Below are positions 1 through 64,000 of a stretch of DNA of 64,000 bases, one piece after another. The notes under the pieces are model-generated. The model was not told where the DNA came from and did not search any database. It worked only from the letters and a program-made list of their open reading frames with translations. The translations under genes and the position numbers were made by a program. The DNA lies in NCBI GenBank assembly GCA_946491665.1, contig CAMLYL010000001.1, positions 1 to 64,000 of the forward strand, given 5' to 3'. The stretch comes from an uncultured Lachnospiraceae bacterium (GTDB taxonomy: Bacteria; Bacillota; Clostridia; Lachnospirales; Lachnospiraceae). Within the stretch, counting starts at the first letter, position 1, and the number at the start of each line of letters is the position of its first letter.

Positions 1-1063
1 CTACCACACAAATTACCAGTACCGTCAGCCATACCGGCGACAGATCCAGGGAAGCCAGAGCTGTACAAATTACTCCAAAAGCGGCCGTAGACGTTACTAC
101 CGATGCCAGTCCGGAAGGCGTTGCTACTGTAGTCAGTGCATTAGGATAACTGTCTCCTCCCCGGTTCAGAGTACCTACGATCCGTTTAACAATACTCACT
201 TCATTGGGTTTTTTCTCAATATATCTGCCGGACAAAATCAGACAGAGAACAATACCGGAAGCCAGCGCCACCGCAACATCCAGTTCCAGAATGGTATACA
301 TTACAAACACACATACCAGCGGCAGCAGCGCAATCACAAAGTGAGGCAGCTTTCTTCCTTCCTTAAAAGGATCCATCTTTTCCACCTGTCCCCAGTCAAA
401 AACCTCTCCGTTTTTCTGGGCCTTGATAATCATGGTAGTCAGAGAGAAGAATGCCAGAACCACAATCAGAATACAGGAAATATATCCCGGAATCATTCCT
501 GCCTTTGCGGTAATATCATACCCCTCTCCCTGAAGAGCCTGAACCATGGCAATGTTATCAATCTGAGGTGAACCGGGCATTGTCATAAATGCACAGTTCA
601 GACACAGCATGCCAGGTACAAATCTTCTGGGAATATTGGCCAGCTCCGCAATCACCATAGCGATCGGAAATGTGGAAAACATTAATACAAAACCGTCAAT
701 ACCTCCCAGAGTCATAACTGCACTTATAACAATCATAATTAAAATCGCGATCCGCACCTGTGCCGGACCGGATTTTCCTGCCAGAAATTTGTTATTTAAT
801 GTTTTTGCAATTGAAAGGGCGCACCCTGTTTCTGTAAATACTTTTCCCAGTACAGCTCCCAGAAAAATTACTGCAAATAATGATACAATCATTTCACCTA
901 ATCCGGAAGCAAATGTGTAAAATGCATCTACCGGATCCAGAGAATTTGTCACCGCCACAATAATTGCACAGACGGGCGCAATAATAAAAGTGGAAACCCC
1001 TTTGTAAACCAAAATCAGGAACAATATCAATGCAACTAAAATTCCTATAATCCCCAATGCCAT
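1..1063 (-). CDS. GntP/anion-type permease, partial (runs off window start)
   Basis: Translated by hand from ATG at 1063 (MALGIIGILVALILFLILVYKGVSTFIIAPVCAIIVAV...LGGIDGFVLMFSTFPIAMVIAELANIPRRFVPGMLCLNCAFMTMPGSPQ); RBS AGGAGG upstream; open to the window edge, absent from the ORF track because no stop codon is in the window. Confidence 0.75.
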   Translation of the reverse strand, partial: MALGIIGILVALILFLILVYKGVSTFIIAPVCAIIVAVTNSLDPVDAFYTFASGLGEMIVSLFAVIFLGAVLGKVFTETGCALSIAKTLNNKFLAGKSGPAQVRIAILIMIVISAVMTLGGIDGFVLMFSTFPIAMVIAELANIPRRFVPGMLCLNCAFMTMPGSPQIDNIAMVQALQGEGYDITAKAGMIPGYISCILIVVLAFFSLTTMIIKAQKNGEVFDWGQVEKMDPFKEGRKLPHFVIALLPLVCVFVMYTILELDVAVALASGIVLCLILSGRYIEKKPNEVSIVKRIVGTLNRGGDSYPNALTTVATPSGLASVVTSTAAFGVICTALASLDLSPVWLTVLVICVV

Positions 1064-1235
1064 AATCTGAAACCTCCTGCTGTTTTCTTTTTGTTTTTGC
1101 CGAAACTGCTGTCATTTACTTCATAAGACTATCATAGAGGAGATAATTCTCTTTGTACAATCCGTTTTCAGGGATGGTGACCGGCAAAAAAATCATGCAG
1201 AATATTTCAGATACCGCCGCATTGAGATCCTCAGC

Positions 1236-1290
1236 GGAACGCTTTTTAGCTGCATAGGAACAAGGTTTCCTATGCAACTAAAAAAGCGGC
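1236..1290 (-). terminator. Long stem-loop between the Mop gene and the permease
   Basis: cgctttttagctgcataggaa / tttcctatgcaactaaaaaagcg inverted repeat. Confidence 0.6.
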
Positions 1291-1341
1291 AGAATCACTT
1301 CCGCCGCAGATTACACTCTTACACTCTCAAAACATATTTTT

Positions 1342-1755
1342 TCAGCAGGCAATCATAACAGATGTTGCCTTGATAATCGCTGTCGCTTTTTCGCCGACAG
1401 CAAGTCCCAGGTCTTTTACTGCTTCCATGGAAATAGTGGAAGTAATGCCGACACCGTCTGCCACATCCAGCTTCACGATAGCATTTACTGCGCCCTCCTC
1501 GATGGAAGAAACAGTACCATTCAACTGATTTCTCGCGCTGATCTTCAAATTGCCGTTTGCCATCATAACAGATGTTGCCTTGATCACTGCTGTCGCCTCT
1601 TTTCCAACAGCCAGTCCAAGAGCCTGAATGGACTCCATGGAGATCGTTGCGCTGATCTGGTTCCCTCCGGCAATATCCAGCTTTACAATACCGTTAACTG
1701 CGCCTTCTCTGATCTCGGCTACTGTACCCGTAATCTGATTTCTCGCACTAATCAT
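1342..1755 (-). CDS. Tandem TOBE/Mop domain molybdopterin/molybdate-binding protein
   Basis: Two repeats of ISARNQ(I/L)xGTV..EGAVN.IVKLD...ISMEx...LGLAVG..A.A(V/I)IKATSVM; RBS AGGAAGG before ATG at 1755. Confidence 0.88.
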   Translation of the reverse strand: MISARNQITGTVAEIREGAVNGIVKLDIAGGNQISATISMESIQALGLAVGKEATAVIKATSVMMANGNLKISARNQLNGTVSSIEEGAVNAIVKLDVADGVGITSTISMEAVKDLGLAVGEKATAIIKATSVMIAC

Positions 1756-1967
1756 AAATAAATCCTTCCTTTCCGTTACCTCTTCTGATACCATAATACA
1801 GATGTCAAAAGCCCACCCCGCTTTTTCCTCTGTACAGTCATTAAGATACCACAAAAGCCGCTTTTTTACCATGCATTTTCCACATTTATTTATTCTGATA
1901 TCAGATAATCCTGTCCCCGGGTTTTCTTGACTTCTCTTTGGTTCTTATTATAAAGTATAAATAAAAA

Positions 1968-1992
1968 AGAATCCTGCTTCGCAGGATTCTCC
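1968..1992. terminator. Stem-loop GAATCCTGC-ttc-GCAGGATTC
   Basis: Perfect inverted repeat in intergenic region. Confidence 0.6.
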
Positions 1993-2066
1993 GCCTGCGG
2001 CGGACTGTCCGGACAGCAGCTCAGATTGTCCGGATATGCATTTATAATTATATGGAGATAACAGTT

Positions 2067-3203
2067 ATGACACGAGCACTTGTAATATTATGCGGAGGAC
2101 TCAGCACACGAATGGGCTGCGACAAGGCATTTCTGCCTTTTGGAGCCTCCTCTCTTTTAAATTATCAGATCACACGGTTCCGACCCTATTTTGACAAAAT
2201 CTATGTATCCGTTCCCGCCCATAATGAACGTCCTGTTGACTACACCGGACGTTTCGGCTGCCCGGCCGTCGAGGATGAATTTTCCAATCTGGGTCCCATC
2301 GGCGGTCTGTACAGCTGTCTGCGGGCAATTCCGGAAGATATCCTTTTTTTCACTTCCGTAGACGCGCCCTTTACGGATCCTTCTCTGGCTGTCACTCTGT
2401 GTGACCGTTTAAGCAACGCGGATGCCGGACACATCCGTACCTGTACCATTGAAAACCCTTCCGGACAGATCCAGCCGCTGTTTGCAGCTTACCGGAAAAG
2501 CTGTCTGCAGCGCATTACAGAGCTGATCCGTGAGCAAAAATACCGTCTCAAAGCGCTGTTTGATGAAGAGAGCTCTATCATTCATGATGGCTTTTTCCCG
2601 CCGGAACAGTTTTTCAATATGAACGATCCCACCAGTTACTATTACGCCCTGCACAAGCTGTCCAGGGAGACACCGGCAGCCTTCCCGCCGGATTTTGCAG
2701 TAAAGGCCGCCGGGAAAAAGATTCCCGTACTCTCCTTCACCGCAAAGTCCGGAACCGGCAAAACCACCTACCTTGAAAAACTTCTTCCGCTGTTGCGGCA
2801 GCACAACCTGAGAATCGCCGTAGTAAAGCACGATGCCCACGGTTTTGAAATCGACAAGCCCGGAAAGGACAGCTACCGTCTGACCCGGGCCGGAGCAGAA
2901 CATATGATCCTTACCTCTGAGCATCAGACTGCTGCTATTTTCACTCATCCGGGACTGAATCCCGATCTGGAAACGCTGCTGAACCGCATTGAAAATGTAG
3001 ATTTTATCATCACTGAGGGCTACAAACTGGGCACTCAGAAAAAGATCCATCTGCTGCGTAAAGGGTACAACGAAACGCCTGCTGGCAGCCTGGAAAACGT
3101 GATTGCCTATGTGGCGGACTTCCCCTTTCAGGCGGATGTACCTGTATTTGACCTGAATCACCCGGAACAGATTATCCCATTTCTGTTGGAATACATCGGG
3201 TAA
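2067..3203 (+). CDS. mobAB: MobA-MobB fusion (molybdenum cofactor guanylyltransferase + MobB P-loop domain)
   Basis: N-terminal LCGGLSTRMGCDKAFLPFG (MobA nucleotide site), C-terminal VLSFTAKSGTGKTTYLEKLLPLLRQHNLRIAVVKHDAHGFEID (MobB Walker A). Confidence 0.92.
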   Translation: MTRALVILCGGLSTRMGCDKAFLPFGASSLLNYQITRFRPYFDKIYVSVPAHNERPVDYTGRFGCPAVEDEFSNLGPIGGLYSCLRAIPEDILFFTSVDAPFTDPSLAVTLCDRLSNADAGHIRTCTIENPSGQIQPLFAAYRKSCLQRITELIREQKYRLKALFDEESSIIHDGFFPPEQFFNMNDPTSYYYALHKLSRETPAAFPPDFAVKAAGKKIPVLSFTAKSGTGKTTYLEKLLPLLRQHNLRIAVVKHDAHGFEIDKPGKDSYRLTRAGAEHMILTSEHQTAAIFTHPGLNPDLETLLNRIENVDFIITEGYKLGTQKKIHLLRKGYNETPAGSLENVIAYVADFPFQADVPVFDLNHPEQIIPFLLEYIG

Positions 3204-3355
3204 GCCAGTGAAGTACACCATGTATTATTTCCGATTTGGAATGACGCGGCCGCAATTTTGCATGACTGAATTCCTCAAAAAGTTTTAAACTGTAGTATAC
3301 AGGATTATAAACGGATTTTACAGCAATATAAAATGAAAGAGGGGGAAAACGGACA

Positions 3356-4213
3356 ATGTGTATTGAATATGATTCCATCAATCGTAAGTTATCCATATCG
3401 GAAATGGCACAGATTCACAATATCACGCGTCAGACACTGATCTACTATGATAAGATCAATTTGTTTAAACCTGACATCATCGAAGCAAACGGGTACCGCT
3501 ACTACAGCACTACACAGATTCCGCTGCTGCGTGAAATCTGTTTTCTGCGTTCTATCGGCATGTCCCTGGATGATATCCGTAAAAATAATGCTTACAGTGA
3601 TTCCACAACGACAATCCAGCTTCTGGAATCACAGAATGATAAATTGCAGAAACAGATCGATCAGCTGCAGGCACAGCAAAAACAGATTAACAACCGTATT
3701 CAGATTTACCGCAATGCTACAGATTTTCACGGAACAGAATACAAGCCTTCCATTCAGCATTTTCCTCAGAGAACTATGCTTTATCACGAATGGGAGTCCG
3801 GAAAACACAGCCGCCGCAGCATGCATTTCGCACTGATGCGGGGATGGAATGAGGCAGAAAAATACGGTCTTCTCCCATCAAACCGCTATGGTACGATCTA
3901 TTTTAAAGAAGATCTGGAAAGAGGAGAACCCCTCAGTCATGCAGGAGCCTGCTTTGAAATTGATCCGGATCTTCCGACCCGCGCATGCACACATCTGAAA
4001 GTACTGAAAGAAGGAGATTATGTCTGTATGCAGAGATTCGGGATGTCTTACGACACGATCGCCATGAAAAAACTGCTTCACTGGATTGAAGAAAACAATT
4101 ATGTAATTACCGGTGATATTTATGACGAATGTCTGATGGACGCCAGCTTCTATGAAGATGAATATGAGCCGGATTTCTGTGAACTCCAGATCCCCATTGC
4201 AAAAGCAGTCTGA
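3356..4213 (+). CDS. MerR family transcriptional regulator with GyrI/BmrR-like C-terminal domain
   Basis: LSISEMAQIHNITRQTLIYYDKINLFKPD...YYSTTQIPLLREI MerR HTH; coiled-coil; C-terminal effector-like domain. Confidence 0.88.
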   Translation: MCIEYDSINRKLSISEMAQIHNITRQTLIYYDKINLFKPDIIEANGYRYYSTTQIPLLREICFLRSIGMSLDDIRKNNAYSDSTTTIQLLESQNDKLQKQIDQLQAQQKQINNRIQIYRNATDFHGTEYKPSIQHFPQRTMLYHEWESGKHSRRSMHFALMRGWNEAEKYGLLPSNRYGTIYFKEDLERGEPLSHAGACFEIDPDLPTRACTHLKVLKEGDYVCMQRFGMSYDTIAMKKLLHWIEENNYVITGDIYDECLMDASFYEDEYEPDFCELQIPIAKAV

Positions 4214-4230
4214 ACCGGAAGGAGACCTTT

Positions 4231-4386
4231 ATGGCATACTACATAAAAAAAGATAAAAACAAAAAGAAAACTCAGGATCAGAAAGATTCCGGAAATATTG
4301 CTCCGGAAATGCGTCCCTTTTTCAAGATCCTGGGCTGCGTCATTGTTGTGATTATTGCTATAATCCTCTGGGCGGTGCGCGGCTGA
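4231..4386 (+). CDS. 51-aa single-TM small protein
   Basis: MAYYIKKDKNKKKTQDQKDSGNIAPEMRPFFKILGCVIVVIIAIILWAVRG; RBS AAGGAG 5-10 nt upstream; immediately after the MerR gene. Confidence 0.7.
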   Translation: MAYYIKKDKNKKKTQDQKDSGNIAPEMRPFFKILGCVIVVIIAIILWAVRG

Positions 4387-4430
4387 CAAACACGCAATTT
4401 TCTATTATTTTCTTTAAAACTATTTCGAAC

Positions 4431-4461
4431 AGGAGCCGGCGGATTTTCCGCCGGCTCCTGT
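4431..4461. terminator. Stem-loop AGGAGCCGGCGG-attt-CCGCCGGCTCCT
   Basis: Perfect inverted repeat. Confidence 0.8.
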
Positions 4462-4513
4462 TCATCAGGCTTATGACAAGAGGAGAATATTTATCTGTCC
4501 TTCGATAATTTCT

Positions 4514-5476
4514 TTATTCTGCTTTCCGTCTTCCGATCATATCTACAGCAACTACAATTACAAGAACCGCGCCGATGACAATCTTCTGCATGGAAGAGTT
4601 GACACCCATAATATTCAGTCCTGTACTGATGATACAGATTACAAAAGCTCCGACCACGGTCTTTACAATATTTCCTTCACCGCCGGAAAGGCTGGTGCCG
4701 CCGATGGCCGCTGCCGCAATTGCCAGAATATTGTACCCTCCGTCTGCCACATTCGGACTTCCTGTCATCAGTCTGGATGCAAGAACCATACCTGCGATAG
4801 CTGCTGCCAGTCCGTTCAGGGTAAAGATCAGGATATTATACTTATCTACGTTAACACCGGACAATCTGGCTGTTTTTTCATTACTTCCGATTGCATATGT
4901 ATAGCGTCCCATCTTGGTATTTTTCATAATATAGAGGCAGATCACAAAGAAGATCATTGCCACAATAAACTGAGATGGAATCAGTCCGATTTTCTGGGAT
5001 CCCCAGAATTCAAAAGGAACTCTCGCCCTCTCCGAATCTACAATAGCCACGGAAGTCTCATGTGTAATAACAAGCGCCACGCCGGCTGCTCCATACATCA
5101 TACCAGCCGTCATAATGAAAAACGGAACCCGCAGTTTCGCAATACAAAAGCCGTTCAGCAGGCCGCAGCCCACGCCTACCGCAATACCGATCACAGATGC
5201 CGGAACAGTCGTCATCCCCGCCTGTACACAGAGAGAAACAACACATCCGGATAATGCGGCTATAGCGCCGATAGACAGATCGATCTTACCGCTGATCATA
5301 ACAAAAGTCATACCGCAGCCGAACAGGATATACACGGCGGCAGTCCGAAGCAGGTTTGTAACATTTCCCAGTGAAAAGAATCCTTCTGACGTTATTGAGA
5401 AAAAGATAAACAGGGCCGCCAGTATAATATATACCCCATATTTATCGTATATTTTTTTACCAATTGAAACTTGCAT
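4514..5476 (-). CDS. Ribose-type sugar ABC transporter permease
   Basis: RbsC-like: GGEGNIVKTVVGAF, IGAIAALSG, multiple TM segments. Confidence 0.88.
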   Translation of the reverse strand: MQVSIGKKIYDKYGVYIILAALFIFFSITSEGFFSLGNVTNLLRTAAVYILFGCGMTFVMISGKIDLSIGAIAALSGCVVSLCVQAGMTTVPASVIGIAVGVGCGLLNGFCIAKLRVPFFIMTAGMMYGAAGVALVITHETSVAIVDSERARVPFEFWGSQKIGLIPSQFIVAMIFFVICLYIMKNTKMGRYTYAIGSNEKTARLSGVNVDKYNILIFTLNGLAAAIAGMVLASRLMTGSPNVADGGYNILAIAAAAIGGTSLSGGEGNIVKTVVGAFVICIISTGLNIMGVNSSMQKIVIGAVLVIVVAVDMIGRRKAE

Positions 5477-5487
5477 AACTAACCTCC

Positions 5488-7047
5488 TTAAATATCCAGC
5501 ATCAGCTTCAGCATTTTAGATTTCAGATTTTCTTCTGTATCATCAAACTCGCCGACTTTTCTGCCCTCACGCATCACCACAATGCGGTTGCAGAGTCCGA
5601 TCAGCTCATCCTCTTCCGAGGAGATTACAATTACACCGATTTTATTTTTTACCAGATCCTGGATAATTTTGTAAAAATCAGCTCTGGCTCCCACATCCAC
5701 GCCCCTGGTGGGTTCATCCAGAATCAGCAGATTCGGACTGGCCATCAGCCATTTCCCCAGACAGACCTTCTGCTGATTTCCTCCGCTGAGGTTTTCAATT
5801 TTCTGATTCCGTCCGGTAGTCTTGATTTTCAGATCATGAATCTGTTTTTCCACCTCCTGAATCTCCCGCTGTTTCTGAATATGAAAATTCTTTCCCAGCC
5901 AGTGCATATTTCCGATTCCCATATTTTCAAGAACCGACCGCACACCCAGAATTCCTTCATTCTTACGATCCTCGCTGACATAGCCAATTCCCTGCTTCAC
6001 TGCATCTACAGGACTCTTCACATGCAGCGTCTTTCCACGGTAAACAAATTCTCCGGAATCCAGATGATAGCATCCGAAAATCGTCTTGGCAATTTCCGTT
6101 CTTCCGGCTCCTGCCAGCCCTGCGAAGCCCAGGATCTCGCCCTCCCGCAGTTCAAAGCTCACATCCTCGTATTTTCCTTTGCAGGTCACATGCTTTGCCT
6201 CAAAAATCACATCTCCTGTCTCACGGTATTTATCCGGAAACTGATTTACATTATCCGAGCCGACAATTCCCGCCAGCAGGCGGTGATTATCTACATTCTC
6301 TATAAGATCTGTAAACACCAGCTTACCATCCCGCAACAGCGTAATCCGATCACAGATCTCATAGACCTCCGACATCCGATGGGTAATATAGATCATTCCC
6401 ACTCCCTTTTTCTTCAGCCGCCGTATCAGATCAAACAGCTGATCTGTTTCCTGCAGTGTAAGAGATGATGTAGGTTCGTCAAAGACCACCAGATCACTGT
6501 CCAGATTCAGAGCGCGGGTAATTTCAATCATCTGCTGTGTTGCTACAGACAGATTGCCCGCCCGCTCATCCAGATCCAAATCAATTCCCACTTCATCCAT
6601 TACTTCTTTTGCCCGTTTGCGCATGGCCTTCCAGTCATACACTCCATTGTGGGTAATCTCATTGGCGATAAATATATTTTCAAGCACGCTCAGATGCGGC
6701 AGAATATTCAACTCCTGAAACACCATGACAACACCATCCTGCTGGGCGTCATGCACACATGCCATAATTTTCGCCGGCTTCCCGTCATGCGAAATTTCAG
6801 CTCCCTCATCCGGCATATAAACGCCCGCAAGGATTTTCATCAGAGTGGATTTTCCGGCGCCGTTTGCCCCCATGAGAGCATGCGCTTCTCCGGCATATGC
6901 ATAGAAATTCACATCATCCAGAACTTTCGTGCCTGAAAAGGTCTTGGAGATATGTTCCATTCTCAATATTTCTTTTCCCATACCGACTGCCTTTCCCTTT
7001 CTCAAAACGTCTGCCCGGGAAATCCCGGGCAGGGTTTTATCACTCAC
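5488..7047 (-). CDS. Sugar ABC transporter ATP-binding protein (RbsA/MglA type, tandem ATPase domains)
   Basis: Walker A GANGAGKSTLMK, LSVATQQMIEI and LSGGNQQKVCLGKWL signatures. Confidence 0.93.
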   Translation of the reverse strand: MSDKTLPGISRADVLRKGKAVGMGKEILRMEHISKTFSGTKVLDDVNFYAYAGEAHALMGANGAGKSTLMKILAGVYMPDEGAEISHDGKPAKIMACVHDAQQDGVVMVFQELNILPHLSVLENIFIANEITHNGVYDWKAMRKRAKEVMDEVGIDLDLDERAGNLSVATQQMIEITRALNLDSDLVVFDEPTSSLTLQETDQLFDLIRRLKKKGVGMIYITHRMSEVYEICDRITLLRDGKLVFTDLIENVDNHRLLAGIVGSDNVNQFPDKYRETGDVIFEAKHVTCKGKYEDVSFELREGEILGFAGLAGAGRTEIAKTIFGCYHLDSGEFVYRGKTLHVKSPVDAVKQGIGYVSEDRKNEGILGVRSVLENMGIGNMHWLGKNFHIQKQREIQEVEKQIHDLKIKTTGRNQKIENLSGGNQQKVCLGKWLMASPNLLILDEPTRGVDVGARADFYKIIQDLVKNKIGVIVISSEEDELIGLCNRIVVMREGRKVGEFDDTEENLKSKMLKLMLDI

Positions 7048-7078
7048 TATTCAACTCTCATTTCACAGCGGAAGGATC

Positions 7079-8188
7079 CTATTCCAGTCCCTCTCCCATC
7101 TCAACAAAACTTCTCATATAATCAGATACTTCGTCAATAGAATTTCCCATACCCCAGTTGGATAATTCCTCGCCGTGAGGCAGATACTCTTCCACATTCT
7201 CTGCTGTGATAATGGTATCCGGAGTATATGTAAGTTCCGGAACTTCCTCGCCCTGAATCAGCGCGTAAGCCTGCTGTACTGCGTAATATCCCTGAAGGAT
7301 AGACCAGTCATAAGCTGTAGCGTAGATCTCGCCGTTGGCGATAGACTGTAATGCAATATAGTTACCGTCAATACCAGCTACCAGAACACCGTCCGCACCA
7401 ACTTCTATATCATTCTCTTTCAGTGCGCTGACTGCGCCTGCCGCCATCAGGTCATTGCAGCAGAGAACCGCATCCACATCCGGGTGAGCCTGAACAATAT
7501 CGGCCATGGTAGTAGCCGCCGTATCCTGATCATAGCTTGCACTCTGAGACTCTGCCAGTTCGATTCCATCATATTCTTCGATCGCTTTCTCAAAACCGGC
7601 TGTTCTTTCCTGGGAAGAGCTTGCCGCGTCCACACCGCGCAGAATCACGACCTGACCTTCACCGCCCAACTGATCAAATACATTCTTCGCCAGCTCATAA
7701 GCCATCTGTGTATGATCTACACCGATATAATTAGGCATATACTCGCTTACTTCATCGCCCCATACATTTGTAATTTCAGTATCAACAGTAACAAACGGGA
7801 TTCCTGCGTCATGAGCGGCATTTACCGCATTTGCCACACCGTCAGAATCATTCGCAGTCAGGATCAGCGCATCCACACCAGAGGAGATCATGTTCTCACA
7901 TTTTGTGATCTGTCCCTCTACATCAGACTCTGTTGCCGTATTGTCCACCTTGACCTCAACACCCAGATCTTTGCCGGCCAGAACAGCGCCATAAGCGATA
8001 TCCTGGAAATGTGCATTCGTAGCTGTTTTCACCACGATACCAATACTGATATCAGAATCAGATGCATTGTCAGCGGTTGAGCTTCCTCCTGTTCCGGATG
8101 TACCTCCTTCCTGACCGCATGCAGCCAATCCCATTACCATTGCTCCCGCCAGTACAACAGCCAATAATCTTGCTACTCTCTTCTTCAT
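7079..8188 (-). CDS. Periplasmic-binding-protein-like sugar-binding lipoprotein
   Basis: Lipobox LAACG after MKKRVARLLAVVLAGAMVMG; Peripla_BP_4-like fold motifs; RBS GGAGG. Confidence 0.9.
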   Translation of the reverse strand: MKKRVARLLAVVLAGAMVMGLAACGQEGGTSGTGGSSTADNASDSDISIGIVVKTATNAHFQDIAYGAVLAGKDLGVEVKVDNTATESDVEGQITKCENMISSGVDALILTANDSDGVANAVNAAHDAGIPFVTVDTEITNVWGDEVSEYMPNYIGVDHTQMAYELAKNVFDQLGGEGQVVILRGVDAASSSQERTAGFEKAIEEYDGIELAESQSASYDQDTAATTMADIVQAHPDVDAVLCCNDLMAAGAVSALKENDIEVGADGVLVAGIDGNYIALQSIANGEIYATAYDWSILQGYYAVQQAYALIQGEEVPELTYTPDTIITAENVEEYLPHGEELSNWGMGNSIDEVSDYMRSFVEMGEGLE

Positions 8189-8433
8189 ATTGAATTCCTC
8201 CTTAGACCATTCTCGTCTTGTCATTTTTGATAATACCAGTATACCAGCAGAAAATCCTTCCAGTAATTCATCTGAGGAATTCAATTATGTGCAAATGAAA
8301 TTATCGTATTCGTGCAAAATAAGCCGGGAATCCCTATACAAAACGTCCGGAATGCATCTGGAATACCAGTTAATATAAAACAAAAAGACCACAACCAAAC
8401 CGGCTGTGATCCTTTCACCGCTCATTTTCAACT

Positions 8434-9315
8434 TTACATAATTCTCTCGCCGAGACCGGTAGCATCATACGTTGATACCGCCTCTACTTCCCGTCGGAAT
8501 TCATCCGACTGAATCAGATAAATCAGCCGCTGAAACTCCGGCCGCTTCAGATCCTCTTCCCGGAAAATCATATCATAATCTTCCTGCTTCAAAGGAATAA
8601 AATCCAGTCCTTCCATCATTCGGCAGGTTTTTTCATTTCCGATAGCCACATCCGCAGCCCCCCGCAGAACTGCCGTGGCAGCCGAGTAATGAGATGAAAC
8701 CACATCATTATATCCATAAATCTCTCCATGGCCGATTCCCAGCTTCTTGCACATCTCGTCCACAAACACGCGGATACCGCTGCCCTTGTCACGGTTCACC
8801 ATGCGGATATTTTTTCTTGTCAGATCTTCAAAGGTTCTGATATTCTTGGGATTCCCCTTCTCTACATAGAACCCCTGCCACCGTTTCAGCAAATGATACA
8901 CTGCCAGCTTTTCTCCCGGAAGCATTCTGGTTACATAGGGCAGATTGTAGGTATCTGACTCAGAATCCCACAGATGGGCTGTCGCCACACAGTTATCATT
9001 CTGATACATCTCATACAGTCCCCGATAACTCCCCATAGGAGACCGGAACGCTTTCATACGGAAGCCTTCCTCATCGTTAAACAGCGCACAGAGAGCATCC
9101 AGGATCTGATCCTGACCGCAGATAATAATCTTGTCTGTATCATCATCCGAGATAGGCGTTCCCATAAAATCATATACTTCTGACTTCGAGATCCGGAACT
9201 GTTTTCCAAGCTTGGTCGCCCGCAGTTCTCCTCTTTTAATCATTTCGTACACAGTATTCTTCTTGATCTGCAAAAGATCCGCAACATCCTGAGGCGACAA
9301 AAACTTCTCTTCCAT
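8434..9315 (-). CDS. One-component regulator: excisionase-type HTH fused to a PBP-like ligand domain
   Basis: FLSPQDVADLLQIKKNTVYEMIKRGELRATKLGKQFRISKSEVYDF then a periplasmic-binding-like domain. Confidence 0.82.
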   Translation of the reverse strand: MEEKFLSPQDVADLLQIKKNTVYEMIKRGELRATKLGKQFRISKSEVYDFMGTPISDDDTDKIIICGQDQILDALCALFNDEEGFRMKAFRSPMGSYRGLYEMYQNDNCVATAHLWDSESDTYNLPYVTRMLPGEKLAVYHLLKRWQGFYVEKGNPKNIRTFEDLTRKNIRMVNRDKGSGIRVFVDEMCKKLGIGHGEIYGYNDVVSSHYSAATAVLRGAADVAIGNEKTCRMMEGLDFIPLKQEDYDMIFREEDLKRPEFQRLIYLIQSDEFRREVEAVSTYDATGLGERIM

Positions 9316-9392
9316 AAGCCCCTCCTTTCCAATCGTTTCTGCTGTCTTACAAAAGATGAGCTGCTTTCTATTCCGGTCTCTTCACTGTCTCC

Positions 9393-10070
9393 CTATGATT
9401 CACACATATCAATGGTCTTTCTGATCAGCGCTATGGTGCTCTCCACCGGATAACCGAACAGAAGTCCCACAGTCGCCAGCGCTTCCTGCCCCAGACAATC
9501 ATGAAGCTCAATGGAGCAGAGCTCTTCATTGCCGAACCAGGATAATTCCTGATCAAAATAAAACCTTATTGTCTCTGAATCCAGAGTAACCCCACTGGCC
9601 TCATAAACGCCGAGAAGGCGCTCCAGATCAAAATAATCTGACAGCTTTCCTTTCCTGCTGATATAAAGCATATAGCGATACTCTCTGGGATGATAGGGAT
9701 AGCAGTAATACTCCTCCCCTGTCTCCGCCAGAATAGTCATATAATCACTGGCCGATTCCGGATAAATCGTTGCCGCTATTTTTTTCCCATTCTGAACTGC
9801 ATAATTCATATAAGAAACTACCGGAATCGGACCGTAATTATTGCTGCAGCAGATCAGGTTATACCAGCTCAGATAAGGACTGTCATAACCTTCTGCACAG
9901 GCGGGAAAAAACAGCCGTTTACAGGTTACCTCCCGGGATCCCTGCTCCGGGAAACAGTAACGCAGAGACACAGTTACCTGTTCCCCCTCCTGGCTCCGAT
10001 ACAGAGAAAAAACAACCCTTTCTCCCACATCGTATCCCTGCTCAAACAGCTTCATCTCTTTTGTTTCCAT
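9393..10070 (-). CDS. Hypothetical protein (225 aa)
   Basis: ORF nested in a same-strand gene run; no family recognised. Confidence 0.6.
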   Translation of the reverse strand: METKEMKLFEQGYDVGERVVFSLYRSQEGEQVTVSLRYCFPEQGSREVTCKRLFFPACAEGYDSPYLSWYNLICCSNNYGPIPVVSYMNYAVQNGKKIAATIYPESASDYMTILAETGEEYYCYPYHPREYRYMLYISRKGKLSDYFDLERLLGVYEASGVTLDSETIRFYFDQELSWFGNEELCSIELHDCLGQEALATVGLLFGYPVESTIALIRKTIDMCES

Positions 10071-10756
10071 TATAAATTATACCTTCCGATCACCAATTTA
10101 TCAATATAATACTGTTTAATATACTGCTCATGCTCTTTCAGAGCCGTAATGCTGGCATCCACATCCCTTGCTTTAATTGCCTGGAAAATCTTTTCATGCT
10201 GTTCGTTGGTCTTCTCTCCATGCTCCAGATCATCAAAGGAAGTCACATCAAAACGCTGCTTCTGATTGACCAGCATTTCAAAAATCGTGTCCAGCCGCTT
10301 ATTATTGACATTATGTATAATAAAATTATGAAATTTAATATCCCACTCCATACGCTCCGGAAGCTGGCCCTCTACCGTACACTTTTTCGCCTGTTCCAGA
10401 ATCTGTTCCAGCTTGGCGTCCGCAATAATATTGTAATTTTTCATGGAAACCTGCAGGGCATAAATCTGAAGTACCTCCAGAAGATCATACACCTCCAGAA
10501 TATCCTCCAGTGTGTATACCGGAACAATAATCCCTTTCCCCGGCTCTCCTGATAAAAGTCCGTCTCTGACCAGCTGGCGCAGAGCATAGCGAACCGGAGA
10601 CCGGCTGACCTTATACTTTTCTGTCAGTTTCCGCTCTACCAGCACTGTCCCCGGTTCAAATTCATTATTCAAAATATCTTTCTTTATCTGTTCATAAACC
10701 ATGACCTCTTTGGTGGTCATTCCGAATGCATTTAAATTTGTCTCCTGCGTATACAT
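10070..10756 (-). CDS. GntR (FadR/FCD) family regulator
   Basis: Winged-helix EVMVYEQIKKDILNNEFEPGTVLVERKLTEKYKVSRSPVRYALRQLVRDGLL. Confidence 0.88.
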   Translation of the reverse strand: MYTQETNLNAFGMTTKEVMVYEQIKKDILNNEFEPGTVLVERKLTEKYKVSRSPVRYALRQLVRDGLLSGEPGKGIIVPVYTLEDILEVYDLLEVLQIYALQVSMKNYNIIADAKLEQILEQAKKCTVEGQLPERMEWDIKFHNFIIHNVNNKRLDTIFEMLVNQKQRFDVTSFDDLEHGEKTNEQHEKIFQAIKARDVDASITALKEHEQYIKQYYIDKLVIGRYNL

Positions 10757-10786
10757 GCCTTCCCTCACTTCTTAATTATCATTCAC

Positions 10787-11731
10787 CTAACTTCTGATCC
10801 TGTAGGCATTCAGCAGAGTTCCTTTTTTCAGAGGTCCCATCCCCGCCGGAATCACCACGCAGGCGTCCACATCCCGAGCATGCCGCAAATGATCTTCTGC
10901 GGCGCTGTCTCTTGGCAGCATTCTCACAATACCGTCGGCAAAAACAAGATGCCCCGGCAAAATCCTCGTCACTTCATTACATTCATCGAAATTCCGGCTC
11001 AGTTCTACCATAATCCGTTCATGAGCTTCTTCCTTCCGCCCAGCAATTTTCTTCAGAACCGGAAGAACAATCAGATAAAACGCCGTCAGAAGCTCCTCTG
11101 AGGTGCCCGCAATTCCGAACACCGGCACATGCTCCATAAATCCTGTGCAGACAGTCGCCCCCGGCTGTATATCAATATGATCGGCCACGATTTCAGCTCC
11201 GGTCTTCTCCAGCATATCCTGTACCCGCGCAAAGTCGTCCGGTTCCGAGCCTCCGCAGACAAACACCGCGTCATAAACGGCAGATGCCATTCTGACTGTA
11301 GAAACCGTCTGCGCCCGCTCCTGCGGAATACAGCCCTGATAGATGGTGGAAAACCCGAATTCTCTTAACGCATTTCCAAGAATATACCGATTTGACTTTT
11401 TCTGTATACCGCTGCCGGAAGGCTCTTCCCCCTCCAGATAATAAAACCCGATCAGCGGCTTGCGATACACCTCCACCTGATGAATCCCCAGGCCGATCAG
11501 CGTCCCATGCAGAGCAGGTCCGATCATGCAGCCCTGTTTTGCAACAATTCTGTCTGTACCGGGGCACGCCTGTCCCGCGTTCTGATCCTGCGCTGCGTCC
11601 GCCTCTGTAATATCCTGAGCCAGAATTCTTCCTGCAGCATTGGCTACCGCCAGCTGTTCCGTATCAAGAGCCGTGCACCGCTCCAATATCATTTCTTCGG
11701 CAAAAACCAAATCATACATTCCTGTTTTCAT
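10787..11731 (-). CDS. Divergent MoeA/MogA-like molybdopterin-binding domain protein
   Basis: N-term LEERCTALDTEQLAVANAAGRILAQDITEAD resembles MoeA; degenerate VFVCGGSEPDD in place of the GGxSxG loop. Confidence 0.7.
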   Translation of the reverse strand: MKTGMYDLVFAEEMILERCTALDTEQLAVANAAGRILAQDITEADAAQDQNAGQACPGTDRIVAKQGCMIGPALHGTLIGLGIHQVEVYRKPLIGFYYLEGEEPSGSGIQKKSNRYILGNALREFGFSTIYQGCIPQERAQTVSTVRMASAVYDAVFVCGGSEPDDFARVQDMLEKTGAEIVADHIDIQPGATVCTGFMEHVPVFGIAGTSEELLTAFYLIVLPVLKKIAGRKEEAHERIMVELSRNFDECNEVTRILPGHLVFADGIVRMLPRDSAAEDHLRHARDVDACVVIPAGMGPLKKGTLLNAYRIRS

Positions 11732-11738
11732 GAGATCG

Positions 11739-12305
11739 TTATTCTCCTATCGCTAATTTACGTCCAACCTCATAAGCCTCACGTTTCAGATCCATATTCT
11801 TATCGGCTGTCTCCGGATTATTTGCTTCCGGACATACGATACGATGGATCTCCTCCAGACCGAAGCTGGCGTAATTCATTCCAGCAACAAACTCCAGATA
11901 ATCTTTGTTCATATCCGCGTCCGGCATTCCCTGGGTATAAACCGTTACAAGCTTTTTCATGCCATATCTGGGACGTCCTTCCTCTCCCATCAGCGGGAAA
12001 AAGCGGTCGTACAGGTTTTTCGTCATACCGTTGATCTGGCAGAAATAGATAGGAGATCCCACCACAATCACATCTGCCTCTTTCACTTCTTCTATAGCCT
12101 TTGTCAGCTCATCGCTGATGCTGCATTTTCCGTTATTTGCCTGACATCCGAAACAGCCCATGCAGGCAGACATTTTCATTTTAAACAGATAATAACTCTT
12201 CACATCCGCATGATGCTCTTTTGCTCCCCGTTCAATCATCTGAAGAATTGTCGCAGTGTTTCCGTCATAGCGGGGGCTTCCATTAAAAATAACTATTTTT
12301 TTCAT
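11739..12305 (-). CDS. NAD(P)H-dependent FMN reductase / flavodoxin-fold oxidoreductase
   Basis: IVIFNGSPRYDGNTATIL, CxxCxxC-like MGCFGCQANNGKCSI, VVGSPIYF. Confidence 0.85.
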   Translation of the reverse strand: MKKIVIFNGSPRYDGNTATILQMIERGAKEHHADVKSYYLFKMKMSACMGCFGCQANNGKCSISDELTKAIEEVKEADVIVVGSPIYFCQINGMTKNLYDRFFPLMGEEGRPRYGMKKLVTVYTQGMPDADMNKDYLEFVAGMNYASFGLEEIHRIVCPEANNPETADKNMDLKREAYEVGRKLAIGE

Positions 12306-12457
12306 CCATCTTCTCCTTCACAAAATCTTATGTTCTTTTTATGTTTCTATTGTATACCATCATGCTCAATATTGTTATTCCATTTCAAGATGCACTTATG
12401 CGAAAAACAGTTATAAACTGGGAAAAATATTTCTGATAAAAATCTTTGAAAAAAGTG

Positions 12458-12490
12458 CCCGCGCTTCTTTTCCTGCGCGGGCACTCTAAC
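12458..12490 (-). terminator. Stem-loop AGTGCCCGCGC / GCGCGGGCACT downstream of transhydroxylase genes
   Basis: Perfect inverted repeat flanked by A/T tracts. Confidence 0.8.
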
Positions 12491-12523
12491 TTTACAACAT
12501 CTCAGACACTATTTCCTGCGGAA

Positions 12524-13348
12524 TTAGTTCATCTCGATATAGTCCAGATTCAGAGACTTGCCGGCAATCTCGATCTCGAGATCTTTTGTTTTTCCGGCTG
12601 CCTCGATGCTGATTGTGTATTTACCATCATCCAGACCATCAAACTTATAATCGCCGAAGAAATTCGTCTTCTGAACTTCTACAAGCTCTCCGTCTTTCTT
12701 AAGCTCTACAGTTGCATCCTCATAGCAGTCGCCGTCAACTAAAATACCGCCTGCTGCAAAGTTCTTTGTGAATCTGTACAGATTCTTATAGAACACATGA
12801 GGATTGGTACCAAGCTCCGGTCTGTAAACCTCCAGACCTTCTGTCTTGATCATAACTTCCATCTCTTCCGGCTCCATATGGTAAGCCTTTAAAGCCTTTG
12901 TGGGGCAGGAATGAGCACATCTCGGAATACCGGGAACCCAGTCAGGATCATCCAGCAGGTGTGCACACATAGTACATTTCTGCGGTTCGCAGGCTTCCTC
13001 GTTGTAATATACTGCTCCATAAGGACACATAGCTACTGCATCCTCTTTTCCCTTTGCAGCTGCCATATCGATCAGCACAATACCGTCTTCTCTTCTTGTA
13101 GCATATCCGGCATCAACAAGAGGACAGTTCTCACAATGCTGACAAGGCATAGGCAGATAAGAATAATCATTTCTGGCATATCTGCCGCGCTCTCTTCTCT
13201 GGATATTCATCCAGCGATGTCCATGGCGGGGCTGGGCGTTTGTATAGCCCGGCCACTCATTATCTACATGCTCATCTTTACATGACATAAAGCAGTTATT
13301 GCAGTCATGACACCATCTGACATCTATAACTAAATACCACTGTTTCAT
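12524..13348 (-). CDS. Pyrogallol-phloroglucinol transhydroxylase small (FeS) subunit with C-terminal Cna-B/transthyretin-like domain
   Basis: Multiple 4Fe-4S Cys motifs plus C-terminal YKFDGLDDGKYTISIEAAGKTKDLEIEIAGKS; adjacent to large subunit. Confidence 0.88.
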   Translation of the reverse strand: MKQWYLVIDVRWCHDCNNCFMSCKDEHVDNEWPGYTNAQPRHGHRWMNIQRRERGRYARNDYSYLPMPCQHCENCPLVDAGYATRREDGIVLIDMAAAKGKEDAVAMCPYGAVYYNEEACEPQKCTMCAHLLDDPDWVPGIPRCAHSCPTKALKAYHMEPEEMEVMIKTEGLEVYRPELGTNPHVFYKNLYRFTKNFAAGGILVDGDCYEDATVELKKDGELVEVQKTNFFGDYKFDGLDDGKYTISIEAAGKTKDLEIEIAGKSLNLDYIEMN

Positions 13349-13381
13349 TTCGATATCTCCTTTCTGACAACATCTGCGGAA

Positions 13382-15982
13382 TTAATAAATTTCGTAGATA
13401 CCGCCGTCCCATTTTTCTACTTCAATCTGAGCACTGTTGGGTGCCATACCGCATGCATACTTGGACATGTAACGATCCGGTGTAAGGATATTTACACAAC
13501 CGCCGCGGTCTGCGGAGTTACCCGGTTTTCCAAGAGGTGCGTACTCTGCACAGGACTCATAAGAATGAACCGTACCAGGCTGTACACGCTCACCAACCTG
13601 TGCGCAGAGGATTACGGAACCTCTGTCGTTGTAAGCACGAACCAGATCGCCGTCTTTGATTCCACGAGCCTCTGCATCAACGGTATTCATACGGATAATC
13701 CAGTAATACCATCCGTCTACCAGTACACGGTGATCCTTGATATCCATCATGAAGGAATCCTTTGCATCACCCATGGTATGCATGGAGAATCTGGGATGAG
13801 GAGAAAGCATACCCAGAGGGTATTTCTTTGCAACCTCAGCATGCCAGCTCTCCCAGGCCGGAACATACTTATGCATTGCAGGACGATACTCATCAACGAA
13901 GCCCTGCTCCTCAAAACGTTTCAGGGACGTGGAGATAAACTCAATCTTACCTGTGGTTGTCTGCAGACCCTTCAGACCTACTGTCTGGTTCGGAGCCGGA
14001 CCCCAGTCAGGTGTATCACGCTCACGATCCTCAGCGAACCAGCGAAGCGCAACTGTTTTCTTTCTGTTCGGATTATCCGGAACTACCAGGTAGCCCTTCT
14101 TGAAGAAGTCTTCCCAGCTCATCAGCTTCGGACAATCTGTTGCGTTATAATACTGTTCTACCCATTTCAGCTCATCCTTACCCTCAGTAAAGATATCGTA
14201 AATGCCAAGCTTCTCGGAAAGATAAGCATAAATCTCATAATCAGATTTAGACTCGCCAAGAGGCTCAATACATTTTGCCTGCAGGGAGATTACACGGTTG
14301 TTTGCCATCTGGAAGTTATCCGGAATATAACCGGAGCAGTTTGCAAACTCGGAGATATCCCATCTCTCGTAGTTGGTACATGCCGGAAGGATGATATCAG
14401 CAAACGGAACCTCGCCCTCCATCCAGATAGACTGGGAAATTACGCACTCCAGAGACTCTGTACGGTACATCTTTGCATATCTGTTGGTAGCAGTCATGGT
14501 ACCGATATGAGATCCGCCGTAATGCCAGTACATCTTAATGCTGCCGTAACCGGGAGCCGGATACTGATAGGGATGCATCTGAGTTTCAATTGTAGCTCCG
14601 CAGAATCCCTTGCCGTACCACTCGAACTTGCCGTTCATAATACACTCCGGAATCTTCAGACGGGGAATATGCTGACCTGCTTCCCAGTTCAGTTTTACAG
14701 GAGCCGGGAATGTAGTCTTGCCGTCGAACATTCTCCATGCAAACTTGAAGCCTGCTGCGGAGTTCGCTGTATCACCGGAGATACCGCCCTCTGCATAACC
14801 AGGGAAGTAGAACTCGTAGTCAGTGGGAACACCCTGAGTAGTTGACCAGATATTGGAACCGGGTTTACCCATTCCCTGCATGGTTGCAAGAGCGATCATA
14901 CCACGTGTCCACTCAATACCATGAGTTGCACGGCAGGCGCCGCCCCAGCCGCCCATACCGCCGGCTGCAAGGTATGTATTCTTCTTTGCCCACTCACGAG
15001 CCAGTGCACGAATCTCACATGCGGGAACGCCGGATTCTTTCTCTGCCCACTCACAGGTCTTCGGAATACCGTCCTCGCCGTTGCCAAGCACGTACTCTGC
15101 CCACTCTTCAAATCCATAAGCATGAGTCTTTACATATTCTTTATCGTAAGTTCCCTCTGTCAGCCATGTATATGCGATAGCGAAAGAAATCGCATGGTCT
15201 GTACCAACCTTGGGTGAGAACCATTTAATTCCCCACATATTTGCGGAATGGTTGAAGAAGGGATCGATGAATACCATCTTTACTCCCAGCTCATCCAGCC
15301 AGCGACGTCTGATATGGGACTCGTATGCAGCATAGATACCGCTGTTTACTTCCGGGTCAGAGGACCAGAATACGATCATCTCTGCATATTTCAGACCATC
15401 CTCTAACAGGTCATACTGCTCCGGACAGCCAAGTCTCCAGGAGAATCCCCACATATGCATACCGCCCCAGTGCCATCCTTCCCAGGAATCCGGGTTGTGA
15501 TCTGCATAAGTGAATCCCATCAGGTTCATAAAACGGAAGTATGTAGAATGACGATATCCTACATTACCCCATAAGTGGTGAGATGAAGGTGTGGACATGA
15601 TAGATGCCGGACCGCTCTCTCTCTTAATTCTGTTTACTTCGCTGACAACAAGATCTCTTGCCTCTTCCCAGCTGATTCTCTCATAGCCTGAAGTTCCCCG
15701 GTTCTGAACATTTCTCTCACCATTGGGATCCCAGTCTACACGTTTCATCGGGTAGAGGATACGACGATCAGAATAAATCATAGACTTCTGACCGGCAGTA
15801 AACGGTGCAATAGTCGTATATCTCGGTGCCTTGAATTCTCTGCCTCTAGCCTTAATTGTCCAGCCTTCCGGATCTGTCTCATCAAAATCCATCGGTGTAA
15901 TACGAACAATTTTGCCATCCTTTACATACACAAACACAGGACCGCCGGTGCTGGAATTAGTCAAACGAATTTCGCCTTCCAT
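13382..15982 (-). CDS. Pyrogallol-phloroglucinol transhydroxylase large (bis-MGD) subunit
   Basis: 866 aa from MEGEIRL (RBS GGAGG); SSHHLWGN and NPDSWEGW match the His and Asp-Ser-Trp active-site region recalled for Pelobacter acidigallici transhydroxylase. Confidence 0.88.
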   Translation of the reverse strand: MEGEIRLTNSSTGGPVFVYVKDGKIVRITPMDFDETDPEGWTIKARGREFKAPRYTTIAPFTAGQKSMIYSDRRILYPMKRVDWDPNGERNVQNRGTSGYERISWEEARDLVVSEVNRIKRESGPASIMSTPSSHHLWGNVGYRHSTYFRFMNLMGFTYADHNPDSWEGWHWGGMHMWGFSWRLGCPEQYDLLEDGLKYAEMIVFWSSDPEVNSGIYAAYESHIRRRWLDELGVKMVFIDPFFNHSANMWGIKWFSPKVGTDHAISFAIAYTWLTEGTYDKEYVKTHAYGFEEWAEYVLGNGEDGIPKTCEWAEKESGVPACEIRALAREWAKKNTYLAAGGMGGWGGACRATHGIEWTRGMIALATMQGMGKPGSNIWSTTQGVPTDYEFYFPGYAEGGISGDTANSAAGFKFAWRMFDGKTTFPAPVKLNWEAGQHIPRLKIPECIMNGKFEWYGKGFCGATIETQMHPYQYPAPGYGSIKMYWHYGGSHIGTMTATNRYAKMYRTESLECVISQSIWMEGEVPFADIILPACTNYERWDISEFANCSGYIPDNFQMANNRVISLQAKCIEPLGESKSDYEIYAYLSEKLGIYDIFTEGKDELKWVEQYYNATDCPKLMSWEDFFKKGYLVVPDNPNRKKTVALRWFAEDRERDTPDWGPAPNQTVGLKGLQTTTGKIEFISTSLKRFEEQGFVDEYRPAMHKYVPAWESWHAEVAKKYPLGMLSPHPRFSMHTMGDAKDSFMMDIKDHRVLVDGWYYWIIRMNTVDAEARGIKDGDLVRAYNDRGSVILCAQVGERVQPGTVHSYESCAEYAPLGKPGNSADRGGCVNILTPDRYMSKYACGMAPNSAQIEVEKWDGGIYEIY

Positions 15983-16139
15983 GTGATAAACCTCCTTAAT
16001 TAATAAATTGTAATCAACTTTTCGCTCCATGGTTTTCATACGGGATGCGGTCGTGAGTAGAGGATGGTTGCTCCCACACCCATATGAAAACCATGAACAT
16101 CCTGAGAGGGAAACATCTCATTTCCCTTTCTGTGACTGC

Positions 16140-16170
16140 ATTATAAGGTGTATTCTAAAAATACAGTCAA
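16140..16170 (-). promoter_or_regulatory. MerR-type promoter (TTGACT-19 bp-TATAAT) upstream of transhydroxylase
   Basis: TTGACT GTATTTTTAGAATACACCT TATAAT on minus strand; spacer holds perfect GTATT-N5-AATAC dyad. Confidence 0.7.
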
Positions 16171-16305
16171 TACCTGAAAATGATTTTTTTATACTTTTCC
16201 GACAATTTTTCCGGGCAATAGAGAGGGCTTCTCGTAGATACTCACTACAAGAAGCCCTTTCTTCCTATTAAAATACATCATTTTAACGAAAGCTTCCGGC
16301 GCGGT

Positions 16306-17223
16306 TCAGATGTCTTTCTTATCATGAAGATTGGAATATTTCTGCGCGTAGGAAAACAGTTCATTCAGAATCGGAGTCCTGTTCTTCTCCTTCCTGGTAA
16401 GCTGCATGGGGAGATATTTCTGAGGAACATCCTCCTCTATGGGAATAAATCTCAGATTCATATTGGAGATCACCTCCGCCTCCTCAAATACCAGGGCAAC
16501 TCCCTCTCCCATCTCCAGCAGATAAAGCAGCTCGTCAAAATCCTCAATCTGAGCTGTAATCCGGGGATAGAAGCCAAATACGCCGCAGACCTTGATCAGA
16601 TAATCATCCTCCGGCTTCAGTTCCATGGGAAGATACCGAAGAAAAGAACTGTCCTTGAAATCCGCCAGCGTCACATTCTTTTTAAAGAAAAGCGGATGCT
16701 TTTTATGCACGGCAATCCCCACACGGGAATAAAACAACGTCAGCTTCTCCACACCACGGACCATCTTCACATCATGATCCGCGATCAGAATCACATCATA
16801 ATAATCATTCAGAAGGCCCTCCACAATCTTCTTCTGAGAGGCCCGCTCCTTGATAATCTGAATCTCCGGATGCTCCTCCCGGAATCCAAAAAGCACCTGA
16901 GAGAGATAGCTGTTGGCTTTTATATGATTCTGACATCCGATGGTGATGGTTCCCGAATACTTCCGCACGGAATTTTTCGCCCGTGTCATCACCATATTCC
17001 AGTTGGAAAGCATCTCTTCCAGCGTCTCTGCCAGCATCTGGCCCTGCACAGTCAGCTTTACCCCCTTTGTATTACGGTCAAACAAAACCAGATCCCACTC
17101 CTCTTCCAGAGATGAGATCTGACGGCTGATATTCGACTGGGAAATAAACAAATGTTTTGCTGCTTTTGTGAAACTCAGGCATTTTGCCACCTCCAGAAAA
17201 CAGCGGACCTGCAAATCATTCAT
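16306..17223 (-). CDS. LysR family transcriptional regulator
   Basis: MNDLQVRCFLEVAKCLSFTKAAKHLFISQSNISRQISSLEEE. Confidence 0.92.
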   Translation of the reverse strand: MNDLQVRCFLEVAKCLSFTKAAKHLFISQSNISRQISSLEEEWDLVLFDRNTKGVKLTVQGQMLAETLEEMLSNWNMVMTRAKNSVRKYSGTITIGCQNHIKANSYLSQVLFGFREEHPEIQIIKERASQKKIVEGLLNDYYDVILIADHDVKMVRGVEKLTLFYSRVGIAVHKKHPLFFKKNVTLADFKDSSFLRYLPMELKPEDDYLIKVCGVFGFYPRITAQIEDFDELLYLLEMGEGVALVFEEAEVISNMNLRFIPIEEDVPQKYLPMQLTRKEKNRTPILNELFSYAQKYSNLHDKKDI

Positions 17224-17463
17224 ATAAGTTTCCCCTTTCATCCCTTCTGTTTTATTATCAGAAAATCTTATCTGTCCATATCTCATTCTTATTATAAGGA
17301 CAAAAATATTTCTGTCAAGAACTTGCCCAAAATCACAAACCAAAAACATACTGTCAGCACGTTTTTGTCATGCCATTGGTATACCATTTTCTATATTATA
17401 CAGCATATTGCACAATTTTTTCAACTCAAAATCATATTTTTTTGAAATTTCTTTGATTTTTCC

Positions 17464-17494
17464 TTGACTGTATTGCGACTATACCCCTTATGGT
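17464..17494 (+). promoter_or_regulatory. MerR-type promoter (TTGACT-19 bp-TATGGT) upstream of SSS symporter
   Basis: TTGACT GTATTGCGACTATACCCCT TATGGT; GTAT-N7-ATAC dyad. Confidence 0.65.
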
Positions 17495-17542
17495 AAAGAT
17501 TAGGAGTAGAGGAAATATTTCATATAAGGAGGAGTTATCTAA

Positions 17543-19120
17543 ATGGCTCTATTGATTGCTGTTGTATACTTCGTCGCTCTGATTATCGTAGCGAGTATGT
17601 ATGCAAAAAAGAAAACGAAATCTGCAGAAGATTTCGCAAACGCAGGCGGCGGAATGGGCTGGATCATGGTTACCTTCACATTCGTGCTCGCGCCTCTTGG
17701 ATCCGGTCACACCATGTCCCTGTGGCAGAAAGCAGCCGGCGGCGGGTTTACAGACTGGGCAAACTTCACCGGTATCGGTGCAGGCGCCATGTGGTGGGCC
17801 ATCGGCGCAGGCGCTGTATTTCTTCCGATCGCAATGCTCTGGATCGGACCGATCTACAAAAAAATGAGAGCAACCACTGTTCCGGAAGCCATCGAAAGAG
17901 TTTACGGCAAAAAGCTTGCATGGTTCCATGCCGGCTTCCAGACCATGACATGGACCGGTATCGGATGCTCCGAAACCGTTGCCATCGGCGCCGCAATTTA
18001 TACTCTGTGCAAGGCAAGCGGTATCGACTTAAGCATCTACGCATCCATCATTATCGGTTTCGTACTGGTTGTCTGCTACGTATTCTTCGGCGGAATGCTT
18101 CAGATGGCATGGCTGAACGTAATCAACGCAATTGTTATGATCATCGCTTCCTACAGCGCGATCGCCATCATTGCAGTAAACTATCTGGCACAGTTCGGCG
18201 GCTGGAAGGGTGTTCAGGCAGTCTATGAACAGATGGGCTATTCCAACATTCTGACACAGGTCAGCACGCTGACACAGATGCCCGTATGGCTCAGCGTTAT
18301 TATCCCGGTTATCGTACTGCATACTACAGCCGGCGCCGTATCCCAGACCATGATGCAGCCCTTCTTCGCTGCAAAGGATACCAGCGCCTGCCGTAAAGGT
18401 GTATTTATCGGCTGTTCCTTCAATATTATGTCATCCCTTCCCTGGATCTTCCTGGGTATGGCGGCTATGGCAATCCCCGCAATCGCATCTACGGTAAGCC
18501 CCAACGGTCTGGAGGCTGTTCCGAATATCGCAGCCGCAGGTCTTCCTGTTCCGGCCATCGGACTTCTGATGATTGCTCTGCTGGCGGCAACTCTGTCCAC
18601 GGGCGGCGGAATTGTTCTGGCAAACGCCAACGTTATCTCTCATGACATCTTCTACAAATGTGTGAAGCCCGATATGGATGACCACGGTCGTCTTGTGGCA
18701 ACAAAAGTCTGCATTATCATCGCAGCGCTGCTGCTGCTGCCCGGCGCTTTACTGATGGCTCATGAATTTGTATTTAACCTGTTCCTATGGGTATTCTCCT
18801 TTGGTATGCCTGTGTTCATTGTCTTTATCATAGGATACAACTTCAAGGTCAGCAAATCTGCGGCCTGGATCACCATTATCGTATCCTATGTAGTTGACTG
18901 TATCTGGACCTTCCTGCCGATGGAGAAAATTCTTCATCTGCCCGCCGGAAGTATCTGGGGCATGAACCTGTACGCAACCATGGTTGTTTCTCTTGTACTT
19001 GGTATCGTTCTGCACCTTGTTCTTCCCGGAACACAGGGCTGGAAAAAAACCAAAGCAGCACAGAAACTGGCCGCTGAGCAGGACGAAATTGATCGCGCCG
19101 ACGCTCAGGCACAGGCTTAG
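17543..19120 (+). CDS. Sodium:solute symporter (SSS) family transporter
   Basis: 525 aa, ~13 hydrophobic segments; VTFTFVLAPLGSGHTMSLWQKA...ATTVPEAIERVYGKKLAWFH. Confidence 0.88.
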   Translation: MALLIAVVYFVALIIVASMYAKKKTKSAEDFANAGGGMGWIMVTFTFVLAPLGSGHTMSLWQKAAGGGFTDWANFTGIGAGAMWWAIGAGAVFLPIAMLWIGPIYKKMRATTVPEAIERVYGKKLAWFHAGFQTMTWTGIGCSETVAIGAAIYTLCKASGIDLSIYASIIIGFVLVVCYVFFGGMLQMAWLNVINAIVMIIASYSAIAIIAVNYLAQFGGWKGVQAVYEQMGYSNILTQVSTLTQMPVWLSVIIPVIVLHTTAGAVSQTMMQPFFAAKDTSACRKGVFIGCSFNIMSSLPWIFLGMAAMAIPAIASTVSPNGLEAVPNIAAAGLPVPAIGLLMIALLAATLSTGGGIVLANANVISHDIFYKCVKPDMDDHGRLVATKVCIIIAALLLLPGALLMAHEFVFNLFLWVFSFGMPVFIVFIIGYNFKVSKSAAWITIIVSYVVDCIWTFLPMEKILHLPAGSIWGMNLYATMVVSLVLGIVLHLVLPGTQGWKKTKAAQKLAAEQDEIDRADAQAQA

Positions 19121-19137
19121 AACGGAGGTAAAACAGA

Positions 19138-19242
19138 ATGTTTGTAATTCAGGATATTATTACTCAGTACATAATCGGAATCGTTCTTTGTCTCATCATT
19201 TTCGGAATCTGGAAAATCAGACATAAAGGAGAGAAATTATAA
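19138..19242 (+). CDS. 34-aa single-TM microprotein
   Basis: MFVIQDIITQYIIGIVLCLIIFGIWKIRHKGEKL; RBS GGAGG; directly downstream of the symporter. Confidence 0.7.
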   Translation: MFVIQDIITQYIIGIVLCLIIFGIWKIRHKGEKL

Positions 19243-19257
19243 AGGAGGCATTGTTTT

Positions 19258-19374
19258 ATGGCAATAACAATTGTATCGTTATATCTTCTTGCCGTAGGAA
19301 TTATCTTAACACTGATGTGCATTATCGGTGCAAAAAGATCCGGTGCTGACAAGGAAGAAACAGATGAAATGTAA
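19258..19374 (+). CDS. 38-aa single-TM microprotein
   Basis: MAITIVSLYLLAVGIILTLMCIIGAKRSGADKEETDEM; RBS GGAGG; upstream of terminator. Confidence 0.7.
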   Translation: MAITIVSLYLLAVGIILTLMCIIGAKRSGADKEETDEM

Positions 19375-19383
19375 AAAGATCAG

Positions 19384-19447
19384 AGAGTGTGCGAAAAAGC
19401 GCACTCTCGAAAAGGAGCCGGGCTGCTAAAAAGCCCGGCTCCTTTTC
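19384..19447 (+). terminator. Two consecutive stem-loops
   Basis: GAGAGTGCG.../CGCACTCTC and AAAGGAGCCGGGCT/AGCCCGGCTCCTTTT. Confidence 0.8.
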
Positions 19448-19534
19448 TGGGTAAAAAAGTGAGAGTATGAAGTTTAACATACCCTGTCAGCAGTAATTTA
19501 ATTACATTGCCGTCAGAGCATCCGTATTCCTGTG

Positions 19535-19969
19535 TCATTCCTCCAGAGTAATTGAATCCCCCACATGAATAATCCCCCCATGAAGCACTCTGGTAAACAC
19601 ACCCTCTCTGGGCATAATACAATCCCCAACTGCCTTGTGGATTTCACAGTGACTGTGACATTTCTTTCCGATCTGAGTCAGCTCCAGCACAACTTCATCC
19701 CCAATCATAAACTTTGTTCCGAGAGGAAGCGCTTTCAGCTGATAGCCCTCTACCACAATATTCTCACCAAAAGCTCCAAAATCCACATCCGCACCCCGGG
19801 AACGAAAATTCTCTATTTCGGAATAGTCCAGAAGACTTACCTGGCGATGCCAGTCTCCCGCATGGGCATCGCCCTCAATGCCCCAGTTTTCTTTCAGTGT
19901 CACCGCCGGAACCTCATGCTTCTGGATCCCCCTGATCTTGCTGATACATATTCCCTTTACCTGTCCCAT
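19535..19969 (-). CDS. MOSC domain protein
   Basis: WGIEGDAHAG, FGENIVVEG, C(H)SHCEIHKAVGDCIMPREGVFTRVLHGG. Confidence 0.88.
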   Translation of the reverse strand: MGQVKGICISKIRGIQKHEVPAVTLKENWGIEGDAHAGDWHRQVSLLDYSEIENFRSRGADVDFGAFGENIVVEGYQLKALPLGTKFMIGDEVVLELTQIGKKCHSHCEIHKAVGDCIMPREGVFTRVLHGGIIHVGDSITLEE

Positions 19970-20008
19970 ATTCCGTCACTCCTTCTTTCTGTGATACATC
20001 ATCTCCGG

Positions 20009-21010
20009 TCATCCGCCAATGGAAACCATCCTGTGTTCTTCGGAAACATTTTTCAGTGTATCAAAACAATGTGCCGCCGGTTTTGCGAAGATTGCCCTTT
20101 CCATCATTTCCCGGATCTCCTGATCTGTTCCGCCGCTTCGGAGAGCCTGCTGCAAATCATAGGTTTCCGCATAACACAGACAGGGCTTTATCTTTCCTGT
20201 TGCGCTGAGGCGGATTCGATTGCAGTTATGGCAGAACTTCCCGTGCATGGCAAGAATCAGACCCACGCTTCCGGCAAATCCCGGAATCTGATAATATACC
20301 GCGGGACCGCTGCCGTGAACTGCAGGATCATTCTGCAGTCCGGGAAACATTCTCTGCAGCGAAGAAAGAACCTCTTCACCGGTCACATGGTAATACTGTT
20401 TGCCCTCGCCGATAGGCATCAGTTCAATAAACCGCAGATCTACCGGGAGCTTCTCCGCCAGGGAAAGCATCTCCCGCCAGTCCACCACGCAGTCTTCAAA
20501 AAAATCACGGGGCAGCAAAACCGTATTCACTTTTACCTTCAGTCCCGCATCCAGAGCCGCCCGGATATTGTCCATTACTTTCGGAAGCGCATCGAATCTG
20601 GTAATTTTCTGAAAGAGTTCCCTGTTCAGAGTATCCAGACTGATATTCACTCCGTCAAGTCCGCTGTCTGTCAGCTCCGGCAGATATTTGTCCAGCAAAA
20701 TACCGTTGGTCGTCATTGTGACGCTCTCAATCCCCGGAATACGGCGGATCATAGCCACCAGCTTCGGGATATCTGCCCTGACCAGCGGTTCCCCTCCGGT
20801 CAGACGTATCTTTCTGATTCCCAGATCCACTCCAATCCGACAGACTCTGGCAATCTCCTCATAAGTCAGAAGCTCCGGCATGGGAATTGTCTGAATCCCC
20901 TCCTCCGGCATACAGTATCTGCAGCGAAGATTGCAGCGGTCTGTAACCGATATTCTCATGTAGTCTATTTCACGATCAAAACTGTCTCTCATATATATCT
21001 CTTTTCCCAA
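20009..21010 (-). CDS. moaA: GTP 3',8-cyclase MoaA
   Basis: Radical SAM CNLRCRYCMPEEG, LTGGEPLVR, C-terminal GG. Confidence 0.95.
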   Translation of the reverse strand: MGKEIYMRDSFDREIDYMRISVTDRCNLRCRYCMPEEGIQTIPMPELLTYEEIARVCRIGVDLGIRKIRLTGGEPLVRADIPKLVAMIRRIPGIESVTMTTNGILLDKYLPELTDSGLDGVNISLDTLNRELFQKITRFDALPKVMDNIRAALDAGLKVKVNTVLLPRDFFEDCVVDWREMLSLAEKLPVDLRFIELMPIGEGKQYYHVTGEEVLSSLQRMFPGLQNDPAVHGSGPAVYYQIPGFAGSVGLILAMHGKFCHNCNRIRLSATGKIKPCLCYAETYDLQQALRSGGTDQEIREMMERAIFAKPAAHCFDTLKNVSEEHRMVSIGG

Positions 21011-21019
21011 TGTATTTTT

Positions 21020-22219
21020 TCAGAGACGGTACACCTGAACCGTCTCGCCGGCCATAGCTCCGGCCATATCCGGTCTGATCTCAACCAGACAGTTGCATTC
21101 CACCATGGAAGCAATTGCTCCCGATGACTGCATCTTTCCGTTTATATAAACCTTTCCGTTTTCCAGGCAGCCTCTCAAAAACCTCCTGGCTCCCGCCGGT
21201 TTCCTGAAGTCATTCTGCAGAACCGCATTTTCCATGGGAAGCAGCCAGTCCTTCTGTCCCGTCAGTGCAGCAAGTACAGGACGCGCCAGAAGTTCAAAGT
21301 TCGCAATGGCGCCAAAAGGATTTCCCGACAAACATAAAACCAGCGTTCCTTCACAGACGAAGGCCAGGGTAGGAGATCCCGGCTTGATCCGTACTTTCCA
21401 GAACAACTGTTCCGCATCCAGAAGCTTCACTACATCATGCAGAATATCCTTTTCTCCCACAGAAACTCCTCCTGTGGTAATCACAAAATCCGCCTGCTGC
21501 GCGGCCTTCCGAATTTCATCTGCCACTTTACGGGCCTCGTCAGCTGCATGCATGGAAATTACGGGAGGATTTCCCGCCTCCGTCAGCCGGGCACAGATAT
21601 AGGCGCGGTTAGAATCATAGATCTTTCCCGGGCTCCAGGGCTGTCCGGGCACAAGCACCTCATCACCGGTGGAAATTACAGCAACCGAGGGCTTTCTGTA
21701 CACAACGGCCTCTGTCTTTCCCAGAGAAGACAACACCGTAATCTTTCCGGCATCCAGCCGGCTGTCCTTCGGCAGCAGAACTGTTCCCGCCTTATAATCC
21801 TCTCCCTGAAAACAGTAATTCTGATAGGGCTCTGAGGAAACATATATCTGTACTGTGTCATTCTCTGCAAAGGTGTCTTCCTGCCGGATAATCGCATCTG
21901 CTCCCTCTGGAATCGGAGCGCCCGTCATCAGCCTTACCGCCTGTCCTTCACCCACAATGCCATCGAACACATAACCTGCATAAATCCTTCCAATCACATG
22001 CAGAACCGCAGGATTTTCCTTCGACGCACCGGCCACATCCGCCGCGCGCACCGCATAACCGTCCAACGGGGATCGGGGGAACGGCGGCTGATCCCTCTCT
22101 GCTGTCACATCCTCCGCCAGTACTCTGCCAAGGGCGTCTGCCAGCGGAACCCGTTCCGTCTGTTCAATCTTCCGGACCTGTTCTGTCAGCATCGCCTGTG
22201 CTTCTTCAATCTGTAACAT
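21020..22219 (-). CDS. moeA: Molybdopterin molybdenumtransferase MoeA
   Basis: PLDGYAVRAADV, VISTGDEV, TTGGVSVGEKD, CLSGNPFGA. Confidence 0.94.
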   Translation of the reverse strand: MLQIEEAQAMLTEQVRKIEQTERVPLADALGRVLAEDVTAERDQPPFPRSPLDGYAVRAADVAGASKENPAVLHVIGRIYAGYVFDGIVGEGQAVRLMTGAPIPEGADAIIRQEDTFAENDTVQIYVSSEPYQNYCFQGEDYKAGTVLLPKDSRLDAGKITVLSSLGKTEAVVYRKPSVAVISTGDEVLVPGQPWSPGKIYDSNRAYICARLTEAGNPPVISMHAADEARKVADEIRKAAQQADFVITTGGVSVGEKDILHDVVKLLDAEQLFWKVRIKPGSPTLAFVCEGTLVLCLSGNPFGAIANFELLARPVLAALTGQKDWLLPMENAVLQNDFRKPAGARRFLRGCLENGKVYINGKMQSSGAIASMVECNCLVEIRPDMAGAMAGETVQVYRL

Positions 22220-22490
22220 GATAACTCCCCTTTCTGTCATTAAAACTTATTATACTTGTCACGCTCTGTTTTTTCCATCCATCTTTTCCTTCATATTATT
22301 CCGTTTGCGCATAAGCACAGGAATCATTCATCTGCCGGATACAGTTATGCCAATATAAGATAATGATTTTTCATTTTATGATAACATTTCTTTTCACATT
22401 CTGCTATACTGGGATACAGCGGTTCACAAAAAACAGCTTTCGTTTTTATGACCCTGATACTCACATTTTATATACAAGGAGTTTTTCACT

Positions 22491-22985
22491 ATGAAGGTAG
22501 GCATTATTACATCAAGCGACAAAGGATACGCGGGAGAACGCGAAGATCTCAGCGGGCCGAAGATTGCTTCCATCATGAAGGAGCATGGATATGAGATCGC
22601 AAAATATATTATTCTGCCCGATGAAAAGCAGATGCTGGCCGATGAAATGATCCGCATGTGCGACAGCGGCATCAATCTGATTCTCACCACCGGCGGAACC
22701 GGTTTCGCCAAAAGAGATGTAACGCCGGAAGCAACAAAGATGGTAATCGAAAAGGAGGTCAACGGCATCCCCATGGCGATCCTCTATTACTCCCTGTCCA
22801 TCACGGAAAGAGCCATGCTCTCCCGGGCAGCGGCAGGCATCCGCGGCGAGACGCTGATCATCAATCTGCCCGGAAGCCCCAAGGCAGTGGAGGAAGCGCT
22901 TCTGTATATCCTCCCTTCCTTAAAGCACGGCCTGGAAATCCTGCTTGGACTGGACAGTGAGTGCGCCAGACCGTCTCACTCATAA
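22491..22985 (+). CDS. mog: MogA/MoaB molybdopterin adenylyltransferase
   Basis: GIITSSDKGYAGEREDLSGP, ILTTGGTGFAKRDVTPEAT, LPGSPKAVEEAL. Confidence 0.92.
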   Translation: MKVGIITSSDKGYAGEREDLSGPKIASIMKEHGYEIAKYIILPDEKQMLADEMIRMCDSGINLILTTGGTGFAKRDVTPEATKMVIEKEVNGIPMAILYYSLSITERAMLSRAAAGIRGETLIINLPGSPKAVEEALLYILPSLKHGLEILLGLDSECARPSHS

Positions 22986-23034
22986 TCAGAGTCTGCTTCT
23001 GAACAAATACACATCCAAAGGAGATTTTATACAC

Positions 23035-24066
23035 ATGAAACTGATTGCTACAGAAGATGCCGTAGGGCATGTACTTTGCCATGATATTACCCAGATCATC
23101 CGGGGCGTCACCAAGGATGCCGTTTTCCGCAAAGGTCATGTTGTCCGCGAGGAAGACATTCCGGTTCTGCTCTCCGTAGGAAAGGAGCACCTCTATGTCT
23201 GGGAGAAGGATGAAAATATGCTCCACGAAAACGACGCCGCTGCCATCCTGTACGAGATCTGCGCAGGAAACAATATGCACGGCTCCGATGTGAAGGAAGG
23301 AAAGATCGAACTGATCGCAGACATCGACGGTCTTCTGAAAATTGACCGGGTTCATCTGACCGCAGTCAACAGCCTGGGCGAGATGATGATCGCCTCCGTT
23401 CACGGAAACTTTCCCGTGAAAAAAGGAGCCAAGCTGGCCGGCACCCGTATCATTCCTCTGGTCATTGAAAAGGAGAAAATGGAAGCAGCCAGAACGGCCG
23501 GCGGAAATACGCCTCTTTTTAATATCCTTCCCTTCCGTCAGAAAAAGGTCGGTATTGTCACCACCGGAAGCGAGGTATTCAAGGGACGGATCAAGGATAC
23601 CTTCGGCCCTGTCATCAAAGACAAGCTGGCTGAATATCCCACTGAGATCCTTGGACAGACTTATGTAGATGACAGGAAAGAGCACATTACAGCAGCTATA
23701 CTGGAATTCATCGAAAATGGAGCCGAGCTTGTGATCTGCACCGGCGGCATGAGTGTAGACCCGGACGACTGCACACCCGGGGCAATCGCAGCCACCGGCG
23801 CCAGAGTTGTCACCTACGGCGCGCCTGTTCTTCCGGGCGCTATGATGCTGGTTTCCTACTATGAGACAGAAGACGGCAGATGCGTTCCCATCCTCGGCCT
23901 TCCCGGCTGCGTGATGTACGCAAAGCGCACGATCTTTGATCTTGTTCTCCCACGTGTCATGGCGGATGACGAGATTACCAGAGAAGATATCGCCATGCTG
24001 GGTGAGGGCGGCCTGTGCCTGAACTGCAAAGTCTGTACCTTCCCCAACTGCGGCTTCGGAAAATAA
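23035..24066 (+). CDS. MoeA-like molybdopterin-binding protein with C-terminal Cys cluster
   Basis: TTGSEVFKGRIKD, ICTGGMSVDPDDCTPGAI, LGLPGCVMYAK; C-terminal CLNCKVCTFPNCGFGK. Confidence 0.88.
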   Translation: MKLIATEDAVGHVLCHDITQIIRGVTKDAVFRKGHVVREEDIPVLLSVGKEHLYVWEKDENMLHENDAAAILYEICAGNNMHGSDVKEGKIELIADIDGLLKIDRVHLTAVNSLGEMMIASVHGNFPVKKGAKLAGTRIIPLVIEKEKMEAARTAGGNTPLFNILPFRQKKVGIVTTGSEVFKGRIKDTFGPVIKDKLAEYPTEILGQTYVDDRKEHITAAILEFIENGAELVICTGGMSVDPDDCTPGAIAATGARVVTYGAPVLPGAMMLVSYYETEDGRCVPILGLPGCVMYAKRTIFDLVLPRVMADDEITREDIAMLGEGGLCLNCKVCTFPNCGFGK

Positions 24067-24088
24067 TACATTCAGAAAGGAACACATT

Positions 24089-24436
24089 ATGTCAGAGTTA
24101 AAACCTGTAAAAATCCACTGGGAGGAAATCGAAAAATACAGCGTGTTTAAAATCAACCGCTTTGAGGTAAAACATAACGACGATGTGATCGGATACTACC
24201 GGATCTGGCACGATCCTGAGACAGAAAACATCGCCTTCTACGGAGAACATGAAAAGCACGGTGTTCTTCCCCCCGGAACCTATCGGGCGATTCCCACCAA
24301 CCACAAGCTGATCCGCTATATCGAAGAGGATCTGAATAAAATGGGATACACCATCCCGGACGGTCACACCCGCATTACAGACGGAATGCTCATCGGAACC
24401 GTACGTTTCCCTGCAGACTGGGATATCTTATACTGA
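24089..24436 (+). CDS. Conserved-looking hypothetical protein (115 aa)
   Basis: RBS AAAGGA; same strand and close behind the MoeA-like gene; followed by a terminator. Confidence 0.7.
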   Translation: MSELKPVKIHWEEIEKYSVFKINRFEVKHNDDVIGYYRIWHDPETENIAFYGEHEKHGVLPPGTYRAIPTNHKLIRYIEEDLNKMGYTIPDGHTRITDGMLIGTVRFPADWDILY

Positions 24437-24442
24437 AACACA

Positions 24443-24485
24443 TTCCCCGCAAAGCGCATGATTCGCTCTGCGGGGATGTGTTTTT
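24443..24485. terminator. Stem-loop CCCCGCAAAGCG-catgatt-CGCTCTGCGGGG
   Basis: Inverted repeat then T-run. Confidence 0.8.
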
Positions 24486-24548
24486 TTATACAGCAAAATC
24501 CTCAAAGCAATTTTCAGGAAATCACTTTGAGGATTTTCATCTTAATTA

Positions 24549-25340
24549 TCAGTCAAACATATCCTTCGCCTGAGAGTAGTTAAATACCGGTCCCTCCAGG
24601 CACACATATGTATCATTGATTCTGCAGTGGCCGCACTTTCCGACGCCGCAGCACATTTTCCGCTCAAAGGATACCCAGATCTTATCCTCTGTGGCTCCGT
24701 TTTTCAGACATTCCATCGCCGCAAAATGCATCATTACCGGCGGCCCCACGATAACAATATTATAATCGTCAAAATCCCGGATGGGCACTTTTCCGATATG
24801 AGCGGTAACCATTCCGGTCTCAAAACCTTCCCGCTCCTCATTGTCCAGCGTCGTAATTACATGAAACCGCTGAGCAAACTTCTTCGCCTCATCGCGGAAC
24901 AGCACCGCGTCGTAATTCTTAAAACCGGAAATGAGATACAGGGATCTGCATACCTCCGGATGATCATAGAAATGATTGATCATCGTCATAACCGGCGCCA
25001 TACCGGTACCGCCGCAGATAATCAGAAGATCCTTGTTCTCAAACTGCTTCACCGGGAATGAATTGCCGTAGGGTCCCCGCAGGAATATAGAGTTTCCCGG
25101 CTCCAGATCGAAAATCGCCTGGGTCAGCAGTCCCACATTCCGGATCGTGAATTCCACATATCCGGGCCCTTTTCCACTGGCAGAAATCGGCGCTTCACCG
25201 ACTTTGGGCAGAGACAGCATGAAAAACTGTCCATATGCCGGATCATTTTCACAGGCCACGCGGAAGGTACATTCGGTGGCTGTATGCTTTAACATACTTA
25301 AAATCCTGTGTGGTTTGGGAACTAATACATTATTTTCCAT
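24549..25340 (-). CDS. AsrB-like FAD/NAD(P)H ferredoxin reductase subunit
   Basis: LRGPYGNSFPV, ICGGTGMAPV, C-terminal MCCGVGKCGHCRINDTYVCLEGPVF (2Fe-2S type). Confidence 0.9.
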   Translation of the reverse strand: MENNVLVPKPHRILSMLKHTATECTFRVACENDPAYGQFFMLSLPKVGEAPISASGKGPGYVEFTIRNVGLLTQAIFDLEPGNSIFLRGPYGNSFPVKQFENKDLLIICGGTGMAPVMTMINHFYDHPEVCRSLYLISGFKNYDAVLFRDEAKKFAQRFHVITTLDNEEREGFETGMVTAHIGKVPIRDFDDYNIVIVGPPVMMHFAAMECLKNGATEDKIWVSFERKMCCGVGKCGHCRINDTYVCLEGPVFNYSQAKDMFD

Positions 25341-25349
25341 AGCTTCCTC

Positions 25350-27086
25350 CTATTCTTCTGCCGCTGCAGACGCATTTTTCAGCTTCTGCGCCTCTTCCGT
25401 CAGCCGGTTAATGGTGTCGGCAAAGGAAATGTCCTCCGGGCAGCGCTGCATACATCTTCCGCAGCCCACGCACATATGCTCGTTTCCGCCAAACCGTTTA
25501 TTATAATCATATACCTTGTGCAGTGTTTTATAGCGCATCATCTGTCTCGGGAACTTCCGCGCAATATTTCCTCCTGCCGTTTTTGAAAAGTCCGGAATCA
25601 TACAGGAAGACCAGAGACGACGGCGCTCTCCCTTTCTGCTGTTCTCCTGATTCAGGAAATCCACGGTCTCAAAACAGCTGCAGGTGGGGCAGACGGTATT
25701 GCATCCTCCGCAGGAGATGCACTTATCATCATAATCCTTCCACATATCCAGATCAGCGATCTGGCGGAGCATGGCGCTGTCCGTAATTTCCGGAACCGTA
25801 ACCTTTCTTTCATTTTCCATAATAAACTGCGGCTCATACTCACAGGTCTTCGCCCAGTCGAAATATTCCGCGAACTCCGCATCTTTGATTTTCAGCAGAA
25901 TCTCATTGCCGCTCAGTCTGCAGGCTACACTGTAATAATCCGCTTTATTTGTTTTCATGGATACGCAGAAACAATTATCCCAGCTCTGCTCACACTCCAT
26001 CATAAAAATCTTCACCCGGCTCCGGTTCCGGCTGTAATAAGTATCCGCCACACCTCCGTTTGCCAGGAACATATTATCCAGACGCTTCAGACCGTTGACA
26101 TCACAGGGACGCGCAAAAATAATGATTCCTTTCGGATCTGAGGATACACTCTCCCGGCAGGTATCTTCATCAAATTTGAAGATGGGCTGAGATACCGGAA
26201 AAATGACCTCCTTGGGAGAGAAGTCTGACTGTCGGTCTGTAACAATCTCCTCCAGCGAACTGATCTCCTGATAACGGATCAGACCATCTGTCTCCCACCG
26301 TCCACGGTCCGGCCGGTGAACCGGCGCATAAATGCGATACTCATTCTTCAGCTTCCGCAGGGTTCGGTTCATCAGTTCTCTGCTGATCCGGCAGCTTCTG
26401 GAATAGGCAGTCCCGGACTTTCTGTCCACAATCATCCGGTCCAGAATAAAACTGTCAAGCTGCAGGAATCCCGTAGTCAGCTGACCTACCATACGATAAA
26501 ATTCCGTATCCGCACATTCCTTGATTTTCAGACAGAACTCCGGCGCCCAGTTTAACAGATGTGTGTTCAGAAACGCCTTCTGCTCCTCCAGTCCGGTCAG
26601 AGTTTCTGTATACTCGCTGGTCTCATCACAGAGATAAGCCATATACTCCATCTCCATGGAGATATGATCCTCCAGCCAGTCTCCAGCTTCATCATTCCGC
26701 TCTATGCCTTTCGCCTCGTAGATCTCACAGACCTGGCTCCAGGCATCCTGCATCATAATGTGCTTCGGACTGGTATAAACTGACTCATAAGGGAAAGCAG
26801 CGTCCCCCTGAGCAACGCCTGCGCCCAGGAAGGTCTTTGCATAATCCGCCGCCAGATCCTCCAGACTCTCTCCTGCATCATACTCGAAATATTCATTGAG
26901 ACGGATCAGAGCATCCTGGAATTCTGTCAGCGCATTTTCTTCCCGGTCCGCCGGGAATTCAATATGTTTTAACTGCTCAAAAAACTCTTCATCAATTTCC
27001 GACGCGAAAAATCTGGCAAAAAACTGATAGAGATCGCGTCTGTTTTTCATCAGTCTCTGAAAGTCTGTTTTATTAGATATGCTCAT
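25350..27086 (-). CDS. TorD/DmsD-like chaperone domain fused to AsrA-like 4Fe-4S domain
   Basis: N-terminal ~200 aa TorD-like (RRDLYQFFARFF...DYAKTFLGAGVAQGDAAFPYESVYTSP...EMEYMAYL); C-terminal CISCGGCNTVCPTCSC and CVGCGRCMQRCPEDIS. Confidence 0.82.
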   Translation of the reverse strand: MSISNKTDFQRLMKNRRDLYQFFARFFASEIDEEFFEQLKHIEFPADREENALTEFQDALIRLNEYFEYDAGESLEDLAADYAKTFLGAGVAQGDAAFPYESVYTSPKHIMMQDAWSQVCEIYEAKGIERNDEAGDWLEDHISMEMEYMAYLCDETSEYTETLTGLEEQKAFLNTHLLNWAPEFCLKIKECADTEFYRMVGQLTTGFLQLDSFILDRMIVDRKSGTAYSRSCRISRELMNRTLRKLKNEYRIYAPVHRPDRGRWETDGLIRYQEISSLEEIVTDRQSDFSPKEVIFPVSQPIFKFDEDTCRESVSSDPKGIIIFARPCDVNGLKRLDNMFLANGGVADTYYSRNRSRVKIFMMECEQSWDNCFCVSMKTNKADYYSVACRLSGNEILLKIKDAEFAEYFDWAKTCEYEPQFIMENERKVTVPEITDSAMLRQIADLDMWKDYDDKCISCGGCNTVCPTCSCFETVDFLNQENSRKGERRRLWSSCMIPDFSKTAGGNIARKFPRQMMRYKTLHKVYDYNKRFGGNEHMCVGCGRCMQRCPEDISFADTINRLTEEAQKLKNASAAAEE

Positions 27087-27708
27087 AGTATCTGCCTCCC
27101 CGTCCAAAAGAAACCTCATCCAGTTCCGGCGGAAGAATATCCTGCCACTGGGCGTTTTTCAGTATATACCGGGTAGAAGGACCGTTTCCGAAATCTCTCA
27201 GACGGTATACATTTTCCTCTCCCGCTTCCCGAAGCAGTCTGGAAACCTCGCTGCCCGGATCGTTGATATCTCCATAATGAAGCGCTTTTCCGGAACAGTT
27301 TTTCACGCAGGCCGGATCCTCGCCCTCCTCACGGAGCTGAGCGCAGATGGTGCATTTGTCCATGGCCCGCTGCGTCTCGCTGAATGTGTTGGCATGGTAG
27401 GGACATTCTTTATTGCAGCTGTGGCAGCCGATACATTTCTTCGTCTCAATACGGACCACACCGTCTTCTTTGCTTTTATATACGGCTCCGGAAGGGCAGA
27501 CCCGTACGCAGACCGGATTCTCACACTGCTGACACATCGTAGGAAGAAAATACATCTGCAGATCCGGATAGGTTCCGAAAGGTCCAACCGCACGTACTTT
27601 CGTCCGGTCAGATCCCAGAGTCGTTCCGTTTTCCATTTTGCAGGCCACCTGACATCCCTTGCATCCGATGCAGCGGTCCAGCTCTATTACAAATGCGTAC
27701 TGTTTCAT
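27073..27708 (-). CDS. DmsB/NrfC-like four-cluster ferredoxin subunit
   Basis: MKQYAFVIELDRCIGCKGCQVACKME...CQQCENPVCVRVCPSGA...CIGCHSCNKECPYHA...CTICAQLREEGEDPACVKNC. Confidence 0.93.
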   Translation of the reverse strand: MKQYAFVIELDRCIGCKGCQVACKMENGTTLGSDRTKVRAVGPFGTYPDLQMYFLPTMCQQCENPVCVRVCPSGAVYKSKEDGVVRIETKKCIGCHSCNKECPYHANTFSETQRAMDKCTICAQLREEGEDPACVKNCSGKALHYGDINDPGSEVSRLLREAGEENVYRLRDFGNGPSTRYILKNAQWQDILPPELDEVSFGRGGRYYEHI

Positions 27709-30383
27709 AATGCCACCTCCTCTGTAGGATCGCTGGGCTGTGCCAGCCACTGAGTGAAATCATGGGGATTCTGCCAGATTCCTTCCGGCGCCTCCTCTGC
27801 CGGATATACTTTCACCAGGAACGCCCGCAGAGTATAAGTTCCAACCACATCATTAAAAGGAGCATCCGCTTTGGTCAGTACATTCACATTTGTCTCCATC
27901 CAGCCGTGGGTCTTTGTTCCAAGAGTTTCCGGATTCCAGAACCGCTCCATATAAACCACGCCCGGCTTGATTCCCTGCGTCACAGAGACAACCGCCCGGA
28001 TTCTTCCGCGCTTTGACTCCACCCAGGCCCAGCTTCCATCTTCAAGACCATATTTTTCCGCATCATCCGGGAACATCCACAGCTCCGGCACCGGATAAAT
28101 CTCGCGCAGCCAGGGCACATTCCTCAGAGTATTATGATGGAAGAACGGAACACGTCCATTTGTCATAACCAGCGGATATTCTTTCGCCAGCCCTTCCGTA
28201 TCTCTGGGGCTTTCCGCCGGCTCCAGATAATAGGGCAGCGGCTCATAATCTTTCGATGCGGGAGGGAGCTCACATTTTGCAAAAGGCTGTCCGGTACGTC
28301 CCAGAGTAATCATACTCTCCAGATAAATCTCACATTTTTTCGAAGGTGTCGCAAATCCCTGGGGCAGATTCGTCTTCGGGTCTTTCTTCTTATATACATA
28401 GTACTCCTTCCACTCTTCCTTCGGCATATAAGTGTAAGGCGTAATTTCCTTCAGAGTCTCAAAGTCCAGCCCTACACGGGACAGGAAATGATCCCACAGA
28501 TCCGTCACCTTATCCCAGTAGGGGAGATCCTTGCCCATGTACTCCGCGTCAAAAGCTTTGGCACAATCCTCGTCGCCCAGCTCGCCGCAGCGCTTCGCGA
28601 TCTTCGCCCAGATCAGAGTTTCATCCATGGTCTCCCACAGATGGGTCACCTGCTGTCTGGCGCAGAGCGTGTTACATGTCTCCACAATCATGTCAGTTTC
28701 CAGCCATTCCTCCGTGGGAAGCAGGATATCCGCATAAGCTGAAAAAGAAGTGGGATACATATACATATGTACGATAAAATCCAGCTCGTCAATCACCCGC
28801 TTTACCTTCTGGCTGTCAGCCACCGCCGCCATCTTATTTCCGGAACGGTCAATCCATACTCTGGGCTTATAAGGCTTCCCGGTCAGAACCGCATCCATAA
28901 TACTGGTGATATGGCCGGCATACCAGATATGCAGACCCTTGTGTTCAATACCTCCCAGCCGTTTCTTCAGCTGCTCATCCGGAAGCTTATCTGCAGCAAT
29001 GGGAACCGGATAGTTCGGCATATCAAACACCCCGCTGGTCTTAAACCGCTGAAGAAGCGCGCCGGGACGCTCCACATTTCCCATCAGCAGATCCAGTGTG
29101 GCGGTACTCATGGCTGCCTGAACTGAGTTCGGCGTCTGGTCCGTGCTGACGCCGATGGCAATACCGCTGGGCGTCTGCTCCGCATACAGACGGATTGCTT
29201 TCTCAATCTGTTTCGGATCCAGCTCACAGATCTCAGCCGCATACTCCAGTGTATACTGCTCTGCCTGTTCCCACAGAAGCTGGAAACCTGTTTTGTAGGT
29301 CTTTCCTTCATATATATATGTACCCTGCAGAGCCGGCTGGAGCTGATCATCCCAGGGATACTCCATGGGCTTCGGCTGACCGGTCAGTTCATCCCATACC
29401 ACAAAGGTATCCGGAATATCCGGATCTTCGCTGATCTGATCCCGCCAGAACATCTTTGTCTCCGCGTCAACCAGATACGGCAGATTCGTCCATTTCATCA
29501 CAAACTCTTCATCGTAGAGTTTTTCTTCCATAATAAAGCGGATCCATGCAAGCATCAGCGCCACATCCGTACCCGGACGAATCGGAAGCCAGACATCCGC
29601 CTTCGCAGCATCCGGAGTCATACGGGGATCAATCACTACCGTTTTCACACCGTTTGCACGCAGATCCACCACTGCTCCGCCGCCGCTGGCCGGACAGGAG
29701 TAGGAAGGATCTGTTCCCCACAAAACAAGAGTTTTTATGGGAGTATCTTCCGTATCATAAATCTCGAGAGAATTGGAATCTGCAATACTGGGATCTACGC
29801 CGCCGTACATCATGGTATAAGCCAGCACACGGGGCAGATAGCACTGAGCGCAACCGGGCTCAAACCAGTTGGGCGTGCCGAAAATATTACAGAAACGGGC
29901 GATACTCCAGATCTCCGGATTCCCGCCTCCTCCGGTAGAACAGAACACAGTCTCCGCACCATACTTCTGTTTTGTCTCTACTAATTTATGTGCAATGATA
30001 TCAATCGCCTTTTCCCAGGAAATCCGGCGCCACTTATTGGCTCCCCGTTTTCCCACCCGCATCATTGGATACTTGTTCCGATTGGGATGGTACAGAGCCT
30101 GAATGCCGGAAAGTCCCTTTGCGCACATCCTGCCTTTGCTCATACGGTCCTCCGGATTGCCTTCCAGCTTGATCACCCGGCCGTTTTTCACGGTAGCGAT
30201 CACACCGCAGTTGGCAATGCAGGCCCGGCAGCAGGTCTTTACCCGGCGGATCTCATCTTCCGTTGTCTTATTCTCCTGTTTCGCTTTCCGGAACATTCGG
30301 GTATTTCCGGTGGCAAAACGCAGCCCCCTTACACTGGTGGCCGCCAGGAAGTCCATACTGGAAATTTCTATTTTCTCTCCCAT
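27705..30383 (-). CDS. bis-MGD molybdopterin oxidoreductase catalytic subunit (DMSO reductase superfamily)
   Basis: CCRACIANCGVIATVKNGRVIKLEGNPEDRMSKGRMCAKG; WFEPGCAQCYLPRV; ATPSKKCEIYLES; RBS GGAGGG before ATG at 30383. Confidence 0.93.
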   Translation of the reverse strand: MGEKIEISSMDFLAATSVRGLRFATGNTRMFRKAKQENKTTEDEIRRVKTCCRACIANCGVIATVKNGRVIKLEGNPEDRMSKGRMCAKGLSGIQALYHPNRNKYPMMRVGKRGANKWRRISWEKAIDIIAHKLVETKQKYGAETVFCSTGGGGNPEIWSIARFCNIFGTPNWFEPGCAQCYLPRVLAYTMMYGGVDPSIADSNSLEIYDTEDTPIKTLVLWGTDPSYSCPASGGGAVVDLRANGVKTVVIDPRMTPDAAKADVWLPIRPGTDVALMLAWIRFIMEEKLYDEEFVMKWTNLPYLVDAETKMFWRDQISEDPDIPDTFVVWDELTGQPKPMEYPWDDQLQPALQGTYIYEGKTYKTGFQLLWEQAEQYTLEYAAEICELDPKQIEKAIRLYAEQTPSGIAIGVSTDQTPNSVQAAMSTATLDLLMGNVERPGALLQRFKTSGVFDMPNYPVPIAADKLPDEQLKKRLGGIEHKGLHIWYAGHITSIMDAVLTGKPYKPRVWIDRSGNKMAAVADSQKVKRVIDELDFIVHMYMYPTSFSAYADILLPTEEWLETDMIVETCNTLCARQQVTHLWETMDETLIWAKIAKRCGELGDEDCAKAFDAEYMGKDLPYWDKVTDLWDHFLSRVGLDFETLKEITPYTYMPKEEWKEYYVYKKKDPKTNLPQGFATPSKKCEIYLESMITLGRTGQPFAKCELPPASKDYEPLPYYLEPAESPRDTEGLAKEYPLVMTNGRVPFFHHNTLRNVPWLREIYPVPELWMFPDDAEKYGLEDGSWAWVESKRGRIRAVVSVTQGIKPGVVYMERFWNPETLGTKTHGWMETNVNVLTKADAPFNDVVGTYTLRAFLVKVYPAEEAPEGIWQNPHDFTQWLAQPSDPTEEVAL

Positions 30384-30632
30384 ATTATCCCTCCACAGCC
30401 TTTGTTTCATGGTATACATCGATGAACATTTTTGGTATACCACTTGTATCTGACTTTGATTATATGCCTGCATATGCAAATAGTCAAGACATTTTCAATT
30501 TCTTTTTTACACTATCTTTTTTATTTTTCTTTGTCTAAACTGCTCATAAAACAAAAAAGTCAAGTATAATCTTTTTCTTTTGTTTATAAAATATAAACAA
30601 AAAAAATATTAAAAAATTGTGAAAAAATACAT

Positions 30633-30662
30633 TTTGCTGTATGCCAACTATACAGGTATAGA
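30633..30662 (+). promoter_or_regulatory. Candidate MerR-like operator/promoter upstream of UbiD gene
   Basis: TTTGCT GTATGCCAACTATACAGG TATAGA; GTAT-N7-ATAC dyad as in symporter promoter; 18-bp spacer, weak -35. Confidence 0.45.
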
Positions 30663-30698
30663 CTAAAGCTATAAATTTTTATGAAGGAGGGAAAGGAT

Positions 30699-32168
30699 AT
30701 GAACAAAGTAGAAGATTTACGTTCTGCCATTGAATTGATCAAATCGATTCCGGGCGAGTATGTCGAGACCGATGTGGAAGTTGATCCGAAAGCGGAACTT
30801 TCCGGTGTATACCGCTACGTAGGAGCTGGCGGAACAGTAATGAGACCTACAAAAATCGGACCTGCCATGGTGTTCAACAATATTAAGGGACATCCCGGCG
30901 CAAGGGTAATCACCGGTATACTGGCAAGCAGAAAGAGGGTTGCTGCTCTGCTGGATACTACTCCGGAAAAGCTGGGCTTTTTCCTGCGTGACGCGGTACA
31001 GAACCCGATTGATCCGATTGACTTCACAGGAGATAAGGTTCCCTGTCAGGAAGTCGTACATCTGGCAACGGAGGAGGGCTTCGACATCCGCAAGCTGGTG
31101 CCGGCTCCCACCAACACTCCGGAAGATGCCGGCCCGTACATTACTATGGGTCTGGCTTACGGCAGCGATCCCGAGACAGGCATCTCAGACGTTACCATTC
31201 ACAGATTCTGTCTCCAGAGCGAGAATGAGCTTTCCATGTGGATTACTCCCGGCGCAAGACATCTGGGTGTTTTCTATGAAAAATATGAGAAGCTTAACAA
31301 ACCCATGCCGATTTCCATCAGCATCGGATTGGATCCGGCTGTTTATCTGGCATCCGGCTTTGAGCCGCCCACAACACCGCTTGGATACAACGAGCTGGCC
31401 TGCGCGGGGGCAATCCGCCAGAAACCGGTAGAGCTCTGCAACTGTATTACTATCGGCGAAAAGGCTATTGCCAATGCAGAATATGTAATTGAAGGTGAGC
31501 TTATGCCTCACGAGCGTGTACCGGAGGATCGCTCCACCGGAACAGGAAAGGCTATGCCGGAATTCCCCGGACAGACCGGTCCCGCTCCCATGGTTCCCAT
31601 TATTAAGGTAAAAGCTGTGACACACAGAATGAACCCGATTATGCAGACTACCATCGGACCTTCCGAGGAGCACGTACATATGGCCGGACTTCCCACAGAG
31701 GCAAGTATTATCAACATGGTTGAGACTGCTATGCCGGGACGTCTGATGAATGTATACGCACATCCTTCAGGAGGCGGAAAATACATGGCTATCATTCAGT
31801 TCAAGAAGAGCATGCCCAGTGATGAGGGACGTCAGCGTCAGGCTGCGCTGCTTGCTTTCTCCGCATTCAGCGAGTTAAAGCATGTAATTCTGGTGGATGA
31901 AGATGTTGATCCGTTTGACAGCAACGATGTTTTATGGGCATTAAACACCCGTTATCAGGGAGATATTGATACTGTCATGATCCCCGGCGTGAGATGCCAT
32001 CCGCTGGATCACACACAGGAAACTGCTTACAATCCCATGATCCGCGACAATGGTATTTCCTGCAAGACGATCTTCGACTGTACGATGCCCTTCTCTCAGA
32101 AGAAGCATTTTGAGAGATCACAGTTCCTGGAGGTTGATCCCAAGCATTGGCTTCCGGATATGTTCTAA
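30699..32168 (+). CDS. UbiD-family prenyl-FMN decarboxylase, gallate/protocatechuate (LpdC) type
   Basis: MRPTKIGPAMVFNNIKGHPGARVITGI, ISIGLDPAVYLAS, VPEDRSTGTGKAMPEFPG; RBS AGGAGGG. Confidence 0.9.
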   Translation: MNKVEDLRSAIELIKSIPGEYVETDVEVDPKAELSGVYRYVGAGGTVMRPTKIGPAMVFNNIKGHPGARVITGILASRKRVAALLDTTPEKLGFFLRDAVQNPIDPIDFTGDKVPCQEVVHLATEEGFDIRKLVPAPTNTPEDAGPYITMGLAYGSDPETGISDVTIHRFCLQSENELSMWITPGARHLGVFYEKYEKLNKPMPISISIGLDPAVYLASGFEPPTTPLGYNELACAGAIRQKPVELCNCITIGEKAIANAEYVIEGELMPHERVPEDRSTGTGKAMPEFPGQTGPAPMVPIIKVKAVTHRMNPIMQTTIGPSEEHVHMAGLPTEASIINMVETAMPGRLMNVYAHPSGGGKYMAIIQFKKSMPSDEGRQRQAALLAFSAFSELKHVILVDEDVDPFDSNDVLWALNTRYQGDIDTVMIPGVRCHPLDHTQETAYNPMIRDNGISCKTIFDCTMPFSQKKHFERSQFLEVDPKHWLPDMF

Positions 32169-32211
32169 AAACAAATATGCTTTATAAAGAAAGATAAAAG
32201 AGGAAGATGAG

Positions 32212-33651
32212 ATGAAAGTTTTCAAAAAAGAATACATCCATTATCTGATCGCCCTGATTATCGGTATTGTCATCGCAGTTGCGCTGAAACCGGGTAACGG
32301 GCTGACAGATATCGGTGTTCGTGTAGTTGCCATTATGATTCCGTGTCTGTATCTGTGGCTGACAACAAACACGCACTGGACCAGTTTGCTGGCATTAGGA
32401 CTCCTGGTTATGACACAGGCTATGACGGCCAACGAAGTATGGGCGAACTCCCTTGGACACTTCGTAGTAATTACCGTTCTCTGCTACATGATTCTGAACG
32501 TGTGTCTGAAAGAGACCGGTGTAATCGATAAAATAGCCATATGGTTTGTAACCCGTAAATTCGTACAGGGCAAGCCCTATGCATTTATGGCAATGTTCTT
32601 CGCATCCAACGTAATCATCGGTATGTTCGTAGATAACCTGTCTCTGGCAATTATCTACATCGGACTTACTGAAGTTCTGTGTAAGCAGCTCGGACTGAAG
32701 AAGGGCGATTCTTTCTACACCTGTATGTTCACCGGCGTTATGTTCGGCAACGTACTGCTGTCCATCTGTTCTCCGATCGCGCATGCACTGCCGAACATCA
32801 TCATGGCATCCTGTGAGTCTGTATTCGGTATTACCATTACATACGCACAGTGGCTGGCAGTCGGTGTTCCTTATGCAGCAGTTATGTATGTTGTAATTAT
32901 GCTGATTGTTCTGATCTGGCGTCCTGACACCTCTGCATTCAAGAACTACGATGTAGAGAAAGTAAAAGCAGAGCAGGAGCCTCTGAGCAGAGAAGGTAAG
33001 ATTTCCGCCGCTACATTTATCGTTGTTGTGTTCTTCGTACTGGCGCCTTCACTGCTGAGCAATGTATCCGCATTCTTCTCTTACATGAACAGCATCGGTG
33101 TTGTTATCCCGGCTATTCTGGGTATCGTGTTCCTGGCTCTGATCCGTTCCAACGGCAAAGCAGTCCTGAATGTTCCGGCAGCTATGAAACAGGTTCCGTG
33201 GCCGCCCCTGCTCTTCGCAGGTACCGTGTCCTGCTTCGCAGTGCCGCTGTCTGCAGAGTCCACCGGTATTAATGTATGGCTTGGCAACGTTCTGCAGCCC
33301 GTCATTGGTGATCTTCCGCAGTTCGGAATCATCGCGGTTCTGTTCCTGCTGGCCATCATCATGACAAACTTCCTGTCCAACACAGTTACCATGGTACTGT
33401 TCTTCAATATTGGTGCCGTACTGCTGTCCATTGATCAGGTAAATATGGCTGCATTTACAATCATGGTTTCTATCGCATCCGGTATGGCTGCTGTAACGCC
33501 GTCCGCAGCGGTTCCTTCACCGCTGTTCTTCGGTCCTGGCCATGTAACGATGAAGACTACAGTAAAATATACAACTATATTCGTTGTAATTTCCTTCTTC
33601 ATCTGCCTGCTGTTCATGCCGATTGCAACCAAAATGCTTGGCGGAGTATAA
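32212..33651 (+). CDS. SLC13/DASS-like anion permease
   Basis: ~12 TM segments; NFLSNTVTMVLFFNIGAVL and MAAVTPSAAVPSPLFFG; directly downstream of UbiD. Confidence 0.78.
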   Translation: MKVFKKEYIHYLIALIIGIVIAVALKPGNGLTDIGVRVVAIMIPCLYLWLTTNTHWTSLLALGLLVMTQAMTANEVWANSLGHFVVITVLCYMILNVCLKETGVIDKIAIWFVTRKFVQGKPYAFMAMFFASNVIIGMFVDNLSLAIIYIGLTEVLCKQLGLKKGDSFYTCMFTGVMFGNVLLSICSPIAHALPNIIMASCESVFGITITYAQWLAVGVPYAAVMYVVIMLIVLIWRPDTSAFKNYDVEKVKAEQEPLSREGKISAATFIVVVFFVLAPSLLSNVSAFFSYMNSIGVVIPAILGIVFLALIRSNGKAVLNVPAAMKQVPWPPLLFAGTVSCFAVPLSAESTGINVWLGNVLQPVIGDLPQFGIIAVLFLLAIIMTNFLSNTVTMVLFFNIGAVLLSIDQVNMAAFTIMVSIASGMAAVTPSAAVPSPLFFGPGHVTMKTTVKYTTIFVVISFFICLLFMPIATKMLGGV

Positions 33652-33727
33652 GACAGATTGTTTCAGGGATTTTTTCAACTCCCCACAATATAGTTCCGAA
33701 AGCCCCAGCGGTTTTCGGAACACCATA

Positions 33728-33764
33728 AAAGGAGCCTGCCCACAGGGGCAAGCTCCTTTTTCAT
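33728..33764. terminator. Stem-loop AAAAGGAGCCTGCCC-acag-GGGCAAGCTCCTTTTT
   Basis: Bidirectional terminator between convergent genes. Confidence 0.85.
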
Positions 33765-33812
33765 AACCATTTTTACAATACAGATCAGAACATCTTTTCA
33801 TGCTCTGCGCTT

Positions 33813-34370
33813 TCAGGACCATCTGCGGAATTTTTTTGACTCGATTCCATAAATATCAAGCACCTTCGCTGCAATATGCTCCACCATCTGCTGAATATTC
33901 TCCGGCCGATTATAAAAGGTCAGCATGGGAGGAAGAATAATCGCTCCCATCTGGGACAGTTCCATCATATTCCGCAGGTGAATCGTGTGAAGGGGCGTCT
34001 CCCTTGCCACAAGCACCAGTTTTCTACGCTCCTTCAGCGTCACATCCGCCGCCCGCAGCAGCAGATTATCCGAATACCCGCTGTGAATTCCCGCCACAGT
34101 CTTCATACTGCAGGGAACCACCACCATTCCCTCCGTCTTAAACGTTCCGCTGGCAATAGACGCTCCGATATCATGAAGATCATAGACATGATCCGCCATA
34201 TCCAGAATCTGTTTCGAAGTATACTCTGATTCCAGCTCAATCGTACGCCTTGCTCCATCGGTAACTACAAGGCAGCTTTCCCAGTCCGGGCATTCTTTCA
34301 GTGTCTGCAGAATCTCCACCGCAATCGGTACACCGCTTGCTCCGCTCATTCCAATTACTAATCGTTTCAT
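33813..34370 (-). CDS. ubiX: Flavin prenyltransferase (UbiX/LpdB)
   Basis: GMSGASGVPIAVEIL, VVVPCSMKTVAGIHSGYSDNLLLRAADVTLKERRKLVLVARETPL. Confidence 0.95.
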   Translation of the reverse strand: MKRLVIGMSGASGVPIAVEILQTLKECPDWESCLVVTDGARRTIELESEYTSKQILDMADHVYDLHDIGASIASGTFKTEGMVVVPCSMKTVAGIHSGYSDNLLLRAADVTLKERRKLVLVARETPLHTIHLRNMMELSQMGAIILPPMLTFYNRPENIQQMVEHIAAKVLDIYGIESKKFRRWS

Positions 34371-34390
34371 CTTATCTCTCCTTTGTTCCT

Positions 34391-34421
34391 ATTATAAACA
34401 GTATAGTAAATATACTGTCAA
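34391..34421 (-). promoter_or_regulatory. MerR-type promoter (TTGACA-19 bp-TATAAT) upstream of ubiX
   Basis: Minus strand TTGACA GTATATTTACTATACTGTT TATAAT; perfect ACAGTATA-N5-TATACTGT dyad. Confidence 0.7.
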
Positions 34422-34468
34422 TGCCCTTTCTCCTTTTCAGCGCCAGGGAAAAAATTTGCGGTTTCATA

Positions 34469-34499
34469 TTGACTGTATTCTAACAACATAGCGTAGAAT
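34469..34499 (+). promoter_or_regulatory. MerR-type promoter (TTGACT-19 bp-TAGAAT) upstream of second MerR gene
   Basis: TTGACT GTATTCTAACAACATAGCG TAGAAT; dyad weaker. Confidence 0.55.
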
Positions 34500-34529
34500 G
34501 CTCTACAGATAAATGCATAACCGAAATTT

Positions 34530-35456
34530 TTGCGTAGAAAGAAAGAGACGGATCGGTTTATGAACACGAAACATGAGGACGCCACCTTAACCATCAGTGA
34601 GATGGCCAGGATCTGCCGCGTCAGCAGACAAACTCTGATCTACTATGATAAAAACAATATTTTCAAGCCGGTATATACCAACAAAAACGGTTATCGTCTG
34701 TATTCGATTTATCAGATACCTTTTCTGCGTGAAATCTGCGCTCTGAAAGACAAGAGCCTTTATCTGAAGGATATTGCCACAAATCTGGACAATCGCAATA
34801 TAGAAACGGCGATGGATCTGCTGATTCTTCACCAGAAGGACCTTGATCAGCAGATTCTTGCTCTCCAGGAGAAGAAGCGCGCCATCACGGAACGTATCCT
34901 GTATTATCAGCAGGCTGAGATTGAGCTGTCTCATCTGGAACAGCCTTATCTGAAACAGTTTCCTGACCGGAATCTTCTGTTTCAGGCCTGGGGATGTCAG
35001 GATATGTCCAGACGTCAGATGCACATTTCTCATATGAACCTGCGCAATCTGGCTCACGACATGGATATTGAAGTTGATTTCGGCTGGGGCGCTCTGCTAT
35101 TTGACACAGATATCCAGGCAGGCGAACCCATTCGTCACGCCGGGGCCTATGTACGTCTCCCGGATGATTTTGATATGACAAAAACAGTTCCGGACAGTCA
35201 GTGCATTATTGCTCCCGCAGGTACATATGTCTGCATGAATGTATATGCCATGCCCTATGACACTTCTTTCCTCGGGCAATTATATCAGTGGATTCGGGAA
35301 CAGAATTATACTGTAAACGGAAATCTGGTAAACGAATGCATTTTAGATACCACTTTTTATACCAAAGAGCGTCAGACTGATTTCTGTCAGCTCCAGGTGC
35401 CGATTCTCCTGCCGGAGAATACTGACAAACAGAATACAGGTGAAAAAAATGATTAA
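34530..35456 (+). CDS. MerR family regulator, paralog of 3356..4213
   Basis: LTISEMARICRVSRQTLIYYDKNNIFKP...; same length coiled coil and C-terminal domain as the first MerR. Confidence 0.88.
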   Translation: MRRKKETDRFMNTKHEDATLTISEMARICRVSRQTLIYYDKNNIFKPVYTNKNGYRLYSIYQIPFLREICALKDKSLYLKDIATNLDNRNIETAMDLLILHQKDLDQQILALQEKKRAITERILYYQQAEIELSHLEQPYLKQFPDRNLLFQAWGCQDMSRRQMHISHMNLRNLAHDMDIEVDFGWGALLFDTDIQAGEPIRHAGAYVRLPDDFDMTKTVPDSQCIIAPAGTYVCMNVYAMPYDTSFLGQLYQWIREQNYTVNGNLVNECILDTTFYTKERQTDFCQLQVPILLPENTDKQNTGEKND

Positions 35457-35793
35457 ACAGAAACATGTTTCCAAAACTTTATTCGGATATGAGATCGCTG
35501 CGGATGCTGCCGCTCTGGATGAAGGCATCCAGGTTCTGCTCTACGGCGGTGAAAAGAGCCATATTGGCGCCATCACTATTGCCGGTCCCGGCGGGCAGGT
35601 CAACACAACTGCCTTTGACGGGCATAAGGAAGCCGGTCTCAGTCAGAAATGGGCTCTGGCAATCGCCCATAAAAAGGGACTTCCCGTAATTGTATCCGCG
35701 GGCATTCATTATGATAATGCCACCCGTGATCAGATTCAGGAAATCCTCCAGGTCTGCGATGAGCTCTTAGAACAGCTTCTCAGCTGCCTGTAG
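35449..35793 (+). CDS. lpdD: LpdD-like prenylated-flavin chaperone
   Basis: GGEKSHIGAITIAGP...FDGHKEAGLSQKWALAIAHKKGLPVIVSAGIHYDNATRDQIQEIL matches the recalled LpdD pattern; functional context with UbiD and UbiX. Confidence 0.78.
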   Translation: MIKQKHVSKTLFGYEIAADAAALDEGIQVLLYGGEKSHIGAITIAGPGGQVNTTAFDGHKEAGLSQKWALAIAHKKGLPVIVSAGIHYDNATRDQIQEILQVCDELLEQLLSCL

Positions 35794-35849
35794 CTGCATA
35801 AAGCAGTTATATTACCTGTGAGATCCACCAAAACCTCTCTATAAAACCA

Positions 35850-35887
35850 TGAAAACTCAGCGGCGCGATGCGCCGCTGAGTTTTTCT
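35850..35887. terminator. Stem-loop AAAACTCAGCGGCGC-gat-GCGCCGCTGAGTTTTT
   Basis: Perfect inverted repeat. Confidence 0.85.
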
Positions 35888-35903
35888 CTGAAATAACGCT
35901 CCC

Positions 35904-37871
35904 CTATGCTTTCTCCACCAGAATACCGCTCCGGTAAGCCTCCAGAAGCTCCTCCAGCTCCTCAATCTGATCCCGCAGAACCCGGCCGGTATCCGTATCA
36001 GCAACGGTTTTTCTCTTCACTACATTTTCATCCATGACAATATGGGAATGAATACAGGTCTCATTCAGCACCGTCTTTTCCAGTGATTCAAAAGGCTCAT
36101 GAGCCGCCAGAATCAGACCATAGGAATTATAAATCAAAGTGTACCCGGCAATACCGGTCTTTGGCTGATATGCCCTGGAAAATCCTCCGTCAATCACCAG
36201 AAGCTTTCCGCGGCATTTGGACGGAGACTCCCCCTTTCTTACCTCCACCGGAACATGCCCGTTGATAATATGCGCGCCTTTCGGATCAAGATCAAACTCA
36301 CGCAGAATTTTATCCACAATCTCTTCCCGCTCATACAGACGGTAATAGGCGTTTTTCGGCTCCTCATGAGTCGCCTTATCATCTATAAAATACCGCTCAA
36401 AGGTAGCCATCTTCTGTTTTCCGAATACCGGAGAATTCTTATTCTTCCAGATAAACCACAGAATGTCCTCTCCGCGCTTTTTATCAACCGGATCCAGGGA
36501 ATAGTACCCCTTTCTGGCATAATGCTCCAGAATGTCATAGAGAGCCTTTCCACTGTAGGTCTTACCGTACAAAGCCACTTCCATAAAGCTGCCATCCTCA
36601 TTCATAGGTACGCAGCCGTGGTAAAGCAGATTGCCATTATATACCTTATACAGGCTTCCTTTGGTATACAGAAAGCGCACATGCCGCTGCAGGCGTTCGC
36701 TCTGCAGAAAGCTGTTTCTCAGCCGGTCCACCACATCCTGCTCCTCCGGCGTCAGCTCATACGGGTTTTCCGGATCAATAGTCGGGAAAAATGTATCGTT
36801 CAGCGGATACTCCACGCCTTCCACCTTCACCGTTCCCTTTTTCAGATCCATTTTATCCAGCAGCATCCGATCTTCCATATCCCATTCGGGATGCTCCCGG
36901 ATCAGCTTCCCTTCTACTTTAAACTGAATCACCGTTATCGCTTTGTGCATCTTGGCGTCAATCTCCGCAAAGCTCCTGTCATAGCCGTCATCATCAGTAA
37001 CGCGGACATCAAAAGTTTTGCTGACCGGCCCTTCATAGCATTCCATGGCCAGACGCATCAACGGAATCATATTGATGCCGTAAGCGTCCTCAAGAATGGA
37101 CAGATTCCCGTAACGGGCAGAATTGCGCAGCATATTGCACATGCAGGGCACAGAGCCTGCTGCCGCCCCCATCCAGAGGATATCATGATTGCCCCACTGG
37201 ATATCCACGGAATGATGCTTCATCAGATCATCCATAATCATATGGGGATAGGGTCCTCTGTCAAAAATATCTCCCAGCACATGAAGATGATCCACCGTAA
37301 ATCTCCGGACCAGATAACAGAAGGCACAGATCAGCTGAGACGCCCTTCCCGTCCGGATCACTGAATTGATAATCTCATTGTAGTACGCCTCCTGATCCGC
37401 CACATCCGGCCGTCCGGCCATTAACTCTTCGATAATGTAGGCAAAATCCTTCGGCAGCGCTTTTCTCACCTTTGATCTGGTATACTTGGAAGAGGCATTC
37501 TTGCACACACGGATCAGCCGGAAAATCGTAACCTTATACCAGTCTTCCATATTTTCCTTATTTTTAATCTTCCCCTCGATCTGCCTGATCTTTACCTCCG
37601 GATAGTAAATAAGCATGGCCAGCGTCCGCTTCTCCGGAATCCCCAGACTGTTGCCGAACTCATCCTCAATCTTTCGCTCAATCGCTCCCGAGGCATTACT
37701 CATAATGTGGCGAAACTGCTCATACTCTCCATGCACATCCGTAATAAAATGTTCCGTGGGCTTCGGAAGATTCAGGATGGCGTTCAGGTTTACAATCTCT
37801 GTAGCGCAGGCCGCTATGTTGGGGTACTGAGTAGCCAGCACTTTTAAATACTTTACATCTGCGTTTTTCAA
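35904..37871 (-). CDS. fbp: Fructose-1,6-bisphosphatase class III
   Basis: 655 aa; FITDVHGEYEQFRHIMSNASGAI, VLGDIFDRGPYPHMIMD, WGNHDILWMGAAAG. Confidence 0.95.
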   Translation of the reverse strand: MKNADVKYLKVLATQYPNIAACATEIVNLNAILNLPKPTEHFITDVHGEYEQFRHIMSNASGAIERKIEDEFGNSLGIPEKRTLAMLIYYPEVKIRQIEGKIKNKENMEDWYKVTIFRLIRVCKNASSKYTRSKVRKALPKDFAYIIEELMAGRPDVADQEAYYNEIINSVIRTGRASQLICAFCYLVRRFTVDHLHVLGDIFDRGPYPHMIMDDLMKHHSVDIQWGNHDILWMGAAAGSVPCMCNMLRNSARYGNLSILEDAYGINMIPLMRLAMECYEGPVSKTFDVRVTDDDGYDRSFAEIDAKMHKAITVIQFKVEGKLIREHPEWDMEDRMLLDKMDLKKGTVKVEGVEYPLNDTFFPTIDPENPYELTPEEQDVVDRLRNSFLQSERLQRHVRFLYTKGSLYKVYNGNLLYHGCVPMNEDGSFMEVALYGKTYSGKALYDILEHYARKGYYSLDPVDKKRGEDILWFIWKNKNSPVFGKQKMATFERYFIDDKATHEEPKNAYYRLYEREEIVDKILREFDLDPKGAHIINGHVPVEVRKGESPSKCRGKLLVIDGGFSRAYQPKTGIAGYTLIYNSYGLILAAHEPFESLEKTVLNETCIHSHIVMDENVVKRKTVADTDTGRVLRDQIEELEELLEAYRSGILVEKA

Positions 37872-37935
37872 AATAATATCCCCCGAAATATCGCAGGGGG
37901 CGCTGCCGCCCCTCTGACAGTTCTCATAAGTCCTG

Positions 37936-38697
37936 TTATCTGCTCCGGATCACGTCACCCATATCGTAATAGCCCGCCGGCTTTCCTGCCAGGAATTTGG
38001 CGGCTTCAATGGCGCCCTTTCCGAAAATAGCCTTGGAATAAGCGGTATGCTTAAAAGTAATCACCTCATCTGTCCCGCAGAAAAGCACTTCATGTTCACC
38101 GACAATGTTGCCGCCCCGAACCGCCTGAATGCCAATCTCCTGCTTCTCACGTTTCTTACGCTCCTGGCTGCGGTCATACTTGTACTCATAAACATTGTCC
38201 ATAGCCTCATTGATGGAATCCGCCAGGGCAATGGCAGTACCGCTTGGCGCATCCAGCTTCTGATTGTGATGCTTCTCCACAATCTCAACATCAAAACCTG
38301 CAGGAGTCAGCGCTCTGGCCGCTGATTTTAACAGTTCCATCAGCGTATTAATTCCCAGAGACATATTCGCTGATTTCAGAATCGCCACCTTCTCACTGGC
38401 AGCTTTCACTGCTTCATTCTGCTCTGGAGAAAGTCCTGTCGTGCAGACAACTGCGGGAATCTGCTTCTCCACACTGTAGGCCAGCATGGCATCCACACAG
38501 CTTACATGAGAGAAATCAATAATGGCATCTGCTGCCACATCGCAGTCCTCAATTTTCGCGAATACCGGATAGCCGTAAGCCTCTTCTGTGTTGATATCGA
38601 TGCCCGCTACAATCTCAATGTCCGCATCCTTTGCGCACAGATCACTGATTACCCGGCCCATATGGCCGTTGCATCCGTTCATAATTACTTTTGTCAT
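37936..38697 (-). CDS. dapB: 4-hydroxy-tetrahydrodipicolinate reductase
   Basis: VIMNGCNGHMGRVI, EKHHNQKLDAPSGTA. Confidence 0.95.
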   Translation of the reverse strand: MTKVIMNGCNGHMGRVISDLCAKDADIEIVAGIDINTEEAYGYPVFAKIEDCDVAADAIIDFSHVSCVDAMLAYSVEKQIPAVVCTTGLSPEQNEAVKAASEKVAILKSANMSLGINTLMELLKSAARALTPAGFDVEIVEKHHNQKLDAPSGTAIALADSINEAMDNVYEYKYDRSQERKKREKQEIGIQAVRGGNIVGEHEVLFCGTDEVITFKHTAYSKAIFGKGAIEAAKFLAGKPAGYYDMGDVIRSR

Positions 38698-38905
38698 TTC
38701 CGTTTCCTCCTTCTTCGGGCCGCTTTCTGCCTATAGAGGTATCCTCCTGAGGATTTCCTCCTGACATATTTTTGCGACTGATGTTCCGACAGTCTCAGCA
38801 GCAAACGCTTCAGTCTGAATAACTGCATTCCATCTTCTTTAAGGATAAGCTTTTCGCGAAAAAAATGCAAGGAAGTTTTGGTTTCATTTTATACCCGAAT
38901 CATAC

Positions 38906-39523
38906 TCAGCCTGACACAGCAAGATATTTTTTCAATTTTTCTATGTCCTCCGGATAATCAGCATCCAGAGTACATCCGATATCCTCAACTTCAACTTCTT
39001 CAATTTGATCTGCCTGCTCTTTCCAGAATCCTCTGAGGCCATTTTCTCCATTGTATGACAAGATCTGGTATACTATCTCTGCCGCAATCAGAGGAGGATG
39101 CTTTCGATATCCTCCTACAGTAGGCAGAAAAATCTTTTTTCTGCTGACACACATTTTCTCCTCTAACACAAAAAATGTTTCCTTTGAAACAGCTGGCATA
39201 TCTGCCGGCAATAAATATACTGCATCAGTTTCGCCCAATGCCCGAAATCCACATTTCATAGAATCAAACATATTACCATTTTTATAATCTTCGTTTTTTA
39301 CAAATTTGAGCATTCCTGGATAACTCAATGATAGATGCTTTTGAATATCCAGGGAACGATATCCCGTTACAATAATCAGATCTTTTACGCCTCCGTCTAT
39401 CATACTATCTACAGTCCAGTCAATCATTTTTTTCCCATTTATATCCATAAACGGTTTACAACTTCCCATCCGCGAGGAAAGCCCTGCCGCCAGAATAATT
39501 CCACTTTTTATAATAGTCATCAT
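38906..39523 (-). CDS. MobA/MocA-like nucleotidyltransferase
   Basis: IILAAGLSSRMGSCKPFMDINGKKMIDWTVD; near XDH-type molybdenum hydroxylase, consistent with a MocA-like role. Confidence 0.85.
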   Translation of the reverse strand: MMTIIKSGIILAAGLSSRMGSCKPFMDINGKKMIDWTVDSMIDGGVKDLIIVTGYRSLDIQKHLSLSYPGMLKFVKNEDYKNGNMFDSMKCGFRALGETDAVYLLPADMPAVSKETFFVLEEKMCVSRKKIFLPTVGGYRKHPPLIAAEIVYQILSYNGENGLRGFWKEQADQIEEVEVEDIGCTLDADYPEDIEKLKKYLAVSG

Positions 39524-39591
39524 AATCCTCTCTTTGCAATCGCAAATATTTCGTGATAAAATATATAGAAATAATAAAGGAGTTAACAATT

Positions 39592-40407
39592 ATGCCTCGC
39601 AAACGACAAAAAGACCTTCGAAATACTATCCTTTCCTGTGCAGAAAAATGTTTTCGGGAAAAGGGTTATGCCGAAACCACAATGCGTGATATTTCCAATG
39701 CGGCTGGCATATCTCCCGGTGCAATTTACAATTACTTCCGAGGGAAAAAAGATTTATTTGAAACTCTTGATATTCCCGAAGCAGAATCTTTGCATCCACA
39801 ATTTGATTCAAAAAAGAACCGTGTTCTCCAGACAGCACTATTTCTTTTTGGTGAAAAAGGCTATAACGGAGTAACTATGGATTCTATTGCCTCTACCCTT
39901 AATATATCAAAATCATCCCTCTATCAATACTGTAGCAGTAAAGAAGATTTATTTTCACAGATTCTTCAATCCAGTTCATTTAATCTGTATACGCAAAATC
40001 TTTCTTCCAACGGACATGACATTGATATCAGGGAAACCATTAAATCTATTGGAAAAAGTTATATCCAAATCGGCGACAATCCTCAGAGATCTTCTTTATT
40101 AAAAACAGTCATCAAAGACTCTGCTCAGTTTCCGGAACTTGGAAAATTATACTATAGCCAAGGTATAAAACCTGCCTGTACAAATATCATGAACTATATT
40201 AAACATCACTGCCGCCAGCAGGGGATACCATTCCGTAATCCCTCTAAATTGTTTGCCTTTATATTGACCTATGTGGGATCCCTTCAATCCTATATACTGA
40301 TGAACAGTATCATCAGCGGAATTGATACTGGCGTTGATCGCGATACCTATCTGGAAAGTACTACAGACATTTTTATTAATTACCTGAAAACAAACCATTA
40401 TATTTAA
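39592..40407 (+). CDS. TetR-type regulator with two tandem TetR_N HTH domains
   Basis: HTH1 ILSCAEKCFREKGYAETTMRDISNAAGISPGAIYNYFRGKKDLF; HTH2 LQTALFLFGEKGYNGVTMDSIASTLNISKSSLYQYCSSKEDLFSQIL. Confidence 0.88.
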   Translation: MPRKRQKDLRNTILSCAEKCFREKGYAETTMRDISNAAGISPGAIYNYFRGKKDLFETLDIPEAESLHPQFDSKKNRVLQTALFLFGEKGYNGVTMDSIASTLNISKSSLYQYCSSKEDLFSQILQSSSFNLYTQNLSSNGHDIDIRETIKSIGKSYIQIGDNPQRSSLLKTVIKDSAQFPELGKLYYSQGIKPACTNIMNYIKHHCRQQGIPFRNPSKLFAFILTYVGSLQSYILMNSIISGIDTGVDRDTYLESTTDIFINYLKTNHYI

Positions 40408-40411
40408 TCAG

Positions 40412-40462
40412 TCGTAGCCAATGACACCTTATTCTATCATAAGATGCCATTGGCTTTTTGAA
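40412..40462. terminator. Stem-loop AGCCAATG.../...CATTGGCT
   Basis: Inverted repeat between convergent genes. Confidence 0.7.
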
Positions 40463-40507
40463 ATCATACTATAGCTGTTCGGCGCCCAACTCTGTCCATG
40501 AATTATT

Positions 40508-41110
40508 TTATTCTTCCGCTTTTTTTAATATCCCCTTTGCAAATAATGCTGTCAGATAATTTATCATAAGCGAAAACACCAAACCAAAAACCATATAAAA
40601 CAACAAGTATAAGACTATTTTACCGGGCGCAAAATCCCCACAAATTCCCTGTCCTGCAAAAGGAAACGGTCTTCCAAAAAAACCAATCGTCAACGCCAGC
40701 CCCAGAAAAACACTGGGCACATGATTAAACGGAGTTTTCCCGAGAAGTGCAATATGAACCCACAAAAGCATCCCTACAAGTACAAAATAATCTAAAATAT
40801 ATGCAGCGTATGTACTATAAGGAAATATGTGTACATAAATCTGATTGGATAACTGTCCCCAGAGCAGTCCACAGCAAAATGAAAGAATCATTCTTCCACA
40901 CAATTTCCAGTCTTTATCTCCACCCGATGCGAAATAAATAATCATAGACAAAAATCCTGCCCATATAAAATAGACAAGCGGTGTAAAACCGGTAATCACC
41001 AAAAGTACAAATGCAGAAATTCCTCCACCAAGGCCAATACAAGTTCCAATATTTCTTATTTTACCCACTGTTCTTCTCCCTTCTGCTACACCTATACAGC
41101 ATTCGTCCAT
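40508..41110 (-). CDS. Membrane protein (DUF1097-like), ~6 TM
   Basis: Hydrophobic 200-aa ORF, last gene of the operon; start probably internal. Confidence 0.65.
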   Translation of the reverse strand: MDECCIGVAEGRRTVGKIRNIGTCIGLGGGISAFVLLVITGFTPLVYFIWAGFLSMIIYFASGGDKDWKLCGRMILSFCCGLLWGQLSNQIYVHIFPYSTYAAYILDYFVLVGMLLWVHIALLGKTPFNHVPSVFLGLALTIGFFGRPFPFAGQGICGDFAPGKIVLYLLFYMVFGLVFSLMINYLTALFAKGILKKAEE

Positions 41111-42399
41111 CCGGACATTTCCACAACTCTGTCAAGTGTTTTTTCACTCCCCGATGATCGTACCACCTGGCCAGTCGCCATATAGTCGCCATCATGAATC
41201 ATATTTTTCTTTCTGAATTCATATGGATCCATTCCACATTTTTCCGCCGCCATATCCATCAATACTTCCATAGCAAATGTAGGCTGTGCCATACCAAAAC
41301 CTCTAAACGCAACTCCCGGGTTTCGATTCGTAGCTACAACGTAACAATCGGCTGACTGATACGGAATATTATAAGGTCCGCATCCCCAATATGTGATTTT
41401 CATAGTAATCAACATGGCAACACCTCTATATGCACCCGCGGCCGTATAACTGGTTCTGTCCAGTGCAATCAATGTGCCATCTTTCTTGAATCCAAGCTTA
41501 TATCTGAAATAAACACCGTGATTTGTTCCTGCATATTCGAACATTTCCGCTGTATCAAGAGCCCAGCGTACCGGACGCCCTATTTTTCTGGCAAGTGTCG
41601 CCGTAGCCGCCTCATTTGTCATATAATTTTTTACGCCAAAACCACCCCCCATAGCAGGACAGATTATTCGCACCCTTGACTGCGGCATGCCCAATACTCC
41701 TGCAATGGGACCTGAATTTCCATGCGGGCACTGCTGCGCAGCATATATGGTAATACTATCTGTTCCTTCAGGAATTGCCAGTGTAACAAAATTTTCGATA
41801 GGTGACGCACGTCGCGGACAGGTTGCAAACTCTTTTTCAATAATATAATCACACTGCGCAAATCCTTCTTCCATATTTCCCTTGCGCAGTTTCTGACAGT
41901 TGCCTCCTGTAGCTGGTACAACATGAATATTACCGCGATAATAGTCCGGTTCATCCTCGTGTAAAATCGGAGCGTCCGGTTTTACAGCTTCTCGGGGATC
42001 AAATACTGCCGGTAAAACTTCATACTCCACCTTTACCAATTTTGCTGCTCGACATGCCGTTTCATACGTATCTGCAGCAACCAAGGCAATTAATTCGCCT
42101 TTGTAGCGTACCTTTTTTTCTGCAAATACAGGATGATCCAGACATGGAGGAATGCCAACACGATTAAATACCGTATCCTCTGCAGTCGCAATCCCACGGA
42201 CTCCTGGCACTGACATAGCTTCCGTTGTATCAACAGAAAGAAGCTTTGCATGATCATGAATACTGAAGACACCTTTCGCATAAAGCATGCCCGTCACTTT
42301 CATATCTCCCGTATATCGAACCTGTCCCGTAAGTTGCTGGTCTGCATCTATACGCGGTCTGGATTTTCCTATGACACAATATTCCTGCTTTTCATACAT
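41092..42399 (-). CDS. Molybdenum hydroxylase (xanthine dehydrogenase family), N-terminal half of Mo-binding subunit (NdhL-like)
   Basis: RPRIDADQQLTGQVRYTGDMKVTGMLYAKGVFS...AMGGGFGVKNYMTNEAATATLARKIGRPVRW; stops before the C-terminal Moco half. Confidence 0.88.
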   Translation of the reverse strand: MYEKQEYCVIGKSRPRIDADQQLTGQVRYTGDMKVTGMLYAKGVFSIHDHAKLLSVDTTEAMSVPGVRGIATAEDTVFNRVGIPPCLDHPVFAEKKVRYKGELIALVAADTYETACRAAKLVKVEYEVLPAVFDPREAVKPDAPILHEDEPDYYRGNIHVVPATGGNCQKLRKGNMEEGFAQCDYIIEKEFATCPRRASPIENFVTLAIPEGTDSITIYAAQQCPHGNSGPIAGVLGMPQSRVRIICPAMGGGFGVKNYMTNEAATATLARKIGRPVRWALDTAEMFEYAGTNHGVYFRYKLGFKKDGTLIALDRTSYTAAGAYRGVAMLITMKITYWGCGPYNIPYQSADCYVVATNRNPGVAFRGFGMAQPTFAMEVLMDMAAEKCGMDPYEFRKKNMIHDGDYMATGQVVRSSGSEKTLDRVVEMSGWTNAV

Positions 42400-42402
42400 A
42401 AT

Positions 42403-42927
42403 TTACCCCTTTCTCAGCATTTCTGCCGCCTGAACAATCGCCTCTTCCCGTGTAACAGACTGCATCTTTTTCGCAGCCTTTAAAACACCGTCAATTGGTT
42501 TTACATATCCAGTGCAACGACATATATTCCCCGATAAAGCTTCTCTTACTTCTTCTCTCGTTGGATCTGGATTTTCATCCAGAAGTGCTTTAGCTGACAT
42601 AATAAACCCAGGTGTACAAAATCCACACTGAAAGGCACCAATTTCTTTGAATGCTTTCTGAAGCGGATGCAGATTTTCCGGTGTCCCCAGAGACTCCACA
42701 GTTTCAACCGTTTTCCCGTCAATGGTCACTGCCATCACAAGACAGGCATTCATTGCTTTACCATTTATAATGACTGTACAGGCACCGCATTCTCCCATTA
42801 CACAGGAACTTTTTAAGCTGGTTATGTTTAATTTTTCTCTTAGAAGAGTTAACAAAGATTCTCCCACTGAAGCAGTTGTACTTACCTGTTCTCCATTTAA
42901 TATAAACTGAACTTTCACATCAGACAT
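42403..42927 (-). CDS. 2Fe-2S subunit of molybdenum hydroxylase
   Basis: SSCVMGECGACTVIINGKAMNACL, QCGFCTPGFIMSAKALL, LSGNICRCTGY. Confidence 0.96.
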   Translation of the reverse strand: MSDVKVQFILNGEQVSTTASVGESLLTLLREKLNITSLKSSCVMGECGACTVIINGKAMNACLVMAVTIDGKTVETVESLGTPENLHPLQKAFKEIGAFQCGFCTPGFIMSAKALLDENPDPTREEVREALSGNICRCTGYVKPIDGVLKAAKKMQSVTREEAIVQAAEMLRKG

Positions 42928-43957
42928 TTTCTCCCCCCTGCCTTTCTTTTTCTTTAATCAGCCTCAATACTTTTTCGGGTGTTGCAGGAAGATCTACAAC
43001 CCAGATTCCTACTGCGTCATGAATTGCATTAATAATCGCAGGAGCTCCTGAGTTTGCACAAATCTCTCCGGCAGCCTTAGCTCCATATGGTCCCTCCGGT
43101 TCAATATTATCAACAAAATCTGCGACAATTTCCGGTGCATCAATCGCAGTCGGAACCGGATAATTTGACATATCATTTGGCTTGAATCTCGTAGAAAAAT
43201 CCTTACTGACTCCATCAACACTTGTCATATAAGGATATACATCTTCTCCAAGTGCCCATCCATATGCCTGCAGCGCACCACCTTCGTTTTGTCCGATCAC
43301 TGCAGATGGATTCAATGCTTTCCCACAGTCGACCGCCGCATACATTTTCTTTACATCTACCACTCCGGTCTCTGTATCGACTTCAACTTCTGCCACCGTT
43401 GAATGATAATAATAAGTATCTGCAGGAATTCCCTGTCCATTCTCATCTACCGGAACATTAAACGGATAAAATTCCCCTATTCCGATTGGAAGCTTACGAA
43501 GACCAAACTGTGCAATGCCTGCGCAGGCAGCCAGAGGCAGTCGTTTGTTCGGATCATATTTATCAACAGCGAATCCATCAGCAATATACAGTCTGTCAGG
43601 TTTTGTTTTTAATTGAAAGGCTGCAGCCTCAAACAAAACATCTCTTACCATTTCACACGCCTTTAAAACAGCTCTTCCACCCGTAAATGTTACTCGTGAA
43701 CTTAATGTTCCAAAATCATAAGGCGTAGCAGATGAATCTCCTGAAACGATACTTACACGCTCTACAGGTATTGTAAAAAATTCAGCCACCATCATACACA
43801 AAATCGTATCAGATCCCTGTCCAATTTCCGTTGCTCCTGTCTGAATATTTACGCTTCCATCTTCACGCATCTGTACATGGGCAGAACACGGATTCGGAGC
43901 ATTCATAACTGTCAGTGAATACATACAACTGGCTATCCCCCGTCCATATTTTTTCAT
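42920..43957 (-). CDS. Molybdenum hydroxylase, C-terminal half of Mo-binding subunit (NdhM-like)
   Basis: VNIQTGATEIGQGSDTILCMMVAE, DCGKALNPSAVIGQNEGGALQA, EPEGPYGAKAAGE (catalytic Glu region). Confidence 0.9.
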   Translation of the reverse strand: MKKYGRGIASCMYSLTVMNAPNPCSAHVQMREDGSVNIQTGATEIGQGSDTILCMMVAEFFTIPVERVSIVSGDSSATPYDFGTLSSRVTFTGGRAVLKACEMVRDVLFEAAAFQLKTKPDRLYIADGFAVDKYDPNKRLPLAACAGIAQFGLRKLPIGIGEFYPFNVPVDENGQGIPADTYYYHSTVAEVEVDTETGVVDVKKMYAAVDCGKALNPSAVIGQNEGGALQAYGWALGEDVYPYMTSVDGVSKDFSTRFKPNDMSNYPVPTAIDAPEIVADFVDNIEPEGPYGAKAAGEICANSGAPAIINAIHDAVGIWVVDLPATPEKVLRLIKEKERQGGENV

Positions 43958-43960
43958 TCC

Positions 43961-44839
43961 CTATACCTCCCTCTCTGCAGCCCGAATAGCGTCACATACA
44001 GCTCTAACTGCAAGTACCTGCACAATCTCTTTTCGATACCACTCTGTTGCTCTCATATCCGTAATCGGTTCAACATCATTCAATGTCATTCCAGCATATC
44101 CTTTTACCACCGTTTCCGTTGCATCGCATCCTTCTAATGCATGTTCAAATGTCCGAAGCCTTTTTATTGTAGGTGCACACGCCCCTGCTGCCACTCTAAC
44201 AGACTCAATCTTTTTTTGATCCTCAGAAAGTTTTACACTGGCGGCAATATTAACAATAGAAATGGTCATAGCTTTTCTTTTTCCCATTTTCTGAAAACTG
44301 CTGTTTTCCTTGTTTTGTTTTTTCTTAACAATAAACCTTCGAATAAACTCTGTATCCTTCAAACATGTTTTCTTAACAAAAATTCCAATGTCTTCAACTT
44401 TCATCATTCTTACGCCATCCGCACCAACAATCTCTGCCTCCGCATTCAGAGCAATCAGAGCCGCCGCCATATCAGCTGAAGGAGATGCTGTCCCGACATT
44501 CCCTCCCAGGGTTGCACGATTACGCACCTGCGGACTGGCTGATTCCTGCGCTGCCATTGCCAGTGCCCGCGCATATTCCTTTACAACTGATGACTTTGCA
44601 ATTTCTGCCGCAGTTACCAGACTGCCAATCTGAATACTATCTCCTGTAATACGGATCCCCTGCAACTGAGGTATATCCTCGATGCCCACAAATACAGTCT
44701 CTTCCGGATAATTATACTGATTTACCTGAACCATAAGATCCGTACCGCCAGCAAGAATAACTGCATGTCCGATATTTTCTTTCAAATACTGAATCGCCTG
44801 TTCTTCAGTTTCCGCATGATAAAAAGTTCCCTTGCCCAT
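43961..44839 (-). CDS. FAD-binding subunit of molybdenum hydroxylase
   Basis: VILAGGTDLMVQ, ATLGGNVGTASPSADMAAAL. Confidence 0.93.
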   Translation of the reverse strand: MGKGTFYHAETEEQAIQYLKENIGHAVILAGGTDLMVQVNQYNYPEETVFVGIEDIPQLQGIRITGDSIQIGSLVTAAEIAKSSVVKEYARALAMAAQESASPQVRNRATLGGNVGTASPSADMAAALIALNAEAEIVGADGVRMMKVEDIGIFVKKTCLKDTEFIRRFIVKKKQNKENSSFQKMGKRKAMTISIVNIAASVKLSEDQKKIESVRVAAGACAPTIKRLRTFEHALEGCDATETVVKGYAGMTLNDVEPITDMRATEWYRKEIVQVLAVRAVCDAIRAAEREV

Positions 44840-44905
44840 ACATGTTCCTCCTCGTGCCGGGAAAAACTCTTCCCCCATATCGCATTTCTACTTAAATTCA
44901 TCCTT

Positions 44906-45163
44906 TTATAAAGTTTTCGCATATCTCATCACCAGACTCCAGCTAGCAAGCATTTTTTCTAATGTCTCTGATAACAACTGTCCCTGCGCTGTCAGTCTGA
45001 CACCTTTAGTATTACGATTAAACAAAACTAAATCCAACTCTTCCTCCAGGGAGGAAATCTGACGACTGACATTCGACTGGGAAACATATAAATGTTTTGC
45101 CGCTTTAGAAAAATTCAAACATTTCGCCGCCTCTAAAAAACATTGAATTTGCAAATCATTCAT
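44906..45163 (-). pseudogene. LysR DNA-binding-domain-only fragment (85 aa)
   Basis: MNDLQIQCFLEAAKCLNFSKAAKHLYVSQSNVSRQISSLEEELDLVLFNRNTKGVRLTAQGQLLSETLEKML... closely parallels LysR at 16306..17223 but has no effector domain and no room for one before the next gene. Confidence 0.75.
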
Positions 45164-45186
45164 ACATTGTCCCCTTTTCTTAATAT

Positions 45187-46203
45187 TTACCCTGCCTCAA
45201 TTAATATAGTCATGGTTCCTCCACAAACCATACCTTCTGAAGCAGCAACTTCATTGGTCAAATCAGCCTCTTTAACTCTGTAACCACCTTGTTTCATCAC
45301 CATCAACGCTGCATCAATCATTTCTTTCTCCAAGCATCCTCCACCTATAGATCCAAAAATAGACCCGTCCTCATAAACAATCATCTTGGCCCCAGACTTT
45401 CTTGGCGCAGATCCATTCGTTTCAATCACGGTAACAATCGCTTTCTTTTCTGTCGGCATCTGCGCCAACTTTTCAATTACCTCCATTTCAATATCTGAAT
45501 TCATTCTTTTTTCTTCACACTCTGCTTTAGTCCTTTTTACATGAATAATTTCAGCTATAATTGAAATCGCAATTTCTTCCGGCGTAACCGCACCAATATT
45601 CAGACCAATTGGTGTATAAATGTTCTCCAGCCATCTTTCTGGCACTCCGCTTTGCTTTAACAGCTTTTTCAAATCTTCCACACGCCTTCTTGATCCGATC
45701 AATCCAATGTATTTTGCATTTTTTTCTGCCGATAACTTCTGCAGGCATTCCCGATCACATTTGTGCCCTCTTGTCACAACTGCAACATAATCTCTTTCAG
45801 ATATCTCCAGCTTTGGAATTGCATATTCAAAGTTATCACAAATCACTTCCGACGCTTGCGGGAAACGATCACCACTGGCAAATGCAGGTCTGTCATCTAC
45901 AACAATAACTCGAAAACCAACTTTCGCAGCAAAATCTGCCAATGCCAATGAAATATGTCCTCCTCCAAGAATAATCAATCTTTCTGTCTTTCCAAATGGC
46001 TCCGCTACAATCAGTTTTCCTTTTTCTCTGTTTACAACAGGTTCCCCTTTTCTATAAGCTTCCGAAACAATACCGGGCTGATCTGCAAACAAATCCGCCT
46101 GCACAAACAGCTTTTTCTGAATTTCAGAGTTCAGGCATGTTACCATTACCACTTTTTCTCTGATTTTCAATCCATCCATCAGACTTTTATAAATATTATC
46201 CAT
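45187..46203 (-). CDS. XdhC/CoxI-family Moco maturation factor with Rossmann domain first
   Basis: RLIILGGGHISLALADFAAKVGFRVIVVDDRPAFASGDRFPQA (XdhC_C) precedes AIVTVIETNGSAPRKSGAKMIVYEDGSIFGSIGGGCLEKEMIDAAL (XdhC_CoxI). Confidence 0.88.
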   Translation of the reverse strand: MDNIYKSLMDGLKIREKVVMVTCLNSEIQKKLFVQADLFADQPGIVSEAYRKGEPVVNREKGKLIVAEPFGKTERLIILGGGHISLALADFAAKVGFRVIVVDDRPAFASGDRFPQASEVICDNFEYAIPKLEISERDYVAVVTRGHKCDRECLQKLSAEKNAKYIGLIGSRRRVEDLKKLLKQSGVPERWLENIYTPIGLNIGAVTPEEIAISIIAEIIHVKRTKAECEEKRMNSDIEMEVIEKLAQMPTEKKAIVTVIETNGSAPRKSGAKMIVYEDGSIFGSIGGGCLEKEMIDAALMVMKQGGYRVKEADLTNEVAASEGMVCGGTMTILIEAG

Positions 46204-46231
46204 CTTGATTCTTTCCGAAGATTCCTCCCAC

Positions 46232-48361
46232 TTATTCCACTTTTTGTATACTGCAAAGCAGAGCTCTTAATTGATAAGTTCCCATAGCCGGATCCAGCGG
46301 TTCTCCCATACTGGTCAGAACATTACAATTTGACCTCATACAGCTTTCATATACATTATCCATCTCTGGATACCACCACCCATACTCCGTATTAATCACT
46401 CTCGGATCTATACCATCTGTTATTTTTGCTTTCTGAATTATGTTGCCCCGAAGTGTAGAAATTTTTACCCAGTCGCCTGACTTAATACTATATTTTTCAG
46501 CAGTATTTGGATGTAATTCCACAATAGGGTCTGGATGGCTTTTTCTCAGAAAGGGAACCTGCCTGTGTTCTGAACAAAAAAAATTAATAGTTCTTCCTCC
46601 AGTCGTCAATACATATGGAAATTCCTTTGTCAGTTGCGGTGTACTATAGGGACTTTCTGGCGGTTCCTCATAATATGGCAGCGGGTCATACCCATTTTTT
46701 TCCATAATTGTCGAAAAAAGCTCACATTTACCAGTAGGAGTATGAAATTTCCCACGTTTTTTATACTTCTCATATTCTATTGGAACCTGGATATAATTCA
46801 ATCGTTTCAACTTCTCAAATGACAGACCTTTCCACTGAGGAAATTTTTCCCCAGTCGCAGCCAGCTGCCGATCATATATCTCCTCCGGCCGCTTTGCCCC
46901 ATAATCCAATCCCATAAAATTGCACAGTTCACAAAATACTTCTTCATCTGATTTACATTCACCAATCCTCACAATTTCCTTCTGAGCAATAATCGTATGG
47001 GATGAAAGATCCGGTGGGGAATATACCTCATTCAGTTCCATCCAGCTGGCAGCAGGAAGTACCAAATCAGACAACATGGCAGATGGGGTCATAAACAAAT
47101 CCATGCAACTGATAAAATCCAGATTTGTCATTGCTTTATATGTTTTGAGTGATTCTCCATTACTAATCAAACCATTATTTCCAAACATAAGCAATGTCTT
47201 CACCGGATATGGTTTTCCTGTAATCATTGCTTCATAAGCCACTGCAACAGATGCAGACGGAAATGGCATATGCGGGCCGCAGGCAATTTTAAATCGATCA
47301 GCTCCCAGACGTTTTTTCTCCATTTCTTCCGAGAGAAAGTGCCTATTATGACTCGGATTGGGCATTATTCCCATTCCCTCCAGCCATCCTCCGGGAACAT
47401 CATAATTCCCGGTAATAGCCATCAAAATAGAGATTGCATGCACAGTCTGCATCGTATTCGGCGTATGTTCAATCGCACACCCCCACTCGATTGCAGAAGG
47501 CTTATTTTTTGCGAATTTTCTCGCAGCCAGAAGTATCTGCTCTTTCGGAATCCAGGTAATTTCAGACACACTCTCTAAGGTGTATTCAGATACTCTTTTT
47601 TTCAGGTCTTCGAATCCATAACACCAGTTGCTGACAAATTCATGATCGTATAAATCCTCCTGTATGATAATATGAATCATTCCCAATGCAAGCGCATCAT
47701 CTGTTCCCGGTCTGATCCTGAGCCATAACTCAGATTTTTTTGCAAGATTCGTTTGTCTTGGATCAATTGTAATCAGTTTAGTACCTTCCTTGATCACATC
47801 ATTCAAAAGGAATTGATTTTCTCCTCCGGCATTTGTAACATCATGGTTATGCCCCCATACCAAAATATACTTTGGATGAACGCTTCCATAATAATCAACC
47901 ACACAATAAGAACCAAATCTCATCATACACGCCTGCACTCTCGGGAAAAAACACATCGCGAATCCCGGTTCCAGCCAATTGGGAGATCCCAACGTATAGG
48001 TAAATCTCGGAACATGCTGAAAATGATGTCTTCCTGTTCCCTGGGCTACTATAATAGATTCCGGCCCATATTTTTCTTTTGTACGATTTATATTTTTAGC
48101 CAGGATTTCATACGCCTGTTGCCATGTAATTCTTTCCCATTTACCTTCTCCTCTTTTCCCTATTCGTTTCATAGGATATTTCAATCGATCCGGATGGTAA
48201 AGAATCTCCAGACTTTTCATCCCTTTTATACACATTCTGCCTTTACTTAGTGGATGATCCGGATCCGGCCTTATCTCCGTTATCTTCCCATCCTCTAACG
48301 TGCAAATTGCACCGCAACCGCCATGGCATGCCCGACATGTTGTTTTTATGTGCTGCTTCAC
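46232..48361 (-). CDS. bis-MGD molybdopterin oxidoreductase (DMSO reductase superfamily)
   Basis: TTCRACHGGCGAICTLEDGKITEIRPDPDHPLSKGRMCIKG; WLEPGFAMCFFPRV; GTG start with RBS GGGGGA. Confidence 0.92.
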   Translation of the reverse strand: MKQHIKTTCRACHGGCGAICTLEDGKITEIRPDPDHPLSKGRMCIKGMKSLEILYHPDRLKYPMKRIGKRGEGKWERITWQQAYEILAKNINRTKEKYGPESIIVAQGTGRHHFQHVPRFTYTLGSPNWLEPGFAMCFFPRVQACMMRFGSYCVVDYYGSVHPKYILVWGHNHDVTNAGGENQFLLNDVIKEGTKLITIDPRQTNLAKKSELWLRIRPGTDDALALGMIHIIIQEDLYDHEFVSNWCYGFEDLKKRVSEYTLESVSEITWIPKEQILLAARKFAKNKPSAIEWGCAIEHTPNTMQTVHAISILMAITGNYDVPGGWLEGMGIMPNPSHNRHFLSEEMEKKRLGADRFKIACGPHMPFPSASVAVAYEAMITGKPYPVKTLLMFGNNGLISNGESLKTYKAMTNLDFISCMDLFMTPSAMLSDLVLPAASWMELNEVYSPPDLSSHTIIAQKEIVRIGECKSDEEVFCELCNFMGLDYGAKRPEEIYDRQLAATGEKFPQWKGLSFEKLKRLNYIQVPIEYEKYKKRGKFHTPTGKCELFSTIMEKNGYDPLPYYEEPPESPYSTPQLTKEFPYVLTTGGRTINFFCSEHRQVPFLRKSHPDPIVELHPNTAEKYSIKSGDWVKISTLRGNIIQKAKITDGIDPRVINTEYGWWYPEMDNVYESCMRSNCNVLTSMGEPLDPAMGTYQLRALLCSIQKVE

Positions 48362-48495
48362 TATTTTCCCCCTTCTCAACTTCCTGATGTGTTTATCATT
48401 TATTCTTTCTCTTACATTTGTCAGATCCTTTCTTATTCATGCAGGAAATATTCTGATCAGTTTGCCACCAATGTCAGAGGATAGGTATTTCAATA

Positions 48496-49050
48496 TTATT
48501 TGTATTCCATCCCCGGAGTACGTTTTGCCGCCGAAAGAACAAATAAGATAGTACACGGTTTATCAGAACGATTGGACCATGCATGAATCGTTCCCCGCTG
48601 GATTAAAATGTCACCTTTCTTCATCAGTTTTTCTCCACCGTCAATTACTGCGTAGACTTCTCCTTCCAAAACCACAGCATAATCCAGGGATGCCGTTCTA
48701 TGCATCATAGGAGGTTCAGGAGTAATACCATCCTCCTTCATCCCCAACTCACCATCAGGCGGAAACTGCATAATTCGAAATACGTTTCCGTTTGGATCCG
48801 GATTAATATTAAAAGGACAGTCTGTTGTATCCACATACTCACCATCATTATCCGCAGGACTCTCATTCTGTCTCCATATCTCAGCGGTAACAAAATTCTC
48901 ACAACCCCCGATCGCAAAACGATGCGGACAAATCTGATCCTCTACAAAAATTGCTGTACCATTTTCGTCATGTCCTGTTATGATTCTCCTGAAATTAACA
49001 GCATCTTTTGCCGGCTCTATTCCCGGCAGAGCTTTTCCCAAATCAGCCAT
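48496..49050 (-). CDS. Cupin domain protein
   Basis: MMHRTASLDYAVVLEGEVYAVIDGGEKLMKKGDILIQRGTIHAWSNRSDKPCTILFVL. Confidence 0.87.
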   Translation of the reverse strand: MADLGKALPGIEPAKDAVNFRRIITGHDENGTAIFVEDQICPHRFAIGGCENFVTAEIWRQNESPADNDGEYVDTTDCPFNINPDPNGNVFRIMQFPPDGELGMKEDGITPEPPMMHRTASLDYAVVLEGEVYAVIDGGEKLMKKGDILIQRGTIHAWSNRSDKPCTILFVLSAAKRTPGMEYK

Positions 49051-49648
49051 TTTTGCTCTCCTCCTGTCTGTATTCCGGCACCGGTTCATTAAACGCATTC
49101 AACACCGTGCCAACTAATTTAAACATTCCTACTGCCAATACAATTCCATTAAATCCTTCCTGCCCGAGAACTGCCACACAATGATCATATACCGCTCCCG
49201 GAATCGCCCCTACACCGTTTAGTGCCACAGCAAGGTCATATGCCGCAGACTCCTTTTCTTCAAGATCTACTGGTTTAATTCCTGCCATAATAGAAGAAAT
49301 CTGTTCATCAGTCAAACCAAAGCTTTTGCCAAGCATGGTGTGCGCATACATTCCATACTGCCCTTTTGCCGCAGTAACTGTAACAAGAACTGCGATCTCA
49401 TGAGCCTTTCCGCCATTCCGGGCAATATCTGCCGCTATGATATCGCGATTTAACGGAAGAAATTCCATTCCCAGATCCACTTCATGACAGAACAGATTAG
49501 ATGGGCCATTTAATTCCTTATTTTCTGTCAGCCATACATAAGGCATAGTCTGAAACGCCTTCATGTGAATGTCATAGAATTCTTTCTGCTTTGCTGTCAT
49601 TTCCTCTGGTTTAATGTAGGGTAGTCTGCATTCTGTGTTATAAATCAT
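49043..49648 (-). CDS. Carboxymuconolactone decarboxylase (CMD/AhpD)-like protein
   Basis: NGGKAHEIAVLVTVTAAKGQYGMYAHTMLGKSFGLTDEQISSIMAG...AYDLAVALN. Confidence 0.78.
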   Translation of the reverse strand: MIYNTECRLPYIKPEEMTAKQKEFYDIHMKAFQTMPYVWLTENKELNGPSNLFCHEVDLGMEFLPLNRDIIAADIARNGGKAHEIAVLVTVTAAKGQYGMYAHTMLGKSFGLTDEQISSIMAGIKPVDLEEKESAAYDLAVALNGVGAIPGAVYDHCVAVLGQEGFNGIVLAVGMFKLVGTVLNAFNEPVPEYRQEESKNG

Positions 49649-49669
49649 TTTGTCTTTTTCCTCCTTATA

Positions 49670-50485
49670 TTAAATCCAATGGTCTTTTTCCCGCTCATAT
49701 AACTCCGGCAAAATCTTAGATAAATTTGAAAATTCTTTTACGTTGTGATTCAATAAACATATCGGTCCAACAGACGGAATCCTCACCCCATCCGGAATAC
49801 TCTTTACAGCCTTGCCATCTATAATCTGCCATCCAAACCAGAATCTTGACCTAAGCTGTGAACCTCCCTGGACAGGTCTCAGGAAATGAGTCATAACCAC
49901 AGGAATATCTGGCATTTCTTCTCCGCCAAGAATTTTCACATTAGCACATACTAATGCATTACATGCATCTGTATCAATTTTCGACTCATCGTATCCCATA
50001 TCACGCGGGCGCATAAAATGAATGCGCAACAAATCTGTAGTCCCGGTTCCGATATCCTCCCATATATTATGAATACTTCCCCAATGCCTTTCCCGTATGG
50101 AAAGATTCGGATTTACGGCGCGCAGCGGATCATCCAGGTAAACATCATAATGATCTTCGCTATCCCAACAGGCATAACGAAGTCGGTCAATTGGATGCCA
50201 TGCAAACCACCAGTCAAACATTTCGCCTGTTACACCTGGGAAAAACGTCTTATTTGCGATAAGTGCCGTTCCGTCCTCCAGAGACCACCAGCCAAATTCG
50301 CAGGGCAGATCGCCATTTTTAAATAAATCATTCCGATCCTGAATACGAAGTGCCAACGCATTGTCCAATGGCTCTTTCGTAATACAGTCATACTTTTCCT
50401 GTTCACCACAGTATACATCTCTGGTATAAAAATCATAGTAGCTTTTTAATTTGTCTTCATTTCTTACAGGTACTTTTTTGCCCAT
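49670..50485 (-). CDS. DAPG hydrolase (PhlG)/phloretin hydrolase-like C-C bond hydrolase
   Basis: TFFPGVTGEMFDWWFAWHPIDRLRYACWDSEDHYDV and late MTHFLRPVQGGSQLRSRFWFGW resemble PhlG-family motifs. Confidence 0.78.
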   Translation of the reverse strand: MGKKVPVRNEDKLKSYYDFYTRDVYCGEQEKYDCITKEPLDNALALRIQDRNDLFKNGDLPCEFGWWSLEDGTALIANKTFFPGVTGEMFDWWFAWHPIDRLRYACWDSEDHYDVYLDDPLRAVNPNLSIRERHWGSIHNIWEDIGTGTTDLLRIHFMRPRDMGYDESKIDTDACNALVCANVKILGGEEMPDIPVVMTHFLRPVQGGSQLRSRFWFGWQIIDGKAVKSIPDGVRIPSVGPICLLNHNVKEFSNLSKILPELYEREKDHWI

Positions 50486-50537
50486 ATTTCTTTTGCACTA
50501 TCTAAAAATAAATGCCTCCTCCTTTTTAAATATTTTC

Positions 50538-50590
50538 ATACTAACTAGTTTGTATATATTCATAATAAACACAACGTTTTTACTTGTCAA
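50538..50590 (-). promoter_or_regulatory. Sigma-70-type promoter with downstream TetR-like palindrome
   Basis: Minus strand TTGACA-17-TATTAT (50585..50590 / 50562..50567); near-perfect palindrome ATACTAACTAGTTTGTAT at 50538..50555. Confidence 0.65.
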
Positions 50591-51043
50591 TATAAATAAA
50601 TATTTTTGGACAATTTGTTTTGTTTTTATTCATTTATAGTCTATAAACAAGTACTTCTTTGTAAAAAATATAGAATTTTCCACAACAAATTCAGGAAAGA
50701 GCAAATACATACAAACAAAAAAATCAGCCGAATGATACCAGCCGATTTCAAATAACATTTATTTATCCTTCATAATAAGAATTTTGATTTTACAATTATT
50801 AGTAAGCTCTTGTCAAAACTGCTCCAACAGCAGGCCAATTATCCCCTCTGCCAGTGCCTTCCTGTCTATTCCGTAAACTACAGAGCCTGACAATGTCCCA
50901 TCAGGGTGTGATCCATACGCATTATTCTCTCCCCGCCTCTCAATAAAAATCTGTCGCCAGCCGCTGCATCCAGAAAATTATCCGAAACGGGGAGGGACAG
51001 GCATTCCGGTCATTCAGATAAATACCCCTGTAATATTTTTCTG

Positions 51044-51190
51044 TCAGACAAAGAACCTGCGCTTATATTCTCTCTGCAGCTCCTCCCGGAATTCCGGCGC
51101 CGCGATGGCAATGAGCTGTTTTGCTCTGTCTCTCAGCGTATGCCCGTGAAGCTGAGCGATTCGTATCTTCGCGTACTCCGTCGCTGCCCG
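51044..51190 (-). pseudogene. Remnant of acetyl-CoA hydrolase/CoA-transferase C-terminus
   Basis: TEYAKIRIAQLHGHTLRDRAKQLIAIAAPEFREELQREYKRRF resembles the conserved C-terminal TEYG.A.LRGKTLRERA..LI.IAHP.FREEL segment; no upstream domain in frame. Confidence 0.65.
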
Positions 51191-51443
51191 GATGGTACTA
51201 ATCCCAGTATTGAAATTTTGAAACCGTTTCCTGTCTGTTTTCCGCCAGAGTTTCCACTCCATTGCTGCATTTTTGCATTTTTGATTTCAGTATGCTGAAT
51301 CATACAGCTTTTTGCAATTCTTTTTTCCGATTCAAAGCCGGAAGATGAGATATTCAAGACCCGCTCACGGGTCTTGGCGCGGGATTCGGGGCAGCTGTAG
51401 CTGACATCTTCCTTACCGAATCCCTGCGCATCCCCGCAGAGCG

Positions 51444-51533
51444 TTTATCAGATGGGGGATTGACTCCCGCCACTAATACTAATTGGTTATACTCACCGCC
51501 TGTAGAGGCGGGAGTCTTCCCGCATCTGATAAA
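51444..51533. repeat. Long imperfect inverted repeat (possible MITE or IS end)
   Basis: tttatcagatgggggattgactcccgcc ... ggcgggagtcttcccgcatctgataaa. Confidence 0.7.
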
Positions 51534-51560
51534 AAACCCCCGCAAACCTGCGGGGGCATA
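51532..51560 (-). terminator. dapA terminator
   Basis: Minus strand GCCCCCGCAGGTTTGCGGGGGTTTTTT. Confidence 0.85.
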
Positions 51561-51594
51561 TGCACTGCGGCATCTCTTTCATTTTCACTTGATC

Positions 51595-52482
51595 TTATTT
51601 CATCAGCCCGAACCGGATCAGCTCCTGACGCAGTACCTCCTTATGAGCATCCTCCATCTCACACAGAGGCCCGCGAAGAGGACCAGCCTGCATTCCAAGC
51701 ATATTCATGGCTGCCTTTACGGGAATCGGATTCACCTCAGAGAACAGAGCGTCAATCAGCGGAACCGCGCTCAGCTGAATCTGTCTTGCCTTCTCCTGAT
51801 CGCCCTCCAGATACTCCATCACCATATCATGTGTCTGGCGGGGAGCCACATTGGACAATACGGAGATCACGCCGATGCCTCCGATGGAAAGCAGCGGCAG
51901 CACCTGGCCGTCCTCGCCGGAATATAACTCCAGATTGCCGTCACAGAGATTCATCATCCGGGCCGCCTGAGCCATATTTCCTGTAGCATCTTTGATACCT
52001 ACAATATTATCTACATTCTTCACCAGCTCTGCCACAGTGGCCGGCATCAGATTACATCCGGTTCTTGAGGGAACATTGTACATAACAATCGGCGCTTTTA
52101 CTTCCTTTGCAATAGCCGTATAGTGTGCTACCAGCCCTTTCTGTGTTGCTTTATTGTAGTAAGGGGTAACCACCAGAAGGCCATCTGCACCTGCAGCGTC
52201 CGCCTCCTTTGAAAGCTCAATCGCGGTCTGTGTACTGTTGCTTCCTGTTCCGGCAATCACGGGGATCCGGTGTTTTGTAAACTCAATAGCCGCTTTGATT
52301 ACATCCACATGTTCCTGCTCCGTTAAGGTAGCACTCTCGCCGGTAGTACCTGTGATAACGATGCAGTCTGTACCATTATCAATCTGATAATTGATATTCG
52401 TCTCCAGCGCATCATAATTCACTTCATAATTTTCCTTCATCGGCGTCACAATCGCGACACCCGCTCCTCTGAAAATCGACAT
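51595..52482 (-). CDS. dapA: 4-hydroxy-tetrahydrodipicolinate synthase
   Basis: GTTGESATLTEQEH, VVTPYYNKATQKGL, MYNVPSRTGCNL, VGIKDATG. Confidence 0.96.
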   Translation of the reverse strand: MSIFRGAGVAIVTPMKENYEVNYDALETNINYQIDNGTDCIVITGTTGESATLTEQEHVDVIKAAIEFTKHRIPVIAGTGSNSTQTAIELSKEADAAGADGLLVVTPYYNKATQKGLVAHYTAIAKEVKAPIVMYNVPSRTGCNLMPATVAELVKNVDNIVGIKDATGNMAQAARMMNLCDGNLELYSGEDGQVLPLLSIGGIGVISVLSNVAPRQTHDMVMEYLEGDQEKARQIQLSAVPLIDALFSEVNPIPVKAAMNMLGMQAGPLRGPLCEMEDAHKEVLRQELIRFGLMK

Positions 52483-52543
52483 TTCAGTTCCTCCTTATAG
52501 ATGTAGATGATCCTGAGACAAAAATATGTCCCTTACTTCAACA

Positions 52544-52572
52544 GAAAAGGACCAACGAAAGTGCCGGTCCCT
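52544..52572 (-). terminator. Riboswitch-associated terminator hairpin
   Basis: Minus strand GGGACCGGCACTTTCGTTGGTCCTTTT. Confidence 0.65.
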
Positions 52573-52599
52573 GAAATCACAAAGTATGATATGATTCAG

Positions 52600-52770
52600 T
52601 GATAGCGCTCCATCTCATTCGATGACAGTCGCAGCATTTTTCACACTGCGCCCAAGAAACAGCTGTCCGAAATCCGGCTGCCCTTTCGGCACGCTCTCCT
52701 TTCAGCTGCTCTCTCCTGCTTCCGGCGCATCAAACAGCCTACTCATAGATCATGCGACCTCTATCTCATC
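52600..52770 (-). ncRNA. Lysine riboswitch (L box)
   Basis: Minus strand GATAGAGGTCGCATGATCTATGAGTAGG...GCTGAAAGGAGAGCGTGCCGAAAGGGCAGCC...ACTGTCATCGAATGAGATGGAGCGCTATC upstream of dapA. Confidence 0.93.
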
Positions 52771-52911
52771 TGTATCCTTTTCGTCTGTGACCGAAATTGT
52801 ATTTTTATCGGTACACTATGGTGAATATAGCACGATATATCAGAAATGTCAACCACTCCGAAAAAAAATCCTGACACTTTCTGATAAATGGTTATTCTCC
52901 GTACTTCCGTC

Positions 52912-53418
52912 TCAGGAATCGGACTGCGTTCCGTCCTTTTTTACACAGATCTGATACACAGAATCCGCGTACTCCAGAAGCGCGTCACCCAGCACCCTCC
53001 CGGTAAGAATCACATCTGTATCCTCAGACCTGAGATCCAGAAGCCGCAGAAGATCTTCCTCGGAAATAATCTGATTATCCACCAGTCCCAGCACCTCGTC
53101 CAGAACCAGTGCGGAGCACTCACCGGTCTGCAGTACCTTACGGGCAAAGTTTATCCCGTTGACCATATTCATCTGCTCCTCAAACTGCTCCTTTTCACTG
53201 AGCTCTCTGTAATCACGATCTGATTTCTGAAAACGGAATACCCGGATCTCCGGCTCAAGCCGGCTCAGAAAACGGATTTCGTCCTCGTTCTTCTTCTTTA
53301 GAAACTCAACGATAATCACAGATCCCTCACTGCACGCTTCATGTATGGCACACCCCAGAGCCGCAGAAGTCTTCCCTCTGCCGTCGCCGCAGTATACCCG
53401 TACCTTACCTGTACTCAT
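52912..53418 (-). CDS. CobA/CobO/BtuR-family cob(I)alamin adenosyltransferase-like protein
   Basis: VRVYCGDGRGKTSAALGCAIHEA, LVLDEVLGLVDNQII, DVILTGR. Confidence 0.88.
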   Translation of the reverse strand: MSTGKVRVYCGDGRGKTSAALGCAIHEACSEGSVIIVEFLKKKNEDEIRFLSRLEPEIRVFRFQKSDRDYRELSEKEQFEEQMNMVNGINFARKVLQTGECSALVLDEVLGLVDNQIISEEDLLRLLDLRSEDTDVILTGRVLGDALLEYADSVYQICVKKDGTQSDS

Positions 53419-53632
53419 GGCTTTCTCCTTCCACTTACAGTTTCCATTTTTATGTAAATTTAAAAATCTATCTGCTAACATATCATATTGTTCCCAAAAA
53501 GACAACTATTTCTTCTGTTTTCACGGCGCAACCCGCTGACTGTACTCCTGTCCGGAACCATTTCGGGCATATTGCATTCTGCCGCATCCGCTGCAATCCG
53601 ACGGCTTCCGTTCATGAATTACTCCGAAATAT

Positions 53633-54265
53633 CTACTCCTCCGGAATCAAATCTACCTTGCTGACGGAAACCTCATAAGCCACTCTGCGCTCTGTCTCAT
53701 CCTCACTGATCTTTTTGACATATTCCCGGCTCTGAATCCGCCCGTACATCTGAATATGACTGCCCACCTCAAAGCCGGCGGCAAAGCGCGCATTCCTTCC
53801 CCAGCAGATACAGGGTATGTAATCTGATTTCCCGTAAGAACGGTTCACCGCAAGCAGCACATCCGCAATCTCTCTGCCGAGAGGTGTCTTTCTGTAAATC
53901 GGTTCCTTGCAGATATAACCGTCCAGAAAAATCTGATTCGTTTTCTCGTTCTCATCAATCTCATCCAGAAACTCCAGTTCCCGGACAAATACGGAAAGTA
54001 CCAGACGGTTCTTCTTCTCCTCGTGCCGGTTATAAGACCGGAACTGCCCCGTTACATGGATCAGCTGACCGGTGTAATCCTGTTCTGTGTCAATCAGCCG
54101 TTCGGAAATCATGAGCGGTATGTAATCCGCATAGTTGCTCAGCCGGTTTACTGCGATCTCTACCATATAAAAGCCCTCTCCGAAGACTTCATGGCTGTAA
54201 CGAAACTCAGAAACGATTTCTCCCATCATAGACACCTGGTTGTTCTCAAACAATTTATCCGTCAT
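53633..54265 (-). CDS. Single-stranded DNA-binding protein-like (OB fold)
   Basis: VSMMGEIVSEFRYSHEVFGEGFYMVEIAVNRLS...IPCICWGRNARFAAGFEVGSHIQMYGRIQSREY. Confidence 0.72.
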   Translation of the reverse strand: MTDKLFENNQVSMMGEIVSEFRYSHEVFGEGFYMVEIAVNRLSNYADYIPLMISERLIDTEQDYTGQLIHVTGQFRSYNRHEEKKNRLVLSVFVRELEFLDEIDENEKTNQIFLDGYICKEPIYRKTPLGREIADVLLAVNRSYGKSDYIPCICWGRNARFAAGFEVGSHIQMYGRIQSREYVKKISEDETERRVAYEVSVSKVDLIPEE

Positions 54266-54650
54266 TTACGTATACTCCCTTCTTCACATGTACTTTTCTC
54301 TGTGCTTTAAATTTATTCGCGTGATTTCTTTTTAGAACCTTCACGGTACGCTTATCCGCGGATCGTGCCTATCTTATCACGGGGGAAATGCGAATCATAA
54401 CCAAAACTGTCGATAAGGCAGAATTTGGATATTTCTAATTATACATACAGATTCTGAACATTTCGTGAAGAAAATCTGACAGAATCTTCTTATTTTATTT
54501 CGCTTTTATAAAAATTTTAAAACTGTCTTCTGCCGTTTCCCGGAACACACGAATCTGACACTTGTCAAACAGCAAAAATGTGATAGAATAAATAAGTTGC
54601 CTATAGTTTAAACCTGACAATATGTTAAAAACCCAGGGGGAATATTTTTA

Positions 54651-54715
54651 TGGGCAGATTTCTGCCTGTAAACAGAGCCTCCGGAAGATAAGCCCTGTGG
54701 GCGGAGATCTGCCCG
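54651..54715 (+). other. Structured leader upstream of typA
   Basis: GGGCAGAT ... ATCTGCCC closing stem around an internally structured ~48-nt region. Confidence 0.45.
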
Positions 54716-54739
54716 AAATCAAAGAAAGGAAGAATGCTC

Positions 54740-56590
54740 ATGAAAACAACCAGAGAAGACATTCGCAATATCGCAATCATTGCCCATGTTGACCATGGCA
54801 AGACCACTCTTGTGGATGAGCTGCTGAAGCAGTCCGGTGTGTTCCGGGAGAATCAGGAAGTTCAGGAACGTATCATGGACTCCAACGACATTGAGCGCGA
54901 AAGAGGAATTACTATTCTCTCAAAGAATACAGCCGTATTTTATAAGGATACAAAAATCAATATTATCGACACCCCCGGCCATGCCGATTTCGGCGGCGAG
55001 GTGGAGCGTGTACTGAAAATGGTTAACGGCGTTGTTCTTGTTGTAGACGCCTTTGAAGGCGCCATGCCCCAGACCAAATTTGTCCTGATGAAAGCTCTGG
55101 AGCTGAATCTTCCGGTCATTGTCTGTGTCAACAAGATTGACCGGCCTGAGGCCAGACCCGACGAGGTGGTGGACGAAGTTCTGGAACTGTTTATGGATCT
55201 GGACGCCTCCGATGAGCAGCTGGAGTGCCCCTTCGTTTTCGCTTCCGCAAAGAACGGATACGCCACCCTGGATTTAAACGAAGAGCCGAAAAATATGATG
55301 CCTCTGTTTGAGACCATCATCAACTACATTCCCGCTCCCGAAGGCGATCCCGACGCCAGTACTCAGCTCCTGGTCAGCACCATTGATTATAACGAATATG
55401 TGGGCCGGATCGCCGTGGGCAAGGTGGACAACGGCTGCATAAAAGTAAATCAGGACGCTGTTATCGTAAACGCCCACGAACCTGACAAGCAGAAAAAGGT
55501 TCGGATCAGCAAACTCTATGAATTTGACGGTCTGAATAAAGTAGAAGTAAAAGAGGCCCGGATCGGCTCCATCGTCGCAATCTCCGGCATTGCCGATATC
55601 CATATCGGAGACACCATCTGCGCGCCGGAAAATCCCGAACCGATTCCTTTCCAGAAAATTTCTGAGCCTACCATTTCCATGAATTTTCTGGTTAATGACA
55701 GTCCTCTGGCGGGACAGGAAGGCAAATATATTACATCACGCCATATCCGCGACCGTCTTTTCCGCGAACTGAACACAGATGTCTCTCTCCGGGTGGAAGA
55801 AACTGACAGCGCAGACTGTTTCAAGGTATCCGGCAGAGGCGAGCTGCATCTGTCTGTACTGATTGAAAATATGCGCCGGGAAGGTTACGAATTCGCCGTA
55901 TCCAAGGCAGAAGTTCTTTATCATACGGATGAGAACGGAAAGAAGACCGAGCCCATGGAAATCGCTTACGTGGACGTTCCGGACGAGTTTTCCGGAGTTG
56001 TCATCGAAAAGCTCAGCCAGAGAAAGGGAGAGCTCCAGAACATGGGAAGCATCAGCGGCGGCTATACCCGTCTTACCTTCCGGATCCCCTCCCGCGGTCT
56101 CATCGGATACCGTGGTGATTTCCTGACCGACACAAAGGGAAACGGCATCCTGAATACCATTTTCGACGGCTATGATCTCTATAAGGGTGATATCCAGTAC
56201 CGCAAGCTGGGATCCCTCATCGCATTTGAGGCAGGCGAATCTGTCACCTACGGTCTGTTCGCTGCCCAGGAGCGGGGCGCCCTGTTTATCGGCCCAGGCG
56301 AACGGGTTTATTCCGGAATGGTTGTGGGACAGTGTTCACGGGCGGAGGATATTGAGCTGAACGTCTGCAAGAAAAAGCATCTGACCAATACCCGTTCCTC
56401 TTCCGCCGACGAAGCGCTGACGCTGACACCGCCCAGAATTCTCAGTCTGGAACAGGCGCTGGATTTCATTGACACTGATGAACTGCTGGAAGTCACTCCT
56501 GAGAGTCTGCGGATCCGCAAGAAAATCCTTGATCCTACCCTGAGAAAACGGGCGGCCATTCGAAAAAATCAGATGAATAAGAATGCGTAG
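54740..56590 (+). CDS. typA: Translational GTPase TypA/BipA
   Basis: IIAHVDHGKTTLVDELLKQSG, DTPGHADFGGEVERV, VCVNKIDRPEARPDEV. Confidence 0.97.
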   Translation: MKTTREDIRNIAIIAHVDHGKTTLVDELLKQSGVFRENQEVQERIMDSNDIERERGITILSKNTAVFYKDTKINIIDTPGHADFGGEVERVLKMVNGVVLVVDAFEGAMPQTKFVLMKALELNLPVIVCVNKIDRPEARPDEVVDEVLELFMDLDASDEQLECPFVFASAKNGYATLDLNEEPKNMMPLFETIINYIPAPEGDPDASTQLLVSTIDYNEYVGRIAVGKVDNGCIKVNQDAVIVNAHEPDKQKKVRISKLYEFDGLNKVEVKEARIGSIVAISGIADIHIGDTICAPENPEPIPFQKISEPTISMNFLVNDSPLAGQEGKYITSRHIRDRLFRELNTDVSLRVEETDSADCFKVSGRGELHLSVLIENMRREGYEFAVSKAEVLYHTDENGKKTEPMEIAYVDVPDEFSGVVIEKLSQRKGELQNMGSISGGYTRLTFRIPSRGLIGYRGDFLTDTKGNGILNTIFDGYDLYKGDIQYRKLGSLIAFEAGESVTYGLFAAQERGALFIGPGERVYSGMVVGQCSRAEDIELNVCKKKHLTNTRSSSADEALTLTPPRILSLEQALDFIDTDELLEVTPESLRIRKKILDPTLRKRAAIRKNQMNKNA

Positions 56591-56603
56591 CTGCATATCA
56601 TTT

Positions 56604-56654
56604 GTTATACTCAGCGCCTGTAGAGGCGGGAGTCTTCCCACATCTGATAAAAAA
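56604..56654 (+). repeat. Second copy of 51-nt repeat also at 51486..51536
   Basis: gttatactcagcgcctgtagaggcgggagtcttcccacatctgataaaaaa, 49/51 identical by eye. Confidence 0.85.
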
Positions 56655-56702
56655 ACTGCTGTATCAGAGATCCGGAGATCCCTGATACAGCAGTTTTTAT
56701 AA
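56655..56702. terminator. Stem-loop AAACTGCTGTATCAG.../...CTGATACAGCAGTTT
   Basis: Inverted repeat between convergent typA and dapL. Confidence 0.85.
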
Positions 56703-56707
56703 TGCCT

Positions 56708-57922
56708 TTACAGCGCCTTAATTCTCTCCAGCGCTTCCAGTGTATTCTCATACGCGCCGAAGGCCGTCAGCCGGAAGTATCCTTCTCCGCTGGGTCCGAA
56801 TCCGGATCCCGGAGTGCCGACTACATTTGCCTTCTCCAGAAGATAATCAAAGAACTCCCAGGAAGACATCTGATCCGGAGTCTTCAGCCAGATATAAGGA
56901 GCGTTCACGCCGCCGAATACCTCATAGCCCGCCTCCTGCAGACCTCTCTTGATCGTAGCCGCATTCTTCATATAATAAGCGACCTGCTGCTTTAACTGTG
57001 CTTTTCCTGCTTCGCTGTACACAGCCTCTCCTGCCCGCTGAATAATGTAGGGTGCGCCGTTGAACTTGGTTCCGTGCCGTCTCGCCCACATTGCATGAAG
57101 AGAAACATCACCGCATTTCAGCTCTTTCGGAACTACTGTGTAACCCAGACGAACTCCGGTAAAGCCCGCATTCTTGGAAAAGCTCTTGATCTCAATCGCG
57201 CAGGTTCTTGCGCCCTCGCACTCATAAATGGAATGCGCCACATCATCTTCGGAAATATAAGCCTCATAGGCGCCGTCATAAATAATCACAGCGCCCACTT
57301 TGTTTGCGTAATCCACCCATTCCTGCAGCTGTGCCTTTGTGATCGTAGTTCCGGTAGGATTGTTCGGCAGGCACAGATAAATCATATCCGGCGTCTCCTT
57401 CGGGAACTCGGGAACAAAATTATTCTCCTTTACGCAGGGCATATAAATGACATTGCTCCACATCTCTGTGGCAGGATCATATGTACCGGTCCTTCCCGCC
57501 ATTACATTGGAATCCACATATACCGGATAAACAGGATCGCACACCGCGATACGGTTATCTTCGCTGAAAATCTCCTGAATATTTCCGGAATCACTTTTCG
57601 CTCCGTCAGACACAAAAATCTCATCCGCACTGATATCGCAGCCTCTGGCTTTATAATCATTCTCCGCGATTGCGTTGCGGAGGAACTCATATCCCAGATC
57701 CGGCGCATACCCGTGGAAAGTCTCTGCTTTGCTCATCTCATCCACCGCACTGTGAAGGGCCTCGATAATGGCCGGAGCAATAGGCTGCGTCACATCGCCG
57801 ATCCCAAGACGGATCAGCTTCTTGTCCGGATTGGCAGCGGAATATTCATTTACCTTTTTCGCAATCGTGCTGAATAAATAGCTGCCCGGAAGCTTCTGAT
57901 AATTATCATTGATCTTAAACAT
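56708..57922 (-). CDS. dapL: LL-diaminopimelate aminotransferase
   Basis: IRLGIGDVTQPIAPAIIEALH, YLCLPNNPTGTTITKAQL, SFSKNAGFTGVRLGYTVVP. Confidence 0.95.
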   Translation of the reverse strand: MFKINDNYQKLPGSYLFSTIAKKVNEYSAANPDKKLIRLGIGDVTQPIAPAIIEALHSAVDEMSKAETFHGYAPDLGYEFLRNAIAENDYKARGCDISADEIFVSDGAKSDSGNIQEIFSEDNRIAVCDPVYPVYVDSNVMAGRTGTYDPATEMWSNVIYMPCVKENNFVPEFPKETPDMIYLCLPNNPTGTTITKAQLQEWVDYANKVGAVIIYDGAYEAYISEDDVAHSIYECEGARTCAIEIKSFSKNAGFTGVRLGYTVVPKELKCGDVSLHAMWARRHGTKFNGAPYIIQRAGEAVYSEAGKAQLKQQVAYYMKNAATIKRGLQEAGYEVFGGVNAPYIWLKTPDQMSSWEFFDYLLEKANVVGTPGSGFGPSGEGYFRLTAFGAYENTLEALERIKAL

Positions 57923-58026
57923 ACGAAAACTCCTTATCTGTATTTTGACTTACATTAGTATATACCATAACTTACTGAAAAATCAAGGCAGAGTCTGAAC
58001 AACCCCCTGGGGAACAGCAGCAGTTA

Positions 58027-58575
58027 TCACAAATCCATCATGCTCAGAATCATCTGGGCCGTCTCCGTAAAGCTGGTTCCATTATCCATACTGGTCTTCT
58101 GCAGATAACGGTGGGCCTCACTCTCTGTCATATTGTTGCGCTCCATGAGAATATTTTTTGCCCGCTCAATAAGCTCCTGTTCCTCTCTGGAACGATGCCT
58201 GGGCTGGGAACGGCGCTTCTTCCGGATCCGCTCCACGTTACAGACAACCATTTCCATAGTGGAGATCAGTTCATGCACTTTCAGCGGCTGAGACAGACTG
58301 ACCACGCTGTCATCTCCGTTATCCTCCCACTGCTCCCGGGAACTGATCGTGACCATCTGAAATCCTTCCGGCAGGCACTCCTTCAGCTCCCGGTAAATCA
58401 TATCCGGCAGGCGATACGTGCATAACACGACACCGGTTCCCATGTCATTGGCTTCCTGGATTACCTGAGCGCCGTTTGTGCAGACGCCCACAACATAAAA
58501 ACCGTTCCGGGTCAGTACATTTTTAATTTTTTTCCCTATATCCGGTTTGGAAAACGCAACGATAACTCCTGTCAA
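58027..58575 (-). CDS. ANTAR-domain response regulator-like protein
   Basis: C-terminal ELIERAKNILMERNNMTESEAHRYLQKTSMDNGTSFTETAQMIL; adjacent to glnA. Confidence 0.9.
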   Translation of the reverse strand: MTGVIVAFSKPDIGKKIKNVLTRNGFYVVGVCTNGAQVIQEANDMGTGVVLCTYRLPDMIYRELKECLPEGFQMVTISSREQWEDNGDDSVVSLSQPLKVHELISTMEMVVCNVERIRKKRRSQPRHRSREEQELIERAKNILMERNNMTESEAHRYLQKTSMDNGTSFTETAQMILSMMDL

Positions 58576-58594
58576 GCCTACTGTTCCACCTTTT

Positions 58595-59926
58595 CTAAAA
58601 TTTTGTCAGGTATTTTTCTACTTCCCACTCGCTGACTGCCCTGCAGTAATTGTCCCACTCCTTCTTCTTTGCTTCAATATATACAGAAGAGATATGTTCT
58701 CCCAGAATCCCCCGGACAAACTCATCTGCTTCCATGGCGTCCACCGCATCATGAAGCGTAGCCGGAAGTTCCCCGATACCAAGAGACTTTCTTTCTTCTT
58801 CTGTCATCTCGTAAATATTTTTCGTAATATTGGGCGGGGGCAGAATCTGATTTTTAATCCCGTCCATCCCCGCAGCCAGACACAGAGCCAGCACCAGATA
58901 GGGATTGGCTGCCGAATCCGGGCTTCGCAGTTCTACTCTCATGCCGCTGTCCCGCACAGAAGGAACACGGATCAGAGGACTCCTGTTCTTCACCGACCAG
59001 GCAATGTGTACCGGCGCCTCAAAACCGGACACCAGACGTTTATAGGAATTCACCAGCGGATTTGTCACCGCCGACATGCCGTACACATGCTTCATCAGTC
59101 CTCCGATAAAATAGTACGCTTCTTTGCTCAGACTATACTTGTCTGAAGGATCCATAAACAGGTTTTTCCCATCCTTGGAAAGGGACATATTGATATGCAT
59201 GCCGGAGCCGTTGCAATCCGTTTTGGGCTTGGGCATAAAGGTCGCATGCATTCCGTGACGCTTGGCAATTGTTTTCACAGCCAGCTTAAAAGTCACCACA
59301 TCATCGGCCGCCTGCATAGCCGGCACATATTTAAAATCAATCTCATGCTGCCCCGGAGCCGCCTCATGGTGAGATGCCTCAATCTCAAATCCCATATCCT
59401 CCAGAGTCAGCACCATATCTCTGCGGACATTCTCACCCAGATCGTTAGGACCCATCTCAAAATATCCCGCAATTTCGTTTGTATCCGTAGTAGGGCAGCC
59501 ATTGTCGTCCGTGTTGAACATGAAGAACTCACACTCCGGGCCGATTTCACACTCATAGCCCATTTCATGAACCTGATCCACTACCTGCTTCAGGACATAG
59601 CGCGGATCCCCCTCAAAGGGCGTACCGTCCGGACGGTACACATCGCAGATAAAACGGGCTACTTTTCCCTGCTGCGGCCGCCACGGGAAAATCGTAAAAG
59701 TATTCAGATCCGGATGAAGGTACAGATCAGACTCCTCAATCCTCACAAAGCCCTCGATGGAGGAACCGTCAAACATGCACTGATTATCCAGAGCCTTCTC
59801 CAACTGACTGCTGGTAATCGCCACGTTTTTCAGATTTCCGAAAATATCCGTAAACTGAAGGCGAATGAACTCTACATCCTCATCTTCCACCATCTGAATA
59901 ATATCCTGCTTCGTATATTTGCTCAT
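58595..59926 (-). CDS. glnA: Type I glutamine synthetase
   Basis: FDGSSIEGFVRIEESDLYL, EVEASHHEAAPGQHEID-like motif, NRSPLIRVP. Confidence 0.96.
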   Translation of the reverse strand: MSKYTKQDIIQMVEDEDVEFIRLQFTDIFGNLKNVAITSSQLEKALDNQCMFDGSSIEGFVRIEESDLYLHPDLNTFTIFPWRPQQGKVARFICDVYRPDGTPFEGDPRYVLKQVVDQVHEMGYECEIGPECEFFMFNTDDNGCPTTDTNEIAGYFEMGPNDLGENVRRDMVLTLEDMGFEIEASHHEAAPGQHEIDFKYVPAMQAADDVVTFKLAVKTIAKRHGMHATFMPKPKTDCNGSGMHINMSLSKDGKNLFMDPSDKYSLSKEAYYFIGGLMKHVYGMSAVTNPLVNSYKRLVSGFEAPVHIAWSVKNRSPLIRVPSVRDSGMRVELRSPDSAANPYLVLALCLAAGMDGIKNQILPPPNITKNIYEMTEEERKSLGIGELPATLHDAVDAMEADEFVRGILGEHISSVYIEAKKKEWDNYCRAVSEWEVEKYLTKF

Positions 59927-59994
59927 AATCTCCTCCTTATAATACGATTTTATAAAAAGAGCAAAATCTTAAAAAAGCCGACAAAAATCCCTGA

Positions 59995-62763
<2,769 letters not shown>

Positions 62764-62770
62764 AATCACA

Positions 62771-62812
62771 GGGCCGACATATCAGATCGATATGCCGGCC
62801 CTGTTTTATTAT
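62771..62812. terminator. Stem-loop CAGGGCCGACATAT/ATATGCCGGCCCTG
   Basis: Inverted repeat between convergent genes. Confidence 0.85.
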
Positions 62813-62836
62813 GATTTTTTCAGATCAGTCTTTATC

Positions 62837-64000
62837 TTATTTTGCACGTTTTTTTCTGCCAATGGCTGCTGCCGCGCCGCATCCTGCCGCTGCCGCTGCC
62901 GCCGCCCACACGAAGACCATATTCCCGTCTCCTGTCTTAGCGGCAGATGCAGTTGTCCTGCCATTTCCGGATGTATTTGTATCAGTTCCGGAACCGCTGC
63001 CATCTGTATTTGTGTTCACGTCCTGACCGCCGTCTCCATTCTGCCCGCCATTGATGTTCGGATCACTGCTGTCATCCGGATTCTGATTGCCGTCATCCGT
63101 ACCATCATCTTTTCCATCATTTTTACCGTCATCCTGGTCATCAGCAGTCACTGTCACCGGTACTTCCACCGAATCTGCCGGCTGTCCGTCAACATATGCG
63201 GTTACTGTAATCACAGTAGTTCCGGCAGCAACGCCGGTCACCGTGCCGGTTCCGTCTTCATTTCCGGTCACAGAAATCACATTCTCATCATAACCGGAAT
63301 AATCATAAACCAGAACCGGAAGCTGATCATTACTGTCCTCTTCCGCTGTTTCTGTATTCACTTCAGCAGGTTCTGCAGCCTCAGCAACTTCACTCATCAA
63401 AAGAGACGCTTCTGCCGCACCGCCCACAGTCACTTCCAGATCCTGTGTCTTTCCTTCAAAAGGACCGGGAGTTGTACAGGCCAGATGAATCATATAGGTT
63501 CCCGGCTCAAAAGCAGACAGATCTATGATCACCGTTTCCGCACCGGCCGCTGTTCCGCCGATGTCAGTGCCTTCTACCTCATAGGTAAATCCGTCCATGG
63601 ACATACCACTGAAAACAAGCGTAACCACAGAACCGTCTACAGATGCAGCTGCAAGAGTATTCGGATCGATATCTCCGATATCTCCGCCCTGTCCGGGATC
63701 TTCTGGCTCACCTCCGGGCTCCTCGCCGGGTTCTTCCGGTTGTCCTCCGGGCTCCTTGCCGCCATTCATATCCAGAGAAGGTGTCAGAACAGCAGTTTCA
63801 CCCACAGTAATCTCCATAGCTGCGGGAGTCACAGTCAGAGTTCCTGTTTCGGAGGCTGCGGAGGCCATCAGTGTCGTATTTGTATATGTACCTGCGTAAT
63901 CGCCGCTCTCAACCACCAGAGTTACACCCTCGGGAACAACTACAGAAGAAGTATCATCCATTGTAAGATCGGTTACATTGGAATCCCCGGTCACATTCCA
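62837..64000 (-). CDS. Cell-surface protein C-terminus: Ig-like domain, Asp/Gly/Asn-rich linker, sorting-like tail (partial)
   Basis: Big_2-like AGTTVITVTAYVDG; DDGKNDGKDDGTDDGNQNPDD linker; AAKTGDGN + hydrophobic stretch + RKKRAK tail; frame open to window end. Confidence 0.8.
   Translation of the reverse strand, partial: WNVTGDSNVTDLTMDDTSSVVVPEGVTLVVESGDYAGTYTNTTLMASAASETGTLTVTPAAMEITVGETAVLTPSLDMNGGKEPGGQPEEPGEEPGGEPEDPGQGGDIGDIDPNTLAAASVDGSVVTLVFSGMSMDGFTYEVEGTDIGGTAAGAETVIIDLSAFEPGTYMIHLACTTPGPFEGKTQDLEVTVGGAAEASLLMSEVAEAAEPAEVNTETAEEDSNDQLPVLVYDYSGYDENVISVTGNEDGTGTVTGVAAGTTVITVTAYVDGQPADSVEVPVTVTADDQDDGKNDGKDDGTDDGNQNPDDSSDPNINGGQNGDGGQDVNTNTDGSGSGTDTNTSGNGRTTASAAKTGDGNMVFVWAAAAAAAGCGAAAAIGRKKRAK

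Follow-up and report, generated by a model that had tools for sequence, protein, structure and literature searches.

The window, a 64,000 nt stretch of contig CAMLYL010000001.1 from an uncultured Lachnospiraceae bacterium (assembly GCA_946491665.1), carries at positions 12524-15982 a pair of genes that very probably encode a pyrogallol-phloroglucinol transhydroxylase (Ath1), the middle step of a route leading from gallate to pyrogallol, phloroglucinol and short-chain acids. The assignment is based on homology, conservation of the pocket, tree position, the other pathway genes and co-occurrence, and from these we infer the Ath1 reaction itself and gallate as the substrate of UbiD. The enzyme is of a known type, found in a lineage (Eubacterium oxidoreducens and its kin) where it is expected; E. 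oxidoreducens is a known degrader of gallate and pyrogallol, and its lineage is known for the breakdown of gallate and phloroglucinol.

Subunits and active site

The large (molybdopterin) subunit is specified by athL (13382-15982, minus strand). Its reading frame (13382-16039) has two possible ATG starts, the longer version, from 16039, being 885 aa. A strong Shine-Dalgarno sequence (AAGGAGG) precedes the ATG at 15982, and residue 1 of the corresponding 866 aa protein is where the alignments of its relatives begin, so this start is taken as correct, in agreement with the length given in an earlier, sequence-only reading of the region. The small Fe-S subunit (274 aa) is encoded by athS (12524-13348, minus strand), which has the Shine-Dalgarno sequence AAAGGAGATA. 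Scans for promoters and terminators gave results close to the shuffled expectation.

Both proteins match the crystallised transhydroxylase of Pelobacter acidigallici (AthLS; PDB 4v4c, 4v4d and 4v4e) over their full length, and neither similarity is due to chance. The large subunit scores 1625 bits against 4v4c_A over 862 residues, with 78% identity (861 aligned residues), and the second-best solved structure is a DMSO reductase at 236 bits. It contains the transhydroxylase-specific first domain (Pfam AhtL-like_1st, 100.7 bits, cut-off 27), and there is no match to the Fe4S4 domain (Pfam Molybdop_Fe4S4), which is found in both of the other molybdoenzymes of the window; absence of this domain is a transhydroxylase-like trait, and the Pelobacter large subunit also lacks it. 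The small subunit matches 4v4c_B from end to end (355 bits), and 12 of its 13 ferredoxin cysteines are in register with those of Pelobacter; the C-terminal beta-type domain is present too, as the earlier reading had proposed. A subunit of this kind adjoins the large-subunit gene, as the family requires. Differences from the Pelobacter system are the Lachnospiraceae host, the thirteenth cysteine, which is displaced by two residues (CX2CX2C compared to CX2CX4C in Pelobacter), and an 8-residue insertion near residue 100 of the Pelobacter large subunit that is absent from the window protein.

The pocket was compared in an alignment of the Pelobacter sequence, rebuilt from a printed alignment, with 53 further sequences from the family and from outgroups. 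We take the active-site positions of the Pelobacter enzyme to be His144, Tyr152, Arg153, Asp174, Ser175 (Mo ligand), Trp176, Trp354, Tyr404, Phe468, Cys557 and Tyr560. All 11 are identical in the window protein (His135, Tyr143, Arg144, Asp165, Ser166, Trp167, Trp346, Tyr396, Phe460, Cys549 and Tyr552), and they are constant across the whole Ath1 clade with a single exception (R153C). A loss of such residues, which the earlier reading had named as evidence against itself, is thus not seen. The two motifs it had pointed to, SSHHLWGN (His135/136) and NPDSWEGW (Asp165-Ser166-Trp167), are present and align with Pelobacter residues 144/145 and 174-176, and the constant numbering offset of nine that had been assumed applies at these positions but not to the later part of the protein, where it is eight (Trp346 corresponds to Trp354, and Tyr396 to Tyr404). 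In the proposed mechanism, Ser166 would hold the molybdenum of the bis-MGD cofactor and His135, Asp165 and Tyr396 would hold the aromatic ring, while a hydroxyl would be moved from the cosubstrate, 1,2,3,5-tetrahydroxybenzene, to pyrogallol, yielding phloroglucinol and regenerating the cosubstrate.

Family placement and alternative identities

In a tree computed by maximum likelihood from 48 large subunits, a set without the resorcinol hydroxylase RhL, the window protein falls in one clade of 21 rows (support 100/100) together with those of Pelobacter, Eubacterium oxidoreducens (89% identical to the window protein) and Parasporobacterium, and this clade also takes in members from Acidobacteriota, Actinomycetota and Desulfobacterota. 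Its sister clade (100/100) is formed by a second paralogue group, represented only by Bacillota in the tree's sample, and takes in the copy on contig C110 of this genome, described below. TorA is a far outgroup, and long-branch warnings concern distant rows only. The relatives are Lachnospiraceae, several of them from rumen or gut metagenomes, supporting the gut Clostridia origin suggested earlier; no 16S gene was found in the draft genome (84% complete, 171 contigs).

The reading as a true transhydroxylase is therefore upheld by the 78% identity, the shared clade with the Pelobacter enzyme and the intact pocket. Grouping with formate dehydrogenase or other DMSOR clades had been put forward as a finding that would count against it, and the tree places the protein elsewhere. 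Membership of the formate dehydrogenases or TMAO/DMSO reductases was rejected on the position of TorA and on the NCBIfam scores, every match of the large subunit being far under cut-off (e.g. bisC_fam, 332 compared to 1018; Fdh-alpha, 113 compared to 666). That the large subunit might be a catechol dehydroxylase, or some other reductase of the DMSO reductase type, is scarcely credible. The enzymes do belong to a common superfamily, and the same organism carries an acetylene-hydratase-like molybdoenzyme (27705-30479); moreover, the catechol dehydroxylases of Eggerthella and Gordonibacter are likewise bis-MGD proteins that act on aromatic hydroxyls. However, these form a clade of their own with acetylene hydratase as nearest kin (PMC7028382), whereas the window protein scores just 44 bits against acetylene hydratase (2e7z) and 60 bits against FdhH, compared to 1625 for the Pelobacter enzyme, lacks the Fe4S4 domain, and has a different place in the tree. 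Since catechol dehydroxylases sit on this separate branch, the hedge of the sequence-only reading, that the enzyme could be a catechol-type hydroxyl-transfer enzyme, is unnecessary.

A closer rival is a relative within the family whose main phenol is another one, such as a resorcinol or 3,5-dihydroxybenzoate hydroxylase or a hydroxyhydroquinone transhydroxylase. Resorcinol hydroxylase (RhL; PMC10100899), the closest of the named relatives, is a family member, and a further paralogue, 63% identical, is encoded in the genome, so members of the family may well differ in specificity. We nonetheless regard such an identity as quite improbable, given that the window protein belongs to the Pelobacter enzyme's own clade with an unchanged pocket, while clades at 38-58% identity have altered pocket residues (e.g. 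R153 to W, Y or K, and W354 to F), and that its gene partners are those for gallate and phloroglucinol.

Pathway genes and gene neighborhood

A candidate gallate decarboxylase is encoded in the window by a UbiD-type hydroxybenzoate decarboxylase gene (30681-32168, plus strand), the product of which scores 647 bits against 3,4-dihydroxybenzoate decarboxylase (PDB 5o3n) and 448 bits against NCBIfam VdcC, under the cut-off of 650. It is followed by a DASS/CitMHS-type transporter (Pfam; 32212-33651, plus strand) and by UbiX (33813-34370, minus strand; Pfam Flavoprotein, and 240 bits against the NCBIfam UbiX family, cut-off 109), the flavin prenyltransferase predicted to supply the UbiD cofactor. 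The route would begin with uptake of gallate and its decarboxylation by UbiD/UbiX to pyrogallol, the substrate of Ath1. UbiD genes also lie beside ath in loci L016, L027, L028 and L033, and phloroglucinol genes are found nearby in L030, L041 and L042.

The steps after Ath1 would be carried out by phloroglucinol reductase, dihydrophloroglucinol cyclohydrolase (DPGC), a triacetate-forming dehydrogenase and triacetate lyase. The genes PGR, TfD, DPGC and TAL are side by side on contig C62, which, like contig C110 described below, is joined to the window by binning only. The C62 PGR is a short-chain reductase with PDB 5g4k as its top solved relative (444 bits), which we take to be the phloroglucinol reductase of Clostridium sp. 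ATCC BAA-442, and it is followed by a 3-hydroxyacyl-CoA-dehydrogenase-like gene, a cyclase-family gene and a BKACE-family gene. The same set, also adjacent, degrades phloroglucinol to short-chain acids in Clostridium scatologenes (PMC10470551), a strain studied with phloroglucinol and flavonoid genes; in the window genome, by comparison, the cluster would be fed via the transhydroxylase and UbiD. DPGC is present in 22 of 397 Lachnospiraceae genomes, comprising all six with Ath1, from six genera, and 16 of the 391 others (Fisher P ~1e-8, shared ancestry ignored). It also occurs in 17 members of a 20-genome Ath1 set that spans several phyla and overlaps the Lachnospiraceae sample. This co-occurrence, together with the neighboring pathway genes, supports the pyrogallol to phloroglucinol step independently of the enzyme sequence.

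The window has a further gene of the DAPG-hydrolase family (49670-50485, minus strand), which was considered for the ring-opening step and rejected, as its family is that of phloretin hydrolase and ring opening is performed by a cyclase-family protein (PMC10470551), found on C62. Its phloretin-hydrolase-like product (106 bits to PDB 5xe5) possibly provides a second route to phloroglucinol, from flavonoids.

Upstream of athL are a LysR regulator gene (16306-17349, minus strand; Pfam, synteny), the true start of which may be further in, and an SSF-family symporter gene (Pfam SSF; 17543-19120, plus strand), which is close to athL in Lachnospiraceae, Holophagaceae and Flavonifractor and likely specifies the substrate importer. 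Beyond these lie molybdenum-cofactor genes for MOSC, MoaA and MoeA (19535-22240, minus strand), the first two identified by Pfam and MoeA (21020-22240) recognised by sequence similarity when synteny was compared. Further away, a minus-strand segment at 24549-30479, adjoining UbiD, encodes the acetylene-hydratase-like molybdoenzyme followed by an Fe-S protein, a TorD-AsrA fusion and AsrB, apparently an anaerobic-sulfite-reductase electron module serving a molybdoenzyme.

On the other side, all on the minus strand, are genes for a MoeA/MoCF-domain protein (10787-11731; Pfam MoCF_biosynth), which is part of the conserved gene order in several Lachnospiraceae, a GntR/FCD regulator (10070-10768; Pfam), conserved downstream, a 225 aa protein with no Pfam match (9393-10070), kept beside ath in many Lachnospiraceae, and a sugar-type ABC importer (binding protein, ATPase and permease; Pfam; 4514-8284), found after ath in other organisms too, E. 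oxidoreducens among them. Between the last two is a gene (8434-9315, minus strand) for an excisionase-type helix-turn-helix fused to a periplasmic-binding-protein-like domain, which occurs near ath in L023, L024 and L036 as well and may be a regulator sensing molybdate/tungstate or another ligand. The arrangement closely resembles that of E. oxidoreducens DSM 3217, source of the 89% identical large subunit, where ath is followed by the flavoprotein gene described below, GntR, the ORF with no Pfam match and the ABC importer, and where the second paralogue and DPGC are present; it differs in that the MoeA-like gene is apart from the flavoprotein gene and LysR/SSF are inverted.

Flavoprotein and second transhydroxylase pair

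Directly 3' of athS is a gene (11739-12305, minus strand) for a 188 aa flavodoxin-fold protein of the FMN_red family (Pfam, 64 bits) carrying the motif CX2CX2CX6C. A motif of the form CX2CX2CX5-6C is common to most of 22 flavoprotein rows, except that Cys2 is missing from one and the final spacer is longer in three; compact spacing of this kind (CX2CX2CX4-7C) is presumably the motif of the iron-sulfur flavoprotein (Isf) family. A structural model based on 15 sequences (pLDDT 79, with low quality in the cysteine loop) resembles reductases of the flavodoxin fold, flavone reductase and quinone reductases included. The protein thus combines a predicted flavodoxin fold with a compact cluster motif, as in Isf, and is predicted to bind FMN and a 4Fe-4S cluster.

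Orthologues lie directly downstream of athS in 20 of 24 Ath1-clade loci, with gaps of 19-319 bp, in Bacillota (Lachnospiraceae, Oscillospiraceae and others), Acidobacteriota, Actinomycetota and Desulfobacterota. In L021, L022 (= G230) and L023 the orthologue is present on another contig or 6.6 kb away. Among 358 Lachnospiraceae genomes, an orthologue (E <= 1e-40) was found in all six with Ath1 and in none of the 352 others. The pattern suggests a dedicated redox helper or partner of Ath1, which would prevent the loss of tetrahydroxybenzene in quinone form, or reduce or prime the metal centres of AthLS. No link between such a flavoprotein and a transhydroxylase was found in the open-licence literature, and its association with Ath1 seems to be undescribed. 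It might instead be a general flavodoxin-like reductase that is carried along and unrelated to Ath1, FMN_red proteins being very common and the gene being missing from the fragmented Ath1 genome of L035 (G807) and from the distant or partial actinobacterial L039, L040 and L042. Its exclusive occurrence in the Ath1 genomes of the Lachnospiraceae sample, even where it is not adjacent, and its position next to athS in four phyla make this unlikely. In L035, athL itself (7225-9825) is split by an in-frame stop into two ORFs that share 94-96% identity with the window protein; the split and the missing flavoprotein gene could reflect either assembly error or decay.

A second pair of large and small subunit genes is found on contig C110 (L013; 5428-8229 and 4623-5435, minus strand). 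Its large subunit is 63% identical to that of the window, is extended by about 65 aa at its C-terminus, and differs at one of the eleven pocket positions (Cys557 to Asn). A paralogue of this type (63-65%) is present in five of six Ath1 genomes in the Lachnospiraceae sample and in none of the 391 others, and in the set of 20 Ath1 genomes, a close copy (83-91%) occurs in ten and one or more further family members occur in 18. The two pairs are in tandem in L021, L022 and L023, while in L095 the second pair is beside UbiD, UbiX and a transporter. Two operons have likewise been recorded for two Chloroflexi genomes (PMC3971608), and co-occurrence of the second pair with Ath1, a comparative-genomic observation, seems undescribed. 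Sequential transhydroxylations from hydroxyhydroquinone to phloroglucinol are described for Pelobacter massiliensis, according to a title cited in PMC8084988, and for this reason a role of the second pair in such reactions is a reasonable guess, and no more. The Actinomycetota genomes behind L029 and L041 (2.5-2.8 Mb) have 12 and 11 matches to large subunits of the transhydroxylase family, some of them contig-end fragments, an apparent expansion for phenol chemistry.

Tentatively, and with somewhat less than even confidence, we propose that the Ath1 system has more than two parts: a dedicated Fe-S flavoprotein, which would keep the cosubstrate reduced or pass electrons to the small-subunit clusters, and the C110 pair, which would perform a different hydroxyl transfer, for example forming the cosubstrate from hydroxyhydroquinone. 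The flavoprotein and the C110-type pair are relevant to two aspects of the enzyme, the purpose of several Fe-S clusters in a reaction without net electron transfer and the source of the tetrahydroxybenzene cosubstrate. The athL and flavoprotein genes may serve as markers for gallate fermenters in metagenomes. Pyrogallol derives from tannins, and the finding links an odd chemistry, molybdenum-based hydroxyl transfer from one phenol to another, to a gut bacterium that has almost all the genes for converting tannins to short-chain acids.

Follow-up and report, generated by a model that had tools for sequence, protein, structure and literature searches.

We found that a single open reading frame at positions 25350 to 27086 (minus strand) joins a TorD/NarJ-family chaperone domain to an AsrA-type electron-transfer protein, within an operon for a bis-MGD-type molybdoenzyme. 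The frame lies in the window, by which we mean the whole 64,000-nucleotide stretch of Lachnospiraceae DNA analysed here. On balance, we favour the view that this is a stable TorD-AsrA fusion that arose once and that belongs to a cytosolic, NAD(P)H-linked molybdoenzyme of gut Clostridia carrying pyrogallol transhydroxylase. The operon and the parts of the fusion are as follows.

24549..25340, minus strand: AsrB, FAD/NAD(P)-binding electron-input subunit, 263 aa (TIGR02911, 327 bits, cut-off 289)
25350..27086, minus strand: TorD-AsrA fusion gene, 578 aa, single open frame (ATG at 27084-27086, TAG at 25350-25352)
26436..27086, minus strand: TorD/NarJ-family chaperone domain, residues 1-217 (PF02613, aligned ends of separate TorD proteins, YcdY fold)
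26400..26435, minus strand: linker, about residues 218-229 (alignment of fused and separate proteins; relaxed dN/dS)
25353..26399, minus strand: AsrA domain, residues 230-578 (TIGR02910 over cut-off; fold match to the P. furiosus SHI beta subunit)
25674..25721, minus strand: first 4Fe-4S cysteine motif region, residues 456-471 (homologue alignment)
25440..25472, minus strand: second 4Fe-4S cysteine motif, residues 539-549 (homologue alignment)
27073..27708, minus strand: PsrB/DmsB-like subunit with four 4Fe-4S motifs, 211 aa (PF13247)
27705..30383, minus strand: bis-MGD-type molybdoenzyme catalytic subunit (PF00384, PF01568, PF04879)

The sequence-only reading had taken the N-terminus for a TorD-like chaperone and the remainder for an AsrA-like protein with two 4Fe-4S motifs. 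Both assignments were borne out, the first at family level. The TorD half matched Pfam PF02613 (residues 53-185, E 4.3e-29, 101.7 bits against a gathering score of 22.2) and the NCBIfam TorD model (residues 13-212, E 1.2e-26). It scored under the equivalog cut-offs of both TorD (NF003442, 93.9 vs 132) and DmsD (NF008632, 35.7 vs 162), and is therefore called TorD at family level only. The AsrA half reached 389.7 bits with TIGR02910 over residues 232-567, against a curated equivalog cut-off of 323.15, and residues 455-553 matched the 4Fe-4S dicluster domain PF17179. Its cysteine motifs, C456-x2-C459-x2-C462-x3-C466 and C539-x2-C542-x2-C545-x3-C549, were invariant in an alignment of seven fused homologues. 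An AlphaFold2 model of the fusion (mean pLDDT 79) contained a helical domain at residues 6-224 and an alpha/beta AsrA fold at residues 230-578. In a comparison with PDB structures, the AsrA half matched 9nez_B, the SHI beta subunit of P. furiosus (E 2.4e-19). The match for the TorD half was the maturation chaperone YcdY (9m26, E 5e-3, probability 1.00, TM 0.70 by target).

When aligned to the fusion, the separate TorD proteins of relatives stop at about residue 217 and the separate AsrA proteins (MGYYVS...) start at about residue 228. By this comparison the join is clean, both partners being present without substantial loss and with about 12 residues between them. The domains are a chaperone at about residues 1-217, a short linker and AsrA at about residues 230-578. 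The fusion start at 27086 was favoured by homologues; an in-frame ATG at 27119 falls within the preceding gene. Near the TorD/AsrA junction, the only ATG codons are 218 and 239, and as judged by eye neither is preceded by a clear ribosome-binding site, so a single polypeptide is expected.

The same architecture was found in other genomes. The single open frame is shared by 14 species-level genomes, namely the window genome, six others of its genus and seven more. The seven beyond the genus include a roe-deer rectum assembly, assemblies labelled Roseburia and Flavonifractor, and Eubacterium oxidoreducens DSM 3217, the type strain of a cultured gallate degrader. No more fusions turned up among 392 genomes sampled from the order and 399 from the phylum, samples that leave room for rarer cases elsewhere; among the matches listed in these searches, all but the window's own spanned essentially one half. 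We regard the fusion as almost certainly real. The assembly is a draft and relatives have two genes, but an assembly or sequencing error joining them has a negligible probability and is ruled out by independent genomes with the same open frame, one of them a cultured type strain, and by purifying selection acting on the TorD and AsrA halves alike.

Twelve genomes, nine from the same genus and three from other families of the class, have separate, adjacent torD and asrA genes in unchanged operon order. In two of these (G008 and G019) the genes overlap by 17 bp. We constructed a maximum-likelihood tree with a midpoint root from the Mo, Fe-S and AsrB subunits, including 13 fused operons. The fused operons formed one group (ultrafast bootstrap 99), with Epulopiscium adjoining it and the separate-gene operons outside. 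From this branching, the simplest history is a single fusion between neighbouring genes. In Epulopiscium the Mo, Fe-S and stand-alone TorD genes are intact and AsrA and AsrB are reduced to remnants, so its ancestor may have been either fused or unfused. The short AsrA remnant and an AsrB C-terminal remnant lie after the intact stand-alone TorD gene (L057 5811-5990). Median dN/dS among the fused genes was 0.05 for TorD, 0.085 for AsrA and 0.22 for the linker, values that are rough because many pairs were synonymously saturated and were dropped. By this measure both halves are under strong purifying selection.

The genes for the Mo subunit, the four-cluster Fe-S subunit, TorD-AsrA and AsrB overlap or almost touch, and the 3' end of the Fe-S subunit gene overlaps the fusion gene by 14 bp. 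The Mo subunit is 892 aa long from the homologue-supported ATG and 924 aa from a TTG at 30479. At its N-terminus, a stretch resembling MDFLAATxVxGL is conserved across the fused group. In relatives the order is molybdoenzyme, 4Fe-4S protein, TorD, AsrA and AsrB, and is kept in fused and unfused operons; some unfused operons (L025, L027 and L028) have two tandem asrB-like genes after asrA. Beyond the operon, the gene neighbourhood was not conserved. No membrane span was found in the four operon proteins and no Tat motif, the Mo subunit being without a twin-arginine signal, and the complex is therefore taken as cytosolic.

We then searched for AsrC. No protein over the AsrC cut-off was found in the window genome, which is 84% complete (best score 36.8 bits vs 324), and of the 19 other genus members, 18 likewise had none. 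The sole AsrC over the cut-off in the genus lies at G007:C3:1462-2415, just after an unfused second AsrA fragment at a contig end (G007:C3:2-613). A canonical anaerobic sulfite reductase that has gained a chaperone would agree with AsrA and AsrB each exceeding their equivalog cut-offs, but AsrC was not found and the operon has a Mo subunit, and this very improbable reading was rejected. Given the missing AsrC, AsrAB most likely serves the Mo enzyme as its NAD(P)H-linked electron module, the direction of electron flow being a prediction. We consider a cytosolic, NAD(P)H-linked Mo complex likely.

We propose that electrons would pass from NAD(P)H to AsrB (FAD, Fe-S), then to the AsrA half with its two 4Fe-4S clusters, the four-cluster Fe-S subunit and finally the Mo subunit. 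The TorD half would bind the apo Mo subunit, perhaps through the conserved N-terminal stretch, and would aid cofactor insertion in the cytosol. A partnership with the 924-aa subunit had been suggested from the sequence, and it gains support from the conserved gene order and from the fused TorD being the sole member of its family (PF02613) detected in the window genome at 84% completeness. Transhydroxylases are also Mo enzymes, and this genome encodes two. Since another genome (G005) has transhydroxylases and no detected TorD, the operon's own Mo subunit is the probable client of the chaperone. We judge that the TorD half probably does function as a chaperone.

The tether would give one chaperone per electron-input subunit and would hold that subunit next to the enzyme to which it docks. 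It could turn the hand-over from chaperone to electron port into an intramolecular step, or could merely fix the ratio of the two proteins. The latter corresponds to a neutral fusion of translationally coupled genes that fixes 1:1 production, with the halves acting independently as in relatives, and we see this as a serious possibility, if somewhat short of probable. It agrees with the separate adjacent genes of 12 genomes, two of them with the 17-bp overlap, and with there having been one fusion event only. The fused state is nevertheless present in 14 species-level genomes with no reversal seen; this is compatible with neutrality without being a prediction of it. A genuine coupling of maturation to electron delivery, as the sequence-only reading had proposed, is possible by analogy with NarJ and is not the default. 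NarJ binds the N-terminus of the cytosolic nitrate reductase catalytic subunit and a second site on the core; it allows cofactor insertion and holds off membrane anchoring to NarI, the electron-input subunit, until that step is complete (PMC10609526). The analogy makes coupling reasonable, yet 12 relatives manage without the fusion.

The TorD half could instead have lost its chaperone role and act as a permanent structural part through which AsrA docks to the Mo subunit, which we consider unlikely. Being covalently tethered, the TorD half could not leave with AsrA docked, as this reading would predict. However, TorD is the more conserved half (dN/dS as above) and the only family member detected in its genome, and Epulopiscium retains a stand-alone TorD despite the decay of AsrA and AsrB.

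We analyzed the distribution of pyrogallol transhydroxylase, a key enzyme in the degradation of pyrogallol and hence of tannins, and found it in 14 of 14 fused genomes and in 0 of 12 unfused genomes. Within the genus, it was present in 7 of 7 fused genomes and in 1 of 13 others (Fisher p 1e-4, a value that shared ancestry makes too generous). In the window, the minus strand at 12524-16039 encodes the large subunit of pyrogallol hydroxytransferase (885 aa, PF21423) and, after it, the Fe-S small subunit. Another paralogue of the large subunit, with 63% identity, is found at G000:C110:5641-8244, and two or three such paralogues are present in most fused genomes. This co-occurrence is the strongest functional clue and suggests a role of the operon in gallate/pyrogallol metabolism, which we hold to be reasonably probable, the co-occurrence being confounded by shared ancestry. 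The operon is adjoined (window 30681-34370) by genes for hydroxyarylic acid decarboxylase proteins of UbiD- and UbiX-like type, together with a gene for a DASS anion transporter. The UbiD/UbiX-like genes are a possible candidate gallate decarboxylase; these neighbours recur in the closest relative only and were given little weight. An apparent phloroglucinol cluster beside the roe-deer operon proved to consist of butyrate genes (thiolase, 3HCDH, acyl-CoA dehydrogenase and EtfBA). E. oxidoreducens degrades phloroglucinol and requires an external electron donor, H2 or formate (PMC10470551).

That requirement made formate dehydrogenase an attractive candidate for the Mo subunit, which scored 242 bits against a family cut-off of 666 and reads CYLPR in the ligand region; formate dehydrogenase was rejected. 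In formate dehydrogenases, the Cys/Sec metal ligand is followed by His. The solved structures nearest to the Mo subunit were acetylene hydratase and then the reductase 2vpw; our AlphaFold2 model of this subunit was poor (pLDDT 51) and was left out. Acetylene hydratase has a catalytic Asp13 after the second Cys of its Fe-S motif. This residue is missing in the Mo subunit, where CRACI aligns with CQSCD of the hydratase, and acetylene hydratase was likewise rejected. Catechol dehydroxylases are also described as nearest to acetylene hydratase (PMC7028382). As both share this neighbour, a hydroxyphenol reductase is a fair first guess, and the Mo subunit may catalyse reductive dehydroxylation of a polyhydroxyphenol.

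Two further readings were considered. The operon could encode a dedicated gallate/pyrogallol enzyme with its built-in chaperone as a docking gate, TorD keeping hold of the apo Mo subunit and the tethered AsrA docking as electron port only once the cofactor is inserted, and running toward NAD(P)+ it could even supply 1,2,3,5-tetrahydroxybenzene; we find this rather unlikely. Slightly less probable still is the reverse direction in general, in which a phenol is hydroxylated with water at the Mo subunit and the electrons go through AsrAB to NAD(P)+, for example to make tetrahydroxybenzene for the transhydroxylase. The transhydroxylase requires 1,2,3,5-tetrahydroxybenzene as co-substrate (PMC13039779) and strictly co-occurs with the fusion. 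However, G005 has transhydroxylases without the operon or any detected AsrA relative, and in the literature used, the closest relatives of known activity comprise a hydratase and reductases.

Other unusual frames were found in the window. A 383-aa frame at 2052-3203 (plus strand) combines MobA-like and MobB domains and is a second fusion, of molybdenum cofactor biosynthesis. Elsewhere, MoeA and a domain matching the window's MobA-MobB protein occur in one frame of 611-646 aa (L026 12139-13989, L033 2800-4635 and L034 420-2360). A 520-aa frame at 19565-21127 (plus strand) had no Pfam match, and its counterpart at L016 13816-15421 is split into two frames.

We compared the operon with known systems. 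The TorD half shares family, helical fold and a molybdoenzyme operon setting with the NarJ/TorD proteins (PF02613: NarJ, TorD, DmsD and YcdY), and its presumed client, like NarG for NarJ, is without a Tat signal. Unlike those proteins, it is covalently joined to an electron-transfer subunit. NarX of mycobacteria includes a NarJ part. As a fused-domain nitrate reductase it is a precedent for fused nitrate-reductase parts (PMC7759655); it joins nitrate reductase parts and, unlike TorD-AsrA, has no NAD(P)H-linked AsrA. With AsrABC the operon has AsrA and AsrB in common at equivalog level, whereas a molybdoenzyme and a 4Fe-4S subunit replace AsrC and AsrA has an N-terminal TorD. The beta-gamma module of the P. 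furiosus sulfhydrogenase/SHI (9nez, 9nf0) likewise joins NAD(P)H to a metal-enzyme core through an AsrA-type fold, the core being a hydrogenase there and a molybdoenzyme here. According to the excerpts available (PMC7028382, PMC11887054), the catechol dehydroxylases Dadh, Hcdh, Cadh and Dodh have a bis-MGD subunit near acetylene hydratase and an Fe-S subunit, as in the operon, and dadh has a TorD-like chaperone gene, DadhF. The same excerpts describe a predicted signal peptide and membrane partners for Dadh and two cytoplasmic subunits for Dodh, and for these two mention neither AsrAB nor a fused chaperone. Among the papers searched, none joined AsrA, TorD, molybdopterin and fusion. The operon is a variation on known parts and does not amount to a new type of system.

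Chaperones dedicated to molybdoenzymes are described as accessories that stay outside the final enzyme. With a conserved natural tether between a chaperone and an electron-input subunit, one could test directly whether release of the chaperone and docking of the electron port are coupled, as has been put forward for NarJ. The fusion is also the marker of a molybdoenzyme, uncharacterised and probably linked to NAD(P)H, which accompanies pyrogallol transhydroxylase in every fused genome examined, and the cultured E. oxidoreducens makes the proposal testable.
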